Shown here: positions 1 to 64,000 of the stretch, in pieces
How positions within the stretch are numbered: position 1 is the stretch's first letter
How the letters are laid out: each line of letters opens with the position of its first letter
Position numbers and translations under genes: made by a program
Notes under the pieces: generated by a model
What the model was told of the DNA's origin: nothing
Seen by the model: the letters and a program-made list of their open reading frames with translations, nothing else
Databases searched by the model: none
Source: Catellatospora sp. TT07R-123
GTDB taxonomy: Bacteria > Actinomycetota > Actinomycetes > Mycobacteriales > Micromonosporaceae
NCBI RefSeq assembly: GCF_018327705.1
Contig: NZ_BNEM01000002.1
Location: forward strand, 806,001-870,000
DNA length: 64,000 bases
Reading direction: 5' to 3'

Positions 1-3000
1 GAGGGTGGCGACACGGACGTCCGTGACCTGCGCGTCGCCGCTGCCGGTCTGGGTGAACCGCAGGTCCATCGCCACCCCGCCGAGCACCACCGACGCGCCC
101 GTGATGGTGGTGTCACCGGCGCTGAGGCGCAGTCCCTCCAGCCGCACCGACGTCGCGGTGAGGTCGGGGATGTGCACCCCGCCGTCGACGGGCGTGACCG
201 TGCCCTGCAGCCCCTGTACGGCGACCCGCGCCACGTGCCCCGAGGCGAACTGGACGTTCTCGAACACCATGTCGGCGCCGACCTGAGGCCTCGCGGCGCG
301 GGCGAAGTCGCCGAACCCGCCGGTGACCCCGGCCGTGCCCGGCAGGCCGTCGAGCCCCACCGACGCGTGCACGCTGCCGGTGGCCCGGCCGACCCGCCAC
401 GACGGCCCGGCGATGTCGTGGGCGTCGACGCCGTCGACGGTGAACACCAGGCGGCCGTGCTCGTCGAGGCGGCCGGAGACCGGGCCGAGCGACAGGGAGC
501 CGACGTCGATGCCCAGCAGCCGCGTGAGCCGCTGGCGGGACTCCTGGATGTCGCGCAGCCGGTGGCGCTCGGCCGTCTCGTCGGCCAGGTGCCCCCGGGC
601 CTCCAGCTCCTCGACGTGCATCGCGAGCAGCATCGCCTCGCCGAGCCGTTCGCGGATCTGCGGATCGGCGTTGATGGGCAGGGCGAGGTAGCGCATGGTC
701 AGCTGGTGGGCGGTCGGCAGGCTGCCGGCGGGCAGCCGCACCGCAGGTCCGCCGCCGGGCGCCGGGGTGATCGTCACCCCGCCCACGCTGAGGTTCACCT
801 CGGCGTCGCGGCGCAGGTCGGCGGCGGTCGGGCGGTGCACACCGCGCCGGAACCGGCCGATCAGCTCCGGGTCGGCGAGATAGCTGCCGGACGCGGCCGG
901 GACCAGCGACTCCGGCACCCGTACGTCGAGGTGGACCGGGCCGATGTGGGCACCGGCCAGCTCCACGGACCCGGAGACCTCCCCGATGTCGATACCCGCG
1001 ACGTCCAGCGTGGCCCCGACGTCGGACCGCACCAGCGTGTTCAGCCGCGCCAGCTCGGCGCGCTCGGCCGGGGTCAGCGAACCGGCGATCCAGCGGTCAC
1101 GGCGTTCCAGCTCCTCCATCCGCAGCTCGGCCTCGGTCGGCGGCAGGTAGCGCTCGGGCACGGTCTCGTCGTCGGGGCTGAGGGCGGCGCGGGCGGCCCG
1201 GCGCTGCGCCGCCATCAGGTTCTGTATCTCCACCAGGCGGGTCAGTTCGGCGCGCTCGGTCGGGGTGAGGCTGCTCTGGCGGGCGCGCAGCTCCCGGATG
1301 CGCACCGCGTGGATGGTGAACCGGTCGAGCTCGTCCAGGGCGGCGTCGCGCCGGGTGATCGCGGCGGTCCGCGCCGAGCCGGTGAGGGTCGGGATGCGCT
1401 CGTTCAGCGAGGTGATGAGTGAGCGCAGGTAGGCGGGCCGGCTGCGGGCCACGCCGGCGGCCAGGCCGTGCAGGCGGATCGAGGAGACCTGGGTCCCGGC
1501 GCCGAACGACGCGCCCTCGATCTCGAGGTCGCCGAGGGAGACCTGCAGCGAGCGCAGCATCCGCGCCGCGTCGCCGAGCCGTTCGGTCACCGAGCGCGGC
1601 GGCCGGGGTGTTCCGTCGCTGACCAAGCCGTAGACGTAGTCCAGCGGGTGCGGCTGGTTCGGGATCAGATGGTTGACCACCGCGTCGCGGCCGGAGCCGA
1701 CGACCTTGTCGGCCAGCCACGGCAGCCCGGTGGCGGGCAGGCCCAGCGCCATCAGGTCGGTGATCGACGGGCTGCCGGGCAGGCCGCCCAGCAGCATCAC
1801 CATGTTGTCGATCAGCTGTAGCAGCGGGCCGAGCACCGGGACGCCCACCCACCCGTCGCGCGGCTGGTGCCCGGCGAGGTCCTCGGCCCCGGTCGAGCCC
1901 GCCCGCATGCGCAGCGTCTGCATCAGCAGGTGCGCCAGTGCCACGCCGCCGACCGACTCGTTGGCGATCACCAGGTCCCGCACGTCGGCGCTCTGCATGG
2001 ACAGGTCGAACCCGATCGGGGCGCGGTAGTGCCGGTCGGAGAAGGAACCGATGACCCTCAGGTCGCGCAGGGTCACGAAACCGGCCCGGTAGGACGCTCC
2101 GGGCTGGGAGGCGTCGAAGCGGTTGAGGCGAAGCTGCTCGACGCGCATCCGGAACGCGCCGTTGCCGGGGTCCAGGTGCAGTTCCAGCCGGTTGGTGTGG
2201 TCACGCAGCGCCCGGTCGGCCGCGGTGGTGCCGCCGACGATGCTCTGGGCGCGGGGGGTGAGCTGCGCGCCGGCGAGGTCCTCGCCCATGGCCCACTGCG
2301 CCGTCTCCAGGTCCACGTCGAGGTCGAGCGTCCGGCCGGTCGCCTCCACCGCGAGGTAGAGCGCCATGCCCGCGCCGTAGAGCACCAGCCGCAGGCCGCC
2401 CCAGAGCACGCTGAGCAGCTCGGTGAAGGTGCCGGGCACGTCGATGTGCTCGGGGGCGTAGTCCGGCCGGTACACGGGGTGGTAGAGGCCGAACGTGGTC
2501 TGCAGGTCGAGGCCGAGGTGGGCGGTGAGGTCGGCGTACTCGCGGGACAGGTCGTAGACCCAGCGCCGGTCGTCGGAGGCGTACGCCAGCAGCAGCAGGG
2601 CGCGCAGCTGCGGATCGTGTTCGCCGTCCCACAGCCGGGTGTCGCGCAGCCGCTCGTGCAGCTGGGCGAGGGTGGGGAAACCGTCGCGGCCGGTCATCGC
2701 GCCCGCGGCGGCGGAGCGGCGCATCTGGCCGGTCATCGCCGACATCATCGCGCCCCACAGGTTCGGGTGCTCCTCGCTCCACCGCCGCTGCTCGGCCGGC
2801 GGCAGGGCGCGCAGCAGCAGGTGCGCCAGCCACGCCTCGTACGCCGAGATCCACCAGTCGAACAGGCCGGTCGACAGCAGCCGCGTGGCCTGGCGCTCCA
2901 GGCGCAGCGGGTCACGGCGTGACGCGACCCGGTCCACCAGCACCCGGGACTCGTCGTTGACCAGGAACTCGTCGGTCAGCCGCTCCAGCACGCCGTCGAG

Positions 3001-4848
3001 CACGCCCATGGTGTCCAGCCGCCGGATGACGGCGGTCTTCTGCTCGGGCTCGGCCTCGGCGGCCAGGCGGCGGACGATCTGCTCGGCGGCGTCGGCGCGG
3101 TGGGGTCCGGCGTCCCAGTCGGCGATGAGCTGGCGCAGCAGGTCGTGCGTCCCGTCCGGCGACGACCCGCCGGGCCCTTCCGCGAGGTACTCGGTGCCGA
3201 CGCCGGTGTACTCGCCGTCGGCGACCATCCCGTTCGGAAGGTTGTCCTGCAGCCGCTCGAACCAGAACCCGCCGTCGCGGCGGCGCCAGGCGTCCTGCTC
3301 GGCCAGCGGCAGGCTGCGCACCAGCAGGTAGGCCAGGCGCGCGTCGTCGTCGGTGACCGCCCAGTCGAAGACCCCGTAGGACAGCAGGCTCTCGATCCGG
3401 GGCAGGGTCAGGCCGGGGGCGCGGGCGGCGAGCAGCCGGGCCAGGATCAGTCCGTAGTCCTCGCCGCTGGTGACGCCGAACCTGCGCCGGTCCGCCGACG
3501 GCAGGTGGTCCAGGATGACGTCGACGAGCCGGTTGCGGTCCAGTTCGGTCACCACGGCGCGCATCCGTTCGTGCGGCAGCGGCGGGGCGTTGGTGGCGGG
3601 CGCGGCGACCGGCTCGGACATCGCCTCGACCATCGGCCGGAAGGCGTCGAGCGCGGCCCGTGCCGCGTCGGCGTTGTGGTGGCGCAGGATCTGCGTCACC
3701 GACGTGACGATGTGGGTGTCGACGCCCTCGGGCTGCTGCGCGGTGCCCAGGCTGTAGTCGCGGGCGGTGCCCATCCGCTCCTCGGCGGCGACCGCGGTCC
3801 GCAGGTCGGCCGCGTCGTCGCCCAGCGGGGCGGGACCGGACATCACCTCGCGGAAGTACTGGCGCCGGTCGCCGCCGGCCAGCCGGGCGAGGCCGGCGTC
3901 GGACTGCGACTGCAACAGCAGGTAGACGGCCCGGCGGGCCGGTTCGCCCAGGCGGGACAGGTTGACCCCGTGCAGGGGCACGTCGGCGTCGGTGGTCGGG
4001 CCCTGCGGGCCGACCTGGCCCCGGGCCAGCCGGTCGCCGAGCGCGGCGAGGTCGTCGCGGTCCAGCGCGGCGAGCACCGCCGCGGCGGCCTCGGGGTGCT
4101 CACGGTGGTGCCGGTCGTCGACGAGTGCGAGCATCCGCCGCCGCTCGGGGGACAGCAGCCGCACCAGGACGCGGGCGATGACGAACGGCAGCGGTTCGAT
4201 CATCCGCAGCACGAACTCGCGCTTGCTGCGGTCGCCGGTGAAGACGGCGTCGAGCTCGTTGTTGATGGCGGCCAGCTCGGCGGCGTGGTGGACGCGGACG
4301 AGCCCGGTCAGGCGCGTGGTCAGCCGGTCGACCTCGCCCGGGGCGGCCGGGACCGCCGGGGCGATGCCGGAGGCGCCGTCGAAGCGGGCGACGTGCCCGT
4401 CGGGCAGCACCGCCCGCGGCAGCCAGAGGTCGCCGCCCGCGCGTACGGCGGCGGTGACGGCCGCGGCTTCCGCTTCGGCCGCGGTGACGTCGGGGCGTAC
4501 GGCCGCCAGGTGGGCGCTGGCCGACGGGCGGACGCGGTTGCGGTGCTGCGCGACGTGGGCCAGTTCGTGCGCCAGCACGCCCGCATCGGCCAGGGCCATC
4601 GCGGACGGGCACAGCAGCAGCCCCTGGCCGTCGGCGGCGGCCGGTGACGCGCCCAGCAGCGACGACTCGGTGACCCGCAGCGGCACGGTGTCGGGGTCGA
4701 GCCCGAGGTGCGGCGCGATCCGGCGGACGACCTCCCGTGCCGCGACGGTCGGGGCGGCGGGCGCCGGGGCCGGGGCGGCAGCGCGTGCTGCGACGCGGCG
4801 TGAGCCGTCCGCAGCGTCCGCGGCTGCCGCCGCCGGCCCGTCGGTCAT
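1..4848 (-). CDS. Giant eCIS-associated protein with N-terminal DUF4157 (eCIS core) domain, partial
   Basis: Reading starts at ATG 4848 and stays open for 1616 codons to the left edge, so the C-terminus is missing. Residues 1-40 are Ala/Pro-rich. Residues about 40-135 form a DUF4157 domain with the zincin-type motif HELAHVAQH (HELAH at 94-98). This domain is the hallmark of eCIS-linked effectors and accessory proteins. The next ~600 residues are helical and contain a duplicated module, with FDWAVTDDDARLAYLLVRSL near 485 and FDWWISAYEAWLAHLLLRAL near 657. The last ~450 residues alternate helical stretches (LTPTERAEL and LTPAERAEL) with repeated Gly/Val-rich beta-strand segments. It is the last eCIS gene inside the window and starts 4 bases after the stop of the DUF6519 gene, so it is probably co-expressed. 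It could be cargo, or a structural or assembly factor. The DUF4157 assignment is firm; the function is inferred. Confidence 0.8.
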   Translation of the reverse strand, partial: MTDGPAAAAADAADGSRRVAARAAAPAPAPAAPTVAAREVVRRIAPHLGLDPDTVPLRVTESSLLGASPAAADGQGLLLCPSAMALADAGVLAHELAHVAQHRNRVRPSASAHLAAVRPDVTAAEAEAAAVTAAVRAGGDLWLPRAVLPDGHVARFDGASGIAPAVPAAPGEVDRLTTRLTGLVRVHHAAELAAINNELDAVFTGDRSKREFVLRMIEPLPFVIARVLVRLLSPERRRMLALVDDRHHREHPEAAAAVLAALDRDDLAALGDRLARGQVGPQGPTTDADVPLHGVNLSRLGEPARRAVYLLLQSQSDAGLARLAGGDRRQYFREVMSGPAPLGDDAADLRTAVAAEERMGTARDYSLGTAQQPEGVDTHIVTSVTQILRHHNADAARAALDAFRPMVEAMSEPVAAPATNAPPLPHERMRAVVTELDRNRLVDVILDHLPSADRRRFGVTSGEDYGLILARLLAARAPGLTLPRIESLLSYGVFDWAVTDDDARLAYLLVRSLPLAEQDAWRRRDGGFWFERLQDNLPNGMVADGEYTGVGTEYLAEGPGGSSPDGTHDLLRQLIADWDAGPHRADAAEQIVRRLAAEAEPEQKTAVIRRLDTMGVLDGVLERLTDEFLVNDESRVLVDRVASRRDPLRLERQATRLLSTGLFDWWISAYEAWLAHLLLRALPPAEQRRWSEEHPNLWGAMMSAMTGQMRRSAAAGAMTGRDGFPTLAQLHERLRDTRLWDGEHDPQLRALLLLAYASDDRRWVYDLSREYADLTAHLGLDLQTTFGLYHPVYRPDYAPEHIDVPGTFTELLSVLWGGLRLVLYGAGMALYLAVEATGRTLDLDVDLETAQWAMGEDLAGAQLTPRAQSIVGGTTAADRALRDHTNRLELHLDPGNGAFRMRVEQLRLNRFDASQPGASYRAGFVTLRDLRVIGSFSDRHYRAPIGFDLSMQSADVRDLVIANESVGGVALAHLLMQTLRMRAGSTGAEDLAGHQPRDGWVGVPVLGPLLQLIDNMVMLLGGLPGSPSITDLMALGLPATGLPWLADKVVGSGRDAVVNHLIPNQPHPLDYVYGLVSDGTPRPPRSVTERLGDAARMLRSLQVSLGDLEIEGASFGAGTQVSSIRLHGLAAGVARSRPAYLRSLITSLNERIPTLTGSARTAAITRRDAALDELDRFTIHAVRIRELRARQSSLTPTERAELTRLVEIQNLMAAQRRAARAALSPDDETVPERYLPPTEAELRMEELERRDRWIAGSLTPAERAELARLNTLVRSDVGATLDVAGIDIGEVSGSVELAGAHIGPVHLDVRVPESLVPAASGSYLADPELIGRFRRGVHRPTAADLRRDAEVNLSVGGVTITPAPGGGPAVRLPAGSLPTAHQLTMRYLALPINADPQIRERLGEAMLLAMHVEELEARGHLADETAERHRLRDIQESRQRLTRLLGIDVGSLSLGPVSGRLDEHGRLVFTVDGVDAHDIAGPSWRVGRATGSVHASVGLDGLPGTAGVTGGFGDFARAARPQVGADMVFENVQFASGHVARVAVQGLQGTVTPVDGGVHIPDLTATSVRLEGLRLSAGDTTITGASVVLGGVAMDLRFTQTGSGDAQVTDVRVATL

Positions 4849-4852
4849 GCCG

Positions 4853-7800
4853 TCACCGCACCGTGTTGAACGGCAGCCAGTTGTCCAGCGGCGCCGGGAA
4901 CGGCCGCCCGGCGGGCAGCACCGCCGGGCCCCACAGCACGTTGCCGGTGATCGCCGCGCCCTCGGTCGCGCCGAGCACCGCCAGGCTGTAGCCGGACTCG
5001 GCCCGCCGGACGGTGTTGCCGGTGACCGTGGTCGTGCCGACCAGCGCCAGCGTGACGACCGCGCCGTCGCAGCGGGCGGTGCACTGGTTGGCGTCGAACT
5101 GCACCACGCCGTCGCGCCGGACGTGCCCGGCACGCGACGCGGCCGTCTCGGCGCCGAGCCGGTTGAGCACGATCACGGCGGGGCCGGTGGCGGCGTGGGC
5201 GGTGTAGACCGCGTCGCTGACCGCGTACTGCCGGGCGGTGGTGGCGCAGTCGACGGTGTTGTGGTGGATCTGCAGCCGGGTCTCGTGGCGCAGCACCTGG
5301 ATCGCGTACGACCGGGCGAAGTCGATCGCGGTCAGCGCGGCGGCCCGCAGGTCCCGGCTCGAACCGGCATCGGCGATGAGCTTGTCCCGCGACACCGCGG
5401 CCCGGCCGAACCACGTCTCGGCCTTGATCTCGGCGAAGGCCACGCTCGGCGCGGACGGTCCGCCCGCGACGGAGTCGACGAACCGCTTCGTCCACACCGC
5501 CGGGTCCGGCCCGGCCTCACCGGCGACGTTCCCGGCCGTCCCGGCGCTGTCGGGCAGCGGGTAGGTCCAGCCGAAGGCGACCAGGAACTGGGCCACCGGG
5601 TCGAGGAACACCGACTGGACCGTCGTGTTGATCGCGGTCATGGTCGCGGCGCTCACGTCGGTGGCGCGGTAGGCGTCGATGAGGTCGAGGCCGCGCAGGG
5701 TCTCCGCCGACAGCAGCCAGAAGCCGCCGTAGCAGTCCCGCACCGTGTTCTCGCCGATGAGGACCCCGCCGACCTCGCCCAGCGCGGCGACGGCCACCGT
5801 GATCCCCGCGAAGAGGTTGTCCCGCAGCCTGGCGTCGTCGAGCAGGCTGTCGACCAGCATCCCGGAGGCGACCTTGCGCCGCCCGGCGGCGGTACGCACC
5901 AGCGACGGGCTCACCATGACGCCGACCATGACCTGCGCGTCCACGTCGGAGGCGCGGGCCCGGTCGTGGACGAACCGGCAGCCTTCGACGGTGAGCCCGA
6001 CACAGGCCCCGCCGATGAGGATGCCGACGGCGACCATCGGCGGCCGGTCGACCACGACGGCGGCGGTGTCGAGCTCCGCCGACCACAGCCGCAGTTGCCC
6101 CACGCCGCGCTGGTCCGGGTCGTAGCCGATGTCGAAGTCGAACGTGCAGTCGGCGATGCGCAGGTCACGGGTGTTGACGGACCTGACGGCGATGGCGGCG
6201 CCGCGGCCGCGGTGCACCGCGGAGATCCGGTCGTCGGCGAGCCGGAAGTCGTCGGCGGAGCCGTCGGTCAGGCCGTATGCCGGGGGCAGCTCGAAGGTGA
6301 TCCCGGTGACGGTCACCGCCTCGACGCCGACCGCGACGATCATGCCCTGGGGGAACGCGTCCTCCCGGCCCGGCGCCACCGCCAGCACCACCGCCCCGCC
6401 GCAGCCCTCCAGGTGCAGCCGGCCGTGCCCGGCCGTCAGCACCAGCGGCTCGGCCAGCTGGTAGCGGCCCGCGCGCAGGCACACCGTCACCTGCTGGCTC
6501 GGGTCGCCGACCGGCCGGCCGGCGGTCGCCTGGTCGATGATCGCCTGCAACCGGGCGGCGTCGGCGACGTCGACGCTGACGGTGCAGCAGCCGCCGCCGG
6601 TGCCGGGGGTGAGCCCGGTCAGCGGCGGGAACGGGATGCGGCAGTCGTCGAGCAGCTGGAACCGGCCGTCGGACCAGGCGACCACGGCCAGCGGGCAGGC
6701 CCACATGCGCGGCCCGTCCGGCGGCTGCGCCTCGCGCAGCAGGCGCGCGGGCAGCACCGTGTCCGGGGTGGCGGGGCGGACCCCGATCTGCCAGAAGTCG
6801 CCCGGGTGGGCGAAGCCGTGCTCAAGCTCGATGGTGACCGAGACACCGGTGCCGGTGAGGGCCACCGTCTGCCCGGACTTGACCCCGGTGCGCAGCTCCT
6901 CCCAGACGCGCAGGTAGAGCTGGGGAGTCGCGTCGGCGTCGAGGTAGACGGCGGGCGGCGGGGCGGGCAGCACGACCGTGCGGGTGTCCGGGTCGTACGG
7001 CTCCGACAGCGCCGCGACCTCGCCGCACAGCGCCGCCGCCCAGCCCTCGGTGACGCCGTCGGCGCTGTCGAGGTCGGCGGCCGCCCGCAGCACCTGCACC
7101 GGCTGTCCGGCGCGCGGGAAGTGGTAGTCGTCGACGGGGGCGCGGTCGAGCGTGAGCATGGTGCCGGACCCGGCGGTCACCCGGTACAGCATCGAGGCGT
7201 TGTCGTAGCCCCACAGCAGGTCGAAGGTGCCGTCCTCGTACGCCGCCGAGACCTGTACCCGGATCAGCTGGTTCTCGGCGCCCAGATAACCGCCCGCCGC
7301 CGTGGGCTCGCACGGGTCCGGGGCGGACGGCGGCGGGTCCCACGCCACCAGCAGCCGGCTGGCCGAGTTCAGGCGCATCGTCGCCGGGTCGAACTCCAGG
7401 CCCTCGACGTGCCAGGCCTTCCGGTCGTCACGCAGGGCGGGCCCGCACGCCTTCGCCCTGGTGGGCAGCAGCCGCACCCGGGTCACGATCCGCCGCCGCG
7501 CGGCGCCGTCCGGGCCGCCCAGCGCCACCTCGCGCAGCACCGGGTCCTCCGCCGCGGTGACGTCGTACTCGGTCAGCTGGAGGACCACGTGCTCGTGGGC
7601 GGCCTCGCCGGGCTTGCGGAACTGCGGATCGCCCGAGCTGTCGCGCCAGTCCGGCTGGGCGCTGTAGCGCACCTTCGCGCCGGAGTGCACGCGCACGCCG
7701 CCGACGTACATGGTTCCGGGGCCGATGACGAGGTCGCCGCCGTCCTCGATGATCTTGTACCCGTCGTCCGGGGTGCCCGCCGGGCCGATGATCTCGCGCA

Positions 7801-7939
7801 GCTCCGCGAGGCGCTCCTCGTCCTCGATGCGGTACTGCTCGTTCTCCTCGGCCTCCAGCGACACCCGCCCCTGCTGGGGCACGACGCCGGTGTAGCGCCG
7901 CCCGGGATCGAAGGAGACGCGCGCTACATCGGTGGCCAT
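4853..7939 (-). CDS. DUF6519-type N-terminus plus right-handed beta-helix protein of the eCIS
   Basis: 1028 residues. The N-terminus (FDPGRRYTGVVPQQGRV, then an acidic EEN/EDEERL helix) matches the DUF6519 family often found beside phage-tail-like clusters. From about residue 450 the sequence turns into short repeated strands with turns (for example LHLEGCGGAVVLAV, LTVEGCRFVHD, LQIHHNTVDC, VTGNTVRRAESG, ITGNVLWG), typical of a parallel beta-helix such as pectate-lyase-like or tail-spike folds. There is no signal peptide. It overlaps the upstream tail-protein-I gene by 16 bases and is followed 4 bases later by the DUF4157 gene. A role as an external fibre, spike or baseplate appendage is inferred from fold and position; an enzyme acting on surface polysaccharide cannot be excluded. 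Confidence 0.75.
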   Translation of the reverse strand: MATDVARVSFDPGRRYTGVVPQQGRVSLEAEENEQYRIEDEERLAELREIIGPAGTPDDGYKIIEDGGDLVIGPGTMYVGGVRVHSGAKVRYSAQPDWRDSSGDPQFRKPGEAAHEHVVLQLTEYDVTAAEDPVLREVALGGPDGAARRRIVTRVRLLPTRAKACGPALRDDRKAWHVEGLEFDPATMRLNSASRLLVAWDPPPSAPDPCEPTAAGGYLGAENQLIRVQVSAAYEDGTFDLLWGYDNASMLYRVTAGSGTMLTLDRAPVDDYHFPRAGQPVQVLRAAADLDSADGVTEGWAAALCGEVAALSEPYDPDTRTVVLPAPPPAVYLDADATPQLYLRVWEELRTGVKSGQTVALTGTGVSVTIELEHGFAHPGDFWQIGVRPATPDTVLPARLLREAQPPDGPRMWACPLAVVAWSDGRFQLLDDCRIPFPPLTGLTPGTGGGCCTVSVDVADAARLQAIIDQATAGRPVGDPSQQVTVCLRAGRYQLAEPLVLTAGHGRLHLEGCGGAVVLAVAPGREDAFPQGMIVAVGVEAVTVTGITFELPPAYGLTDGSADDFRLADDRISAVHRGRGAAIAVRSVNTRDLRIADCTFDFDIGYDPDQRGVGQLRLWSAELDTAAVVVDRPPMVAVGILIGGACVGLTVEGCRFVHDRARASDVDAQVMVGVMVSPSLVRTAAGRRKVASGMLVDSLLDDARLRDNLFAGITVAVAALGEVGGVLIGENTVRDCYGGFWLLSAETLRGLDLIDAYRATDVSAATMTAINTTVQSVFLDPVAQFLVAFGWTYPLPDSAGTAGNVAGEAGPDPAVWTKRFVDSVAGGPSAPSVAFAEIKAETWFGRAAVSRDKLIADAGSSRDLRAAALTAIDFARSYAIQVLRHETRLQIHHNTVDCATTARQYAVSDAVYTAHAATGPAVIVLNRLGAETAASRAGHVRRDGVVQFDANQCTARCDGAVVTLALVGTTTVTGNTVRRAESGYSLAVLGATEGAAITGNVLWGPAVLPAGRPFPAPLDNWLPFNTVR

Positions 7940-10497
7940 TGCCTACCCCTCATGGTTTCTGCTTCGACATCGGTCAGCGGCATGGGAACCAGCACCGGCG
8001 CCAGTCCCGCCGGCAGGTACTCCCGGTACTTCACGAGCAGCGAGCGCTCCTTGAGCGCGGCGCCGTCGCGGCAGAAGGCGCCCATCTCGGAGCCGTTGCG
8101 CGCGCCGGTGCGGATGCTCGCCGCCGCGGCGGTGTCGGCGGTGACGATCGCGGTGTCGGCCGACGCGACGAGCGCGGCGTAGCCCGCCTCGCCGAAGCGG
8201 CGGCTGGCGAACAGCGGGGCGCCGGGGCGCACCTCGACGCTCTCGTACCGGCGCGGCAGGACGCTGCCGGTCGAGCAGGCCGAGAAGCGTACGCAGCCGT
8301 CCTGGGTGTCGTCGACGACCACCACGTCGTCGAGGATGGACTCGCTGCATTCGAGGCGGTGCAGGTGCGCGCGGCCCAGCAGGGTCACCCGGTTGAGCCG
8401 GGCCAGGCCCGCGGCGCAGACCAGCGCGGCGCCGGACAGCTCCGACGGGAACGCGTAGCCCAGCAGCTCCCGGTTCACCGCGACCAGCTCCGCGCCGGTC
8501 GGGCCCGCCTGCGCGCGGGTCACGACCGCGGCGGGCACCTGACGCTGGGCGAACCGGGCCGGGTCCCACAGCGGCGCGCCCAGGACCGTGTTCAGGTCGG
8601 CCACGACCGCGGCGAGGTCGCCGTCGGCGACCGGTGCGCCGTCGGTGTATCCGGCGACCGCCGCCGACGCCGCCGCGCCCAGCTTCCCGGCCAGCCAGGC
8701 GGTCAGCGGGTCGCGCCGGTGGTGCAGCAGCCGGAACAGCTCGGTCGGGTCGTCGACCGCCGCCGGGCTCAGCAGGCCGCCGGTGTCGGCGGGCAGGCCC
8801 TGGATGACCGAGTCGGTGGCGCACAGCAGCTCGACCACGCCGTGCGCCCGGGTCCGGATCGGACCGGTGATCGACCGGTCCACGACCAGGGAACGCACCG
8901 TGCCCTCGACGATCAGCCGGGTGGCGGACAGGTCGCGGCCGTCGACGGCGGGCTGCCACACCGTCGCCGGGGTGCGCAGGGCGCCGGACGTGCCCGGGTC
9001 CAGCGTCGTGCAGGCCACGACGACCTCGGCGAAGCCGCCGCGCAGCACGATGTCGGCGCCGGAGAACAGGACGCCCTCCAGGCGCAGGCGCGCGGTCGGC
9101 TCGGCGCCGGCCGGGCTGCCGGTGAACACCCACGGCCCGGCGCCGGGCGCCAGGCGGATCACGGCGCGCCGCTGGTCGCGGGCGCGTACGGTGACCGCCT
9201 CGACCGGCACCGCGACCGAGCCCACCGGGGCGACCGCGGTGCTGGTCAGGCCGTCGGTGACGACCACCGTGCCGGTCGGGCCGAGCGCGGCCAGCGCGTT
9301 GTTCAGGTCGGTCGGGGTGCCGCCGGGCACCTCCCGCACCGGTGCCGGGTCGGACGCGGGCGCGGCACCGACCCGCCGCCGGTCGTAGGGTCCGGCGCCG
9401 ATCCGGGAGAACAGCCCGTAGTGGTAGGCGACCTCGACCGGGCCGGTGCCGCCCGGCACCGCGAACCGGCCCACCTCGGGCCACAGCTTCACGTCGTGCG
9501 GGTCGACCGGATCGACCGCGCCCAGGGGGCGTACGGCGAAAGACCTCGGCTGGAACGAGGCGCCCGGGTCCGGATAGGCCCCCCGCGGCACCGGAGTCTG
9601 CCCCGCGACCGCCACCGCGTCGGCTAGGCCCTGGGTGAGCGGGCCGGGGACCTGCCACTGCGCCAGCGGCGCCCACCGCTCGCCGTAGCCGGTGGCGGGC
9701 CGGTCGTCGGCCTGCCACAGGCCGAGCTGCCGCCCGGTCGGATCGGCCGCGTAGTGGTCCGGGCAGCCCGCGACCGGCACCGGGGTGGCCCGGTCGACGG
9801 CGATGTCGGCGGCCTGCCACAGGAACACGCCGATCTTCGCGATGCCGTGCCAGCCCAGCGCGCCCCGGCCGATGCGGACGTCGGCGCGGTGGGCGTACTC
9901 GTCGAACGGGCCGTGCGCGTCGGCGGCGCCGACCGGATGGCGCAGGTCGGCCCGGCCGCCCAGCGGCGTGCCGGTCAGCGGCCCGACCAGGCCGGAGACC
10001 CGCTGCAACCGCCGGGCCGCGGCGCGGTCGGGCTCGTCGGCCGGGCGGCCCAGCGCCGGGTCCAGCAGGTGCCGGTTGCGGCCGAGCCGCCGGAAGAACT
10101 CCACGACGTGGCTCTCCCAGCCGGTGACGTCGGCCGCCAGCTGCTCCAGCAGCGCGACGGTGCCCTTGCGCCGCCGGTAGTAGATGGTGTTGGCGACGTC
10201 CAGGCGCCTGCCGCGCGCGTCCATCGACGGCACGAGGTTGGTGTCCAGCAGCGCCGCCAGGTACGGCACCACCCAGTCGGCGCCGGTCTCGACGGACTGG
10301 TCCTCCCAGAGCCGGTCGATGCCCCGGCGCACGTCGCCGAGCTGCACCGCGACCCGGTCCAGCAGGGTGCGCAGCGGACCGGTGCCGTCGAGCACGTCGC
10401 TGTCGGCCTGCCGGTACACGGCGGGCAGCAGCGCCCACAGTTTCGCCGCGGCGGCCTCGTCGAAGCCGTCGGCGCTGGACACGACCGGTTCACTCAA
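7924..10497 (-). CDS. Tail protein I-like baseplate protein with beta-rich C-terminal extension
   Basis: 857 residues. The N-terminal ~150 residues (LWALLPAVYRQAD, VAVQLGDVRRGIDRLWEDQ, YLAALLDTNLVP, YYRRRKGTVALLEQLAADVT) match the phage P2 gpI-like tail protein family, which sits at the baseplate periphery and links it to fibres. The rest is much longer than P2 gpI and is rich in beta strands (LRLEGVLFSGADIVLRG, LNRVTLLGRAHLHRLECSES), again suggesting a beta-helix. The in-frame start is TTG at 10497, overlapping the upstream stop by 8 bases. A GGAGG lies 9 bases ahead, which supports this start; a GTG five codons later is an alternative. Confidence 0.8.
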   Translation of the reverse strand: MSEPVVSSADGFDEAAAAKLWALLPAVYRQADSDVLDGTGPLRTLLDRVAVQLGDVRRGIDRLWEDQSVETGADWVVPYLAALLDTNLVPSMDARGRRLDVANTIYYRRRKGTVALLEQLAADVTGWESHVVEFFRRLGRNRHLLDPALGRPADEPDRAAARRLQRVSGLVGPLTGTPLGGRADLRHPVGAADAHGPFDEYAHRADVRIGRGALGWHGIAKIGVFLWQAADIAVDRATPVPVAGCPDHYAADPTGRQLGLWQADDRPATGYGERWAPLAQWQVPGPLTQGLADAVAVAGQTPVPRGAYPDPGASFQPRSFAVRPLGAVDPVDPHDVKLWPEVGRFAVPGGTGPVEVAYHYGLFSRIGAGPYDRRRVGAAPASDPAPVREVPGGTPTDLNNALAALGPTGTVVVTDGLTSTAVAPVGSVAVPVEAVTVRARDQRRAVIRLAPGAGPWVFTGSPAGAEPTARLRLEGVLFSGADIVLRGGFAEVVVACTTLDPGTSGALRTPATVWQPAVDGRDLSATRLIVEGTVRSLVVDRSITGPIRTRAHGVVELLCATDSVIQGLPADTGGLLSPAAVDDPTELFRLLHHRRDPLTAWLAGKLGAAASAAVAGYTDGAPVADGDLAAVVADLNTVLGAPLWDPARFAQRQVPAAVVTRAQAGPTGAELVAVNRELLGYAFPSELSGAALVCAAGLARLNRVTLLGRAHLHRLECSESILDDVVVVDDTQDGCVRFSACSTGSVLPRRYESVEVRPGAPLFASRRFGEAGYAALVASADTAIVTADTAAAASIRTGARNGSEMGAFCRDGAALKERSLLVKYREYLPAGLAPVLVPMPLTDVEAETMRGRQWPPM

Positions 10498-13006
10498 CGG
10501 GAGCCACCTCCGTCACCAGGTGCAGACGGTCGGCGGTCACGGCGAAGTAGCCGCCCGCACCCGGGCTGAACCGCGGTCCCTCGTCGTCGTCGTGGCCGGT
10601 CCAGTTCATCCACAGCCGGTGCACCGCGAGCACGCCGGGCCGGTCGCAGACCGCTTCGATGCGGCTGCGGTAGAGCGTCTCGCCGACCTCCAGGCCGCCC
10701 GGCGCGAACAGGGCCAGCAGGTCGGCGCGCACGGCGTCGGCCAGGTCGGCGGCGAGGTAGAGCGGGTCGGTGCGCAGCACCAGTTGCAGGTATGCCTGCT
10801 GCGCCACGGCGGGCAGCACGGTCACCGGCCGGTTGGGGTCGGCGGCGGCGCGCAGGGCGGCGCGGGCCGAGGCGACCGCCGCGGCGTCGTCGCCGACGTA
10901 GACGGTCGCCATCGCCCTCTGCTGGGTCGCGTCCCACGCCCACGCCGCCCCGGCCCGCGCGACGCCGGGCGCCTGGGCCGCCACGACCAGGTAGTCGTCG
11001 GAGGAGACGGCCCGGCCGAAGGTGAGCACGGAGGCGGGCGCGAGGTCGCGTACGCGCTCGGGCGGGTCCGGGTCGGCGCCGCCCCCGGCCCCGACCGGGT
11101 TGCGCAGCGCGGCCAGGTTCGCCGCCGGTCGGAGCGCCTGGGTGAGCGCCCCGGCGGGCGGGGCCAGCGCGCCCGACCCGACGCGGTAGCTCGCCACGAC
11201 GTGCGCGCCGGTCGGCAGGCGGGCGCCGTTGACGCCGTCACCGGTGCGCACGTGCGTACGGCCCTGCTCGTCCTCGCGGGTCACGAAGACCTGCTCGGCC
11301 GGGCCGCGGCCGTACAGCATCGGCACCTCGCGCCAGCGCAGCCCGTCGACGAGCAGCTCCACCGTGGACGAGTAACCCGGGCCGGACCGGGACCCGGTGC
11401 CTGCGATGCCGCCGGTGCCGGGCGGTGCCGCGCCGGCCGCGGTGTCGGCGAGGTAGGTGACCGGCGCGCGGCTGAGCGTGAAGTCCTGGCCGGGCAGGCT
11501 GGCGTCGCCGGTGCCGAGTGACTCCCCGGCGACGGTCGTGCCGCGCGTGAGCGTGATCAGGTCCCACAGCATCCGCAGCGGGGACACGAAGTCGCCGTCG
11601 GCCCCGTCGAGGGCGACGTCGCCGCCGGAGCCCGGTGTGGCGCCGACCGAAGCGCCGCCGCCACGCGCGTCCTCGACCAGCGCCGGGGTCCTGGTCCCTG
11701 CGGGCGCGGCGGGCGGGCGCGCCAGCCGCACCGCCGTCAGCGCCCCGACGTGCCTGGTCACCGGGGTGTCCAGCAGCGTGCCGACGTCGGTCCACTGCGA
11801 CCGGACGACCACCTCGGCGACGCGGGAGCCGTAGCGGGTGCCGAGGTCCACCCCGGCCGCGGCGGCCACCGCGAGCTTGCCGACCAGCAGCGGGATGCCG
11901 TTGGCGCCGGGGCTGGTGGTCGGGGTGGACGGGGCGGCGTTGGCATACCAGAGGACCTCGGCGTAGCCGGTGAGCCGGACGAGGTCGAAGCCTGTGCCCG
12001 AGCGCAGCCCGGTGCCGGCGCCGGGGACCTCCACCAGCAGCGGGTCGCCGGCTTTGAGGGCGCGGGCCGTGCTGTCGAGGACGAGCTGGCCGAAGCTGAC
12101 CACGGTCGCCCCGGACGGCACGGTGATCAGGTGGTTGGACGCGTGCGGACGGCACAGCCGGTAGTCGGCGGCGTGCGCGTCGGGCGACAGGCCGCCGGTG
12201 CCTTCCAGCAGCACCCGCGTGTTGACCCGCCGGTGCGCGTCGGTCTCGGGCACCAGCCCGGTCACCCGTACGACGGCGGCCTCCAGATCGGCCGAGGTCC
12301 ACGCGCGCGGCACCAGCAGCAGCCGGTCGCCGACGGCGACGCCGGTGGGCTTGCCCTTGACCAGCACCCCGCCGCGCAGGACGAGGGCCTTGCGGGCGGG
12401 CACGTCCGCGGTGCCGGGCCGGGACCCGGCCGGAGGTCCGCCGACGACGGCCGCCTCGTCCCCGGCGGCCGGGGTCGCGACGGAGGTCGGCGAGGTGAAC
12501 GCGGTCGCCACCCCGGTCTCGAACGTCTGCGACGCGACGCCCGGGGTCGCCTTGGAGGCGACGGCGAACCCGGCCGGGATGACGATCGGGCCGGGTCCGG
12601 TGGCGAGCACCCCGAGGGTCGCCGACGCGGCGATGCCGGGACGGGGCCGGTAGCCCAGCACCGACACGAGCCGGTTGACGCTGTCGGCCAGGACCGCGGT
12701 ACGCAGGAAGGACTCGTTGGCGATGCGTTCGGTGTAGAAGGTGAGCACATCGGCGACGTACGCCCACCAGTCGACGACCTGCAGGGCGAGGTCGGCGGAG
12801 GCCGTCGGCCGCCAGCCGTCGAGCTCCGTCTCGCCCGGCAGGCGGTGCAGCATCCGGCGCCGGAACGCGGCGAAGTCACCGGACCGGTACGCGATCGAGG
12901 CCTGTCCCGGCAGGTTCCAGATCCGCCACGGGCACCGTCCGGTGCCGTCGCAGCGGCAGACGCCGCCCGCGTCGGGGCAGCCGCAACCGCAGTCGGTCTC
13001 GCTCAT
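10490..13006 (-). CDS. Baseplate J-like assembly protein (Pvc12/gp7-type position)
   Basis: 838 residues from ATG 13006, which overlaps the previous stop as ATGA. The open frame continues far upstream, but that part only shadows the neighbouring gene. The N-terminus is Cys-rich (CGCGCPDAGGVCRCDGTGRC; about eight Cys in the first 26 residues), a possible metal-binding tag. The motif WRPTASADLALQVVDWWAYV-ADVLTFYTERIANES and the late section FGRAVSSDDYLVVAAQAPGV-ARAGAAW are characteristic of large putative baseplate assembly proteins with a baseplate J-like C-terminal half. It should form part of the baseplate wedge together with the next gene upstream. Length fits the family. Confidence 0.85.
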   Translation of the reverse strand: MSETDCGCGCPDAGGVCRCDGTGRCPWRIWNLPGQASIAYRSGDFAAFRRRMLHRLPGETELDGWRPTASADLALQVVDWWAYVADVLTFYTERIANESFLRTAVLADSVNRLVSVLGYRPRPGIAASATLGVLATGPGPIVIPAGFAVASKATPGVASQTFETGVATAFTSPTSVATPAAGDEAAVVGGPPAGSRPGTADVPARKALVLRGGVLVKGKPTGVAVGDRLLLVPRAWTSADLEAAVVRVTGLVPETDAHRRVNTRVLLEGTGGLSPDAHAADYRLCRPHASNHLITVPSGATVVSFGQLVLDSTARALKAGDPLLVEVPGAGTGLRSGTGFDLVRLTGYAEVLWYANAAPSTPTTSPGANGIPLLVGKLAVAAAAGVDLGTRYGSRVAEVVVRSQWTDVGTLLDTPVTRHVGALTAVRLARPPAAPAGTRTPALVEDARGGGASVGATPGSGGDVALDGADGDFVSPLRMLWDLITLTRGTTVAGESLGTGDASLPGQDFTLSRAPVTYLADTAAGAAPPGTGGIAGTGSRSGPGYSSTVELLVDGLRWREVPMLYGRGPAEQVFVTREDEQGRTHVRTGDGVNGARLPTGAHVVASYRVGSGALAPPAGALTQALRPAANLAALRNPVGAGGGADPDPPERVRDLAPASVLTFGRAVSSDDYLVVAAQAPGVARAGAAWAWDATQQRAMATVYVGDDAAAVASARAALRAAADPNRPVTVLPAVAQQAYLQLVLRTDPLYLAADLADAVRADLLALFAPGGLEVGETLYRSRIEAVCDRPGVLAVHRLWMNWTGHDDDEGPRFSPGAGGYFAVTADRLHLVTEVAPVE

Positions 13007-15450
13007 TTGCCCCCCTGTACGACGATGCGCAGCGAGCCGCGTCCGGGCGCGCTCGGGTCGTTGTCCACGCGCACGATCTCGTCGCCCGCGACGGTCAACG
13101 TGTCGCCCATGGCCTGGAAGTCCGCCGTGTAGCCGCGGCGCCGGCAGGTCACCGACACGACCCCGTCGACGCCGGTGGCGCGCTGCGCGGCGATCTCCAG
13201 TTCGGAGCGTTCCAGCGCCTGACCGAAGGTGAAGCGCCCCCGGGCGAAGAACGCGGGCGCGCCGTCGGCGCGCAGCCCGGTGCCCAGCTCCACCGCCAGC
13301 GCGGCGGCGACGTCGCCCCGGAACGCCCACGCGTGCGCGCAGACGGTGACGACCAGGTCGAGGTCGGCGTAGCGGGGCTGCGGCGTGTACACCTCGTACC
13401 CCGCCAGCCGCCGCCGGTTGAGCAGCCCCAGCAGGGCCACCGCGCGGTCGGTGTCCACCGCCGGCGCGTCCTGCGGCTCGACGGTGGTGAAGATGGTCGG
13501 CCAGCTGCCCGTCCACCGGAACCGGGTGCCCGCGTCCTCGACCCAGTCGAGCTCCCGGGCGGCGGCGTCGTAGTCCGGCGGCCGGACCGCCCGGAACTGG
13601 CGGGCCCGGAACGCGTACGGCGCATACCGGCGGACCTGGTCCAGCGGCTCCTCGTCGGCCCCGCCGGCCGCGGGGAACGGGTTGGTCGCCGCGAGGATCA
13701 CCGCGCTCATCGCCGGGTCGACGCCGGTCAGGGTGTCGGCGGCGATGTTGCCCGCCTCGCCGCGGGTCACCCGGTAGGTCACGTCGAACACGGTCCGCGG
13801 CGACGGCCGGTTGCCGAACACGCCGTCGCCGAAGCGGACGGTGTCGGCGTCGTCGCCGTCGTACTCCCAGCGGGGCCGGCCCGACAGCCGCTGCGGGCCG
13901 GTCCGGATGTCGGTGTAGCGGGCCGCGTCCACGGTGTACGCGGCCTCGAACGGCGCGGCGTCCAGCAGCCGGGGCCGCCACCGCCACGCCTGCGGCGCAC
14001 CGCCGCCGGGCGGCGGGACGTCGGTGACGACGATCTCCGGCCGGGGGCCGGGCCGGTCGGCCCCGGCGGCGGGCTGCGCCGGGGCCAGCCAGGCGAGCCG
14101 GCCCTGGATGAGGGTGTGCTGGTAGACCGGGCGCGGGTCGTCGCAGTCGGCGTCCGGTCCGGTACGCACGACCGCGTGCGCCGCGGCGCCGGCCGCACCG
14201 GCCGCCGGGTCGGTGACGAACCGCTCGGTGTGCCGCCTGCCCTCGGTCGCGGGCAGCAGGTTGCCCGCCAGATGGGTACGGGTCAGATCATGGTCGTGCC
14301 GGGGCGCCTCGGCCGCTGACCACATCAGCCGGGTCACCGCGACACCGAACAGCGGATCGGTCTGCTCGGCGGCGCCGGTGAGGTGCACGACGTGGCGGAC
14401 CGGCGGGTCCAGCGGCAGCTCGGGCGCGGTGTCGAGCAGCAGCGCCAGCCCGGCCGTCCCGGTCGCCGGGTCGCCGACCGGGAAGCCGTAGCCGTGGCCG
14501 CGCACCCACATCTGGGTGGCCCCGGCGGGCAGGCAGCGGCGGCTGTCGTCCCACCAGTACGGCAGGATGCGCCAGGCACCGGCGCTGTCGCGGGCGTTCC
14601 ACCGCGGGTCGACGGCCAGCGGCAGCTCGGCGGGCAGGCCGGTGCCCGGGTCGACCATGCCCGAGCCGATCTCGAAGGCGACGGTGCCCCCGTCGGGCGC
14701 GGCCGCGGTCAGCACGGTCCCGGCCGGGATCGGGCCGCCGGCCACGTCGAGCTGCACGGTCGCCCGGGCCGACAGCGACGGCGACGGCTCGTAGTCGACG
14801 AGCCGGGCGTGGCGCACCACCGAGCGGCGCTGCGTCGCCGTGGCCAGGGTCGCCTCGGCCGCGACCCGGTCCTGCAGGTAGGCCAGGTCGTCGCCGACCG
14901 AGGCCGCCATCTCCAGCAGCATCATGCCGAGGTCGGCCTCGGACCGTTCCACCCAGTGCGGGTACGCCACGGCGGAGTAGTCGGTCAGCGCCCGCACGAA
15001 GCTGCGGAAGTCGCGGGCCAGGTAGTCGATCGGCGGGTTCGGTCCCCGGTCCGGCGGGCACGGCGGCTCGGCCCGCGCACAGTCCAGCACGGACGGGCAG
15101 CGCGCCTTGAAGTTCAGCGGCGCGGTGGCGTAGTACGGGTCCAGCACCGTGCTGTCCACGGCGAACCGGTAGACCGAGAAGTCACCCGGGTAGGCCGTGG
15201 TCAGGCGCAGCAGCGGGCGGCCCTCGTCGTCGTGGCCCCAGTCCCCGGCGGCGACCGGCCCGACCGGCACGACGGCGGGCTTCTCGCCACCGGTGATGGT
15301 CACCGGCTGCGGGCCCACCAGCGTCCCGGCCACCTCGACCGTGTTGATGAAGTGCACCGCCAGGTGGGTCTGGTCGCCCCCGGCGACCTCGACGAAGTCG
15401 ATGCCGTTGAGGACGGTGGAGGCGAGCAGCGCGGCGAGACGGTCGGTCAT
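13003..15450 (-). CDS. Baseplate J-like assembly protein (Pvc11/gp6-type position)
   Basis: 815 residues from ATG 15450, one base after the gp25 gene stop. Key family segments are IDYLARDFRSFVRALTDY, EADLGMMLLEMAASVGDDLA-YLQDRVAAEA and, late in the protein, RRYAPYAFRARQFRAVRPPD-YDAAAREL with a terminal wedge-like beta domain. Two consecutive large J-like proteins are the normal eCIS arrangement (wedge proteins equivalent to T4 gp6 and gp7). It is translationally coupled to its neighbours and is a structural baseplate component. Confidence 0.87.
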   Translation of the reverse strand: MTDRLAALLASTVLNGIDFVEVAGGDQTHLAVHFINTVEVAGTLVGPQPVTITGGEKPAVVPVGPVAAGDWGHDDEGRPLLRLTTAYPGDFSVYRFAVDSTVLDPYYATAPLNFKARCPSVLDCARAEPPCPPDRGPNPPIDYLARDFRSFVRALTDYSAVAYPHWVERSEADLGMMLLEMAASVGDDLAYLQDRVAAEATLATATQRRSVVRHARLVDYEPSPSLSARATVQLDVAGGPIPAGTVLTAAAPDGGTVAFEIGSGMVDPGTGLPAELPLAVDPRWNARDSAGAWRILPYWWDDSRRCLPAGATQMWVRGHGYGFPVGDPATGTAGLALLLDTAPELPLDPPVRHVVHLTGAAEQTDPLFGVAVTRLMWSAAEAPRHDHDLTRTHLAGNLLPATEGRRHTERFVTDPAAGAAGAAAHAVVRTGPDADCDDPRPVYQHTLIQGRLAWLAPAQPAAGADRPGPRPEIVVTDVPPPGGGAPQAWRWRPRLLDAAPFEAAYTVDAARYTDIRTGPQRLSGRPRWEYDGDDADTVRFGDGVFGNRPSPRTVFDVTYRVTRGEAGNIAADTLTGVDPAMSAVILAATNPFPAAGGADEEPLDQVRRYAPYAFRARQFRAVRPPDYDAAARELDWVEDAGTRFRWTGSWPTIFTTVEPQDAPAVDTDRAVALLGLLNRRRLAGYEVYTPQPRYADLDLVVTVCAHAWAFRGDVAAALAVELGTGLRADGAPAFFARGRFTFGQALERSELEIAAQRATGVDGVVSVTCRRRGYTADFQAMGDTLTVAGDEIVRVDNDPSAPGRGSLRIVVQGGK

Positions 15451-15451
15451 G

Positions 15452-15847
15452 TCAGCTCACCTTCAGGCTCAGCGTCTCGGTGGTCTGCGTCTCGATGAGC
15501 ACGTACCGCACCGTCACCAGGATCTCGCCCTCGTCGAGCCCGGAGGCCGGGTCGGCACCGGCCGCCACCAGCACGTCGACGAGCTTCACCTGGTCGCCCA
15601 GCCAGCGTTCGACCGACTGGCGCACCAGCATCGCCACGCTGGCGACCAGCGCGTCGGACTGCGGGGCGAACAGCAGCTGCCGCAGCCCGCAGCCGAACTC
15701 CGGCAGGCAGGCCCGCTCCCCCGGCGAGGTGAGCAGCAGCTGGCGCAGCAGCTGCGCGACGTGTGCCGGGTAGCCGGTCTGCCCGGCCTGGCCGGAACCG
15801 GCGTCCAGGCGCAGCGGGAAGTCGTAGTCGGCGCGGGCCATCGTCAT
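15452..15847 (-). CDS. GPW/gp25 family baseplate wedge protein
   Basis: 131 residues. LLTSPGERACLPEFGCGLRQ followed by VRQSVERWLGDQVKLVDV is the gp25 (lysozyme-like fold, non-enzymatic) baseplate wedge family, equivalent to Pvc9 and TssE. The conserved EFGCGL signature is intact. It nucleates sheath attachment at the baseplate. The start is ATG 15847 (a second ATG lies two codons on), overlapping the PAAR-like gene stop as ATGA. Confidence 0.93.
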   Translation of the reverse strand: MTMARADYDFPLRLDAGSGQAGQTGYPAHVAQLLRQLLLTSPGERACLPEFGCGLRQLLFAPQSDALVASVAMLVRQSVERWLGDQVKLVDVLVAAGADPASGLDEGEILVTVRYVLIETQTTETLSLKVS

Positions 15848-16173
15848 TCCCCCGTCACGTTCGTCTGGGCGGCCTGGATCAGCACCGAGCCCTGTAGCGC
15901 GCCGTCGGCGGCGAAACAGAACCCGACGCTGTCGGCGGTCAGCGCCGCCACCTCACCGCCCGAGCCCTTCTGGCTGGTCAGCTGCCACTGCACGCGTACG
16001 CACGGGTGCGGCGACACCGGCGCGAACGGGCACCCCGCCACGACGAACGTGTCCGTGGCGTACACGGCCTGCCCGCCGCCCAGGGTCACCCGCGACTGCG
16101 TCGGCAGCGCGGTGACGGTGCCGCCGTGCGGGCAGGTCATCGTCGCGGTCGTGGTCAGCAGGGAGCCGCTCAT
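15844..16173 (-). CDS. PAAR-like spike-tip protein
   Basis: 109 residues from ATG 16173, which overlaps the gpV stop (TGATG). Early motif TTTATMTCPHGGTVTALP, then CPF and a beta-rich middle, resembles the short PAAR-like/DUF4280-type proteins that cap the spike. Three spread Cys and a CPHGG site could hold a metal as in PAAR tips. Position between the spike (gpV) and gp25 matches Pvc10 in other eCIS operons. Family membership is by pattern and position rather than a strong motif. Confidence 0.65.
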   Translation of the reverse strand: MSGSLLTTTATMTCPHGGTVTALPTQSRVTLGGGQAVYATDTFVVAGCPFAPVSPHPCVRVQWQLTSQKGSGGEVAALTADSVGFCFAADGALQGSVLIQAAQTNVTGE

Positions 16174-16688
16174 CAGATCACCGTCATCGCGCCGTCGTTG
16201 ACCGACACCGACGCGTCGCCGACGACCAGGCTCTGCGGCCCGCGGGCGTGCGTGATGCCGACGGCGTCCAGCGACACCGCGTTGTCGTTGCTGTCGGCCA
16301 GGGTCACGCTGCCCGACTCGTCGTCGAACAGCAGCTTGTGCGGGGCGGCGGTGACCAGTCCCCGGACCGTGGCGGCGGCGTCGGCGGGCAGCTCGCCCTC
16401 GCGCCAGAAGCAGCCGGACCAGATCGGCAGGGACACGTCGCCGCCCTCGAACTCGATCCACACCGCGGCGCCGACGTCGGGGATGAGGAACAGGCCGACG
16501 TCGGGACCCGCGTAGGGCACGCACGGCAGGCACCAGTCGGTCGGCAGCGTGCCCAGGACCGCGGGCACGACCGCCCGGATGCGCAGCGTGTCCGGGTCGA
16601 CGTCGCTGACCGTGCCGCGGTACTTGCCGTAGAAGCGGTTGCGCAGCTGGTCGGCCACGTCGTACAGCAGGTCGTCCAGGTCGCTCAT
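16173..16688 (-). CDS. Baseplate assembly protein V (gpV/spike OB-fold)
   Basis: 171 residues from ATG 16688, overlapping the previous stop as ATGA. The N-terminal part (RNRFYGKYRGTVSDVDPDTL, VPAVLG, GLFLIPDVGAAVWIEFEGGD, PIWSGCFW) is the OB-fold seen in P2 gpV and VgrG gp5-like spikes. The short C-terminal part (GSVTLADSNDNAVSLDAVGI) is the start of a beta-helical needle. With the gpD-like protein it makes the split form of the Pvc8/VgrG hub-spike. No enzymatic extension is visible. Confidence 0.88.
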   Translation of the reverse strand: MSDLDDLLYDVADQLRNRFYGKYRGTVSDVDPDTLRIRAVVPAVLGTLPTDWCLPCVPYAGPDVGLFLIPDVGAAVWIEFEGGDVSLPIWSGCFWREGELPADAAATVRGLVTAAPHKLLFDDESGSVTLADSNDNAVSLDAVGITHARGPQSLVVGDASVSVNDGAMTVI

Positions 16689-17812
16689 CCGATGCCTCCG
16701 GGCAGTCCGGGCGTTCCCGCCGCGCCGGCGGCCGGGCCGACCGCGTTGCGCGCGAGCGTGAACGCCATGGTGTGGCTGTTGCGGCCGATGGTGTGGCGGA
16801 CGCCGGTGACCAGGTACCTGCCGGACAGCAGCTGCCCGACGCCCGCCAGCGCGACGACGGACCCGACCCGCAGCACGACCCGGACCCGCGAGATGTCGGC
16901 GACGCCCCTGGCACCGGTGAACCAGCCCGCCTCGCGCAGCACCGCCCTGGCCCGCACCGGCAGGTCGGCCGCGTCGCCGCCGGTGGTCAGCCGCACGCTG
17001 GCGGTCCGGCCCGCGAACTCGGCCAGGCTGCGGGCGTCCAGCAGCGGCAGCCCGCTGTCGGTGGTGTCGGCGGTGAAGCCTTCGGGGTCGTCGTCGGTGA
17101 GGGTGGCCTGCGCGGCCAGCACGCTGTTGGGCCGGGCGACGTCCCAGTGGAAGTCCAGCGCCGCCACCGGGGCCTGCTCGGGGTCGTTCATCGCGATCGT
17201 GGTGACCGGCTCGGCCCGCAGGTCGGGCACGGCGAACACGCCGGTGCGCACCCCGGGGGCCCCGGCGCAGGCGACCCGGCACCACCGCCCGGAGCGGCGG
17301 GCCAGCCGCCGCAGGAACTCCAGGTCGGTGCCGCGCTGCATCAGGCTGTGGCCGGGCGCGTCATGGGCGGGGGTGTCGTCGTCGGTGTTGCGGGCGCCGG
17401 GGGTGAAGCCGTACTCGCCGAAGATGCTGTTGGCGACCGCGCCCTCGGTCATCCCGGTCCATTCGCGGGCCTTGTGCTCCAGCCCCATCAGCACCGACGC
17501 GTCCTGCGCCCGGACCTCCACCGTGGAGGCGGTGATGCCCGCCTGCAGGTGGATCTGGTGGGACTGCACGTATCCGTCGAACACGCACTGGGTCGCGCCG
17601 CCCTCGGGCGTCGCGGTGACCGCGATGTTCGCGTACGGCCGGATCTTGCGGTCGCCCACCCAGCTCAGGTCGCCGTCGACGGCGGAGACGGGCAGCACGA
17701 GGCGCAGCGCGTCGGGCAGGTGGAGGTTCTCCTCCACCTCCAGCACGCTGACGGCGTCGTAGAAGTCGTCCCCGGCCGCCGTGCCGTCGAGCAGGACCTG
17801 GTAGGTGGACAC
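16685..17812 (-). CDS. Phage late control D / VgrG-like baseplate hub protein
   Basis: 375 residues with a GTG start at 17812. FDGYVQSHQIHLQAGITAST-VEVRAQDASVLM, SLMQRGTDLEFLRRLARRSG and the C-terminal YLVTGVRHTIGRNSHTMAFT are typical of gpD/gp27-type hub proteins. It forms the trimeric hub between spike and tube. It is followed directly by gpV in an overlapping gene pair, the usual eCIS order. The C-terminal tail is Gly/Ala/Pro-rich and probably flexible. Confidence 0.88.
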   Translation of the reverse strand: MSTYQVLLDGTAAGDDFYDAVSVLEVEENLHLPDALRLVLPVSAVDGDLSWVGDRKIRPYANIAVTATPEGGATQCVFDGYVQSHQIHLQAGITASTVEVRAQDASVLMGLEHKAREWTGMTEGAVANSIFGEYGFTPGARNTDDDTPAHDAPGHSLMQRGTDLEFLRRLARRSGRWCRVACAGAPGVRTGVFAVPDLRAEPVTTIAMNDPEQAPVAALDFHWDVARPNSVLAAQATLTDDDPEGFTADTTDSGLPLLDARSLAEFAGRTASVRLTTGGDAADLPVRARAVLREAGWFTGARGVADISRVRVVLRVGSVVALAGVGQLLSGRYLVTGVRHTIGRNSHTMAFTLARNAVGPAAGAAGTPGLPGGIG

Positions 17813-17815
17813 CGG

Positions 17816-18088
17816 TCAGCTCCGGTCCGGCACGGCGATGAGCTCGTGGGCCGCCAGCGCGTCCAGCGACATCGCCCCGTTGGTCCAGCCCAGTTCCCAG
17901 GCGGCGGTGGCGTCGGCGGCGAAGGTGTGCGCGAGCAGGTCCAGCCGTTCGTCGCCGGTGCGCCGGTACCAGCCGCGCACCGCCCGCGGCTGGGGCAGCG
18001 GCAGCCGCGCCACCGTCACGACGGTGCCGTCGGCGGCGGTGACCTGGTACGTTCCGGTGCCGGCATACCGGCTCGGTGGGATGAACAC
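17816..18088 (-). CDS. Baseplate gp53 / tail protein X-like small protein
   Basis: 90 residues with a GTG start at 18088 behind a GGAGA ribosome site. FIPPSRYAGTGTYQV, then TGDERLDLLAHTFAADATAA-WELGWTNGAMS and a final IAVPDRS, fits the small LysM-like baseplate proteins (P2 gpX or T4 gp53 type) that carry the pattern RLDxLA...W....N.xxxP. It probably supports the hub or tube base. The 15 bases between it and the tube-initiator gene leave no room for another gene. Confidence 0.7.
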   Translation of the reverse strand: MFIPPSRYAGTGTYQVTAADGTVVTVARLPLPQPRAVRGWYRRTGDERLDLLAHTFAADATAAWELGWTNGAMSLDALAAHELIAVPDRS

Positions 18089-18103
18089 GGTGTCTCCTGG
18101 CGG

Positions 18104-18811
18104 TCAGTGCGGGATCATGCCGATGATCGACTCGGCGGCGTTGACGAGGTTCGCGATCGCCGCCACCTGGCGCAGGCTGTCGGTGTAGGCGTTGGCGGCC
18201 TTGGCCAGCGGGGCGAGGTCGTCGCTGACGGCGTACACGTCGGTCTTGGTGAGGACCTGCAGCCCCACCTGCGCCTCGGCGTGGATCGGGTTGAGCAGGG
18301 TGTCGTAGCGCTGCTCGGTGATGGTGAGGCTGGTGACCCGGACCGGGACGATGCGGCCCGGCCCCCACACGAACAGCACCACCGGCAGCTTGTTCGCCGG
18401 AACCTGCCGCGGCGGGTTGGGCCGGGGCGACCCCGCGCCCGCCAGCGCCGAGGTGACCGCCCCGAGCAGCCCGTCGCTGCTGGTCGAGCTGGACGGCTGG
18501 ATCAGCATCTCCAGCGCCGCGATGCGGCTGTACACGCCGCTGATCTTGGCTAGGCCCGAGCCGATGGTGTTGTCGGCGATCGGGTCGGTGGCGTCCATGG
18601 CGAGGGTGAACGTGAACGCCTCACCCGGGTAGCCGGTGACCGCGAGCGGGTTGCCGCGCGCCCCGCCCTGCGGTTCGGCCTGCACCGCCTGCGGCTGGGT
18701 CCAGGTGTGGGTCAGCGACTCCGGGTTGTACTGGAAGACGATGACGTTCGGGATCGGGATGAGCCTCGTCGGCATGAACTGGACGAGTGCTCCACGCAGG
18801 TAGGTCGCCAT
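18104..18811 (-). CDS. CIS tube-initiator protein (Pvc7/Afp7-like)
   Basis: 235 residues from ATG 18811. The segment VIVFQYNPESLTHTWTQPQA is the clear signature (FQYNPxxL) of the contractile-injection-system tube protein family, and KLPVVLFVWGPGRIVPVRVT-SLTITEQRYDTLLNPIHAEA is its conserved second half. In related systems this protein links the baseplate hub to the inner tube. The C-terminus is an Ala-rich helix instead of an obvious LysM domain; that function may be supplied by the adjacent 90-residue protein. Confidence 0.85.
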   Translation of the reverse strand: MATYLRGALVQFMPTRLIPIPNVIVFQYNPESLTHTWTQPQAVQAEPQGGARGNPLAVTGYPGEAFTFTLAMDATDPIADNTIGSGLAKISGVYSRIAALEMLIQPSSSTSSDGLLGAVTSALAGAGSPRPNPPRQVPANKLPVVLFVWGPGRIVPVRVTSLTITEQRYDTLLNPIHAEAQVGLQVLTKTDVYAVSDDLAPLAKAANAYTDSLRQVAAIANLVNAAESIIGMIPH

Positions 18812-19050
18812 CAGCGCAACTCCCCCAGGGCGGCGGCCACCACGGCCTCGGCGATCTGCGAGGCCAGCGTCCGCGGGTCGGTACGGCCGTCGCCGGGCAC
18901 GGTCGCCGCCACCCGCTCGACCCGGCCCGACGCGTCCGGCGCGGTCGGCCAGTCGCGCAGCGCCTCGGCGACCAGCTCGGCCAGCCTGCGCGCGTCCTGT
19001 TCGGACATTGGCGGGACGGTCAGCGTGATCCGGTCGACGTGCAGTCTCAT
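18811..19050 (-). CDS. Small eCIS protein of unknown function
   Basis: 79 residues from ATG 19050, overlapping the AAA+ stop as ATGA and the next ATG as TGATG. It has a short strand (LHVDRITLTVPP), an amphipathic helix (DARRLAELVAEALRDW), a linker, and a second helix (TLASQIAEAVVAAALGEL). No family recognised. The double overlap with two conserved eCIS genes argues it is real and stoichiometrically coupled to them. A chaperone or adaptor for the ATPase or tube initiator is only a guess. Confidence 0.75.
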   Translation of the reverse strand: MRLHVDRITLTVPPMSEQDARRLAELVAEALRDWPTAPDASGRVERVAATVPGDGRTDPRTLASQIAEAVVAAALGELR

Positions 19051-20954
19051 CGGGCCACCGCCATCCCGTTGACCGGCAGGTCGGTGCGCAGCACCGTGCC
19101 CCGCTTGGCCAGTTCGGAGCGCGCGGCGGCGAGCACGTGCCGCATCCCGATCAGCTCGCCCTCGGCGCGGGCGAGGTAGGCGGCGGCGAGCGTCACCGAC
19201 TTGATCTCCGCACCGGTCAGGGTGAGGTCGGCCGCGAGCCGGTCGTGGTCCACGTCGGCGCAGACCGGCACGCCCGACCGCGTGGCGGCCGGCAGGGCCA
19301 GGCGCCACAGCCGCGCGCGCTGGTCGGCGGTGGGCGGCAGGAAGTCCACCACGACCCGCAGCCGGCGCATGAACGCCTGGTCGAGGTCGCCCTTGCGGTT
19401 GGTGGCCAGCACGGCCAGCCCGGAGAACGACTCCATCCGCTGGAGCAGGTAGTCGATCTCGATGTTGGCGAACCGGTCGTGCGCGTCGCGGACCCGCGTA
19501 CGCTGGCCGAACAGCGCGTCCGCCTCGTCGAACAGCAGCAGCACGCGGCGGCGCTCGCACTCGTCGAACACCTTCGCCAGCCGCTTCTCGGTCTCGCCGA
19601 TGTACTTGTCGACGACCTGCGCGAGGTCGATGCGGAACAGGTCCAGCTCCAGCGACCGGGCCAGGATCTGCGCGGCCATGGTCTTGCCGGTGCCGCTCGG
19701 CCCGGCGAACAGCGCGGTGACCCCGCGGCTGCCGGGGGTGAGCCGTCCGAAGTCCCACTCGTCGAGCACGGCGGTGCGCAGCCGCACCTGCGTCTCCACC
19801 TCGCGCAGCCGCGCCGCGACGGTGTCGGCCACCACGAGGTCGTCCCAGGTGTAGGGGCAGGGCACCGGGTTCAGCAGCGCGCCCGCACCGGAGCCGAGGA
19901 TGCCCCGGCCGGCCGAGGCGGCGGGCGCCCCGGCACCGTCCTGCAGCGCCGCCGTGGCGATCTCGGCGGGCGTGAGCGTCCACTCGGCCACCGTCGCGGG
20001 CACCGGCCGTCCGGGCGCGTACGCCTCCCACAGCTGCCGCCGGTCCGCACCGCTCAGCTGCGGCATCGGCCAGCTGAGCCGCGCGACCGGGTACGGCGGG
20101 CGCGGGTCGGCGGCCTCGCGCGCCACGATGCTCACCCCGTCCGGGCGGGCGTCCAGCGGCACCCGCTCCGGACCCGACCAGATCGGCACGGCGTCGAGCA
20201 GCCGGGCGGTGCGCAGCGCCCGCATCCCGAGCCCGGCGTCGTCCACCAGCAGCGGCGGACGGCCCAGCGCGGCAGCCAGCTGCGCGGCGAACGTGCGGCG
20301 GCCGGACCCGGCCGGGCCGACCAGCTCGATCTCGACGGGGCCGGTCATGGCGCCGGCCACGGCCGCGATCTCGTCCCGCAGCGCGGGGTGCAGGCACGGC
20401 AGCTGCGGCGGGTCGTACGTCAGCCCGGCATGCCACCGCCACCAGCCGTCGGCGCCGCACAGCCAGCCGACCACGTCCGGGTCGGCCGTCCACGGCGTGT
20501 CCGGCCGGGCCGCGTCGCCGTCGGCGGGCTGGGCCAGGCACCAGGTGACCAGTCCACCGCCGCCGTCGCGGGCGGAGGTGTCACCGGCGGGCCAGCCCCA
20601 CAGCGAGGCCGCGACCGCCGGGGTGGGCACGGCGGGCCGCAGGTCGTCGTCGAGGTAGCCCAGCACCCTGGTCAGCTGCGGGTCCACCTGGCAGGCCGCG
20701 AGCAGGGCCAGCCACTCGCACTCGCGCAGGCCGAGGCCGCAGACCTCGACCAGCCGGGCGAACGCCGGGTCGGCCAGCGCCAGGGCGCCCGCCCGGTCCA
20801 CCGCCGGATCGCGTACCACCGCGGGCGGGTCGCGCAGGATCTCGTCGATCCCGGCGTGCACCCCGGCCAGGCGGCGCTGCCAGCGGACGCGGACCTGCTC
20901 GACCCGGTCGCGGGCGGCCGCCCGGACCCAGCGCGCGAACGGCGGCTCCGTCAC
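19047..20954 (-). CDS. AAA+ ATPase of the eCIS (Pvc15/Afp15-like)
   Basis: 635 residues from GTG 20954, overlapping the cap gene stop as GTGA. Upstream open frame is only a shadow of that gene. The C-terminal ~250 residues are a complete AAA+ module: Walker A GPSGTGKTM, pore-region VDKYIGETEKRLAKVFDECE, Walker B LLLFDEADALFG, sensor 1 ATNRKGD, arginine-finger region FMRRL. A degenerate N-terminal P-loop-like segment (GPAGSGRRT) hints at an inactive second ATPase lobe. In Afp and PVC this ATPase is needed for particle assembly or stability and is not a secretion motor. Confidence 0.9.
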   Translation of the reverse strand: MTEPPFARWVRAAARDRVEQVRVRWQRRLAGVHAGIDEILRDPPAVVRDPAVDRAGALALADPAFARLVEVCGLGLRECEWLALLAACQVDPQLTRVLGYLDDDLRPAVPTPAVAASLWGWPAGDTSARDGGGGLVTWCLAQPADGDAARPDTPWTADPDVVGWLCGADGWWRWHAGLTYDPPQLPCLHPALRDEIAAVAGAMTGPVEIELVGPAGSGRRTFAAQLAAALGRPPLLVDDAGLGMRALRTARLLDAVPIWSGPERVPLDARPDGVSIVAREAADPRPPYPVARLSWPMPQLSGADRRQLWEAYAPGRPVPATVAEWTLTPAEIATAALQDGAGAPAASAGRGILGSGAGALLNPVPCPYTWDDLVVADTVAARLREVETQVRLRTAVLDEWDFGRLTPGSRGVTALFAGPSGTGKTMAAQILARSLELDLFRIDLAQVVDKYIGETEKRLAKVFDECERRRVLLLFDEADALFGQRTRVRDAHDRFANIEIDYLLQRMESFSGLAVLATNRKGDLDQAFMRRLRVVVDFLPPTADQRARLWRLALPAATRSGVPVCADVDHDRLAADLTLTGAEIKSVTLAAAYLARAEGELIGMRHVLAAARSELAKRGTVLRTDLPVNGMAVAR

Positions 20955-22213
20955 GGGACCACCGCCCACAGCGCCGGTTGGGCCTCGATGTCGGCGGCGC
21001 GCACGTGCACCGCGTACCGGCCCGGGACCAGCCCGGCCGGAGCCGCGAACGTCAGCGTGGTGCCGGACAGGTGCCACTGGCCGGCCGCCGGCGTGCCGGA
21101 GCCGATCTGCCGCAGCGGTGCGGTGCCCAGCCGCACCTGCGCGCCGGTGGCGGGCACGTTGTGGACGGTCGCCGTGTAGACGCCGCCGCTGGCCGCGACC
21201 AGCGGCCCTCCGTCCGGATCGACCACCGGGGCGACGCCGAACGGGACGGTGCCCGAGCGGTACCCCGGTTCGCTCGGCCGCCCGGCACGCAGCCCGTAGC
21301 GGCCCGGCGGCGGCGCGGCGGCCGGGACCTGGAGCAGGAACGGCACCCCGTCCGCGGGCACCGCCGGGTACGGCGTCGGCAGCGGCTGCCGCCAGGTGGC
21401 GGTGACGTCGGTCTCGACCTCGCCGCCGCCGGTGTACTCCACCAGGTAGACCACGTCGGTGTCGGCCAGGTTGCGGCCGCGCAGCAGGAACTGCTGGCCG
21501 GGACCGGCCGTCGCCGGGGTCTGGTCGTAGCCGGACGGACCGGTCGGCGTGGTGAGCCGCACGTGGCGGCTGGTGCCGTAGAGCACCGGCCGGATCCCGG
21601 CGTCCGCGCCACCGGTCGGGCCGCCCAGCAGCGTCCACTGCACCGGCGGCGGCTGCTCGGTCAGGCCGGTGCGCGGCATCAGCATGGCGACCCCGACGCG
21701 GTACTGCGCGGACATCCGCATCGGCACGGTCAGTGCCTGCCACAGCCGCGACAGCTCGTCGGGCGTGGGCGACTCCAGCGTGATCGACACCTCGGAGGCG
21801 GGTTGCCCGGTCGGGGTGGGCGTGGCCAGCTGGAGCGTGCCGTACTCGTGCAGCGCCCGCATCGCCACGCTCATCGCCTGCTGCTCATGGGTGTAGCTGG
21901 TCTGCGACTCGGCCGACAGCAGGAAGTAGAGGTCCAGGCACAGCGGCTCGTAGGCGACCGGCTGCCGCGGCGGGCCGGGCGGCTGCCCGGTGAGCATCGA
22001 CTGGGACCAGAACGCGTTCTTGAGGTGCTTGTTCTCGGTCACGTGGAACAGGTAGAGGTTCAGGTCGCAGTCGGCCAGCGACGGATGCTGCGGATGCTGC
22101 CCGGAGACGGCCGTCGAGAACCCGGGCGGGCCGCCGCCGAACAGCGGGCTCGCCGCGAGGGCGTCGATGATGATCTGCTTGAGCGCGTCCGTGACGATCG
22201 ACAGGTCGTACAT
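20951..22213 (-). CDS. DUF4255 / Pvc16-type tail terminator (cap) with Ig-like C-terminus
   Basis: 420 residues from ATG 22213. The N-terminal ~190 residues carry the DUF4255 (Pvc16 N-terminal) pattern: DCDLNLYLFHVTENKHLKNA, PLCLDLYFLLSAES, EQQAMSVAMRALHEYG and MRMSAQYRVGVAML. This domain caps the sheath and tube end opposite the baseplate. The remaining ~220 residues look like two IPT/Ig-like beta domains (GPGQQFLLRGRNLADTDVVY, VPGRYAVHVRAADIE), longer than the minimal cap. Such an extension would be exposed at the distal end and could anchor or tether the particle; that is inference. Confidence 0.85.
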   Translation of the reverse strand: MYDLSIVTDALKQIIIDALAASPLFGGGPPGFSTAVSGQHPQHPSLADCDLNLYLFHVTENKHLKNAFWSQSMLTGQPPGPPRQPVAYEPLCLDLYFLLSAESQTSYTHEQQAMSVAMRALHEYGTLQLATPTPTGQPASEVSITLESPTPDELSRLWQALTVPMRMSAQYRVGVAMLMPRTGLTEQPPPVQWTLLGGPTGGADAGIRPVLYGTSRHVRLTTPTGPSGYDQTPATAGPGQQFLLRGRNLADTDVVYLVEYTGGGEVETDVTATWRQPLPTPYPAVPADGVPFLLQVPAAAPPPGRYGLRAGRPSEPGYRSGTVPFGVAPVVDPDGGPLVAASGGVYTATVHNVPATGAQVRLGTAPLRQIGSGTPAAGQWHLSGTTLTFAAPAGLVPGRYAVHVRAADIEAQPALWAVVP

Positions 22214-22216
22214 CGC

Positions 22217-22981
22217 TCACCCCTGCGCCAGGCCGTACTGCGGGACAGGCCGGGACAGCCGCGCGGCGGGCACCGCCGGGGCGGGCACCGGGGCGGCCTG
22301 CGGCACCGGTGGCGTGACCGGCGGCAGGATGCGCACGTCGATGGTGCCGATGTGGATGGACGGCGGCGGGGGCGCGGCCGGCGGTGCCACGACCACGGCG
22401 GGCGCCTGCCGCTGCGGCAGCACCGCCCGCACCGGCACGGGCTGCCCGCGCGTCGGGCGCGCCTGCTGCTCGGCGGAGGACTCGCGACGCGGTGCCGGTG
22501 GCGTGACCGGACCCGCCACGGCCGGCGCGGACGGGCGCGCCGCGAGTGGCGCGGGCGGCTGCGCCGGACGCTGCGGCGTCACGGTGGACGCCGGCGCGGG
22601 AGTCGCCCGCGCGGGCGCGTCAGGCCGCCCGATGACCGGCTGCGGCATCGCCCCACTCGGCCCCGGCTGCTGCGGCTGCGGCCGCGGTGCTGGGGGAACG
22701 GCCGGAGTGGGATCGAGGGCGGCCGGGACCTGGGGGCGTGCCGCGACCGGCGGCACCGGCGTGGCGACTGAGGGCGCGGAGGTGTCCGCGCGCGCCGGGC
22801 GCGGTTCGGGCCGGTCGGCAGCGGCCGCGCGGTCCGGCGACGGGCGCCGGGGCGCCGGGGCGGGCAGCGGTTCGGTCGGCGGCGTGCCGACCTCGGGCCG
22901 CCAGTTCGGCCGGTACGGCGCCCGGACGTTGCCGGGTGCGGTGTCGAGCAGACCGGCCAGGTATCCCCCGCGCCTAGACAT
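22217..22981 (-). CDS. Proline-rich eCIS protein with a C-terminal beta motif
   Basis: 254 residues from ATG 22981, overlapping the Cys4 gene by 8 bases. Most of the protein is low-complexity Pro/Ala/Arg and predicted disordered. A compact hydrophobic motif, SIHIGTIDVRILPPV, lies near residue 205-220; similar I-x-IGTIEVR motifs recur in Pro-rich proteins of phage-tail and eCIS loci. The N-terminus (MSRRGGYLAGLL) is short and apolar. No long coiled coil is present, so it is a weak tape-measure candidate, but no better one is seen in the window. Confidence 0.7.
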   Translation of the reverse strand: MSRRGGYLAGLLDTAPGNVRAPYRPNWRPEVGTPPTEPLPAPAPRRPSPDRAAAADRPEPRPARADTSAPSVATPVPPVAARPQVPAALDPTPAVPPAPRPQPQQPGPSGAMPQPVIGRPDAPARATPAPASTVTPQRPAQPPAPLAARPSAPAVAGPVTPPAPRRESSAEQQARPTRGQPVPVRAVLPQRQAPAVVVAPPAAPPPPSIHIGTIDVRILPPVTPPVPQAAPVPAPAVPAARLSRPVPQYGLAQG

Positions 22982-23747
22982 GGGTCACCTCGACCGCGGC
23001 ACCCGCCGACAGGCGGATCCGTTCGGCGTACGCGTGGCGGCGCTCGCCGGGCAGGTCGAGGATCGCCCGCTCGCCCCAGTGGTACGCGGCGGCGAGCAGG
23101 TGCACCTCGTCCAGCACGGCCCCGGCCAGGAAGCCGAGCTCGGCCAGGCACAGGGCACGCACGTCGACGTCCAGTTCGACCGGCTGCCCGCACTCCGGGC
23201 AGGCACCGGTCACCGTCGTACGCAGCACCGGCGCGAGCACGGCCATGACCCGCTCGACGGCCGCGGTCGGCGCCGTGCCCCGTACGCACGCCTGGCGCAG
23301 CGCGGCCGGTCCGCCGTCCGTGGCGGCCAGGACGTCGTCGGCGGTGGGCAGCCGGAACACCGTGTCGGTGCCGCGCAGCCGCCACCAGCCGGGCTCGGTG
23401 TCCGGCTCGGCGGCCCGGCTGCGGCGCGGCCGCCGGTGCGCGACGTAGTCGGCCAGGCCGAAGTCGACGTCGACGCGGGCACCGCACCGGCCGCACGCGC
23501 CCTCGGCGATCATCCTGTCGCCCAGGCGCGACACCCGCAACGCGACGACCAGCGCGTCGACGTCACCTACTGGCAGCTGTCCGGCCGCGCGCGGCCGGCC
23601 GTCGTCGTACGGGGGCAGCAAAGCCCGGCCGTCCACCACCCGCACCGCGGTGGCGAGGTCCACCCCGCCCTCCACGAGCAGCAGATCGTCGTGCCCCGTC
23701 GCCCGCCGCCATCCGACCGGAAGGTCCGTGATGGGGGTGCGCACCAT
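22974..23747 (-). CDS. Cys4 zinc-ribbon-like tail assembly protein (T4 hub-chaperone-like)
   Basis: 257 residues from ATG 23747. Two CxxC pairs (CGRCGARVDVDFG near 88 and CPECGQPVELDVD near 183) flank a helical domain, and each follows a conserved stretch of the type LPVGDVDALVVALRVSRLGD. That layout is found in proteins beside phage and eCIS tube genes that are annotated as T4-type baseplate hub assembly chaperones. The cysteines could bind one shared zinc. It follows the tube gene by 4 bases and overlaps the Pro-rich gene. Assignment by pattern and position; moderate certainty. Confidence 0.6.
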   Translation of the reverse strand: MVRTPITDLPVGWRRATGHDDLLLVEGGVDLATAVRVVDGRALLPPYDDGRPRAAGQLPVGDVDALVVALRVSRLGDRMIAEGACGRCGARVDVDFGLADYVAHRRPRRSRAAEPDTEPGWWRLRGTDTVFRLPTADDVLAATDGGPAALRQACVRGTAPTAAVERVMAVLAPVLRTTVTGACPECGQPVELDVDVRALCLAELGFLAGAVLDEVHLLAAAYHWGERAILDLPGERRHAYAERIRLSAGAAVEVTHV

Positions 23748-23751
23748 CTGC

Positions 23752-24261
23752 CTAGAACTCCGCCTGCTCGGACAGCGACAGGTCGTGCTCCCAGCCCTCG
23801 TGCTCGACCTTGATGTGCTCGATCGCGATCGCGTTGGTGCCCGCGTCGAGGTCGGGCAGCGCCTGGTACTCCGACACCCACGCCCGGTGCACCAGGAACC
23901 GGTGCACCGGCTGGCTCTGCTCGTTGAGCAGCTCGATGCGGACCTCCTTGCGCAGCTGGAGCAGCGAGCTGCTCGGCGCTCCCTTGTCCAGGACCTGGCT
24001 GGCGTTGGCCCAGGCCTCGAACTCGTCGGCGTAGGTGACCCCGCGCTCGAAGGTGATCGGCTCGTACTTGGTGCGGCCGAGGCCCTTGCGGATGAGCGCG
24101 TTGCCGCCCTCCTTGTATTCGACGACGTCCGCCGAGCGCTTGAGGGCGCTGACCTTGCTGACCCCGGCGACGGGCGTGGAGCTGTTGCCGAAGTAGACCA
24201 GGAACCGGTAGGTCTTGTAGGGGTCGAATCGGCTCACGTTGACCGAGAACGGCTTGGACAT
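23752..24261 (-). CDS. Inner tube protein (gp19/Hcp-like)
   Basis: 169 residues from ATG 24261. FDPYKTYRFLVYFGN, GVSKVSALKRSADVVEYKEG-GN, KYEPITFERGVTYADEFEAW and the C-terminal KVEHEGWEHDLS are the signature of the conserved tail-tube family (T4 gp19/Pvc1-like). It polymerises into the rigid inner tube that is driven into the target. It lies directly after the sheath gene, 11 bases apart, in normal sheath-tube order. Only one tube paralogue is visible, whereas PVC and Afp have several. Confidence 0.95.
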   Translation of the reverse strand: MSKPFSVNVSRFDPYKTYRFLVYFGNSSTPVAGVSKVSALKRSADVVEYKEGGNALIRKGLGRTKYEPITFERGVTYADEFEAWANASQVLDKGAPSSSLLQLRKEVRIELLNEQSQPVHRFLVHRAWVSEYQALPDLDAGTNAIAIEHIKVEHEGWEHDLSLSEQAEF

Positions 24262-24272
24262 CGCTACTCCTC

Positions 24273-25892
24273 CTACACGGCCGGCTGGCCGGCGAGCTGG
24301 GCCAGTTTGATGACGACGAACTCGGCCGGTTTCAGCGGTGCGAACGCGACGACGATGTTGACGATGCCGTTGGCCTGGTCGTCCGGCGTGGTCGTGGACG
24401 CGTCGCAGACGACCTGGAACGCCTGGCTGGGCTTGCTGCCCTGGAACGCGCCCTGGTGGAACAGCCCGAGCATGAAGTTCTCGATCGTGGTGCGGATGGA
24501 CACCCACAGCGGCCCGTCGTTGGGCTCGAACGTCACCCAGGTCAGGCTGGAGGCCAGCGACTGCTCCAGGAACAGCGCCATCCGGCGGACCGGGACGTAG
24601 CGGTACTGCTGGAAGGCGGGGTTGGCGGCGACCAGGGTGCGGGCGCCGAAGACCACCGTGCCGATGCCGGGGAAGCCGCGCAGGCAGTTCACCCCGATGG
24701 GGTTGAGCGTGCCGTGCCGGGCGTCGGTCATCACTCCGGACGCGACCACGCCGGTGGTGTCGGCGATGATCGTCTCCAGCCCGGCGGGCGCCTTCCACAC
24801 GCCCCGGTTGGTGTCCTCGCGGGCGATGACACCGGCGACGAAGCCCGACGGCGCGACCGTGACCGGCGCACCGGTCTCCGGATCGGTGGACTTCAGGTAC
24901 GGGAAGTACAGCGCCCCGTTCTGGCTCTTGGGGATCACCCGGCCCGGCACGGCGTCGGTCATGATCTCACCGATCAGCGGCAGCGGGTCGCTGGCGTGGT
25001 CGGCACCCGAGTCGGCGGGCGGATCCATGATCACGAAAGCACGCTTGCGCTCGGCGAAGGCCAGCGCGTCCGACACCACCGGCTGGTCCCACACACCCGG
25101 GGTCAGCAGCAGGTTGAACACCGGCACCTTGTCCAGGGAACCGTCCGCGGCGAAGGCCGGGGCGAAGTCCCCCGGGCTGTACGTCGTGAACGGGTTGCCC
25201 GGCATCGTCGCGGTCAGCGGCGTCGGGGCCAGCGAGGTCGGCCACGCGGTCGGGTACGCCGTGATCGGCTCGACCATGACCAGCGACGACACCGGCGCCG
25301 TCGCGGTGCCCAGGCGCTTGTCGACCGTGTTGGCCGCATCCGCCGCGGACGGCGCCGGGTTGAGCGTCACCCGGCGGAACGTCTCGGTACGCGAGCCGTA
25401 CGTGACCACCAGGTCGGCCAGATCCAGGGGCGCCGAACCGGTCGTGGCACGCAGGTTGGTCACCGAGACGGTGAGCGCCCGGTGCGCGTCGACGGGCTCG
25501 CGGCCGGTGAACCGGATGCCGGTGCCGGGGGCGGCGCCGGGCAGGTCGAACGTCGGCGGGGTGATGTCCGCCGACGTCAGCGTGACCAGGTCGTGCAGGC
25601 GCGGCCGCAGCGCGACGACGTAGGCCACGGCGCCGCCGTTGAGGAAGAACTCGTTGACCGCCCGGCCGACGTCGCAGGCGAGCCAGTCCACCGCGTACAG
25701 GCCGCCGAACTCGCGCTCGTAGTCGGTGAACGAGAAGATCTGGATCGCCTTGCCCCAGTTCGAGGGCTTGGTGCGGAACGGATGGGTGTAGCCGACGAAC
25801 ACCGTCACCGAGGTCGGCGCAGCGGTGATCGTGTGCGCGTTGCTGTGCACTTCCTCGATGTAGATGCCTGGATAGGTAGGCGTCACGGGCAT
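24273..25892 (-). CDS. Contractile tail sheath protein
   Basis: 539 residues from ATG 25892. The N-terminus PTYPGIYIEEV is the sheath family hallmark. FVGYTHPF, FTDYEREFGG, AVNEFFLNGGAVAYVVAL and the C-terminal block (VRRMALFLEQSLASSLTWVT-FEPND, then TTPDDQANGIVNIVVAFAPL-KPAEFVVIKL) are full-length and intact, including the C-terminal arm needed for inter-subunit handshakes. A contractile sheath is therefore expected. An insertion domain around residues 110-250 is decorated with beta-rich sequence. Confidence 0.96.
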   Translation of the reverse strand: MPVTPTYPGIYIEEVHSNAHTITAAPTSVTVFVGYTHPFRTKPSNWGKAIQIFSFTDYEREFGGLYAVDWLACDVGRAVNEFFLNGGAVAYVVALRPRLHDLVTLTSADITPPTFDLPGAAPGTGIRFTGREPVDAHRALTVSVTNLRATTGSAPLDLADLVVTYGSRTETFRRVTLNPAPSAADAANTVDKRLGTATAPVSSLVMVEPITAYPTAWPTSLAPTPLTATMPGNPFTTYSPGDFAPAFAADGSLDKVPVFNLLLTPGVWDQPVVSDALAFAERKRAFVIMDPPADSGADHASDPLPLIGEIMTDAVPGRVIPKSQNGALYFPYLKSTDPETGAPVTVAPSGFVAGVIAREDTNRGVWKAPAGLETIIADTTGVVASGVMTDARHGTLNPIGVNCLRGFPGIGTVVFGARTLVAANPAFQQYRYVPVRRMALFLEQSLASSLTWVTFEPNDGPLWVSIRTTIENFMLGLFHQGAFQGSKPSQAFQVVCDASTTTPDDQANGIVNIVVAFAPLKPAEFVVIKLAQLAGQPAV

Positions 25893-25946
25893 GGCGGAAT
25901 CCTCACGGCGGGCCGGCGCCGGATCGCCCGGCGCGGGTACGGGCGA

Positions 25947-26792
25947 TCAGCGCGTGTACGCGGTGCCGGTGGCCGGGAGCCCGGCAGCACCGCCGCTCAG
26001 GGAGAGGGTCGACGGGCCGGGCATCGCGAGCCCGCCGGGCGGCGCGCTCGCGGTGACCAGGAACGCCACCGAGGCGGGCAGCGACCCGAGCCCCGACATG
26101 CTCGTCTTCGTCGAGTTGGCGGCGTCGTAGGACGCGGTGAGGGTGAACGTGGTGCCGCTCGGGTCGAGCGCCACCGTGACCGGGATCCCCGAGCCGCTGT
26201 AGCCGGACCGCGCGACGAGCTTGAACAGCACCGTAGTGCCGTCGGCCGCCAGCACGTCCACCGCTGGGCTCGCCTTGACCGTCAGCGACTGGCCGTCCTT
26301 GGGCAGGCCGGTGCCCGTGGCACTGCCGGCCTGCACCGCGACCAGGCCGCTGCCGGCGGCCGGGCTGCCCGGGGTGCCGCTCGCGACGTCCACGCCGATC
26401 CGGCCGGCGGCGTCGGCGGCGTCCACGAGCCCGGCGTAACGGTCGGTCTCCTTGACGTTGACGGTCACCTTGCCGGTGATCACGGTGCCTGCGTCCGGGG
26501 TGACCGTGACGGTGATCGCGTTACCCTCCGGACCGGCGGTGACCGCGGTGAACGCGATCGCCGGTGCGGGCGGGAGCGACGGCGGCCGGGTGAACTCGCC
26601 GGCGGCGACCTTGGCGGCCGCCACGGCGCGCAGGATCGCGCAGTCGGCGGGCGAGAGGATCGCGGTCCAGGCTGAGGTGAGGTCGACGGCCGCGCCGTCG
26701 AACTGGAACGCGGAGAGCGGGATGGAACGCTGCCCGCCCAGCGAGTCGGTGAAAGTGAGCGGTGCCTTTCCAGAAACAGCCTGACCGGCCAT
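25947..26792 (-). CDS. First eCIS gene: two sheath-surface-like beta modules, unknown role
   Basis: 281 residues. ATG 26792 is chosen over the frame-upstream ATG at 26837 because GGAGG sits 9 bases before it. The first ~75 residues (APLTFTDSLGGQRSIPLSAF, LTSAWTAILSPADCAILRAV) are helical/beta. Two repeated modules follow, each with a G-x-x-G-x-x-I-x-VTV core: AGPEGNAITVTVTPD near 98 and SGYSGSGIPVTVALD near 205, each followed by a second strand pair (VTVNVKET and FTLTASYD). This resembles the surface domain found in many tail sheaths. It is promoter-proximal, immediately ahead of the sheath. A sheath-decorating protein is a reasonable inference; no named family recognised. Confidence 0.75.
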   Translation of the reverse strand: MAGQAVSGKAPLTFTDSLGGQRSIPLSAFQFDGAAVDLTSAWTAILSPADCAILRAVAAAKVAAGEFTRPPSLPPAPAIAFTAVTAGPEGNAITVTVTPDAGTVITGKVTVNVKETDRYAGLVDAADAAGRIGVDVASGTPGSPAAGSGLVAVQAGSATGTGLPKDGQSLTVKASPAVDVLAADGTTVLFKLVARSGYSGSGIPVTVALDPSGTTFTLTASYDAANSTKTSMSGLGSLPASVAFLVTASAPPGGLAMPGPSTLSLSGGAAGLPATGTAYTR

Positions 26793-26811
26793 ACGCCAGC
26801 GCCTCCACCCC

Positions 26812-26825
26812 GTAGGAGTTCCTAC
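26812..26825. promoter_or_regulatory. Small hairpin in the eCIS leader
   Basis: GTAGGA and TCCTAC separated by two bases form a perfect 6-bp inverted repeat 20 bases upstream of the first eCIS start codon, within the likely 5' leader. It could influence ribosome access to the GGAGG site, but so short a repeat may be chance. Confidence 0.3.
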
Positions 26826-26845
26826 TGCTGGGTGCATTACTAACA

Positions 26846-26878
26846 GACGACAGACGGAAATGATTCAAGGCTGTCGTC
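26846..26878. promoter_or_regulatory. Inverted repeat GACGACAG-N17-CTGTCGTC upstream of eCIS operon
   Basis: Perfect 8-bp arms (26846-26853 and 26871-26878) flank a spacer that, on the minus strand, contains TTGAAT, a plausible -35. A weak -10-like TTAGTA follows on the minus strand about 19 bases later. The arrangement suits an operator over the eCIS promoter. Statistical support is modest. Confidence 0.35.
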
Positions 26879-27039
26879 ATTCCGTCACGGCTCACCTGCC
26901 GGGGGATTGCTGTTCACCATGCCGTATGACCGGCGTCGCCCTTTCAGGACGATGGTCACCTGGACCCCGCGTGCCACCCGGCGTCCGGGACCGGGTGTCG
27001 GCAAAACGACGATCCCCCAGGAGGATCAAGCCCTGTTCC

Positions 27040-27089
27040 CGATGGAATGACGGCCGACACTTCGCGATACTCCACGGCTCATTCCATCG
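27040..27089. promoter_or_regulatory. 11-bp perfect inverted repeat (CGATGGAATGA / TCATTCCATCG)
   Basis: Arms at 27040-27050 and 27079-27089 with a 28-base spacer, in non-coding DNA upstream of the eCIS operon and downstream of the gene remnant. An 11-bp perfect repeat is unlikely by chance in so short a region. It could be a wide-spaced regulator site or a relic of an insertion. Confidence 0.4.
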
Positions 27090-27134
27090 TGGACAACACG
27101 ATCGAGGGATTGTGCCGATGATGAGAGAAGTGAC

Positions 27135-27172
27135 ATTCGGCGCTTTACTGTCGCCGTTGATCGGCGCCGAAT
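27135..27172. terminator. Hairpin ATTCGGCGC-N20-GCGCCGAAT
   Basis: Perfect 9-bp arms at 27135-27143 and 27164-27172. On the minus strand it lies 23 bases past the stop of the epoxide-hydrolase-like remnant, so it may be that gene's old terminator. Confidence 0.4.
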
Positions 27173-27194
27173 AGGGGCCGGCAGGGGCGGCGGA

Positions 27195-27305
27195 TCAGCC
27201 CTCGCCCATACGGGTGGCGAGCTGGTTCGTGTCGAAGTAGCCACGCCACGCCCTGATCCTGCCGGCGCCGACCTCGAAGACTCCCCTGACCTTACGTGTT
27301 TCCAC
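27195..27305 (-). pseudogene. C-terminal remnant of a limonene-epoxide-hydrolase/SnoaL-like gene
   Basis: 36 codons from a GTG at 27305 to TGA at 27195 read VRGVFEVGAGRIRAWRGYFD then TNQLATRMGEG. The core G-V-F-E-V-x-x-G-R-I-x-x-W-R-x-Y-F-D is the C-terminal strand and helix of the limonene-1,2-epoxide hydrolase/NTF2-like fold. The frame meets a stop (TAG) eight codons upstream and no N-terminal part is seen, so the first ~90 residues of a normal ~130-residue protein are gone. Identified by motif only. Confidence 0.55.
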
Positions 27306-27538
27306 AGCTGAAAGGGGCCCGAGCGCCTATGATCAAGAAGCGCCTACCGGGCCGACCCAGCGGCCTCCGGGACTTCCACGGCCGCTTTCGACAGGCCTCA
27401 TGGTGCACATGACGGGTGCCGCTGAAGCGGGACGGCCTACCCCGGCGAATGGTCACGCGGCCGCCGTCTCCGCCGCCGCCGACCGGCTGCCCGACACCGG
27501 GCCCTACGGGCCGGAACCAGGCTGACGAGGAGTAGACC

Positions 27539-28228
27539 GTGCCAGCACAGACCAAACCGAGCATCGTGTTCGCCCATGGGCTCTGGGCCGACGGCTCGTG
27601 CTTCAGCAAACTGATCCCCACGCTCCAAGCCGAAGGTCACGAGGTGTTCGCCTCGCAACACGGTCTCGACTCACTCGCGAGCGACGTCGCCTGCGTCGAC
27701 TTCACACTCAACCGCGTACCCGGCCCGATCGTGCTCGTCGGTCACTCCTACGGCGGGACGCTGATCACCAAAGCGGGAACCCACGACCGCGTCAGCGCGC
27801 TCGTGTACATCGCGGCGCTCGCCCCGGCCGAGGACGAGACGTCGCAGCAGCAGCAGGAGCAGTTCCCCCGTACACCCGTCTTCGAGCACATCGAGGTCGC
27901 CGACGGACGCGTCTGGCTCAAGCCCTCCGGCTTGCCGGACTTCTGCGGCGACCTCCCGGAACCGGAGCAGAAGCTCGTGCTCGCGACCGGTGGGGTCCCG
28001 GATGCGGACCTGTTCAACCAGCAGGTTCCCGGCACCGCCTGGAGAACCAGGCCGAGCTGGTACATCGTCGCCAACCAGGACCGGACCGTGCACCCCGACC
28101 TGGAGCGCGCCGCCGCCCAGCGCATGGGTGCCAAGACCTACGACCTCGACAGCAGCCACGTGCCGATGCTGTCGCACCCCGAGTTCGTCCTCGGCGTGAT
28201 CCGCGAGGCCGCCACGGCCGTCGCATAG
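27539..28228 (+). CDS. Alpha/beta hydrolase
   Basis: 229 residues with a GTG start at 27539 preceded by GAGGAG. SIVFAHGLWADGSCFSKLIP is the oxyanion-hole HG region, VGHSYGGTLI carries the nucleophile Ser, and DSSHVPMLSHPE supplies the His near the C-terminus; a catalytic acid is likely in NQDRTVHPDLE. This is the small secreted-type or cytosolic alpha/beta hydrolase family common in actinomycetes (often called RsbQ- or salicylate-esterase-like). No signal peptide is seen. Substrate unknown. It is a single-gene unit ending in a complex terminator. Confidence 0.85.
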   Translation: MPAQTKPSIVFAHGLWADGSCFSKLIPTLQAEGHEVFASQHGLDSLASDVACVDFTLNRVPGPIVLVGHSYGGTLITKAGTHDRVSALVYIAALAPAEDETSQQQQEQFPRTPVFEHIEVADGRVWLKPSGLPDFCGDLPEPEQKLVLATGGVPDADLFNQQVPGTAWRTRPSWYIVANQDRTVHPDLERAAAQRMGAKTYDLDSSHVPMLSHPEFVLGVIREAATAVA

Positions 28229-28250
28229 CGCGATCGGGTCGACGGCCGGC

Positions 28251-28332
28251 AAGATCGCTGTTGGCGGTCAAAGAACCGGGTCTGACAGCAGCCGATGACC
28301 GCAGACAGCGATCTTCGGCTGCTGTCTGCGGT
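28251..28332. terminator. Three overlapping perfect inverted repeats between convergent genes
   Basis: Stem A pairs 28251-28261 with 28305-28315 (AAGATCGCTGT / ACAGCGATCTT). Stem B pairs 28284-28295 with 28315-28326 (GACAGCAGCCGA / TCGGCTGCTGTC). Stem C pairs 28298-28309 with 28321-28332 (ACCGCAGACAGC / GCTGTCTGCGGT). All are perfect and share bases, so they exclude each other at least in part. The block fills the gap between the hydrolase stop (28228) and the convergent gene stop (28335), so a bidirectional terminator is likely. Confidence 0.7.
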
Positions 28333-28334
28333 GG

Positions 28335-29441
28335 CTATCCGATCGTGAAGTCGTGCGCGTCCAGAGCCTGGACGGAGCTGTCGTCGGGCGAGTAGTAGAA
28401 GCCCTCCACCTTGTACCTGCCGGCGGGCAGCGCGGGGGTGCGCACCGTGGCCTCGCCCTGGCTGGGCGGGCCCGCGTTCAGGGTCACGGGCTGGTCGAAC
28501 ACGATCTTGCCGTTGGCGTCGCGCACGCGTACGCGCATGGTGGCCTCGTACACGATCCCGGCGACCTTGATGGTGAGCGGGCCGGGCTTGACGACGGCGT
28601 TCTGCTGCGGGTCGATGACCCAGACGGGGGCGAGCACGTCGACGGCCGGGCCGCGGCGCAGCTGCCCGCGCACCGGGAACTGGTTCCACAGCTTGTCGAC
28701 CTGCTTGCCGTCGAGCAGCAGGATCAACGCGTCGGTGTCGCTGGCGGCGGTGGCGGTCCAGATGAGCTGCTGGAGCGCGGCCTTGTTCGACGGCGGGTCG
28801 TAGCCGTTGACGGCGGCGCCGCTGAGGTCGACGGTGACGGTGCCGCCGTCGACCTTGACGTTGCGCAGCCTGGCGCTGGCGGGCCAGGTGCTGATGTAGT
28901 CGGGGTCGTAGGCGGTGCGCCCGTCGAGCATGGCGGTGACCGCGGCCCTGGTCCGGGCCGCCTTGCCGCCGTCGCCGGCCGGCAGCTTGTGGTATTCGCG
29001 GTAGAGCTTGGGCACGCCCCGGATGTCGCCCTGGTAGTAGATCGGCACGTTGGCGCTGACGGTGCCGGACCCGCCGCCGGTCGCCGAGGCGCTGGCGCCG
29101 CCGGGGGTGGGGCTGCCGGGGGCCGGGCTGCCCGGGGCGGTGGTGCCCGCCCCGGCCGACGAGCTGCTGGGGTCGGGGGTGCCCGGCGGGGCGCAGCTGC
29201 CGACGCTGAATACGACGGCCGCGACGGTGGCGGCGACCGCGGTCGCGGTGCCGGTGGTGAACGCGAGCGGCATGTTCCCTCCTCGAAGACGGTGCCACCA
29301 GGTGCGTTCCCGCACCCGGGTCCTGATGGCCGACAGTGCGCCGGCGTCGGCCCCGACAGTCGCCGCGTACGCCTCCAGGGTCTGGCGCAGCAGCTGCTCG
29401 GTGGCCTCGTCGCCGGTGTCCCGGCCGTGGTGCGTGGTCAT
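28335..29441 (-). CDS. Membrane-anchored GerMN/Gmad2 protein, probable partner of the sigma factor
   Basis: 368 residues from ATG 29441, overlapping the sigma stop as ATGA. Residues 1-45 are cytoplasmic. A membrane segment near 55-75 (LAFTTGTATAVAATVAAVVF) ends at a Cys. A Ser/Pro/Gly linker follows. Residues ~130-265 (VPIYYQGDIRGVPKLYREYH, VTAMLDG, VDGGTVTVDLSG) match a GerMN domain, and residues ~270-368 (VLAPVWVIDPQQNAVVKPGP, GIVYEATMRVRVRDANG, RYKVEGFYYSP) match Gmad2. Such proteins are encoded directly after SigE-family sigma genes in actinomycetes and may act as anti-sigma or envelope sensor proteins. Domain calls are good; the regulatory role is inferred from coupling. Confidence 0.8.
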   Translation of the reverse strand: MTTHHGRDTGDEATEQLLRQTLEAYAATVGADAGALSAIRTRVRERTWWHRLRGGNMPLAFTTGTATAVAATVAAVVFSVGSCAPPGTPDPSSSSAGAGTTAPGSPAPGSPTPGGASASATGGGSGTVSANVPIYYQGDIRGVPKLYREYHKLPAGDGGKAARTRAAVTAMLDGRTAYDPDYISTWPASARLRNVKVDGGTVTVDLSGAAVNGYDPPSNKAALQQLIWTATAASDTDALILLLDGKQVDKLWNQFPVRGQLRRGPAVDVLAPVWVIDPQQNAVVKPGPLTIKVAGIVYEATMRVRVRDANGKIVFDQPVTLNAGPPSQGEATVRTPALPAGRYKVEGFYYSPDDSSVQALDAHDFTIG

Positions 29442-30064
29442 GACTCCTCCCGGGCGGCCCACTGCTCGGACTGGCGCAGCGCGGCCAGGCCCCGTGAGGT
29501 GTGGCTCTTGACCGCGCCGCGGCTGACGCCCATGGCGTCGGCGACGTCGGCCTCGGACAGGTCGAGGTAGTAGCGCAGCACCAGGGCCTCGCGCTGGCGG
29601 GCGGGCAGGGTGCGCAGGGCGGCGAGCATGCGCGTCTGGGCCAGCGAGTCCAGGGCGGTGTGCTCGGCCGAGGCGATGGTCGGTGGCGGCGGCTGGGCGG
29701 CCAGGTAGCGGGCGGCGACCAGTCTGCGGCGCAGCGCCGAGCGGGACCGGTTGACGACGCTCTGCCGCAGGTAGGCCAAGGCCTTGTCGGTGTCGCGCAG
29801 GCTGTGCCAGCGGGCGTGCAGCTGCACGTACGCGTCCTGGGCGAGTTCCTCGGCGCGGGCGGGGTCGCCGCAGAGCATGGCGCCCAGCCGCACCAGGATG
29901 CGGTAGTGGGCCCGGAACAGGTGGGTGACCGCCGCGTCGGCGTCCCAGTCGGCGGGGTCGCCCGGGTCGGCGCCGACCACGCTGAGGTGGCGCGGGGGCG
30001 TGCCGGGACGCACGGGGCCGCCCGCGGCGGGGGCGGGCGGGTCGGCGGCGGGGCGGGGGGTCAC
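29438..30064 (-). CDS. SigE-family RNA polymerase sigma factor
   Basis: 208 residues from GTG 30064; the much longer open frame upstream only shadows dnaK. Region 2 is seen in HLFRAHYRILVRLGAMLCGD-PARAEELAQDAYVQLHARW, and region 4 in LPARQREALVLRYYLDLSEA-DVADAMGVSRGAVKSHTSRG. The acidic/Pro-rich first ~35 residues are an extra. This is the small actinobacterial SigE (TIGR02983-type) group, which drives envelope or stress responses. It diverges from dnaK across 249 bases, so the two may share control elements. Ribosome site ahead of the GTG is weak, so the start is the least certain point. Confidence 0.85.
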   Translation of the reverse strand: MTPRPAADPPAPAAGGPVRPGTPPRHLSVVGADPGDPADWDADAAVTHLFRAHYRILVRLGAMLCGDPARAEELAQDAYVQLHARWHSLRDTDKALAYLRQSVVNRSRSALRRRLVAARYLAAQPPPPTIASAEHTALDSLAQTRMLAALRTLPARQREALVLRYYLDLSEADVADAMGVSRGAVKSHTSRGLAALRQSEQWAAREES

Positions 30065-30217
30065 GCCGCTTCGACGCTTCGGACATGGAATCGGTTTACC
30101 GCCCTGAGCTGCCTGTTTCCCGACACCACGCCCCGGCGTGACGGCCGGTCGCGATCGGCGGGAGTCTTCCGAACGGCCACGGGCGGCAAACGGCCGGGGA
30201 TAGTCTTCCGGTAAGTG

Positions 30218-30237
30218 CGTTATGCCACGAAATAACG
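30218..30237. promoter_or_regulatory. Inverted repeat CGTTAT-N8-ATAACG upstream of dnaK
   Basis: Perfect 6-bp arms in the 249-base gap between the sigma gene and dnaK, about 77 bases upstream of the dnaK start. It is neither a CIRCE nor a HAIR (HspR) element. A direct repeat AGTCTTCCG also occurs at 30163-30171 and 30202-30210. Possible operator of this chaperone operon. Confidence 0.35.
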
Positions 30238-30313
30238 GACATCTGTATCGTGCCCGGTGGCGCGAGGCCGCGTGCCCGCCGCCGTGCCGGGCGGATCGGG
30301 GCGGGAGCAGGTC

Positions 30314-32236
<1,923 letters not shown>

Positions 32237-32238
32237 CC

Positions 32239-32766
32239 ATGACCGAACCGCACGCCTATCCCGCGCAGCAGGCCGACGTGGAAGCGGAGGAGCCTGCCGG
32301 GCCGAGCGCCCCGCAGGCCCCCGCCGCGCCGGGCGAGGCCGACAAGACGGCCGAGCTGGAGAACCGGCTGCGCCGGGCCCTGGCCGACCAGGACAACCTG
32401 CGCAAGCGGTACGAGCGGCAGCTGTCCACCGAACGCGAGGCCGAGCGGGCCCGTACCGCCGCGGTGTTCCTGCCGATCATCGACAACCTGGACCTGGCCC
32501 TGCAGCACGCCGACGCCGACCCGACCGCGCTGGCCGACGGCGTGCGCGCGGTACGCGACCAGGCCGTGGCGACGCTGGCGACGCTCGGGTACCCGCGCCG
32601 GGAGGAGAGCGGCGTCCCGTTCGACCCGATGTGGCACGAGGCGGTCAGCGTGCTGCCCGCCGGGGACGCCGCGCCGGGCACGGTGCTGGCGGTGGTGCGG
32701 CCCGGCTACGGGGAGGCCGACCGGACGCTGCGCCCCGCGTCGGTAGTGGTCGCGGGCAACGACTGA
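32239..32766 (+). CDS. grpE: Nucleotide exchange factor GrpE
   Basis: 175 residues from ATG 32239, three bases after the dnaK stop. Disordered N-terminus, then the long coiled coil ([20 protein letters not shown]), followed by the beta-wing region with [32 protein letters not shown] and [12 protein letters not shown], as in GrpE. It exchanges ADP on the adjacent DnaK. Slightly short and divergent compared with housekeeping actinobacterial GrpE. Its stop overlaps the dnaJ start. Confidence 0.93.
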
Positions 32767-33755
32767 TGGCCCGCGACTTCTACGAGGTGCTCGGCGTCGC
32801 CCGCGACGCCTCCGCCGACGACATCCAGCGGGCGTTCCGCACCCTGGCCAGGAAATACCACCCCGACGTGAACAAGGCGCCGGAGGCCGAGGAGCGGTTC
32901 AAGGAGATCAACGAGGCGTACCACGTGCTGCACGACCCGCAGCAGCGCGCCCGCTACGACCGCTTCGGCAGCGACTTCCGCAAGATCCCCGAGGGGTACG
33001 AGGACATGGCCGGCGCGGGCGGGTTCCGCCCCGGCGGCGCCGGTCGCGGCGGCTTCCCCGGGGGCGGGTTCCGGGGCGGCGGCGGGCAGGGCGAACCGTT
33101 CGCCTGGTCCTACGACGGCGGCGACGTCGACCTCGACGACCTGCTCGGCGGCCTGTTCGCCGGGCGCGGCGCGGGCCGGGCCCGCGGGCCGGCCGGCCCG
33201 ATCCCGGGCGCCGACCAGGAGGCGGAGCTGGAACTGAGCGTCGAGGAGGCGTACCGGGGCGGAAAGCGGTCGCTCACCCTGTCCGGTCCGGAGGGTCCGC
33301 GCAGCTACGACGTGAACATCCCGGCCGGGGTGACCGACGGGCAGCGCATCCGGCTGGCCGGGCAGGGCGGCCGCGCCCGCGGCGGCGCCGAGCACGGCGA
33401 CCTGTACCTGGTGGTGCGGCTGCGGCCCGACCCGCGGTTCCGGGTCGAGGGCCGCGACGTCCACGTCCGGCTGCCGGTGACCCCGGCCGAGGCGGCGCTC
33501 GGCGCGACCGTGCCGGTGGCGACACCCGGCGGCGAGGCGACGGTGCAGGTCCCGGCCGGGACGGGCAGCGGGCGGCGGCTGCGGCTGCGCGGGCAGGGCA
33601 TGCCGTCGCGGCGCGGCGAGCCCGGCGACCTGTACGCCGAGGTCCGGATCATGGTGCCGGACCACCTGAGCGACCGCGAGAAAGAGCTGTACGAGGAGCT
33701 GGCCCGGGTGTCGGTGTTCGACCCGAGGCGGGAGCGGGAGAGGGCCGGCCGATGA
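32766..33755 (+). CDS. cbpA: DnaJ-family co-chaperone without zinc finger (CbpA-like)
   Basis: 329 residues from ATG 32766. J domain at 1-70 with the HPD motif (RKYHPDVNK), a Gly/Phe-rich linker (~85-125), then directly the two C-terminal beta domains ([60 protein letters not shown]). The four CxxCxGxG zinc repeats of DnaJ type I are absent, which makes it type II, CbpA-like. The next gene is a CbpM-like modulator, matching the known cbpA-cbpM pairing. Confidence 0.92.
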
Positions 33756-34040
33756 GGACGTATGCGATCGCCGTACCGGTGCGGCTTGATCTTGATCGTT
33801 TCGCCCGCCAGGCCGGGCTGCACCCGGTGCTGGTGCAGCGGTTCGTGGCCCTGGGCCTGGTCGAGGCCGACCGCGACCCCGCCGGGCGGCTGTGGTTCCG
33901 CCCGGCCGCGCTGCACCGGGTGGCGCGGGTGCAGCGGCTGCGCGCCGACCTGTGCCTCAACTACACCGCGATCGGGCTGGTCGTCGACCTGCTCGACCGC
34001 ATCGACGACCTACAGGCGGCGCTACGAAGGAGTGAGCACG

Positions 34041-36674
<2,634 letters not shown>

Positions 36675-36688
36675 ACAGGAGCCGCATC

Positions 36689-37132
36689 ATGGCCGACAGC
36701 CCCATCACCGCCTGCCCGCACTGCGGCACGCGCAACCGGGTGCCCGCCGCGGCCAAGGGACTGCCCCGCTGCGGCAAGTGCCAGGAGCTGCTGCCCTGGC
36801 TGACCGACGCGACCGACGCCGACTTCACCGAGATCGTCGAGCAGTCGGCACTGCCGGTGCTGATGGACCTGTGGGCGCCCTGGTGCGGCCCGTGCCGGGT
36901 GGTGGCCCCGGGCGTGGCCAGGGCCGCCGAGGCGTACGCGGGACGCCTGAAGGTCGTGAAGGTCAACGTCGACATCGCCCAGCAGACGGCTGTCCGCTAC
37001 CAGGCGCAGTCGATCCCGCTGCTGCTCCTGCTGGACAAGGGCGCCGTCCGGGCGCGCCAGGTCGGCGCCGTCCCCACCGACGCCCTCCTGCGCTGGGTCG
37101 ACCAGTCCCTGGCTCTCTCCCCCGCCGCCTGA
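36689..37132 (+). CDS. trxC: Thioredoxin 2-like protein with N-terminal zinc ribbon
   Basis: 147 residues from ATG 36689. N-terminal CPHCGTRN and CGKC form a zinc ribbon as in TrxC (thioredoxin 2), followed by the thioredoxin fold with active site WAPWCGPCRV and the cis-Pro region QSIPLLLLL. It reduces disulphides and, in TrxC-type proteins, responds to oxidative stress. Being last in the chaperone operon links protein refolding with redox repair. The stop codon lies inside a hairpin. Confidence 0.9.
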   Translation: MADSPITACPHCGTRNRVPAAAKGLPRCGKCQELLPWLTDATDADFTEIVEQSALPVLMDLWAPWCGPCRVVAPGVARAAEAYAGRLKVVKVNVDIAQQTAVRYQAQSIPLLLLLDKGAVRARQVGAVPTDALLRWVDQSLALSPAA

Positions 37133-37141
37133 CCCGGCGGC
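37124..37141 (+). terminator. GC hairpin at the end of the chaperone operon
   Basis: GCCGCC and GGCGGC with a 6-base loop that includes the thioredoxin stop codon, followed by CTTTG. Position suits termination of the dnaK operon; the short T run makes it weak. Confidence 0.5.
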
Positions 37142-37732
37142 CTTTGGGACCGCCTCGACATCGGGCCACGGTGCGGGTGCGCCGGGATATGCCAGGTGTC
37201 GACGGCACCGGTCGGCGGCTCAGACGATCGAGGTCGCGGCGGCGACGAATCCGCCCGCGGTCAGCGTACCGGCGTTGTTGAAGCAGTTCACCGCGTTGAC
37301 CGACAGGTCCGGGCCGGTGCCGAGATCGACTTGACGAAGAACCGACGGCCTCCGTCCTGCACATGCAGCCTGACGAGTTCCGGTGCGCCGACGCTTCCTC
37401 GTCATGCATCGCACCCAACACACATCCTTGGACGGGGCAATCTGCAGCGACTACCGCTGACCGGCAGGTCGCCCTGCCGTAGCGCCTGTCCTCGGACCAC
37501 CCCCGGTGCCAAGCGCAGTGCTGGCGGCGGCCCATGCCAGGCCAGGAAACAACCCGCCGAGTGGCAACCACGCAGACCGTCCCCAACGACTTCATGCGGC
37601 TGGCGTCGCTTCAACCACGAAAAGGCCTGATGGACCAGCTCGTGCCGAAGTGAGCCCTTGGGGGAGCAATAAGGCTGGCCGATAGAAATGATGGCCGCCC
37701 GAATTCGGGCGGCCATCATTTAACTGGAAGTC
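37133..37732. other. Intergenic region with a degraded coding remnant
   Basis: No intact gene. On the minus strand about 37220-37330 keeps strong GC3 bias and reads GTGPDLSVNAVNCFNNAGTL then TAGGFVAAATSIV and a stop. The 5' neighbour (about 37330-37400) reads in a different frame as GAPELVRLHVQDGGRRFFVK. Together they look like the frameshifted C-terminus of a lost protein of unknown family. From about 37410 to 37680 nothing recognisable is seen. The end carries the palindrome at 37686-37721. Confidence 0.5.
37686..37721. terminator. Perfect 36-bp palindrome downstream of the RHS/immunity genes
   Basis: An 18-bp perfect self-complementary arm (AAATGATGGCCGCCCGAA and its complement) centred on GAATTC, 12 bases after the stop of the 84-residue gene on the minus strand. 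With A/T-rich outer ends and a GC core it is well shaped as a bidirectional terminator; the absence of a loop also permits a protein-binding role. Confidence 0.75.
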
Positions 37733-37987
37733 TTACTTCACCGAATCCGGGCCGGATTCGGGCCCGACGTATATCTCACTCCCACCCTTGATCCACGCTC
37801 GAGTGTAGCCGCCACTTCTAGCGCAGACTATTAAAACCCCCGCTTCGAGAGAAACGACTCCTTCGCCTGTGCCGTCCACCCATTCGACAGCAATCGGCCC
37901 GTTTGCCGGCAGGGTGTACTCTTCGGCCGTAGGCTCGAAAACCACTGTGATCTCACGGTCCGACTGCAGCGTGAATCTCATCGCCAC
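37733..37987 (-). CDS. Small protein, candidate immunity protein for the RHS toxin
   Basis: 84 residues from ATG 37987, three bases after the RHS stop, so it is co-transcribed and probably translationally linked. It is predicted all-beta (RFTLQSDREITVVFEP, YTLPANGPIAVEWVDG, GVVSLEAGVLIVCARSGGYT), acidic overall, with no signal peptide or membrane segment. No family recognised. Polymorphic-toxin loci usually encode a small cytoplasmic immunity protein right after the toxin, and codon use here is less GC-biased than in the rest of the window, like the RHS tip. The immunity role is inference from position. Confidence 0.7.
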   Translation of the reverse strand: MAMRFTLQSDREITVVFEPTAEEYTLPANGPIAVEWVDGTGEGVVSLEAGVLIVCARSGGYTRAWIKGGSEIYVGPESGPDSVK

Positions 37988-37990
37988 TCC

Positions 37991-40900
37991 TTATAGGTTG
38001 TCGAGAATGTACTGGAACAGCTGAACGCGAGATCCGGCACTCTTGTTGATGTTCTCAGGATTGACATCGCGCCACTTCTCCACCGAGTCTCGGTGAACGT
38101 TAGTATAGAAGTTTCTCCAGTTTTCAGCCCACTCCCTGGTCATTCCTCGCGCACGAAGGGCGGCTACCTTTTCGGGTGTTGCGAAATCCATGGCGTTTCC
38201 GAGAGAACGTCCGCCCCAGACGAAGCGCCCGAACTCGTTCATATTTGCGAACCCCATAGCCTTTAAGCTATCGGCGATCATTTTCATGTCGACCGCTAGG
38301 CGGCCTACGCCCTCTAGCAGTTCGGCCGACCGCGCGATCGCGTTGAGCTTGCTAAATGGTATGAACCCGATTGCCGCCATAACGCATGCGCCAGCGCCCT
38401 CGCCACCGAAGCAACGTTCAATATCCCCGATCCCGAACATTTCTTTGAAGAAGGTCAGAGTCTTGCTGCCGTACGGGCCCCAGGCCGCAACCATCGCATT
38501 GCAGTCCTCAACGCTCGAATACGTGCAGTAATAGTTGAGCCACTGATATTCCCAGTTGATGGCGTCGAGGTCGCCGTTCCACTGTTCTGTTACCATTCCG
38601 AGCCATGCCGCGTACGTCGGGATCTCTGGCGGGACCTGCTCGCACTGGCCTTTCGCAAAGCAGTCTGCCGTGGGACTCGGGCCGTCGTGCGGATCCCGGC
38701 CGCCTCCGGTTGCACCGCCGCCAGGTTTGCCCGTTCCGGTCTCGCGTCCCCCAACGTCGCATCCGGCAGCGAAGTCGCAATCCGTGAGTCCTGAAGGATC
38801 CGACGCACTGGCGGGATTACTGTGGCTGTAGGCGTATCCGTTCCATTGGGCGGGATCGGTCATATCCATGATTGGATCGACGGAGACGAAGCGTCCCGTG
38901 CTTGCATCGTATTCTCGAGCACCGAGATGTGTCAGGCCGCTGTTGTCGTTGACTCCGCCGACAAAACCCTTTGAGCCGGTGAAGAGTCCTTGCGCCCCGC
39001 GTGTTTCGCCGTAGGGCATGGTGCGGTTTCGCGTGGCACTCATCGTGGTTGCGTCGATCTGGATCTGTTGGGTGCCATGGTGGTCGGCACCCGTCCATCT
39101 GAGTCCGGCGGCGTTGCGGATGGCGGTGTCGCCGTAGTAGCGGGTGCCCAGTGGTGATCCGCCGGAAATGGGTAGTTCGATTTCGGTATCGCCGAGGTAG
39201 AGGGTGGTCTTGGTCGGGCCTCGGGCGATGAGGCGGTTGCCGTCAGCGTCGTAGAGGTAGGTGGTGGTGTTGGAGCCCTCGGTGAGAGTTGCGAGGTTGC
39301 CTTCGGGATCCCAGGTCAGGGTTTGGGCGGCGCCGGTCTCAGTCTGGCGGCTGGTGGTGTTGCCCGCGCTGTCGTAGTCGAAGGCTCGGGTGGCGGTGCC
39401 GGCCAGTGGTCCACTGGCGTTGACGGCATCGAGGGTGTGCGGCTGGGATGTGCCTGGAGCCGGGTAGCTGTAGATCCAGTTGGTGTCGGTACCGCTGGGG
39501 ACCTTGTCGCTTTGGGTCAGGCGGTTACCCACCACGTCGAAGGACCATTCCCGCCAGTACGGGTCGGCGCCGGCACGTTGCGGCGTGCTGCAGACCCACG
39601 TGGCCTCGGTCCAGGCTTTGGTCATGCGGCGCAGGTAGTCGTAGCTGAAGCACTCGACCTGGTCACGAACCCCGGCGGTCTTGCCCGCGATGACTGTGAC
39701 GTTGCCTGCGTCGTCGTAGCCGTAGCTGGTGGTGTACCGGTCGACCCAGGTGCCGAGGGTGGTCTGGTTCTCGGTGTCGATCTGGCTGACCAACAGTCGA
39801 CCGGTCGGGGCGTCCCAGCTGTTCGTGCGGCGTACCTGCTTTCCGGCGGTACCGTTGATGGTCTGCTTGACGGCGCCGTCCCACCGGTAGGCCATCGACG
39901 AGACATAGTCGGCGATGCCGCTCTTGAGTGTGTTTATCTGGCCCTGGTTTGTGTATGTCGTGGTGATCGTCTCGTCGGGAAGGCCGCCCTTGATGGGTGG
40001 CTTCACGCTGGCGGGCGCCCCACTGTAGGTGTAGGTGGTATTGGCGGTGTAGTCGTCTGCCAGTGCGCTGTTGGCGGTCGAGGCGGGAATGGTGACGGTG
40101 GTCGACTCGGGACGGTAGCCGTCGTCGTAGGAGTTGATGGTGGTGGTGTATGCCAGACCGCCGTCGTAGCGGACGGAGCTGGTCAGCTGGCCATTGTCGA
40201 CAGTGTCGTATGTCCAGCGTGCGCGTAGCGGCCCGGTGATGCTGCCGCTGCGCAGTTCGGTCTTACGGCCGAGGCTATCGTAGACGTAAGCCAAGGTCTG
40301 CCCGCGGCCGTCGGTGATAGTGATTAGCCGACCGGCATTGTCGTAGGTCTTGTGGCTGGCCCCGGCATCTGGGTCGGTGGCGTCGGTCTGCCGACCGAGG
40401 AGGTCGTAGATGTAGGTCCAGTCATTGCCAGCGGGATCGGTGACTTCCGTCAGCTCTTTTCGCAGGTTGTAGGTGTAGGAGGTGCTGTCGTACGCACCGG
40501 TCGGAGTGGAACCTTGGTACTGGCGCTTCTCAACGGCGTTGCCTCGGTCGTCGAACAGGTCCTGGGTGACCGTGCCGCCTGCTGGTGGGGTGACCGAGAC
40601 GCGGTCCCAGGCGTAGGCGGTCGTGGTCTTCCACTTCAGTACGTTGAGAGACCACAGTTCGTCGGTGAGCTTGCGGCCGCGCCCGTCGAAGGTGTAGCGC
40701 GTCTGTCGGTCAACATCTACGTCATTGAATGTCAGCAACGTCGAGGTCGGCCCGGAAGCGTTGTTGTAGAACGCCGACGTCTTGAACGCCAAGCTGCGCT
40801 CGTCGTAGGCGGTGTCGATGACTGCCCGCTTGCCGTCCGGGGCGGTGCTCTGGTTCTGCCGGACGCGCGCGAACCCGTCATAGATCTCGTACGAGCTTAT

Positions 40901-43900
40901 CTGGTTGTTGTTCGGCCCGAGAGCCTTGGTCTGTACCCAGCTTGGGGCGCAGGTGGTTGGGGGGGTCGGGCAGCCAGTTATCGAGTATGTGTAGGCGACG
41001 TCCGGAAAGCCGCTGCCGTTGCCCGGCCTGGTGACCGACGTCAGCCGACCCAGCGGGTCGTAGGTGCCGGTCGTGGTCTTATTGTTAGCGTCGATGATCG
41101 ACAGCGGCTGACCCCGGCTGACGTCCAGGTGAGTGCTGACGATGTGCCCGGCCGGGTTTGTCGTCGTGACGGTTTCGGTCAGCCCGTCGGTGTTGGGGAT
41201 ATAGGCGGTGCTGGTGAGTCTGCCGAGCGAGTCCTTGGCCGAGGCGACCTGGCCGTTTTGGTCGTAGATGACGTTCTGCGAGGTGGTGATCCAGCCGGTG
41301 TCGGAAAGCGCCTCGGTCCTGGTCACATTCCCGCGCCCGGCCAGAGTGCCCCAGGCCTGGTCATCGTAGTGGTTGCGGCTGTCTGACAGGACTGGACCGT
41401 CGGTTTCGGTGCATCCGTTGGTGGTCGTCTTGATCTCCGACGCAAACGCATACTTGTGCGCGGTCGTGTTGTCGGCGTAGGTGTACCTGGTGCAGGTCTC
41501 GTCCGTCGTTGACGGGCCGCCCTCATCTGACAGACTCAATGGCCGGCCCGCGCCCGCGCCGATGGTCGTATCTAACGTCGCGTCGGTCAGTGAGCGTTGC
41601 GACCAGGCGTTGTTGACCCACTCCCAACGGATCTCCTTCTTCGTCCGAAGAATCCACGAGTTCAGCGTGCTCGGGTAGTCCGACCACGCCGCGGTCAGGG
41701 TTCGGGTGCCGGTGATGAGCGTCCACGGGTCGTGTTTGATCAGCTGAACCGGGGTGCCGCCAGCCTGGTCCCAGATCCGCTCCTCCAGCATGTGCCCGGC
41801 ACGGTGATCGAAGTCGGTTGCGTTACCCGCGCCGTCCCAGACCGCGACCGACACCGTGCGGGTGCCCGAGTCGGTCTTGTCGCCGTGCAGGCCGCGCAGG
41901 TAAATGTAGTCATGCTGGGACTGAAGGCCGCCGGTGGGACCGACCTTGACCGTGACGTTGCTATAGCCGCGCCAGTCTGCCCACGACCGGTCGTCGCCGC
42001 CGGAGTTCCACACCTTCGCGCCGTCGTCGTGTGCCCACAGTACGTTGATGGTCGACGAACTGGTGGAGTAGCTGTAGGACGAGGTCACCGACGGTGACCC
42101 GCCGACCAGGTCGGTCTCAACGACCTTCGTGACGACGCGTTTGTGCCACCACGCCCAGCCCGAGCTACCGGAGGGGTTGGTGTAGGGCGCCGGGAAGCAG
42201 CGGTGGGCATTCACGTCCGGGTTCGGGAACGTGAGCGTGCCGCCGAAGACGCAGTCCGCGCCATCACCAAGGTTGCTGTTGTCGTCGGCGGAGTAGGTGA
42301 CATCGATCTGCTTGCCGGTCTCGGTCTTGATCTGCACGATCCGGTACTTCATGTGCGAAGCCATGGAAGCGTTAGGGTCGTAGTCGGCCCGGTTCTGGCT
42401 GCGTCCACCGTTACTGGTCACCGCCGGGAACTCCAGCGACGGCGTGGCCGCGGTCCCGCCGACCTTGCCCGTGTGCGTGATCTTGTTGAGCCACAGCACG
42501 GGTGAAAGCGCAGTGCCGGTGGAGGGGAAGCTGTGGGCCAGCGCCCACTCGTCAACCGTCGAGTAGGTGGCGCCCGTGCGGATCTGGGTCTCGATCTTCG
42601 TCAGGCGCTTAGTGGTCCAGAAGCTCGGGGTCATGTTGTTGGTGCACGGCGCCGCCATGCAGTACAGGTCCCACGGCGTGTCCGGCCAGTTGTTCTTGTC
42701 ATGCGTACCGCAGGACGAGGTGAGGCAGCGATCGCCGTAAGTGAAGACGACCTGCGCCCGCGCCTTGGCCGTCGCGTTCGGGTCGACGACCTTGTTGATG
42801 CCGTACTCGATTCGACTCAGCTGGATGTCACGCTTGTAGTACTGGACAAACCCGGCGTTGCCGACCAGTGCGGTCTTGTTGTCGGTCGACTCGTAGAAGT
42901 ACGTGATCTCGTTGTTGTTGCGGTCGACGACGTAGTCCAGCATCCACCGCATCGCCTGGTAAGGGCACCGCGACGACGCCCACGCGGCCCGGTCGGTGGC
43001 CCGGCACGTCGATGGGTCACTGGTGTGGTTGGCGTACACCGGCACGGTCTGTACTGAGTGCGTCTCCTGCCCTGTGCGCAGGTCGTCCAACCCAAAGTAG
43101 TACTGCGTGCCGTCCTGGGTGGTGACCCTCCAATGCTCGCCGTCGTCGCTGTCGCCGTTGTCCGCGCCGGTCACCAGCTCGACCTTCTCGCCGTCACCGT
43201 TCTCCAGACGCCACGTACCGTCACCACCCAGCACGATCTCACTCGACTTACCATTGAGCATGATCGATGCATTTGGCAGGTACCAGCAGAAGTCCCCATA
43301 CATCAACTCTGGGTGGTATGGGGAGTTGTCGGTGTCATTGGAACACGGCCGATACGCCCGCTCGATATACCCCGGCGAATATGACCAGCCCTCACCAATC
43401 ACACTCGGCTGCGTATGCCCACCCGCCGTCTGCCCGTCCACCGAACCCGAGCTGTAGCTCAGCGCCACCTGCGGGGCTAAGCCGCCCGGAACAGGCGGTG
43501 TCACGATCGGATAGGTGTAGCTGAAGGCGCCGGAGTTGCCACCTGCGGACCACGACGACGACGGATTCAGGTCCGTCTTAGTAAAGTCCCCGGTCTCCGT
43601 CGAACCTCCGCTGGCCGCCAGCGCCACCAGAACACCGCCGCTTCCCGATTCGACAACTTCGGTACTGGCGGTCATTGCCTGAGCGGTCTCGGCCAACGCC
43701 ACCTCGGCCGATACCTGGCTGACGGTTCCGTCGTTGGCCGCATTCAGTGGCGTCACCACGGTGCAGCCCTCGACCTGTGGCGTGGTCAGGATGCAGTCTG
43801 GGACTGTCGACAGCCGCAGACGCCACGCCCAGTCACCGCCGTAGGCGCTCGCGAAGGCGGAATAGTCCAGCCCGAGCCGAACCGCACCACCACTGCCGCC

Positions 43901-44398
43901 ATCGGTACGCGAAACCCGCAGCAGCAGTGCGGCACCTATGGCTTCGGCCTGCGCCCGATCGAGAAGCTGAACCTGCACTTCGGACGGCTGATCACTCGCA
44001 TCGGCCAGGTCAAACCGCGCCTTTCCCGACAACACATCGCTCGCGAGGCCATCCACTGGTGTCACAGTCACCGGCAGCCCGCCCGGGGCTGCAGCATTCT
44101 GCGCACGAGACATGCCATCCGTCGACAACGCCAGTGTGAAGGTCTCCACGCCGGGCTCGGGCCAGGTCACCGGTGAGCCAGCAAACGGCTCCGCCAACTC
44201 CACCGGCGGTGGCGACGTCACCTCCACAGGCTGTACCGGGACCGAGTGGTCGGCGGGAACATCATTATCCGTCGCACGAGCCGGCGCAGGTGGAGGGATG
44301 AACGACAGCAACGTCGCTGCCAGCGATAATGTGACGGCTATCGGAATCCGGCGAGTCAAGACACTTCGCCGCGCGGTTCCAAACACGAAGCTCCCCAT
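37991..44398 (-). CDS. Secreted RHS/YD-repeat protein with variable C-terminal tip
   Basis: 2135 residues from ATG 44398 (a TTG 30 codons earlier is possible). Residues 1-42 are a signal peptide (RRIPIAVTLSLAATLLSF, cleavage near APARA). A SpvB-like region follows (PVPGGLAPQVALSYSSGSVD). Many YD repeats come next, for example GTYDPLGRLTSVTRPG, YDLLGRQTDATDPD, YVYDSLGRKTELRSG, YLYDADGNRLIARG. The RHS core ends in GLTHLGAREYDASTGRFVSV-DP and NPASASDPSGL near residue 1868. The last ~265 residues are a distinct tip: a Gly linker, Cys-containing helical section, GFIPFSKLNAIARSAELLEG, and a final block FGRFVWGGRSLGNAMDF...MTREWAENWRNFYTNVHRD. That final block somewhat resembles DUF4951-type toxin ends. 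The cage should enclose the tip; cell-contact toxin role is inferred. Confidence 0.88.
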   Translation of the reverse strand: MGSFVFGTARRSVLTRRIPIAVTLSLAATLLSFIPPPAPARATDNDVPADHSVPVQPVEVTSPPPVELAEPFAGSPVTWPEPGVETFTLALSTDGMSRAQNAAAPGGLPVTVTPVDGLASDVLSGKARFDLADASDQPSEVQVQLLDRAQAEAIGAALLLRVSRTDGGSGGAVRLGLDYSAFASAYGGDWAWRLRLSTVPDCILTTPQVEGCTVVTPLNAANDGTVSQVSAEVALAETAQAMTASTEVVESGSGGVLVALAASGGSTETGDFTKTDLNPSSSWSAGGNSGAFSYTYPIVTPPVPGGLAPQVALSYSSGSVDGQTAGGHTQPSVIGEGWSYSPGYIERAYRPCSNDTDNSPYHPELMYGDFCWYLPNASIMLNGKSSEIVLGGDGTWRLENGDGEKVELVTGADNGDSDDGEHWRVTTQDGTQYYFGLDDLRTGQETHSVQTVPVYANHTSDPSTCRATDRAAWASSRCPYQAMRWMLDYVVDRNNNEITYFYESTDNKTALVGNAGFVQYYKRDIQLSRIEYGINKVVDPNATAKARAQVVFTYGDRCLTSSCGTHDKNNWPDTPWDLYCMAAPCTNNMTPSFWTTKRLTKIETQIRTGATYSTVDEWALAHSFPSTGTALSPVLWLNKITHTGKVGGTAATPSLEFPAVTSNGGRSQNRADYDPNASMASHMKYRIVQIKTETGKQIDVTYSADDNSNLGDGADCVFGGTLTFPNPDVNAHRCFPAPYTNPSGSSGWAWWHKRVVTKVVETDLVGGSPSVTSSYSYSTSSSTINVLWAHDDGAKVWNSGGDDRSWADWRGYSNVTVKVGPTGGLQSQHDYIYLRGLHGDKTDSGTRTVSVAVWDGAGNATDFDHRAGHMLEERIWDQAGGTPVQLIKHDPWTLITGTRTLTAAWSDYPSTLNSWILRTKKEIRWEWVNNAWSQRSLTDATLDTTIGAGAGRPLSLSDEGGPSTTDETCTRYTYADNTTAHKYAFASEIKTTTNGCTETDGPVLSDSRNHYDDQAWGTLAGRGNVTRTEALSDTGWITTSQNVIYDQNGQVASAKDSLGRLTSTAYIPNTDGLTETVTTTNPAGHIVSTHLDVSRGQPLSIIDANNKTTTGTYDPLGRLTSVTRPGNGSGFPDVAYTYSITGCPTPPTTCAPSWVQTKALGPNNNQISSYEIYDGFARVRQNQSTAPDGKRAVIDTAYDERSLAFKTSAFYNNASGPTSTLLTFNDVDVDRQTRYTFDGRGRKLTDELWSLNVLKWKTTTAYAWDRVSVTPPAGGTVTQDLFDDRGNAVEKRQYQGSTPTGAYDSTSYTYNLRKELTEVTDPAGNDWTYIYDLLGRQTDATDPDAGASHKTYDNAGRLITITDGRGQTLAYVYDSLGRKTELRSGSITGPLRARWTYDTVDNGQLTSSVRYDGGLAYTTTINSYDDGYRPESTTVTIPASTANSALADDYTANTTYTYSGAPASVKPPIKGGLPDETITTTYTNQGQINTLKSGIADYVSSMAYRWDGAVKQTINGTAGKQVRRTNSWDAPTGRLLVSQIDTENQTTLGTWVDRYTTSYGYDDAGNVTVIAGKTAGVRDQVECFSYDYLRRMTKAWTEATWVCSTPQRAGADPYWREWSFDVVGNRLTQSDKVPSGTDTNWIYSYPAPGTSQPHTLDAVNASGPLAGTATRAFDYDSAGNTTSRQTETGAAQTLTWDPEGNLATLTEGSNTTTYLYDADGNRLIARGPTKTTLYLGDTEIELPISGGSPLGTRYYGDTAIRNAAGLRWTGADHHGTQQIQIDATTMSATRNRTMPYGETRGAQGLFTGSKGFVGGVNDNSGLTHLGAREYDASTGRFVSVDPIMDMTDPAQWNGYAYSHSNPASASDPSGLTDCDFAAGCDVGGRETGTGKPGGGATGGGRDPHDGPSPTADCFAKGQCEQVPPEIPTYAAWLGMVTEQWNGDLDAINWEYQWLNYYCTYSSVEDCNAMVAAWGPYGSKTLTFFKEMFGIGDIERCFGGEGAGACVMAAIGFIPFSKLNAIARSAELLEGVGRLAVDMKMIADSLKAMGFANMNEFGRFVWGGRSLGNAMDFATPEKVAALRARGMTREWAENWRNFYTNVHRDSVEKWRDVNPENINKSAGSRVQLFQYILDNL

Positions 44399-44855
44399 AT
44401 CTAGATCAGTTGGGATGCCGACCTTATCGGGGACATCGAAGATCCACAAGGCTGCAGTCGTGCGGGCGCCCAAGCCCCTAGCAGTCAAAACATCATGTGA
44501 TCAAGCCGGAATGTCGGGCATGCTTGCGTTGACGTGTACCCCCTCCTGCGCTGGGAGTTGGCCAGCGACGGCGGACGGACAATGAGCGGTCCGCATCGGG
44601 CGAATTGGATGATCGTTTGCAGTCGATAGGTCCTGTGTGTGTCGAAGTCGTTGGGTGTCGATGATCGATATCGAGCGCGGTCTCCGGCAATGGGTTCAGC
44701 CGTTGTCGACGCCGGGTGGTCCGCAGTCCGCAGTCCGCGGCAGTGCTTGCCGGTATCTGTCCCGTGGCCGGGACCAGTCAGCCGAGAACGAGACCGGACC
44801 GGGTCCTTTCCGAGACGCCGAAGACGGGCACTGCCTTGCTGTGCCAGCGGTGGCG
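44399..44855. other. Intergenic region upstream of the RHS gene
   Basis: Holds the putative RHS promoter near its left end. The rest shows no gene on codon-bias grounds; notable are a triplicated TCCGCAG-like 7-mer around 44720-44745 and the self-complementary ATCGATAT area near 44660. A weak hairpin (GGCAC/GTGCC, 44827-44845) may terminate the minus-strand gene at 44856. Confidence 0.45.
44421..44449 (-). promoter_or_regulatory. Putative vegetative promoter of the RHS gene
   Basis: On the minus strand TTGTGG (44449-44444) and TAAGGT (44426-44421) are 17 bases apart, a good match in spacing to housekeeping-sigma promoters. It lies 22 bases upstream of the chosen RHS start, implying a short leader and supporting ATG 44398 over the earlier TTG. 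Confidence 0.45.
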
Positions 44856-45248
44856 CTAGGTGCGGAAGTCGAAGAAGCCCAGGCCGTCCACGACGGTGTC
44901 CGACTCGATCTCCGGAAGGGTCCAGGGGTGGTCGGAGTAGTCGTCCATCGCCACGCCGCCGGCTTCCAGCAGCAGTCCGACCAGCCAGCGGATCTCGGCG
45001 GTGCCGTCGACCCGGCCGGAGACGTCGACCTGCACCGCCCAGCCGGGCCGCCGGCCGAGGGCGGCCGTCAGCGCCGCGACACCCTCGGGCTCCCAGTCGA
45101 GGTAGAGGTGGCCGACGTCCTCGGTGTCGATGCCGGCGTAGAGGCATCCGGCCAGGAGCCACGGGTCGCGCTGCTGCGGGCAGTGCCGATCCAGCAGCGC
45201 GGCTGTCTCGGCCTGCCCGGCGGCGGGAAACACGAACACGCTGCGCAT
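44856..45248 (-). CDS. Hypothetical protein
   Basis: 130 residues from ATG 45248. Soluble, acidic and Trp/Leu-rich, with LLDRHCPQQRDPWLLAGCLY, DTEDVGHLYLDWEPEGVAAL and a Gly/Asp-rich C-terminus ending GLGFFDFRT. GC3 pattern is that of a real gene. No family recognised; it looks like a small alpha/beta cytoplasmic protein. Divergent from the 45342 gene with 93 bases between them, enough for both promoters. Confidence 0.7.
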   Translation of the reverse strand: MRSVFVFPAAGQAETAALLDRHCPQQRDPWLLAGCLYAGIDTEDVGHLYLDWEPEGVAALTAALGRRPGWAVQVDVSGRVDGTAEIRWLVGLLLEAGGVAMDDYSDHPWTLPEIESDTVVDGLGFFDFRT

Positions 45249-45341
45249 ACGCGGACGGTACCGGCCGCACCGGCCACTCGTCCGCCGAGTTCCGCCGCCC
45301 GGCCGGTGGCGCCCGGCGAAGATCGAACCGATGCTGGTCCG

Positions 45342-46487
45342 GTGGTGGACGTGCTCGGCGCCGTGCTGGTGCTCTTCAAAGCCGCCTTCGCGGGCGAGGA
45401 CCTGGACCGCAAGGTCGGCGCCGACGTCGTGTCCACCCTGCTGGGCGGCCTGCTGCGCACCACCTCACCGACCGATCCGGTGCTGCTCAAGGTGTACGAG
45501 ATAGTCAAGAACCTCGACAGCCGCGCCTACCAGCAGGCCATGGCGGCCGGCCACCGCTACCTCGCCGAGGCGCAGCTCGGCACCGCGACCCGCGCCGAGC
45601 GGCTCAAACTCGCCCGCGAGCGCCTCGTCGACGCGGCCTCGGCCGCCGAGAGCATGAACGTGCCGATGCTGGTGGCCAACGCGGAGTTCGCGGTCGCCAA
45701 GTGCGACGCGCTGCTGGCCGCGCCCGAGCACGCCGCGATGGCACTCGACCGGGCGGCCGCCGCGCTGGAGTCGGCCATCGAGAAGCTGGACGTCCACGGC
45801 GCCGGGAGCCGGTTGCGCTCGCTGAACAACGCGCGGTTCACCCAGAACGAGTCCGTTTCGGGCTGGCTGAACCGGGCCGCCAGCGGGGACCTGGTCCGCC
45901 AGCGCGACCTCGACGCCCTCGGCAGGACCGTCGACGACATGCAGACCGAGTTGCAGAACCTCACCTCGCTCTACAGCGAGGTGCAGACCGCCAAGCTCGG
46001 CAGCGCCGGTCACGCGCAGCCGGTGGTGTGGGCGCAGCCCGACGGCCAGACCGTCCGGACCGGGCTGGACGCCAAGGCCGTGGCGACGGTGCGCGGCCAG
46101 GACCCGGTGCGCGGCTTCGGCGTGACCGTGCAGGTGGAGCAGCAGCAGGTCGGGCGTTCCCTCGGGCAGGGGATCGTCGTCGAGCTGCTGCTGCGGCTGA
46201 CCCTGGACGCCGACCGGCGGCTCTACTTCCGCGGCTCGGCCTCACCCGCCGCCGCCAGGTCCACGCGCCTGCTGCCGATGCTGCGCGGACTGTCCGGGGT
46301 GCACCCGCAGCTCAACCCAGGCGGCGCCGCCACCCTCCACCTGCGCAAGGGCAGCTACCACCACGTCTTGACGCTTCCCGTCGACAGCGGCGCGGTCGAC
46401 CTGGTCAAGATCAGAATTGCGCGTACGGCAGACCGCGGCCTGTACGCCGACACCGGCGCCTGCATCTACGTCCCCCTACAGGGTTAG
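45342..46487 (+). CDS. Hypothetical protein, helical N-terminus and beta C-terminus
   Basis: About 381 residues. No ATG is available; GTG codons at 45342, 45345 and 45351 are the in-frame candidates and the start is uncertain. Residues ~20-240 are strongly helical (VYEIVKNLDSRAYQQAMAAG, RLKLARERLVDAASAAESMN, TVDDMQTELQNLTSLYSEVQ), a possible coiled-coil or TPR-like bundle. The C-terminal ~120 residues are beta-rich. No signal peptide or membrane segment. No family recognised. It may stand alone; the following lipoprotein gene is 76 bases away. Confidence 0.65.
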   Translation: MVDVLGAVLVLFKAAFAGEDLDRKVGADVVSTLLGGLLRTTSPTDPVLLKVYEIVKNLDSRAYQQAMAAGHRYLAEAQLGTATRAERLKLARERLVDAASAAESMNVPMLVANAEFAVAKCDALLAAPEHAAMALDRAAAALESAIEKLDVHGAGSRLRSLNNARFTQNESVSGWLNRAASGDLVRQRDLDALGRTVDDMQTELQNLTSLYSEVQTAKLGSAGHAQPVVWAQPDGQTVRTGLDAKAVATVRGQDPVRGFGVTVQVEQQQVGRSLGQGIVVELLLRLTLDADRRLYFRGSASPAAARSTRLLPMLRGLSGVHPQLNPGGAATLHLRKGSYHHVLTLPVDSGAVDLVKIRIARTADRGLYADTGACIYVPLQG

Positions 46488-46563
46488 GTGTCAGCACCGA
46501 TGTCACCGCGCTGTGGGCTGCCTAGACTTCAGCACTCCGATCAGTGACATATGAGGAGTGCAG

Positions 46564-47406
46564 ATGAGACGGCGACACGATCGGCGGCCACGACCGGGGC
46601 ATGATGTCGCCGCATCCCGGCCAAGCGACCGCGGCCGCATGTCCACGCCGCGCCGACTCGGCCCGCTGGCACTCGCGGCGGCCACCGCGCTGACGATGGT
46701 GCTCGGTGCCTGCTCCGGCAATGCCCCGGCCGCGAGAAGTCCACAGGCACCGATCACCCACGGCCCCTCCGCCACACCCGGCGACGCGCCGGCATCCACG
46801 CAGGCCCAGCCCGTCCCCTCGACGCAGCCGACCGTCAAGGCACCGCCCCCGGCGCCGACCGGGCCGGCCGTCACCAACCTGGCTGTGACCAACATCCGGT
46901 GCAACGAGTTCACTGACGCCGGCGGCTGGATCGGCTACGTCGACGTCAAGTGGAGCATCGCCCGCGGCGACAAAGTGCGGCTCTACGGCCCGAAGTCCAC
47001 CGACTCCCTCGGCGGCTACGACGCTGCCGGCACTTCCGCCACCTTCCAGCTCGTCTGCGAGCCGAGCACTTCGTTCGTGATCAGGGCCGTCCCGCAGAAG
47101 GGGTCGACGGTGGGCACCCGCCGCGACTACCACGGCAAATGGCCCGACTCGCCCCGAACCACGGCGCTCACCGTGACCAAGGGCGGCTGTGTCATCGGCC
47201 TCGGCGACATCACGGTGACCTGGACCTCACGGGGCGCCGGCGGCGTACGCATCCTCGTTAACGGCAACACCTTCCCCGGCACCGCCAACGGCACCAGGAA
47301 ACTGACGAACCAGACCTGCGGCGCCGGCAAGAGCTATCCGATTCGGGTGACCGCCTACCAGGGCGAGACCGCAGGCGCATACCTTGAGAAGCCGGCGACC
47401 TGGTAG
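46564..47406 (+). CDS. Putative lipoprotein
   Basis: 280 residues. ATG 46564 has GAGGAG 5 bases upstream, while an internal ATG at 46639 would give a more standard 25-residue signal peptide but lacks a ribosome site. [16 protein letters not shown] provides the h-region and lipobox (LGAC, Cys50). A Pro/Ser/Thr-rich linker (~55-105) leads to two repeated beta domains: [17 protein letters not shown]...[14 protein letters not shown] and [20 protein letters not shown]. Each domain has two Cys, likely disulphide-bonded. It is an exported, membrane-anchored Ig-like protein of unknown role. Confidence 0.75.
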
Positions 47407-47464
47407 CGGGACGTGTTCGCGAGTTCCGGGGGCCCGGTCGCGGCAGGGCGGCGATGATGGCGGT

Positions 47465-48463
47465 GTGTCCACGATGCGCGCCTGGCAGGTGGCTCGGCCA
47501 GGCCCGATGGCGACCCGGCCGCTGCGGCAGGTCGAACTGCCCGTGCCCGAGCCGGGCCCCGGCGAGCTGCTGGTACGCGTCCGCGCCTGTGGCGTGTGCC
47601 GCACCGACCTGCACGTGGCCGAGGGCGACCTGCCCGTGCACCGCCCGGACGTCATCCCGGGCCACGAGATCGTCGGCGAGGTGGTCACCGGCGCCGACGG
47701 CTTCCAGCCCGGCGAGCGCGTCGGCATCGCCTGGCTGCGCCACACCGACGGCACCTGCCGCTACTGCCGCCGCGGCCGGGAGAACCTGTGCCCGGACTCG
47801 CGCTACACCGGGTGGGACGCCGACGGCGGCTACGCCGAGTACGCCACCGCGCCTGCCGCCTACGCCTACCGCCTGCCCGACAGCTACCCCGACGAGCAGG
47901 TGGCGCCGCTGCTGTGCGCCGGGATCATCGGCTACCGGGCCTTCAAGCTCGCGAGCCTGCCGCAGGGCGGCCGGCTGGGCATCTACGGCTTCGGCGCCTC
48001 GGCGCACCTGACCGCCCAGCTCGCTATCGCGCAGGGCGCCCAGGTGTACGTCATGACCCGCTCCCCCGCCGCCCGGCGGCTCGGCCTGGACCTCGGCGCC
48101 GCCTGGGCGGGCGGCGCCGACGAGCAGCCGCCCGTGCCGCTGGACTCGGCGATCCTGTTCGCGCCGGTGGGCACGCTGGTGCCGCCCGCGCTGCGGGCCC
48201 TGGACCGGGGCGGCACCCTGGCCGTGGCGGGCATCCACCTCAGCGACATCCCGCCGCTGAACTACCAGGACGACCTGTTCCAGGAGCGGATCCTGCGCAG
48301 CGTCACCGCCAACACCCGCGAGGACGGCCGGGAGTTCCTGGACCTGGCCGACCTGCACCACCTGACGGTGACGACGACGCCGTACCCGCTGGCGGCGGCC
48401 GAGGCCGCGCTCACCGACCTGGCCGCCGACCGCGTGAACGGCGCCGCTGTACTGCTGCCGTGA
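47465..48463 (+). CDS. Zinc-dependent alcohol dehydrogenase (AdhA-like)
   Basis: 332 residues from GTG 47465 (ATG 47474 is an alternative). Medium-chain dehydrogenase: catalytic zinc ligands in [10 protein letters not shown] and [12 protein letters not shown](P) fold at [21 protein letters not shown]-terminal [18 protein letters not shown]. The structural-zinc loop reads [16 protein letters not shown], with Asp at the position of the first of the usual four Cys, so that site may be weakened. It oxidises or reduces alcohols/aldehydes; substrate not predictable. It is convergent with the biosynthetic operon (10 bases between stops) and need not belong to it. Confidence 0.85.
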
Positions 48464-48473
48464 CGCCGCCCGG

Positions 48474-49412
48474 TCAGCGCGACGCCGTGTCCAGCAGGTC
48501 CAGGTCGGTCTCGGTGAGCCGGACCCGGGTCGACTCCAGCAGCGGCGCCACCTGGTCGGCGCTGCGGGCGCTGGCCAGCGGGGCCGCCACGGCGGGCTGG
48601 GCCGCGAGCCAGGCCAGGGCGACCGCCGCGACCGAGACGCCGTGCGCCGCGGCGACCTCGTCCAGCGCGGCCAGGACCCGGGTGCCCCGCCCGTCGGCCA
48701 GGTGCGCGGCGGCACCCGAGGCGCGCGGGCTGTCCACGGCCGCGCCGCCGGGGCGGTACTTGCCGGTCAGGAACCCGCTGGCCAGCGCGTAGTACGGCAC
48801 GACGGAGACGTCCTGCGCGAGGCACAGCGCGGCCAGGTCCTGTTCGAACTCGGCGCGGTGCATCAGGTTGTAGTGGGGCTGCAGCGCCACGAACCGGGGC
48901 AGGCCCTCCGCGTCGGCGATCCGCAGCGCCTCGGCCAGGCGCGGGGCGGTGTAGTTGGACGCCGCCACGTACCGGACCTTGCCCGCCTGGACGAGCTCGC
49001 CGAACGCGGCCAGCGTCTCGGCCAGCGGGGTGTCGGGGTCGTCGGCGTGGGCGTAGTACAGGTCGATGCGGTCGGTGCCCAGCCGCCGCAGCGACGTCTC
49101 GGCGCTGGCCCGGATGTTGTCCGGGGCCAGGCCCTTGGCCTTGCTGTACCGGCCGACCTTGGTCGCGATCACCACCTGGTCGCGGTTGCCGCGCGCGGCC
49201 AGCCAGCGGCCGATGATCTCCTCCGACTCGCCGCCGCTGTTGCCCGGCACCCACTCGGAGTACTGGTCGGCGGTGTCGACGAAGTTGCCGCCCGCCTCGG
49301 CGTACGCGTCGAGCACCGCGAACGAGGCCCGCTCGTCGGCGGTCCAGCCGAACACGTTGCCGCCCAGCGCGAGCGGAAAGACCTTGAGGTCGGAGTTGCC
49401 CAGTCGGATCAT
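48474..49412 (-). CDS. Aldo/keto reductase
   Basis: 312 residues from ATG 49412, overlapping the adenylation-domain stop as ATGA. The TIM-barrel family tetrad is present: FVDTADQYSEW (Asp, Tyr), VIATKVGRY (Lys), YYAHADDPDTP (His). KVRYVAASNYT, LQPHYNLMHRAEFE and VVPYYALASGFLTGKY match the YajO/Gcy-like NADPH-dependent subgroup. It probably reduces a carbonyl in the adjacent pathway; last gene of the operon. Confidence 0.88.
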   Translation of the reverse strand: MIRLGNSDLKVFPLALGGNVFGWTADERASFAVLDAYAEAGGNFVDTADQYSEWVPGNSGGESEEIIGRWLAARGNRDQVVIATKVGRYSKAKGLAPDNIRASAETSLRRLGTDRIDLYYAHADDPDTPLAETLAAFGELVQAGKVRYVAASNYTAPRLAEALRIADAEGLPRFVALQPHYNLMHRAEFEQDLAALCLAQDVSVVPYYALASGFLTGKYRPGGAAVDSPRASGAAAHLADGRGTRVLAALDEVAAAHGVSVAAVALAWLAAQPAVAAPLASARSADQVAPLLESTRVRLTETDLDLLDTASR

Positions 49413-50929
49413 GCGTGGCTCCAGGCGGTGACGGTCGGTGCGGTGGCGTCGGCGCGGCCCAGCCAGACGTCCTCCATGCGGCGGCGGTCGGCCTTGCCGC
49501 TGGCGGTGCGGGGCAGCGCGGTGGTGGAGATCATCGTAGCGGGCACGAGATGGGCGGGCAGCGTCGCGGCGAGCTGGTGCAGCAGTGCCCGAGCCGGGTC
49601 GGGGCCGTCCGGCCCGGGTCCGGTGTAGAAGCCCACCAGCGAGCGCTGGCCGCTGCCGCCGACGGGCGCCACCACGATGCAGTCCTCGACGCCCGGCAGT
49701 GCCCGGGCGGCGGCCTCGATCTCGCCCAGCTCGATCCGGAAGCCCCGGATCTTGACCTGGTCGTCGTTGCGGCCGACGTACCACAGGCCCTCGTCGGTGG
49801 CGTAGGCCAGGTCGCCGCTGCGGTACCAGACGTCGCCGTCGAGGGTGACGAACCGGGCCGCCGTCAGGTCGGGCCGGTGCAGGTATCCGGGGGCGACCCC
49901 GGCCCCGGCCAGCAGGATCTCGCCCGGCTCGCCGGGGGCGACCTCGCGCAGGTCCGCGTCGACCAGCCGGGCCCGCAGATGCGGCAGCGCCCGGCCGACG
50001 AACGTGGCGCCGCCGGTGCCGGCGGGCAGGTCGGTCACGTCGGCGAAGGTGGAGTGGACCGTGGTCTCGGTGATGCCGTACATGTTGATCAGCCGGGCGT
50101 CCGGGGCGAGGCCGTGCCGCCGCCACTCGGCCAGCACCGTCATCCGCACCGCCTCGCCCGCCAGGATCACGTAGCGCAGCGCCGACAGGTCCGGCCGGGT
50201 CCGCAGCGCGGCCTTGACCAGCGCCCCGAACACCGTCGGCACCTGGTTGAGCACCGTGGCCCGCTCCCGCTCCAGCAGCGCCGCCAGCCGGTACGGGTCG
50301 CGCGCGACGTCGTCGGGCACCACCACCAGGCTGCCGCCGTGCAGCAGGCAGGCCCAGACCTCCCAGACACTGACGTCGAAGCTGTACGAGTGGAACGACG
50401 GCCACACGTCGTCGGGCCCGAACCCGAACCGGCCGCACGCGGCGCCGAGCAGGCTGGTGACGTTGCGGTGGGTGACCGCCACCCCCTTGGGCTGCCCGGT
50501 CGAACCGGACGTGTAGATGACGTACGCCGTGCCCGGCGGCACCTGCGCCGGTTCACCGTCGCGCAGCCGCCGCACCTGCGCGCAGCCTGACGCGTCGACG
50601 GCCAGCTCCAGCCTCACCCGGCTGGACTCGACCAGATGCGCGCGCCGGGCCTGCGGATACGCCGGATCGACCGGCAGGTAGGCCCCCCGCGCCCGCAGCA
50701 CTCCCAGGATCGCCAGGACGCTGCCCGCCGCGCGCGGCACGTCCACCGCGACCAGCTCGCCGGGGGCCAGCCCGGCGCCGAGCAGGTGATCGGCGACCGC
50801 GGTAACCGCCGCGTCCAGCTCGGTATAGGTCCAGCAGCGCTCGCCGTCGCGCAGCGCGACCCGGTCCGGGTGTGCCGCCACGCTGCGGCGCAGCAGCTCG
50901 TCGAGGGTGGCGTCGCCGAACCCGGTCAT
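49409..50929 (-). CDS. Stand-alone amino acid adenylation domain (NRPS A domain)
   Basis: 506 residues from ATG 50929 (ATGA overlap). Core motifs are complete: A3 YVIYTSGSTGQPKGVAVTHR, A4 FHSYSFDVSVWEVW, A5 INMYGITETTVHSTF, A7 YRSGDLA, A8 GRNDDQVKIRGFRIELGEIE, A10 LPRTASGKADRR with the catalytic Lys. It should activate an amino acid as AMP ester and load it onto a carrier in trans. The A4 segment is close to the FHSYAFDFSVWE class; the substrate cannot be assigned by eye. No condensation or thioesterase domain accompanies it. Its direct upstream partner is the carrier protein gene. Confidence 0.92.
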   Translation of the reverse strand: MTGFGDATLDELLRRSVAAHPDRVALRDGERCWTYTELDAAVTAVADHLLGAGLAPGELVAVDVPRAAGSVLAILGVLRARGAYLPVDPAYPQARRAHLVESSRVRLELAVDASGCAQVRRLRDGEPAQVPPGTAYVIYTSGSTGQPKGVAVTHRNVTSLLGAACGRFGFGPDDVWPSFHSYSFDVSVWEVWACLLHGGSLVVVPDDVARDPYRLAALLERERATVLNQVPTVFGALVKAALRTRPDLSALRYVILAGEAVRMTVLAEWRRHGLAPDARLINMYGITETTVHSTFADVTDLPAGTGGATFVGRALPHLRARLVDADLREVAPGEPGEILLAGAGVAPGYLHRPDLTAARFVTLDGDVWYRSGDLAYATDEGLWYVGRNDDQVKIRGFRIELGEIEAAARALPGVEDCIVVAPVGGSGQRSLVGFYTGPGPDGPDPARALLHQLAATLPAHLVPATMISTTALPRTASGKADRRRMEDVWLGRADATAPTVTAWSHA

Positions 50930-51438
50930 GCGCCGGCCCCCGTGCCCGGCTCCGCCGGGGCGAGCACCGCCGCGACCAGGGCGGGCCGGTAGACGCCCAG
51001 CAGGGCCAGTTCCAGCGGCAGGTCGCCGCGCCAGGTCGGGCCGTACAGGACGGTCAGGGCCGCGACGGTCTCGACCACGGCCAGGGAGTCGCCGCCGAGC
51101 TCGAAGAAGTCGTCGTCGGCGCCGACCTCCTCCAGCCCCAGCACCTCCGCCCACACGTCGGCGACCACGGCTTCGGTGCCGCCGTCGGGCTGCCGGTAGG
51201 CGGTGGCCAGCGGCGGGCGGGGGTCGCCCAGCACAGCCGGATCATCCAGACCGTCCACTCTGGTGTACCGGTCGGGCCGGTGCGCCCGGTCCAGGCCGGC
51301 GTGGGCGTGGCGCAGCGCGAGCGGGTCGACCTCGCCCGGCTCGGCGGCGTACCGCAGCACGAGCAGGTCGCGGCCCAGCCGGGTGCGGTGCGTGGTCAGC
51401 TCGCTGCCGCGGACGCCGAGCGGTGCGAGGTCGGTCAT
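50926..51438 (-). CDS. Stand-alone peptidyl carrier protein with N-terminal extension
   Basis: 170 residues from ATG 51438 (ATGA overlap). The carrier domain occupies about 88-160 with the phosphopantetheine site DDFFELGGDSLAVVE (Ser within GGDSL). The first ~85 residues (RDLLVLRYAAEPGEVDPLAL, ARAHRPDRYTRVDGLDD-like section) look like a worn C-terminal subdomain of an A domain without its A10 Lys, an unusual arrangement. It should be charged by the adjacent A domain. What collects the aminoacyl group is not obvious; the partial gene at the right edge is one candidate. Confidence 0.85.
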   Translation of the reverse strand: MTDLAPLGVRGSELTTHRTRLGRDLLVLRYAAEPGEVDPLALRHAHAGLDRAHRPDRYTRVDGLDDPAVLGDPRPPLATAYRQPDGGTEAVVADVWAEVLGLEEVGADDDFFELGGDSLAVVETVAALTVLYGPTWRGDLPLELALLGVYRPALVAAVLAPAEPGTGAGA

Positions 51439-52595
51439 CGTTCTCCTACGGTCAGTTCGGCCCGGACGTCGAGCAGCCGGGCCAGGGGGTCGCCGAAGTC
51501 GGCGAAGTGGGCGCTGTCGCGGGGGCTCGGCACGTCCAGGGCGGCCAGGAAGTCCGCCGGGACGTCGCAGCCGAACACCCCGCGCAGCATGCGGAAGACG
51601 TAGAACACCGGCGGGCGCAGCGCGACGTGGCGCCCGGCGACCTCGGCGAGGGCGGCCCAGTCGACCCGTCCGGCGCGGACCAGCGCGATCAGGTCGCCGA
51701 GGATCTTGAGGTTGCCGTCGCCGAACAGCATCACGTCGGCGTACAGGTGGTTGGCGGCGAACCAGGCGACCGTGACGTCGTCCGGCGCCTCGAACTCGAC
51801 TCCCCGGTAGCGCACCTGCTGCGGGGCCCGCCACCAGTCGTCCTCGCCGGGGCGGAACCCGGCCCCGGGCGTGTCGTGCAGGCTGTTGAGGCTGTGGTGC
51901 ACGTCGAACGACGGGCACAGGTACGCCTGGCCGCCGCCCAGCAGCACCACGTAGCCGGGCAGCACCTGCCGCAGGAAGTCGGCGTGCCCGTCGAGCGCCG
52001 GGGTCCGCACCAGCTTGACGAAGCCGCGCCCCTGCCCGAAGTAGCCGAACCCGGCGTTCTCCTCGGCGACCCGGGCCGGGGGCAGCCGGACCGGCAGGTT
52101 CGACCGCACCGCCAGATCGTCGGTGTAGCCGAGGCGCCGCAGCGTCGCGTCCACGGCCTCGACGTCCTCGCGGCGCACCACCAGGTCGACGTCGACGCCG
52201 AACGGCGGTTCCAGCTGCGGGTACACCGAAGCCGCGTAGAACGTGCCCTTGGGCACCAGCAGCGGCACCCCCTTGGCGGCCAGCTCCTCGCGCAGCACCC
52301 GCAGCTCGCTCAGGTGCAGGTCGGCCAGCGCGACGGCCACCTCCTGCAACCGCGACATCGCCGTGTCCGGTCCGCCGATGGCGGGCAGTTCGCCGCAGAC
52401 GGCGCGGACGATGTGGGCCAGGCGGCGGCTCATCAGCAGCCGCAGCAGGCCGGTGCCGTCGGGCGGGAGGTCGCCGAGGCTGGACAGGACGTTCGCGGCG
52501 GCCGCCGCGGGCAGCCGCCGCGGGAACTCCCGCAGCGACCGCACCGCGAGCGCGGCCAGCCCGGTCACCGGTGCCGGTGACGCGTGGATCCACAT
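51435..52595 (-). CDS. Nucleotidyltransferase-family protein (NTP_transf_5-like)
   Basis: 386 residues from ATG 52595. The pattern LAAKGVPLLVPKGTFYAASV-YPQ, then FGVDVDLVVRREDVEAVDAT-LRRLGY, matches the uncharacterised nucleotidyltransferase family (PF14907-like), with DVDLVV as the metal-binding acidic pair. CPSFDVHHSLN and a helical C-terminus follow. Members are common in actinobacterial peptide-type biosynthetic clusters, role unclear. It is separated from the upstream oxygenase gene by 46 bases, the only real gap in the operon, so an internal promoter is possible. Confidence 0.72.
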   Translation of the reverse strand: MWIHASPAPVTGLAALAVRSLREFPRRLPAAAAANVLSSLGDLPPDGTGLLRLLMSRRLAHIVRAVCGELPAIGGPDTAMSRLQEVAVALADLHLSELRVLREELAAKGVPLLVPKGTFYAASVYPQLEPPFGVDVDLVVRREDVEAVDATLRRLGYTDDLAVRSNLPVRLPPARVAEENAGFGYFGQGRGFVKLVRTPALDGHADFLRQVLPGYVVLLGGGQAYLCPSFDVHHSLNSLHDTPGAGFRPGEDDWWRAPQQVRYRGVEFEAPDDVTVAWFAANHLYADVMLFGDGNLKILGDLIALVRAGRVDWAALAEVAGRHVALRPPVFYVFRMLRGVFGCDVPADFLAALDVPSPRDSAHFADFGDPLARLLDVRAELTVGER

Positions 52596-52641
52596 GGGTC
52601 GGTCAGTTTCCCTTCACGGCGGCTCAGCCTTGCTCGCCCGC

Positions 52642-53391
52642 TCAGCGCAGGCCGAGCAGCTCCTGTGCCCACGGCGACAGCCGGTCGCGGGCGTCCTCGC
52701 CGAGCAGCTCCTCCTGGTTCATCTCCGGCTTCTGGTCGGCGCGGCAGAAGAACGCGTTGATGCCCGCCCGGGGGCGGTCGGTGGCGTTGTCCATGCCGCT
52801 GTGCCACAGGTGGGAGTTGAAGACGATGACGTCGCCGGCCTCGGCCAGGATGCGGGTCTCGCCCTGCCAGGAGTCGTACTGGTCCGCCATGGCCTGCTTG
52901 GGCACCTCGGTGAAGCGGTGCGAGCCGGGCACGACCCGGGTCGCGCCGTTGGCCTCGGTGAAGTCGTCCAGCGCCCAGATCGCGTTGCAGACCTTGTAGT
53001 CGCCGTTGGGGGCCGGGCCGTCGTACCAGTCGACGTGCAGCTTCTGCCGCTTCTGGCCGGGCAGCTGGGACCGCATGTTCAGCATGCTCAGCCGGATGTC
53101 GTCGCCGAGCACGTGCCGGATCGCGGCCAGCACGGCCGGGTGGGTGAGGCAGGTGTCGTAGACGGTGTCCTTGTTCAGCAGGTTGTGCAGCCGGAACGCA
53201 CCGTCGTCGCAGAGGGTGTACTCGTAGCCGGCCATCTTGCCTTCGATGTTGCCGATGCGCATCAGCGACGTCTTGACGGCCACGATCTCGGCGCGGCTCA
53301 TCAGCTGCCGGAGCACGGTGTAGCCGGACTCGTCGAGTTCGCGGCGGTGCTGGTCGGTGAGCAGGTCGGACGGTTGCTGTACGACGGTCAT
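52642..53391 (-). CDS. Phytanoyl-CoA dioxygenase (PhyH)-family Fe(II)/2-oxoglutarate oxygenase
   Basis: 249 residues from ATG 53391 (ATGA overlap). The facial triad is visible: KLHVDWYDG (HxD) and FNSHLWHSGMDN (distal His, in LWHSG), with the 2-oxoglutarate-binding Arg in NATDRPRAGIN. GATRVVPGSHRFTEVP is the family's conserved turn. Such enzymes hydroxylate, halogenate or rearrange small molecules and carrier-bound amino acids. Because the metal ligand is Asp and not Gly/Ala, hydroxylation is expected rather than halogenation. Confidence 0.88.
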   Translation of the reverse strand: MTVVQQPSDLLTDQHRRELDESGYTVLRQLMSRAEIVAVKTSLMRIGNIEGKMAGYEYTLCDDGAFRLHNLLNKDTVYDTCLTHPAVLAAIRHVLGDDIRLSMLNMRSQLPGQKRQKLHVDWYDGPAPNGDYKVCNAIWALDDFTEANGATRVVPGSHRFTEVPKQAMADQYDSWQGETRILAEAGDVIVFNSHLWHSGMDNATDRPRAGINAFFCRADQKPEMNQEELLGEDARDRLSPWAQELLGLR

Positions 53392-54107
53392 CTGCTGGTC
53401 CCTTCGGTGTCGGCGCCGTACGGGCGCGCCATGGATGCGAGGTGGAGCTCTCTGATCTCGGTGCCGCGCGGCGCGGCCAGCAACCAGGCGACCGTCGCCG
53501 CGACGTCCTCGGGTGCCAGCGCGCCGGGGCGGCCGCCGGGCGTGCCGGTGCGGAAACCGGTGTCGACGGCACCGACGGCCAGGTGGGTGCAGCGCAGGCC
53601 GTCGGCGCGGTGCTCGGCGCGGGCGACCTCGACCAGCCCGCGCAGCCCCCACTTCGCGGCGCAGTACGCGGCCCGTTCCGGCAGCCCGGCCTGGCCGGAG
53701 TCCGAACCGATCGCCACGACCTGCCCCGCGCCGTCGGCCAGCAGCCGGGGCAGCGCCGCGACCAGGGTCAGGTGCGCCCCGCGCAGGTTCGTGGCGATGG
53801 TGTCGTCCCACACCTCGACCGGGTAGTCCCGCAGCGGATGCCACTGCCCCACCCCGGCGTTGAGGACGACGGCGCGCAGCGCGGGCAGGTCGCGGGCGGC
53901 GGCGTCGACGTCGGCGGCGTCGCGCACGTCGGTGACCCGGGGGTACGCGTCCGCGCCGCGCATCCGGCAGCCGTCGGCGACCTCGGCCAGCGCCGCGCCG
54001 TCGCGGGCCCACAGCACCACCGGCACCCCGGCCCCGGCCAGCGCGTACGCCACCGCGCGGCCGATGCCGCGGCTGGCCCCGGTGACCAGCACCGCCGGTT
54101 CAGCCAT
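53388..54107 (-). CDS. Short-chain dehydrogenase/reductase
   Basis: 239 residues from ATG 54107. Cofactor motif VTGASRGIGRAVA, NAGVGQWHP (NAG), catalytic Ser in AIGSDSGQAG and YCAAKWG (YxxxK) are intact, as in classical SDRs. It interconverts a hydroxyl and a ketone. Overlaps the PRPP-synthetase-like gene by 8 bases and precedes the oxygenase, so the pair could hydroxylate then oxidise the same carbon. Confidence 0.9.
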   Translation of the reverse strand: MAEPAVLVTGASRGIGRAVAYALAGAGVPVVLWARDGAALAEVADGCRMRGADAYPRVTDVRDAADVDAAARDLPALRAVVLNAGVGQWHPLRDYPVEVWDDTIATNLRGAHLTLVAALPRLLADGAGQVVAIGSDSGQAGLPERAAYCAAKWGLRGLVEVARAEHRADGLRCTHLAVGAVDTGFRTGTPGGRPGALAPEDVAATVAWLLAAPRGTEIRELHLASMARPYGADTEGTSR

Positions 54108-55017
54108 GGCCGCCCACCAGCTGCTTGTACGCCGTCGGCAGCCCGATCACCGGCAGCCCCGGCCCGCCGAAGCGGGCCAGCCCGGCCGTGTCGGACAGCT
54201 CGGTGGTGGCCAGCGTGGTCAGCACCGGATGGGCCAGCAGCCCGGCCACGACGTCGGCCGGGGCGAACGTACGGGCCACGACGACGTGCACCTGCGCGGC
54301 GGTGGCGAGGCTGTCCAGGGCCGCGTGCAGGGTGGCGCCGGTGGTCAGCTCGTCGTCGAAGACCAGCACCCGGGCGCCGTCGAACGCGGGCCGGGCCAGC
54401 GCCACCCGCCGGGCCCGGTCGGCGTGCCCGAGCCGCTGCTTGAGCAGCACCTCGGTCGAGGCACCGAGCCGGGCGGCCAGATCGGCGCAGGCGCGGGCGC
54501 GGCCGGAGTCGGGCGCGACCACCACGTCGACCGGGCCGAGGCGCTGCCCGGCCCAGTCGGCCACGTCCGGCAGGCAGGACAGCACCCGCATCGGACGGCG
54601 GCTGAACCCGACGACCTGCGGGGCGTGCGGGTCGAACACCGCGTACTCGTCCAACGCGGGCAGCGCGTCCAGCAGCCGCAGCAGCACCGCGGCGCCCAGC
54701 GACGCCCCGTCCTCGGCCTGGACGCTGCGCGAGTACGGCAGGTACGGCACGATCAGGCGGGCGCGCAGGCGCGGGTTGGCCCGCCACAGGCAGTCCGCGG
54801 TCAGCGCCAGGTCGAGCAGCGCACCGCCCGGGTCCTGGGCACCGGCCCACAGGATGTCCAGCTCATCGGGCACCGGCCCGGCGGCCAGGTACATGGCGTT
54901 GCCGTTGGCGAAGGCGATCCGGGTGGTCTCGTACCGGTGCCAGGCGCCGGTGGCCAGCATCGCGGCGGCGGTGCGGGCGGCCGCGGCGGCGGGCAGGGTC
55001 AGCAGGGCGGTGCTCAC
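54100..55017 (-). CDS. PRPP-synthetase-like protein
   Basis: 305 residues from GTG 55017 (GTGA overlap). It follows the ribose-phosphate diphosphokinase layout: FANGNAMYLAAG at the N-terminus, PYLPYSRSVQAEDGASLGAA (in place of PYxxYARQDR), FDPHAPQVVGF (in place of DLHxxQIQGFF), VVVAPDSGRARACADLA, and the PRPP loop VFDDELTTGATLHAAL. Family residues for ATP/R5P binding are partly altered, so it is a specialised paralogue and not the housekeeping Prs. In this operon it would supply PRPP for the TrpD-like enzyme. Confidence 0.8.
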   Translation of the reverse strand: MSTALLTLPAAAAARTAAAMLATGAWHRYETTRIAFANGNAMYLAAGPVPDELDILWAGAQDPGGALLDLALTADCLWRANPRLRARLIVPYLPYSRSVQAEDGASLGAAVLLRLLDALPALDEYAVFDPHAPQVVGFSRRPMRVLSCLPDVADWAGQRLGPVDVVVAPDSGRARACADLAARLGASTEVLLKQRLGHADRARRVALARPAFDGARVLVFDDELTTGATLHAALDSLATAAQVHVVVARTFAPADVVAGLLAHPVLTTLATTELSDTAGLARFGGPGLPVIGLPTAYKQLVGGHG

Positions 55018-55556
55018 GCGACCACCACCAGCGGCGGAAGCCGGTCGGCGGCGACGTCGAGGCGGTCCAGCAGCCCGGCCAGGGCCTGGGGGGCCAGGTC
55101 GGCGACGATCCGCAGCGCGACCGCGAGGGCTTTGACGTGGCCGACGCTGCGGCCCCCGGCGGAGGTGAGGGCCCGGTCGCGGACCAGTCCGTCGTACACC
55201 CGGCAGCCTCCGGCCGCGGCCAGCCGCTCGGCCTTGCCACTGTGCCCGGCGACGGTGCGCCCGCGCAGCACCCCCAGCCCGGCCAGCACGAACGCGCCGG
55301 AGCAGACCGTGTAGGCGCGCCGGTCGGCCCGCACGTGCGCGGCGAGCAGCCCCGTCAGCGGCGTACGCGGGACGGGCTGCTCGGCGGCGGCGCCGCCGGT
55401 GACCACGACCGCGTCGAAGACGCCGGTGACGGCGTCGCCCAGGCCCCGCTCGACCACCTCGAACAGGCCTGCCTTGTGCAGCACGCGCACGACCGGGACG
55501 GTGTCGAGGGGCTCGCCGGGTTCCGGCGCGACCACGAGGATCCGGGCCGGGGTCAT
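55014..55556 (-). CDS. DJ-1/PfpI-family protein (GATase1-like)
   Basis: 180 residues from ATG 55556 (ATGA overlap). ILVVAPEPGEPLDTVPVVRV, FDAVVVTGGAAAE, and the nucleophile elbow AYTVCSGAFVLAGLGVLRGR-TVAGHSGKA match the DJ-1/PfpI domain of AraC-type GATase1 proteins such as isonitrile hydratase, but without a DNA-binding domain. The reactive Cys is in VCSGAF. Function could be hydration, deglycation or hydrolysis; not determinable. Confidence 0.82.
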   Translation of the reverse strand: MTPARILVVAPEPGEPLDTVPVVRVLHKAGLFEVVERGLGDAVTGVFDAVVVTGGAAAEQPVPRTPLTGLLAAHVRADRRAYTVCSGAFVLAGLGVLRGRTVAGHSGKAERLAAAGGCRVYDGLVRDRALTSAGGRSVGHVKALAVALRIVADLAPQALAGLLDRLDVAADRLPPLVVVA

Positions 55557-56302
55557 CGGGCACCGGCCGGGGCGCGCAGCAGGTACAGCGCCGCGTCGGC
55601 CGACGGCCAGATCGGCAGCCGCAGCGCGGTCAGCCCGGCGGCACGGGCCAGGTCGGCGACGGAGGCCGCGCCCGGCAGGAACTGCCGGTAGCAGGTGCGG
55701 ACCTCCGCCTCGGCCAGGGTGATGACCGCGTAGACGTGCTCGGTCTCGGTGGCGGCGTCCCAGCTGATCGTCTTGGTGAGCCCGCCGCCGGGCAGGCGGT
55801 GCTCCTTGCGGGCGGGCCGGGGCGCGCGGTCGCGGTCGAAGACCTCCAGCGCGACCGCCCCGCCGGGGGCGAGGCTCGCGGCGGCGCGGCGCAGCAGCGC
55901 CAGGCTGGCCGGGCGGTCGGCGGCGAACCCGAACGAGTTGCCGAGCAGCAGCACCAGCCGGTACGCGGCCGCGGGCAGTTCGGTGGCGGCGACGTCGCCG
56001 TGGACGGTGTGCACGCGGCCGTCCACGCCTGCCGCGCGGGCCCGGTCGCGCAGGGTCGCCAGCGACGGCTCGATCCGGTCGACGCCGGTGACGGTCCAGC
56101 CGCGCGCGGCCAGTTCCAGCGTGTGCCGGCCGGGTCCGCACATCAGGTCGGCGGCGTGGCCGGGCCGGTGGTCGGTGGCGGCGAGCACGAGGTCGATCTC
56201 GGTGGCGGTCAGCTGCGGGTCGGGCGGGCGGTAGCCGTCGTAGGCCGCGCCGAGCCGGTCGAAGTAGACGGCGGTGGCGCAGTCGCCGGTGCAGGCGTCC
56301 AT
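55553..56302 (-). CDS. Class I SAM-dependent methyltransferase
   Basis: 249 residues from ATG 56302. Motif I AADLMCGPGRHTLELAARGW-TVTGVD, then VHTVHGDVAATELPAAAYRL-VLLLGNSFGF (motifs II/IV) identify the fold. LPGGGLTKTISWDAATETEH follows in the substrate region. The short N-terminus (MDACTGDCATAVYFDRLGAA-YD) is common in small-molecule N- or O-methyltransferases. Expected to methylate a pathway intermediate. Confidence 0.88.
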   Translation of the reverse strand: MDACTGDCATAVYFDRLGAAYDGYRPPDPQLTATEIDLVLAATDHRPGHAADLMCGPGRHTLELAARGWTVTGVDRIEPSLATLRDRARAAGVDGRVHTVHGDVAATELPAAAYRLVLLLGNSFGFAADRPASLALLRRAAASLAPGGAVALEVFDRDRAPRPARKEHRLPGGGLTKTISWDAATETEHVYAVITLAEAEVRTCYRQFLPGAASVADLARAAGLTALRLPIWPSADAALYLLRAPAGAR

Positions 56303-56952
56303 CAGCGGGCCGCCGGCTGCGGCAGGCGCGGCCGCAGCCGCTCCCACACCCGGTCGAGCAGCTCGGCGGGCGGGCTCTGCGAGCTGAGCAGCAGCCCGTC
56401 GTTGTCGCGGGCCAGCCGCGTGAACGCCTCCCGGTTGCGGGTGACGAACGCGGCCTGCTGGTCCCAGCGGCGGCTGTCGCTGCCGTCGCGGGTGACGACC
56501 CGGTCGAGCAGCGTCTCGGCGGGGGCGTCCATGACGATCAGCAGGTCGGGTTTGATGATGTCGGCGTACAGGCTGGACAGCCGGGCCGGGTCGAACTCGC
56601 CGGTGGTCAGGTAGTGCGCGACCAGGGACAGCAGGTAGCGGTTGGACAGGATCCAGCCGCCGACGGCCAGCGTGGGCCGGATGACGCGTTCCTGCTGGTC
56701 GACGCGGTCGGCGAGGGCGAACAGCGCCATCGCCATCGGGGTGAGCTGCTCCGGGTCGCCGACCATGGTGGCCTGCACCCGGTGGTCGCCGCGCCACCAG
56801 GACGTCGGCTGCATGATCACTTCAGGGTGCACGCCGTGGTCGGCGAGCCGGGCCAGCAGGCCGTGCTCCAGGGTGGTCTTGCCCGAGCCGTCGGGCCCGC
56901 AGATGACGATGAGGGCACCGGGGTGGTCGTGCGGTTTCAGGTTCAGCTGCAC
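56302..56952 (-). CDS. Thymidylate-kinase-like nucleotide kinase
   Basis: 216 residues from GTG 56952, with GGGAGG 6 bases upstream; it overlaps the PfkB stop by 10 bases. Walker A ICGPDGSGKTTLE, SNRYLLSLVAHYLTTGEFDP at the usual DRY position, PDLLIVMDAPAETLLDRV, and a basic LID-like segment (TRDGSDSRRW) match the dTMP kinase fold. It is unlikely to be the housekeeping Tmk because of its cluster setting; it may phosphorylate a nucleotide-like intermediate. Confidence 0.8.
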   Translation of the reverse strand: MQLNLKPHDHPGALIVICGPDGSGKTTLEHGLLARLADHGVHPEVIMQPTSWWRGDHRVQATMVGDPEQLTPMAMALFALADRVDQQERVIRPTLAVGGWILSNRYLLSLVAHYLTTGEFDPARLSSLYADIIKPDLLIVMDAPAETLLDRVVTRDGSDSRRWDQQAAFVTRNREAFTRLARDNDGLLLSSQSPPAELLDRVWERLRPRLPQPAAR

Positions 56953-57830
56953 TGCAATCCTCCCAGCAGGAATTCGGCCGCGGCGGGGTCGGCGCGTTCG
57001 GACACCGCGCGGGCCAGCTCCGCGCCGCCGGGCAGCCCGGTGGCGCCGGGTGCCTCCACCGCGAGCGCGCCGAGCAGCGCGCCGAGCCCGGCGGCGGTCC
57101 GCAGCGGCAGCCCCGCGCCCAGGCCCGCCGCGAGTCCGGCGGTGAACGCGTCGCCGGCCCCGGTCGCGTCGACCTCGACGGCGGGCACGGCGGGCACGGC
57201 CGACCAGCCGTCGGCGTCGTGCACCCGGCAGCCTTCGGCGCCGAGGGTGACCACGACCGCCGCGTACCCGTCGGCGGCGGCGTCGCCGAGCTGCGCCCAT
57301 TCGGTGCGGTTGGCGACCAGCACGATCCCGCCGCGCCGGTCGGCCAGCGCCCGGTGCGCGGCGGCGATCCGGCCGCCCGGGTTGACCACGACGGTCTGCC
57401 CGGCGGCCACCGCCTGCGGTAGCACGGCCGGGGGCGGGTCGAACACCACCATCACCCGGCTGTCGGGAAACGACGGGGTGAGGGCGTCGTTGGCGGCGCG
57501 GTGCAGCATCATGTGGTGCAGCGACGGAGCGTTGACGATCACGGCCCGGCCGGTGGCCGCACCCGGCACGACCTGCATCCAGCCGGTGTCCACGCCCTCG
57601 GCGGCCAGGTGCGCGAGCAGGCGCTCGCCGGCCTGGTCGGAGCCGACCGCGCCGACCAGGCACGGTTGGTGCCCGAGCCGGGCCAGAACGACGGCGGTGT
57701 TGGCGGCGTGGCCGCCGGGGGCCTGGTGCACCGCGAGGATGTCGGTGGTGCCGTCGGGGCCCGGGTCACCGGACAGGGTGAGGATCTCGTCGTGGTTCAC
57801 CCCGCCGACCACGGTGAACCCGGCGGTCAC
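56943..57830 (-). CDS. PfkB-family carbohydrate kinase
   Basis: 295 residues from GTG 57830 (GTGA overlap). Signature 1 GGHAANTAVVLARLG and signature 2 EVDATGAGDAFTAGLAAGLG with the catalytic Asp are intact, making an active ribokinase-like enzyme likely. Sugar specificity is not readable. Placed between RidA-like and the nucleotide kinase, it could make ribose 5-phosphate or phosphorylate a cyclitol. Confidence 0.9.
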   Translation of the reverse strand: MTAGFTVVGGVNHDEILTLSGDPGPDGTTDILAVHQAPGGHAANTAVVLARLGHQPCLVGAVGSDQAGERLLAHLAAEGVDTGWMQVVPGAATGRAVIVNAPSLHHMMLHRAANDALTPSFPDSRVMVVFDPPPAVLPQAVAAGQTVVVNPGGRIAAAHRALADRRGGIVLVANRTEWAQLGDAAADGYAAVVVTLGAEGCRVHDADGWSAVPAVPAVEVDATGAGDAFTAGLAAGLGAGLPLRTAAGLGALLGALAVEAPGATGLPGGAELARAVSERADPAAAEFLLGGLQCS

Positions 57831-58231
57831 CGGGGACCGTCCGGCACCGCCGCCACGGCGCTGATCTCGACCAGGTGCTCGGGCACGACCAGCCCGGCCA
57901 CGAACACGACGGTGCTCGACGGCGGGCTCACCTCGGCGAAGACCTTGTCGCGTACGGCGGTGAAGGCCGGGAAGTCCGCGCGGTCGACCAGGTAGACGGT
58001 GACCGCGACGAGGTCGCCCAGCTGCGCGCCCGCCTCGGCCAGCACGGCGGTGATGTTGCGGTAGACCTGCTCGGCCTGGGTCGCGATGTCCGCGCCGACG
58101 GTGGCGCCGCTCGCGTCGGTCGCGACCTGGCCGGTGACGTACACCCACCGCAGCGGCCCGCCGACCTCCACGCCCGGGGAGTACCGGGCGATCGGCGGCC
58201 CGACCTGCGCGGGGACGAGAGCGCGCCTCAC
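57827..58231 (-). CDS. RidA/YjgF-family protein lacking the catalytic Arg
   Basis: 134 residues from GTG 58231 (GTGA overlap). VYVTGQVATDASG, VYRNITAVLAEAGAQLGDLV-AVTVYLVDRADFPAFTAVRD and LVEISAVAAVP give the family. The conserved PxR(T/S) motif that supplies the imine-hydrolysing Arg of RidA is replaced by PPSST, so it falls in another Rid subgroup and may bind a reactive intermediate without classical deaminase activity. Confidence 0.85.
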   Translation of the reverse strand: MRRALVPAQVGPPIARYSPGVEVGGPLRWVYVTGQVATDASGATVGADIATQAEQVYRNITAVLAEAGAQLGDLVAVTVYLVDRADFPAFTAVRDKVFAEVSPPSSTVVFVAGLVVPEHLVEISAVAAVPDGPR

Positions 58232-59283
58232 GCCGCCGCGCCGGTCCGGCGGGACCGGTCCGCCCAGCGGTGGAGCACGTCCTGGGCGCTGCCGTCGCGC
58301 AGCACCGACTCGGCGACCTTGAGGCCGTCGGACAGGTCGGCGGCCCGGCCCGCGACGACGAGGACGGCGGCGGCGTTGAGCAGCACGATCTCGGTCTGCG
58401 CGGTGGTGGCGGTGCCCGCGAGCACGGCCCGGCTGATCTCGGCGTTGCGCCGGGGGTCGCCGCCCTCGACCTGGTCGATGGTGGCGCGGGCCAGCCCGAG
58501 GTCGACGGCGTCGACCCGCAACTCGGTGACCGCTCCGTCGCGCACCTGCAGGATCCGGGTGGGTGCGGTGGTGGAGACCTCGTCGAGGCCGTCCTCGGCG
58601 TGCACCACCCAGGCGTGCCGGGTGCCGGAGCGGGCCAGCGCGCCCGCGGTGACCTCGGCGTAGCGGGAGTCGTACATGCCGGTGACCTGGCGGGTGACCC
58701 GGGCGGGGTTGCACAGCGGCCCGAGCAGGTTGAACACGAACCGCAGGCCCACCTCCTGGCGCAGCCCGATGAGGTGGCGCATGCCGGAGTTGAACGCCGG
58801 GGCGTGCATGAAGCAGATGCCGAGCTCGCGCAGGCAGGCCGCGACGTCGGCCGGGTCGGACACGGCGCGCACCCCGAGTTCGGCCAGCACGTCGCTGCTG
58901 CCGGAGTTACTGGACACGGCGCTGGTGCCGTGCTTGGCCACCGGCACCCCGGCGGCCGCGACCAGGAACGCGGCGGTGGTCGAGATGTTGAACACGCGGG
59001 CGCTGGGGCCGTCGCCGCCGGTGCCGCAGGTGTCCACGGCCCGGTCGGCCAGCTCGCCCAGGTCGACGGTGGTGCCCTCGGCGCGCAGCACCCGCAGGAA
59101 CCCGGCGATCTCCTCGGCGCGCTCGCCCTTCATCCGCAGCGCGGTGCCGAGCGCGCCGAACTGGGAGCCGGTGAACTCCCCGGCGACCAGGGCGCTCATG
59201 ACCTCGGCGGCCTCGTCCTCGGTCAGGTCGCGGCCGTCGACGAGCGCGCGCAGGGCCGGCCGCAGCCGGGTCGGGGTGGTCAT
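58228..59283 (-). CDS. Anthranilate phosphoribosyltransferase-like enzyme with altered acceptor site
   Basis: 351 residues from ATG 59283 (ATGA overlap). The PRPP/Mg2+ parts of TrpD are kept: VDTCGTGGDG, FNISTTAAFLVAAAGVPVAK-HG and NLLGPLCNPA. Residues that hold anthranilate differ: KHGN is KHGT, the GSAD site is GSSD, the HPAM-type His segment reads APAFNSGMRHL, and RELGxRTxFN reads RQEVGLRFVFN. The family fold and PRPP chemistry are confident; a different acceptor is inferred. No other trp gene is near, which also argues against tryptophan synthesis. Confidence 0.85.
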   Translation of the reverse strand: MTTPTRLRPALRALVDGRDLTEDEAAEVMSALVAGEFTGSQFGALGTALRMKGERAEEIAGFLRVLRAEGTTVDLGELADRAVDTCGTGGDGPSARVFNISTTAAFLVAAAGVPVAKHGTSAVSSNSGSSDVLAELGVRAVSDPADVAACLRELGICFMHAPAFNSGMRHLIGLRQEVGLRFVFNLLGPLCNPARVTRQVTGMYDSRYAEVTAGALARSGTRHAWVVHAEDGLDEVSTTAPTRILQVRDGAVTELRVDAVDLGLARATIDQVEGGDPRRNAEISRAVLAGTATTAQTEIVLLNAAAVLVVAGRAADLSDGLKVAESVLRDGSAQDVLHRWADRSRRTGAAA

Positions 59284-60368
59284 TGCGTGCCTCCCAGGAT
59301 CGTGGCGGCGCCGTCGAGCTTGATGACCGCGTCGTCGAACGCCTGCGGGCTGGTGTCGGTGTCGCCGAGCGGCGGGGATTTGACCAGGGAGGCCGCGCCG
59401 TGGACCGGCCCGGCGAAGCCCGCGCGGCGGGCCAGCACGGCCAGCCGGACCAGGTCGATGATCACGCCCGCGGCGTTGCTGGAGTCCTGTACGGACAGCT
59501 TGAGCTCGATCGTGGCCGTGGCCCCGGCCCACCCGGCCGCCTCGACGTGGATGTAGCCGATCTTCTGGTCGTTGAGCACCGGCAGGTAGCCGCCGGAGGG
59601 CACCACCGAGACCCGGTCGGAGTATGCGCCGCCCAGCGCGGCGTGCTTGGACTGCCGCTTGGCCTCGCCGCGCACCAGCAGGTTGCGGAAGTCGGCGTTG
59701 CCGCCGAGGTTGACCTGGTAGCTGCGCTCGATGTGCAGGCCGCGTTCGGTGACCAGGCTCAGCAGGGTGCGGTGCAGGACCGAGGAGCCGAGATGGCTGG
59801 CCAGGTCGTCGCCGACGACCGGCACGCCGGCCTCGGTGAACCGGGCGGCCCAGCCGGGGTCGCGGGCGATGAGGTCGGGGGTGCAGTTGACGAACGCCAC
59901 CCCGGCGCGCAGCGCGGCCTCGGCGTAGAAGGCCACCGCCCCGGCCGAGCCGGTGGGCAGGGAGTACAGCAGGGCCTCGGCGCCGCTGTCGCGCAGCTGC
60001 CCGGCGATGTCGTCGACGGTGCGGTCGGCGCCGACGGGACCGACGCTGTCGGACAGGTGCGGGGGCACCCCGTCCAGGCGGGCGCCCATGGCCACGACGG
60101 TGGTCTCGTCCGGCAGTTCCGACACCAGGCGCGGGTAGTTGTTGGGCGCGGCGAAGACGGCCTCGCCCAGGGGGCGGCCGACCTTCGCCTCGGCGACGTC
60201 GAACGCGGCGACGAAGGCCAGATCGGTGACGTGCAGGCCGCCCACGTACGGACGGGTCACGCCGGGCAGCTCGGCGGGGTCGTCCGCCTGCCGGTAGACG
60301 GCCACTCCCTGCACCAGGGCCGAGATGTTGTTGCCCACACCGACGATCGCCAATCTGGCTGGCTTCAC
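59280..60368 (-). CDS. Inositol-3-phosphate synthase family protein (paralogue)
   Basis: 362 residues from GTG 60368, with GGGAGA a few bases upstream. The actinobacterial ino1 pattern is present: AIVGVGNNISALVQGV (NAD loop), VTDLAFVAAFDVAEAKVGRP, YSLPTGSAGAVAFYAEAALR-AGVAFVNCTPD, AGVPVVGDDLASHLGSSVLH-R, LNDQKIGYIHVEAAGWAG, DSSNAAGVIIDLVRLA, ASLVKSPP. It would cyclise a hexose (or related) 6-phosphate to a cyclitol phosphate through an NAD-bound keto intermediate. The active-site region reads GGNADFRNLLVRGEAKRQSK, close to but not identical with GGNMDFxNM. It is the first gene of the 14-gene operon. Confidence 0.88.
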   Translation of the reverse strand: MKPARLAIVGVGNNISALVQGVAVYRQADDPAELPGVTRPYVGGLHVTDLAFVAAFDVAEAKVGRPLGEAVFAAPNNYPRLVSELPDETTVVAMGARLDGVPPHLSDSVGPVGADRTVDDIAGQLRDSGAEALLYSLPTGSAGAVAFYAEAALRAGVAFVNCTPDLIARDPGWAARFTEAGVPVVGDDLASHLGSSVLHRTLLSLVTERGLHIERSYQVNLGGNADFRNLLVRGEAKRQSKHAALGGAYSDRVSVVPSGGYLPVLNDQKIGYIHVEAAGWAGATATIELKLSVQDSSNAAGVIIDLVRLAVLARRAGFAGPVHGAASLVKSPPLGDTDTSPQAFDDAVIKLDGAATILGGTQ

Positions 60369-60760
60369 GACTCTCCCCGCGCAAATTCAAGACTAACCAA
60401 CATCAAAATCCTGACCAGTTTGGAATGACCGCCGGAGGCTGTCCATCGCGTCCCGCCATCCGGAATCGCCATTTCGTAGGACGATCTTCTGCCGCCTGCT
60501 CGGAAGCATCGACATGCATGAAAGACACTTATCCTCCACCTGCCGCTATTTACCGACAGGGTCCTCAATGTGCAACCATTGTATTTACATAGATATATCA
60601 GAAGATTCCACAATGGACTGTCACCCATTGAGACACGGCGTGATCTCCCTTGCACGGCGTCCGGTCGGTCCCCTAAAGTTCGGGCTCTGTTCGCGCAAGA
60701 CGGCTGCAAGTGAATGACGACGGCGTCGACCCTTGGGCCCGATCAGCTACGGGGGCGCCG
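60369..60760. promoter_or_regulatory. Divergent promoter region of the biosynthetic and ABC-transporter operons
   Basis: 392 bases, clearly more A/T-rich than the surroundings, especially about 60570-60615. It must carry the start signals for both the minus-strand operon and the plus-strand ABC genes, but no -35/-10 pair stands out. A 67-codon open frame (60514-60717) and its antisense are not convincing genes. Confidence 0.6.
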
Positions 60761-61726
60761 ATGACCGACCATGAGCCGCCACTCGTCGAGGCCGCCGGAC
60801 TCGGCAAGACCTATCCCGCCGGACCGGGCGGCACCGAGCTCGCCGCCGTACGCGGCATCGACCTGCGGCTGCACCGCGGCGAGGCGCTCGGCCTGCTCGG
60901 CACCAACGGCGCCGGCAAGTCCACCACCATGCGCATGCTCGCGGCCGTCTCCCCGCCCACCTTCGGCACGCTGCGCGTCCTGGGCATGGACCCGCTGCAC
61001 GACAGCCCGCACATCCGCGCCCGCCTCGGCGTCGTGCCCCAGGACGACATGCTCGACCAGGAACTGACCGTCCGGGAGAACCTGCTGGTCTACGGGCGCT
61101 ACTTCGGACTGTCCCGAGCGGTCCTGCGCGAGCGCACCGCATACCTGATCGAGTTCGCCGCGCTGGAGGCCAAGGCCGACGCGCCCGTGACCTCCCTGTC
61201 CGGGGGCATGCGGCGGCGGCTCACCATCGCCCGCGCGCTGATCAACCAGCCGTCGCTGCTGCTGCTCGACGAGCCGACCACCGGCCTGGACCCGCAGGCC
61301 CGCCAGCTGCTGTGGGACCGGCTCACCCGGCTCAAGCAGGACGGCGTCGCCCTCATCGTCACCACGCACTACATGGACGAGGCCGAGCAGCTCTGCGACC
61401 GCGTCGTCATCATGGAACGCGGCGCCGCCGTCGCCGACGGCACCCCGCGCGAGCTCATCGAGGCCCACGCGCTGCCCGAGGTCGTCGAGCTGCGGTTCAC
61501 CACCGCCGAACACGACCGCGGCACCACCGCCGTCAAGCAGCTCATCGCCGACGGCGCCGCCTGGCGGCTGGAGGAGCTGCCCGACCGCCTGCTCATCGGC
61601 ACCGCCGACGGCGCCGACACCCTCGCCCGGGTCGAGGCCCGGGTGTTCCCGCGCGCCAGCCTGGTCCGGCGGGCCACCCTGGAGGACGTCTTCCTGTCCC
61701 TGACCGGCCGCGCGCTGGTGGACTGA
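60761..61726 (+). CDS. ABC transporter ATP-binding protein (DrrA/NodI type)
   Basis: 321 residues from ATG 60761 (a GTG at 60710 is possible). Walker A GTNGAGKST, Q-loop PQDDM, signature LSGGMRRR, Walker B LLLLDEPTTGLD and switch His TTHYMDEAEQL are intact, with the C-terminal domain of drug-exporter ATPases. It powers the two permeases that follow in coupled order and probably exports the cluster's product or gives self-resistance. Confidence 0.94.
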   Translation: MTDHEPPLVEAAGLGKTYPAGPGGTELAAVRGIDLRLHRGEALGLLGTNGAGKSTTMRMLAAVSPPTFGTLRVLGMDPLHDSPHIRARLGVVPQDDMLDQELTVRENLLVYGRYFGLSRAVLRERTAYLIEFAALEAKADAPVTSLSGGMRRRLTIARALINQPSLLLLDEPTTGLDPQARQLLWDRLTRLKQDGVALIVTTHYMDEAEQLCDRVVIMERGAAVADGTPRELIEAHALPEVVELRFTTAEHDRGTTAVKQLIADGAAWRLEELPDRLLIGTADGADTLARVEARVFPRASLVRRATLEDVFLSLTGRALVD

Positions 61727-62508
61727 TGACCGGGCTCACCTACTCCCCCGCATACGCCGAGTTCCGGTACTGGGGCGCGATCTTCGCCAAGTCGTGGCGG
61801 CCCGTGCTGGTCAACAGCATCGTCAACCCCGTGCTGTTCCTCGCGGGCATCGGCCTGGGCCTGGGCCAGCTCGTCGACGCCAACGCGCCGCTGGCCGGGG
61901 GCCTGACCTACGCGGCCTTCTTCGCCCCCGGCCTGCTGGCCGCGGCCGCGATGCAGACCGCCGTCGTCGAGGGCGGACAGACCGTCTTCAGCGCGGTACG
62001 CAACCGCCGCAGCTACCTCGTCGCGGCCTACACCCCGCTGCAACCGCACGACATCCTCAACGGCCACCTGCTCTTCATCGCCGCCCGGATCCTGCTCAGC
62101 AGCACCATGTTCACCGCCGTCATGTACGCCTTCGGCGTGGCCCACGCGCTGACCGCCATGCTCGCGATCCCGGTGGCGGTGCTGCTCGGGCTCGCCTGCG
62201 CCGCACCCACCGCCGCCTGGGCCGTCACCGTCCGCCGGGCTGCGGTGATCGGCAACTTCTCGCGGTTCGTCGTCATGCCGGTGTACCTGTTCTCGGCCAC
62301 GTTCTTCCCGATCGAGGTCATGCCCGGCTGGCTGCAACCGGTGGTCTACGCCAGCCCGCTGTGGCACGGCGCCCGGCTGTGCCGCGCCCTGACCACCGGC
62401 ACCGCCACCCTGACCGGCGCCGCCGCCGACCTCGCCGTCCTGGCGGTCACCGCGCTGGCCGGATACCTCGCCGCCCGCCGCACCTACCGCCGCCACCTGC
62501 ACGCTTAA
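61726..62508 (+). CDS. ABC-2 type transporter permease
   Basis: 260 residues from ATG 61726 (overlaps the ATPase stop). Six membrane segments are evident, including ILVNSIVNPVLFLAGIGLG-like, YAAFFAPGLLAAAAM, ALTAMLAIPVAVLLGLACA and VMPVYLFSATFFPIEVMPGW. FSATFFPIE...WLQPVVYASPLWH is typical of ABC-2/NodJ-type permeases. It pairs with the next permease as a heterodimer. Confidence 0.92.
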   Translation: MTGLTYSPAYAEFRYWGAIFAKSWRPVLVNSIVNPVLFLAGIGLGLGQLVDANAPLAGGLTYAAFFAPGLLAAAAMQTAVVEGGQTVFSAVRNRRSYLVAAYTPLQPHDILNGHLLFIAARILLSSTMFTAVMYAFGVAHALTAMLAIPVAVLLGLACAAPTAAWAVTVRRAAVIGNFSRFVVMPVYLFSATFFPIEVMPGWLQPVVYASPLWHGARLCRALTTGTATLTGAAADLAVLAVTALAGYLAARRTYRRHLHA

Positions 62509-62519
62509 CGGGAGCCAGC

Positions 62520-63308
62520 ATGAGCACCATCGCCGCGCCGACGCCCCGCCGCGCCGCCGGACGCCCCTGGTGGCTGGTCGAACGCCACCTGCGGGTGTAC
62601 CGCAAGTCCTGGTCGGTGTTCATCGCCGACCTCACCGAGCCCCTGCTCTACCTCGTCGCCATCGGCCTGGGCGTGGGCAGCCTCGTCGGCGACGTCGCGG
62701 GCACCGGCGTGCCGTACGCGCAGTACGTCGCCCCCGCGCTGCTGGCCACCTCGGCGATGAACGGCGCGATGAACGAGGCCTCCAGCCGCGTCTTCATGCG
62801 CATCAAGGTCGAGAAGACGTACCAGACGATGATCACGACGCCGATGACCGTCACCGACATCCAGTACGGCGAGATCGCCTGGGCGATCCTGCGCGGCCTG
62901 GCCGGCACCGGCGGGTTCCTGGCCGCCGCCGCCGCGTTCGGGCTGATCCGCTCGCCGTACGCGCTGCTCGCGCTGCCCGCCGCCGCGCTGGTCGGGTTCG
63001 CGTTCGCCGCCTGCGGCCTGCTCGTGGCCACCCTGCTGCGCAGCTGGTACGACTACCTCTACCTCCAGCTGTTCATGCTGCCCATGTTCCTGTTCGCGAC
63101 CACGTTCTACCCGCTGGAGGTCTACCCCGCCGCGTTCCGGCCGGTCGTGCAGGCGCTGCCGCTCTACCACGCCGTCACCCTGCTGCGGCAGGTGTGCCTG
63201 GGCCGGTTCGACCTGCACGCCGCCGCCGCCGTGGCCTACCTGCTGTTGCTCGGCCTGGCCGCCAGCGCGCTGGCCGCGGGGCGCTGGCGCCGGATGCTCC
63301 AGTCGTGA
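62520..63308 (+). CDS. ABC-2 type transporter permease
   Basis: 262 residues from ATG 62520 with GGGAGCC upstream. Similar architecture to the previous permease: PLLYLVAIGLGVGSLVG, QYVAPALLATSAMNGAM, FGLIRSPYALLALPAAALVG, LFMLPMFLFATTFYPLEVYP and a last helix. The matching FATTFYPLE...VVQALPLYH segment shows the two permeases derive from duplication. Stop overlaps the next GTG. Confidence 0.92.
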   Translation: MSTIAAPTPRRAAGRPWWLVERHLRVYRKSWSVFIADLTEPLLYLVAIGLGVGSLVGDVAGTGVPYAQYVAPALLATSAMNGAMNEASSRVFMRIKVEKTYQTMITTPMTVTDIQYGEIAWAILRGLAGTGGFLAAAAAFGLIRSPYALLALPAAALVGFAFAACGLLVATLLRSWYDYLYLQLFMLPMFLFATTFYPLEVYPAAFRPVVQALPLYHAVTLLRQVCLGRFDLHAAAAVAYLLLLGLAASALAAGRWRRMLQS

Positions 63309-64000
63309 CCGGACACCTGCTGCCCCACGTGGTGCAGCGCCACTACAACGCCTACGTCTACCTCGCCCTGCCGCTGTGCGCCGCCCTGGCCGAGCCCGGC
63401 GGTCCGGACTGGTTCGGCGGCCGGTTCCTCCAGCTGCACGCCTACCGGCTGGCCAACCGGCCCGACGAGGTCCACCTCGACCTGGTGGACTCGTTCGCGT
63501 ACCAGGACTTCCTGACCGTCGAGACGGTCGGCGCCGACGCCGCCCGCGACCTCACCGACGCCGCCGGGTTCGTCGGCGACCAGCTCGCCGCCGGACGCCG
63601 GGTCATCCTGTTCACCGAGGACTCGACCCTGGCCGGGCACCCCTACCAGCGGTTCCGCGAGTTCCTGTTCGTGGGGTGCGACGGCGGCCGGCTGACCGCG
63701 ATCGGGTTCGACGCCCGGCGCCGCTTCACCACCGCCGAGTTCACCGCAGCCCAGGTCGACCACGCGTTCCGGGCCGGGCTGCGGTTGCAGGCCGAGTCGG
63801 GCGGGCCGGTGCCGGTCACGGCGTACGCCCAGCTGCTCGGCCCGCGCACCGACCGGCCGCAGCCGGACCGCGACCTGGCCGCGCAGCTGCGCGACTACGC
63901 CGACGGCACCGCCCCGGCCGGGTTCGACCCGCGCGCGGGCTGGTGGTGGTTCGACCGGGCGCTGGACCTGGCCCCCGACACCGCCGTGCGCTACGGCACC
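63305..64000 (+). CDS. Partial protein, possibly C39/BtrH-like acyltransferase
   Basis: Starts at GTG 63305 (GTGA overlap with the permease stop) and is open to the right edge (232 codons seen). HVVQRHYNAYVYLALPLCAA, RVILFTEDSTLAGHPYQRFR, then EFLFVGCDGGRLTAIGFDAR-RRF and FTAAQVDHAFRAGL resemble proteins with the pattern of a peptidase-C39-like/BtrH N-terminal domain (strand, GxDxxxxxxxGFDxxxxF, helix). BtrH-type enzymes move acyl groups from carrier proteins to aminoglycosides. No catalytic Cys-His pair can be assigned with certainty. Weak assignment. Confidence 0.45.
   Translation, partial: MTGHLLPHVVQRHYNAYVYLALPLCAALAEPGGPDWFGGRFLQLHAYRLANRPDEVHLDLVDSFAYQDFLTVETVGADAARDLTDAAGFVGDQLAAGRRVILFTEDSTLAGHPYQRFREFLFVGCDGGRLTAIGFDARRRFTTAEFTAAQVDHAFRAGLRLQAESGGPVPVTAYAQLLGPRTDRPQPDRDLAAQLRDYADGTAPAGFDPRAGWWWFDRALDLAPDTAVRYGT

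Follow-up and report, generated by a model that had tools for sequence, protein, structure and literature searches.

A run of 14 genes in Catellatospora sp. TT07R-123 may direct the biosynthesis of a nucleoside- or nucleotide-like carbocyclic metabolite, with a PRPP-synthetase-like (Prs-like) enzyme, g8, and a TrpD-like enzyme, g2, acting via a carbocyclic analogue of PRPP (probability about 0.44). A nucleoside-like compound made through such a carbon-ring copy of PRPP is possible because the ring-making set of aristeromycin occurs here with Prs-like and TrpD-like genes that replace the usual coupling genes. In the window (the whole stretch of 64 000 nucleotides analysed, positions 806 001 to 870 000 of contig NZ_BNEM01000002.1), the sequence itself gives the 14 genes, the resemblance of g1 to Ari2, a homologous module, and the Prs-like and TrpD-like genes where relatives have a phosphomutase and a phosphorylase. 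What we infer is how large the ring is, that the PRPP is carbocyclic, and which acceptor, amino acid and product are involved. More tentatively, a carbocyclic (cyclopentenyl) PRPP pathway may exist in nature, in which a repurposed PRPP synthetase would produce the donor and a TrpD, likewise repurposed, would consume it.

Layout and gene content of the operon

Fourteen consecutive open reading frames, each with a Pfam match, were found on the minus strand from position 60368 to 48474. Twelve of the 13 junctions overlap by 1-10 bp (4 bp in nine cases), and the single intergenic gap (46 bp) lies between the PhyH gene (g10) and the NTP_transf_5 gene (g11). The initial annotation had described one same-direction operon with overlaps of 1-16 bases, which is essentially right. 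Judging from the overlaps, the 14 genes are probably co-transcribed. A codon-based gene caller recovered all 14 stops, with different starts for four genes; its calls are not independent proof because it was trained on these same genes. A search of 47000-63500 gave no consensus resembling a sigma-70-type promoter or a terminator, a result that carries little information because the genome is so GC-rich. Every family named in the initial annotation, including the PRPP-type genes, the cyclitol enzyme and the A/PCP pair, was recovered with Pfam, as was the divergent exporter, an ABC-2 system with an ATPase and two membrane subunits (about 60761-63308, plus strand; PF00005, PF01061, gene calls). 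Three families were added to that list: RidA (g3, 57827-58231, PF01042), DJ-1/PfpI (g7, 55014-55556, PF01965) and the nucleotidyltransferase-fold NTP_transf_5 (g11, 51435-52595, PF14907, 71.4 bits). Relatives of g11 at E<=1e-12 were found in its own genome only, among 298 genomes of the order with up to six candidates scored per genome.

The thymidylate-kinase-like g5 (56302-56952, PF02223) matched dTMP kinases of the PDB with up to 50 bits and scored below the NCBIfam DTMP_kinase cut-off (75.6 versus 83.25). Candidate tailoring enzymes are a SAM methyltransferase (g6, 55553-56302, PF13649, 52.6 bits), a PhyH-type Fe(II)/2OG oxygenase (g10, 52642-53391, PF05721) and an aldo/keto reductase (g14, 48474-49412, PF00248, 232.5 bits). 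The best match of g10 to a 2OG dioxygenase structure gave 38 bits. Its HxD motif is intact (LHVDW), and a SyrB2-like halogenase, which lacks an intact HxD, was therefore rejected. The free peptidyl carrier protein g12 (50926-51438, PF00550) has a GGDS motif and is extended N-terminally by about 75-90 residues; its structure, predicted without an alignment, was set aside (mean pLDDT 42.9). The free adenylation domain g13 (49409-50929, PF00501/PF13193) matched A domains of the PDB. Its code (DVWNIAMVHK) appears Thr-like when read by eye against the presumed PheA positions. Pfam matched no condensation or release domain in any of the 14 genes (E<=0.001).

The carbocycle module and its cyclase

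Genes for Ino1, SDR, RidA and PfkB were found clustered in stretches of 2.3-3.0 kb in 13 further genomes (L038 was excluded from this count as it is the same genome as L052). One of these genomes has been reported to carry the aristeromycin cluster. The scan of named genomes returned 58 loci and is not exhaustive, because it finds only loci with one of two exact peptide patterns. Best-in-genome matches were determined in ten of the 13 module genomes (L037, L053 and L095 were left out). For the SDR g9 (53388-54107, PF00106), the best match lay inside the module in all ten genomes, with 150-170 bits against at most 84 for the runner-up there (two of the genomes had 182 and 193 candidates, of which 150 each were scored). 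The same 10/10 was obtained for the PfkB/ribokinase-like kinase g4 (56943-57830, PF00294) and for RidA g3. DJ-1 g7 had its best match inside the module in eight of ten; in one of the other two it lay about 10.6 kb away from Ino1 on the same contig, and in the second on another contig. In genome G404 (locus L055), a weak DJ-1 match on the module contig was outranked by one elsewhere. By these comparisons, all four cyclase partners of aristeromycin-type clusters are present in the window, and homology of its module with aristeromycin-type loci is well supported. The initial annotation had matched the gene set to no known pathway. No cluster with the same set was found, but five of the 14 genes are common to aristeromycin-type clusters. 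The proposal that the PfkB kinase supplies PRPP as a ribokinase was disfavoured, because its best matches in all ten genomes sit in carbocycle modules without a Prs-like gene within about 10 kb.

The coupling genes differ. Among the 13 module loci, a phosphomutase is present in 11, a purine-nucleoside-phosphorylase-type (PNP-type) gene in ten and both in ten, so that the module is followed by this pair in 10/13. Across the window and the 16 kb that follow it, neither had a match better than E 0.5, and a SAHase-like gene (7/13 related loci) had a best E of 0.72. GFO_IDH (12/13) and His phosphatase (11/13) were without a match in the window. TrpD-like and Prs-like genes, both present in the window, were found within about 10 kb of the module in none of the 13 loci.

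The cyclase g1 (59280-60368, 362 aa, PF01658/PF07994) is an Ari2-like Ino1 paralogue and a predicted five-membered cyclitol phosphate synthase. It scored 335.7 bits against PDB 6k96, which we take to be Ari2 of aristeromycin, a five-membered-cyclitol-phosphate synthase, and 251.2 bits against the mycobacterial (Mtb) Ino1 1gr0, a margin of 84 bits. At 22 diagnostic columns, 17 residues are Ari2-type, two canonical and three neither. The score of g1 is under the equivalog cut-off of NCBIfam TIGR03450 mycothiol_INO1 (263.9 versus 638 bits). From this cut-off, the similarity to 6k96 and the diagnostic residues, and not from the tree, an ordinary Ino1 (inositol) role was not retained as the first choice.

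An unrooted Ino1 tree was built from 42 of the 44 rows requested (the own-genome paralogues L002 and L003 gave no usable match) and took only part of the 58 loci. One branch (100/100) splits g1 and 23 Ari2-side rows from 18 canonical rows, which were labelled from tree position and lower similarity alone. The next branch (97/93) splits the 23 Ari2-side rows from g1 and the canonical rows, which means that g1 cannot be put with Ari2 from the tree alone; g1 branches deep, between the two sets. Its identity is 50-56% to short Micromonospora-type Ino1 and 48-53% to aristeromycin-type Ino1. No module was seen around the short Micromonospora-type Ino1 or the own copy L005 in the six 20-kb stretches inspected. 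Four further Ino1-family matches occur in the own genome. By score and diagnostic residues, g1 thus appears closer to Ari2 than to inositol synthases, while the tree leaves it between. The earlier idea that an Ino1-like enzyme makes or reshapes a cyclitol was kept as to the cyclitol enzyme and changed to an Ari2-like one.

The PRPP-type genes and the predicted pathway

The divergent PRPP-synthetase-like diphosphokinase g8 (54100-55017, PF00156) matched Prs structures with up to 63 bits. It shares with Prs (ribose-phosphate diphosphokinase) H131, K193, R195 and D221-D222, presumably the catalytic His, the flexible-loop Lys and Arg and the DD of the PRPP motif (DDxxxTGxT). It differs by retaining only 32 of the 96 columns conserved among eight ordinary Prs, and by a score under the NCBIfam ribP_PPkin TIGR01251 cut-off (81.5 versus 113 bits). 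In 12 genomes searched at E<=0.001, only Prs-type matches (26-33% identity) were obtained apart from the own copy. Relatives were restricted to its own genome at E<=1e-20 among 11 genomes of the genus (all candidates scored) and at E<=1e-22 among 394 genomes of the class (up to five candidates scored per genome).

The TrpD-like phosphoribosyltransferase g2 (58228-59283, 351 aa, PF00591/PF02885) shares with TrpD (anthranilate phosphoribosyltransferase, AnPRT) both Pfam domains, the PRPP-binding GTGGD, the DE motif and a score over the NCBIfam trpD cut-off (367.7 versus 199.05 bits). It differs in having FNS for FHP and KHGTS for KHGNR, i.e. Thr-Ser replacing Asn-Arg. Among 12 readable relatives, this Asn is kept in 11 (Gly in L128) and the Arg in all 12. 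An Arg is present in the LRQEVG motif of g2, which, judged by the motif, may correspond to the carboxylate-binding R193 of the Mtu enzyme. The Thr of g2 stands at the anthranilate-binding Asn, N138 in Mtu AnPRT, which contacts anthranilate according to PMC9835598. No trpE, trpG, trpC or trpF was found by Pfam among the 14 genes. The acceptor of g2 is probably other than anthranilate. A housekeeping TrpD role was disfavoured because another TrpD, 42% identical to g2, is encoded elsewhere in the genome.

In the preferred pathway, Ari2-like g1 would convert fructose-6-phosphate into a five-membered cyclitol phosphate, from which the SDR g9, RidA g3, DJ-1-like g7 and PfkB g4, in a presumed order, would give carba-ribose-5-phosphate or its cyclopentenyl form. 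The Prs-like g8 would then add diphosphate to a ring carbon, giving a carbocyclic PRPP analogue, most plausibly cyclopentenyl (allylic). With g2, an amine or a comparable acceptor would displace this diphosphate. A Thr-like amino acid, which g13 would load onto g12, would then be joined on, g6, g10 and g14 would tailor the product, and the ABC-2 system would export it. The title of Parry (1997), listed among the references of PMC7953260, calls saturated carbocyclic PRPP stable, and AnPRT is believed to follow a dissociative mechanism (PMC9835598); a saturated donor should therefore be poor. The cyclopentenyl form is an idea that would rescue carbocyclic PRPP from this difficulty. Against the preferred pathway count the tree placement of g1, its tie in identity with the short Micromonospora-type Ino1 and the 5/22 non-Ari2 columns. 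So do the unmatched GFO_IDH, His phosphatase and SAHase-like genes, and a PCP-bound amino acid with no obvious release.

As the PRPP-like donor, we prefer the carbocyclic analogue over ordinary PRPP. It is a lesser, although serious, possibility that g8 provides extra ordinary PRPP and that g2 phosphoribosylates an acceptor, perhaps an aminated cyclopentitol, giving a pseudo-disaccharide or N-riboside that receives an amino acid. A similar phosphoribosyl transfer is known from ribostamycin/butirosin biosynthesis (BtrL). PRPP is constantly available and chemically competent, g2 passes the trpD cut-off with GTGGD kept, and g8 keeps its PRPP motif and catalytic residues. However, the distance of g8 from ordinary Prs (32/96 columns; 81.5 versus 113 bits) would be needless in a supply copy, the missing phosphomutase and PNP-type pair (present in 10/13 relatives) is left unexplained, and no phosphatase that would release the ribose phosphate is found among the 14 genes.

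It is unlikely that g1 makes a six-membered inositol phosphate within an inositol-type aminocyclitol pathway whose product bears a side chain of ribose or an amino acid. The intermediate tree position of g1 and its two canonical columns out of 22 would fit it, as would the four other Ino1-family matches, which indicate that such paralogues diversify in this genome. Its weakness lies in the 84-bit advantage of 6k96 over the Mtb inositol synthase, the 17/22 Ari2-type columns, a score far under the Ino1 cut-off, and partners (SDR, RidA, PfkB and mostly DJ-1) that are the aristeromycin-type ones. More improbable again are two independent halves linked late, a carbocycle half (the five module genes) and a TrpD-like/Prs-like/A/PCP half, with no carbocyclic PRPP. 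The module is indeed portable, because its neighbours in S. poriferorum and S. hygroscopicus are of quite another kind (B12 radical SAM, carbamoyltransferase, A domain). But here the module genes are intermingled with the TrpD-like and Prs-like genes within a single run, and no further genes for activation or coupling were seen.

To our knowledge, carbocyclic PRPP is known solely as a stable synthetic compound with which PRPP enzymes are trapped; searches of the open PMC literature showed no report of a natural one. Should g8 make it, the first enzymes for it would come from this operon. This would give a general handle on carbocyclic nucleotides through phosphoribosyltransferase chemistry instead of phosphorylases. 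It would also reveal a carbon-ring counterpart to central PRPP metabolism, from which in principle any acceptor could be ribosylated with a non-hydrolysable sugar.

Comparison with known clusters

No second genome with the arrangement of the window was found in the g8 and g11 searches (11 genus, 394 class and 298 order genomes), so the swap of the phosphomutase and PNP-type pair for the Prs-like and TrpD-like pair is a single case. The reference for the ring-making genes is the aristeromycin (aristeromycin/coformycin) cluster BGC0001514 (PMC11888242). With the aristeromycin-type loci (Micromonospora haikouensis DSM 45626, L046, and nine more with phosphomutase and PNP-type genes), the window shares DJ-1, SDR, RidA and PfkB and a putatively Ari2-type Ino1, in a reshuffled gene order. 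It is without their GFO_IDH, phosphomutase, PNP-type, His phosphatase and SAHase-like genes. Conversely, these ten loci have no match to its TrpD-like, Prs-like, TMK-like, methyltransferase, PhyH, NTP_transf_5 and PCP genes; an AKR match was found in three and an A domain match in three. With Streptomyces poriferorum (L049) and S. hygroscopicus NBRC 13472 (L055), the window shares the Ino1-SDR-RidA-PfkB module without phosphomutase or PNP-type genes, and a nearby A domain; NTP_transf_5 is shared with L055. Unlike in the window, the module of these two loci is followed by B12 radical SAM and carbamoyltransferase genes, and neither a TrpD-like nor a Prs-like gene lies within about 10 kb of it. 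The portable module (Ari2-type Ino1, SDR, RidA, PfkB and usually DJ-1) is thus known from at least three types of genomic context, an outline that holds independently of carbocyclic PRPP. This outline makes the middle steps of aristeromycin biosynthesis easier to test and can serve as a query when genomes are mined for new carbocyclic natural products.

Layout of the operon and its amino acid genes

Fourteen minus-strand genes were found in an unbroken series from 60368 down to 48474 in the window. In transcription order, Pfam assigned Ino1-like, TrpD-like, RidA, PfkB and thymidylate-kinase-like proteins (g1 to g5), methyltransferase, DJ-1/PfpI, Prs-like, SDR and PhyH oxygenase proteins (g6 to g10), and an NTP_transf_5 protein, carrier protein, adenylation domain and aldo/keto reductase (g11 to g14). 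The initial annotation had described a single-direction operon of overlapping genes, and this was upheld: 12 of the 13 junctions overlapped by 1–10 bp, and the sole gap (46 bp) lay just before the NTP_transf_5 gene. The families it had named were recovered by Pfam, but RidA, DJ-1 and NTP_transf_5 were missing from its list. At about 60761–63308, Pfam and further annotation located a divergent ABC-2 exporter. A large RHS-repeat protein gene (37991–43303, minus strand), with a GC content of about 0.62–0.64, below most of the window, lies ~5 kb past the downstream end of the operon. Four successive long minus-strand ORFs of about 815–1028 aa each occupy 4853–15450.

The adenylation domain (g13) was read by eye at ten positions, presumed from the PheA positions to be those of the code. 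The result, D-V-W-N-I-A-M-V-H-K, resembles the Thr code, DFWNIGMVHK. The HxD motif of g10 was intact, which ruled out a halogenase; g10 is a predicted hydroxylase or related oxygenase. Among 298 genomes of the order (E<=1e-12, at most six candidates per genome scored), g11 was found in its own genome only. In S. hygroscopicus (locus L055), an NTP_transf_5 protein (28% identity over 242 aa) adjoins an A-PCP gene.

Predicted ring size of the Ino1-like product

The Ino1-like protein g1 scored 335.7 bits against PDB 6k96 ('Five-membered-cyclitol-phosphate synthase') versus 251.2 bits against the M. tuberculosis inositol-3-phosphate synthase; the counterpart values for profile A1 (g1 and three relatives) were 625 versus 282 bits. 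From the structure's name, 6k96 was taken to be Ari2, the cyclase of the aristeromycin pathway. Ari2 is described in a review as converting fructose-6-phosphate, using NAD+, into a phosphorylated five-membered cyclitol (PMC11188666). Twenty-two diagnostic columns, picked without g1, told 11 sequences of aristeromycin type apart from 18 treated as canonical; g1 carried the Ari2-type residue in 17 of them, the canonical one in 2 and a residue of neither kind in 3. The NCBIfam Ino1 equivalog cut-off was far from reached (263.9 versus 638 bits).

In an unrooted tree of 42 rows, g1 was placed between the Ari2 and canonical sides: one branch (100/100) grouped it with 23 Ari2-side rows against 18 canonical rows, and another (97/93) set the 23 Ari2-side rows against g1 and the canonical rows. 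Short Micromonospora-type Ino1 proteins were 50–56% identical to g1, with the Ari2-type residue in 10–12 of the 22 columns. Five-membered ring formation is therefore the favoured prediction for g1, not a proven one, since scores and residues fit Ari2 but the tree and the short-Ino1 identity oppose it. As the unrooted tree alone does not side with Ari2, it takes a little weight from our best explanation and lends it to the alternative that g1 still makes a six-membered, inositol-type cyclitol, which we consider unlikely.

Such short Ino1 paralogues of this family (about 313 aa), Ari2-type in 10–12 of the columns, occur at L005 in the same genome (G000:C1:1067193-1068113) and at L010–L013 and L015; no module was found around them in the stretches inspected.

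A conserved carbocycle module

The A1 scan of named genomes gave 58 loci. Ino1, SDR, RidA and PfkB genes lay within 2.3–3.0 kb in 13 distinct genomes, a count that takes L038 and L052 as one genome and includes L036 and L037, drawn from a separate genome set. A DJ-1-like gene was among or near them in 11 of the 13 loci, 10 by tblastn of the loci and L050 by the genome-wide query. One of the 13 is Micromonospora haikouensis DSM 45626, for which an aristeromycin/coformycin cluster is reported (PMC8706298); its locus also carries HisG-like and SAHase-like genes. Ten of these genomes were queried with the window proteins. The module copy was the top genome-wide match in all 10 for SDR (150–170 bits, next at most 84), PfkB and RidA, and in 8 for DJ-1; of the remaining two genomes, one had its DJ-1 match about 10.6 kb away from Ino1 within a single contig, and the other had it on a different contig. 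Because these top matches are the module copies, common descent of the module in the window and its relatives is well supported, and the case for the module is strong. It is also portable, since L049 and L055 combine it with genes for a carbamoyltransferase and a B12 radical SAM enzyme.

This second cluster type (L049, S. poriferorum, 8964–20289; L055, S. hygroscopicus NBRC 13472, 4701–20951) comprises Ino1-SDR-RidA-PfkB, a 220-aa protein without Pfam match, the B12 radical SAM and carbamoyltransferase genes and a nearby A domain, with NTP_transf_5 and ATP-grasp additionally in L055. A third Ari2-like context spans about 4700–16500 in L102 (S. orinoci), L059 (Mangrovihabitans) and L056 (S. fumanus), whose Ino1 is Ari2-type in 20–21 of the 22 columns. 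In L102 the neighbours are two FAS1-dehydratase/MaoC-like genes, a DegT aminotransferase, two HIBADH-like dehydrogenases, SDR, GFO_IDH and a FemAB-like gene; they are kept in L059 and kept but partly rearranged in L056. Aristeromycin-type modules with phosphomutase, PNP-type and SAHase-like matches were seen on alphaproteobacterial contigs (L053, uncultured Rhodobacteraceae; L095, Breoghania MAG).

Proposed activation and coupling of the ring

Neighbouring genes were searched by tblastn (E<=1e-5) within about 10 kb at the 13 loci, and Pfam was also run on parts of L036–L038, L046, L049, L051 and L055. Phosphomutase (PGM_PMM) was found at 11 loci, PNP_UDP_1 phosphorylase at 10, His phosphatase at 11, GFO_IDH oxidoreductase at 12 and a SAHase-like protein at 7; TrpD and Prs were found at none. 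For the first five families, no match better than E 0.38 was found in the window or over the 16 kb beyond it, but the Prs-like g8 and TrpD-like g2 are present. The relatives may activate the ring as a 1-phosphate and then join it by a phosphorylase; for the window, the natural reading would be a 1-diphosphate joined by a phosphoribosyltransferase.

The TrpD-like g2 exceeds the trpD cut-off and is 42% identical to another TrpD in its genome. GTGGD is intact and KHGNR is changed to KHGTS; of 12 readable relatives, 11 retain the motif Asn, which is Gly in L128, and all 12 retain the Arg. Elsewhere in g2, an Arg stands at the motif place of R193 of M. tuberculosis AnPRT, to which it is presumably equivalent by motif mapping. 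In that enzyme, N138 of the KHGNR loop makes contact with the carboxylate of anthranilate, which is held by R193 (PMC9835598). Because the anthranilate loop is altered, the acceptor of g2 is probably not anthranilate, although this indication is weak.

The Prs-like g8 is a divergent Prs (best structure match 63 bits; 81.5 bits against a family cut-off of 113). It keeps 32 of the 96 columns conserved in eight ordinary Prs, including H131, K193, R195 and D221-D222. It was found only in its own genome, both among 394 genomes of the class (E<=1e-22, at most five candidates per genome scored) and among 11 of the genus (E<=1e-20). In a set of 12 genomes including its own, its other matches were Prs-type (26–33%).

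The best explanation, to which we give a probability of about 0.44, is a carbocyclic nucleoside- or nucleotide-like metabolite made via a carbocyclic PRPP analogue. That the PRPP-like donor is itself carbocyclic is a tentative, testable part of it. Since an oxocarbenium ion cannot arise from a ring that lacks oxygen, the donor is proposed to be a cyclopentenyl diphosphate, whose ionisation would give an allyl cation; this fits labelling work in which neplanocin A reportedly precedes aristeromycin. The AnPRT reaction is thought to be dissociative (PMC9835598), and the title of Parry 1997, listed among the references of PMC7953260, describes carbocyclic PRPP of the saturated kind as 'stable'. 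The earlier observation is upheld, and its interpretation is about half correct: the operon does combine PRPP-type and cyclitol genes, but the cyclitol most probably has a five-membered ring, the module genes are shared with aristeromycin-type pathways, and the PRPP-like donor may itself be carbocyclic. The Prs-like g8 and TrpD-like g2 accompany the module in the window and, within about 10 kb, at none of the 13 related loci.
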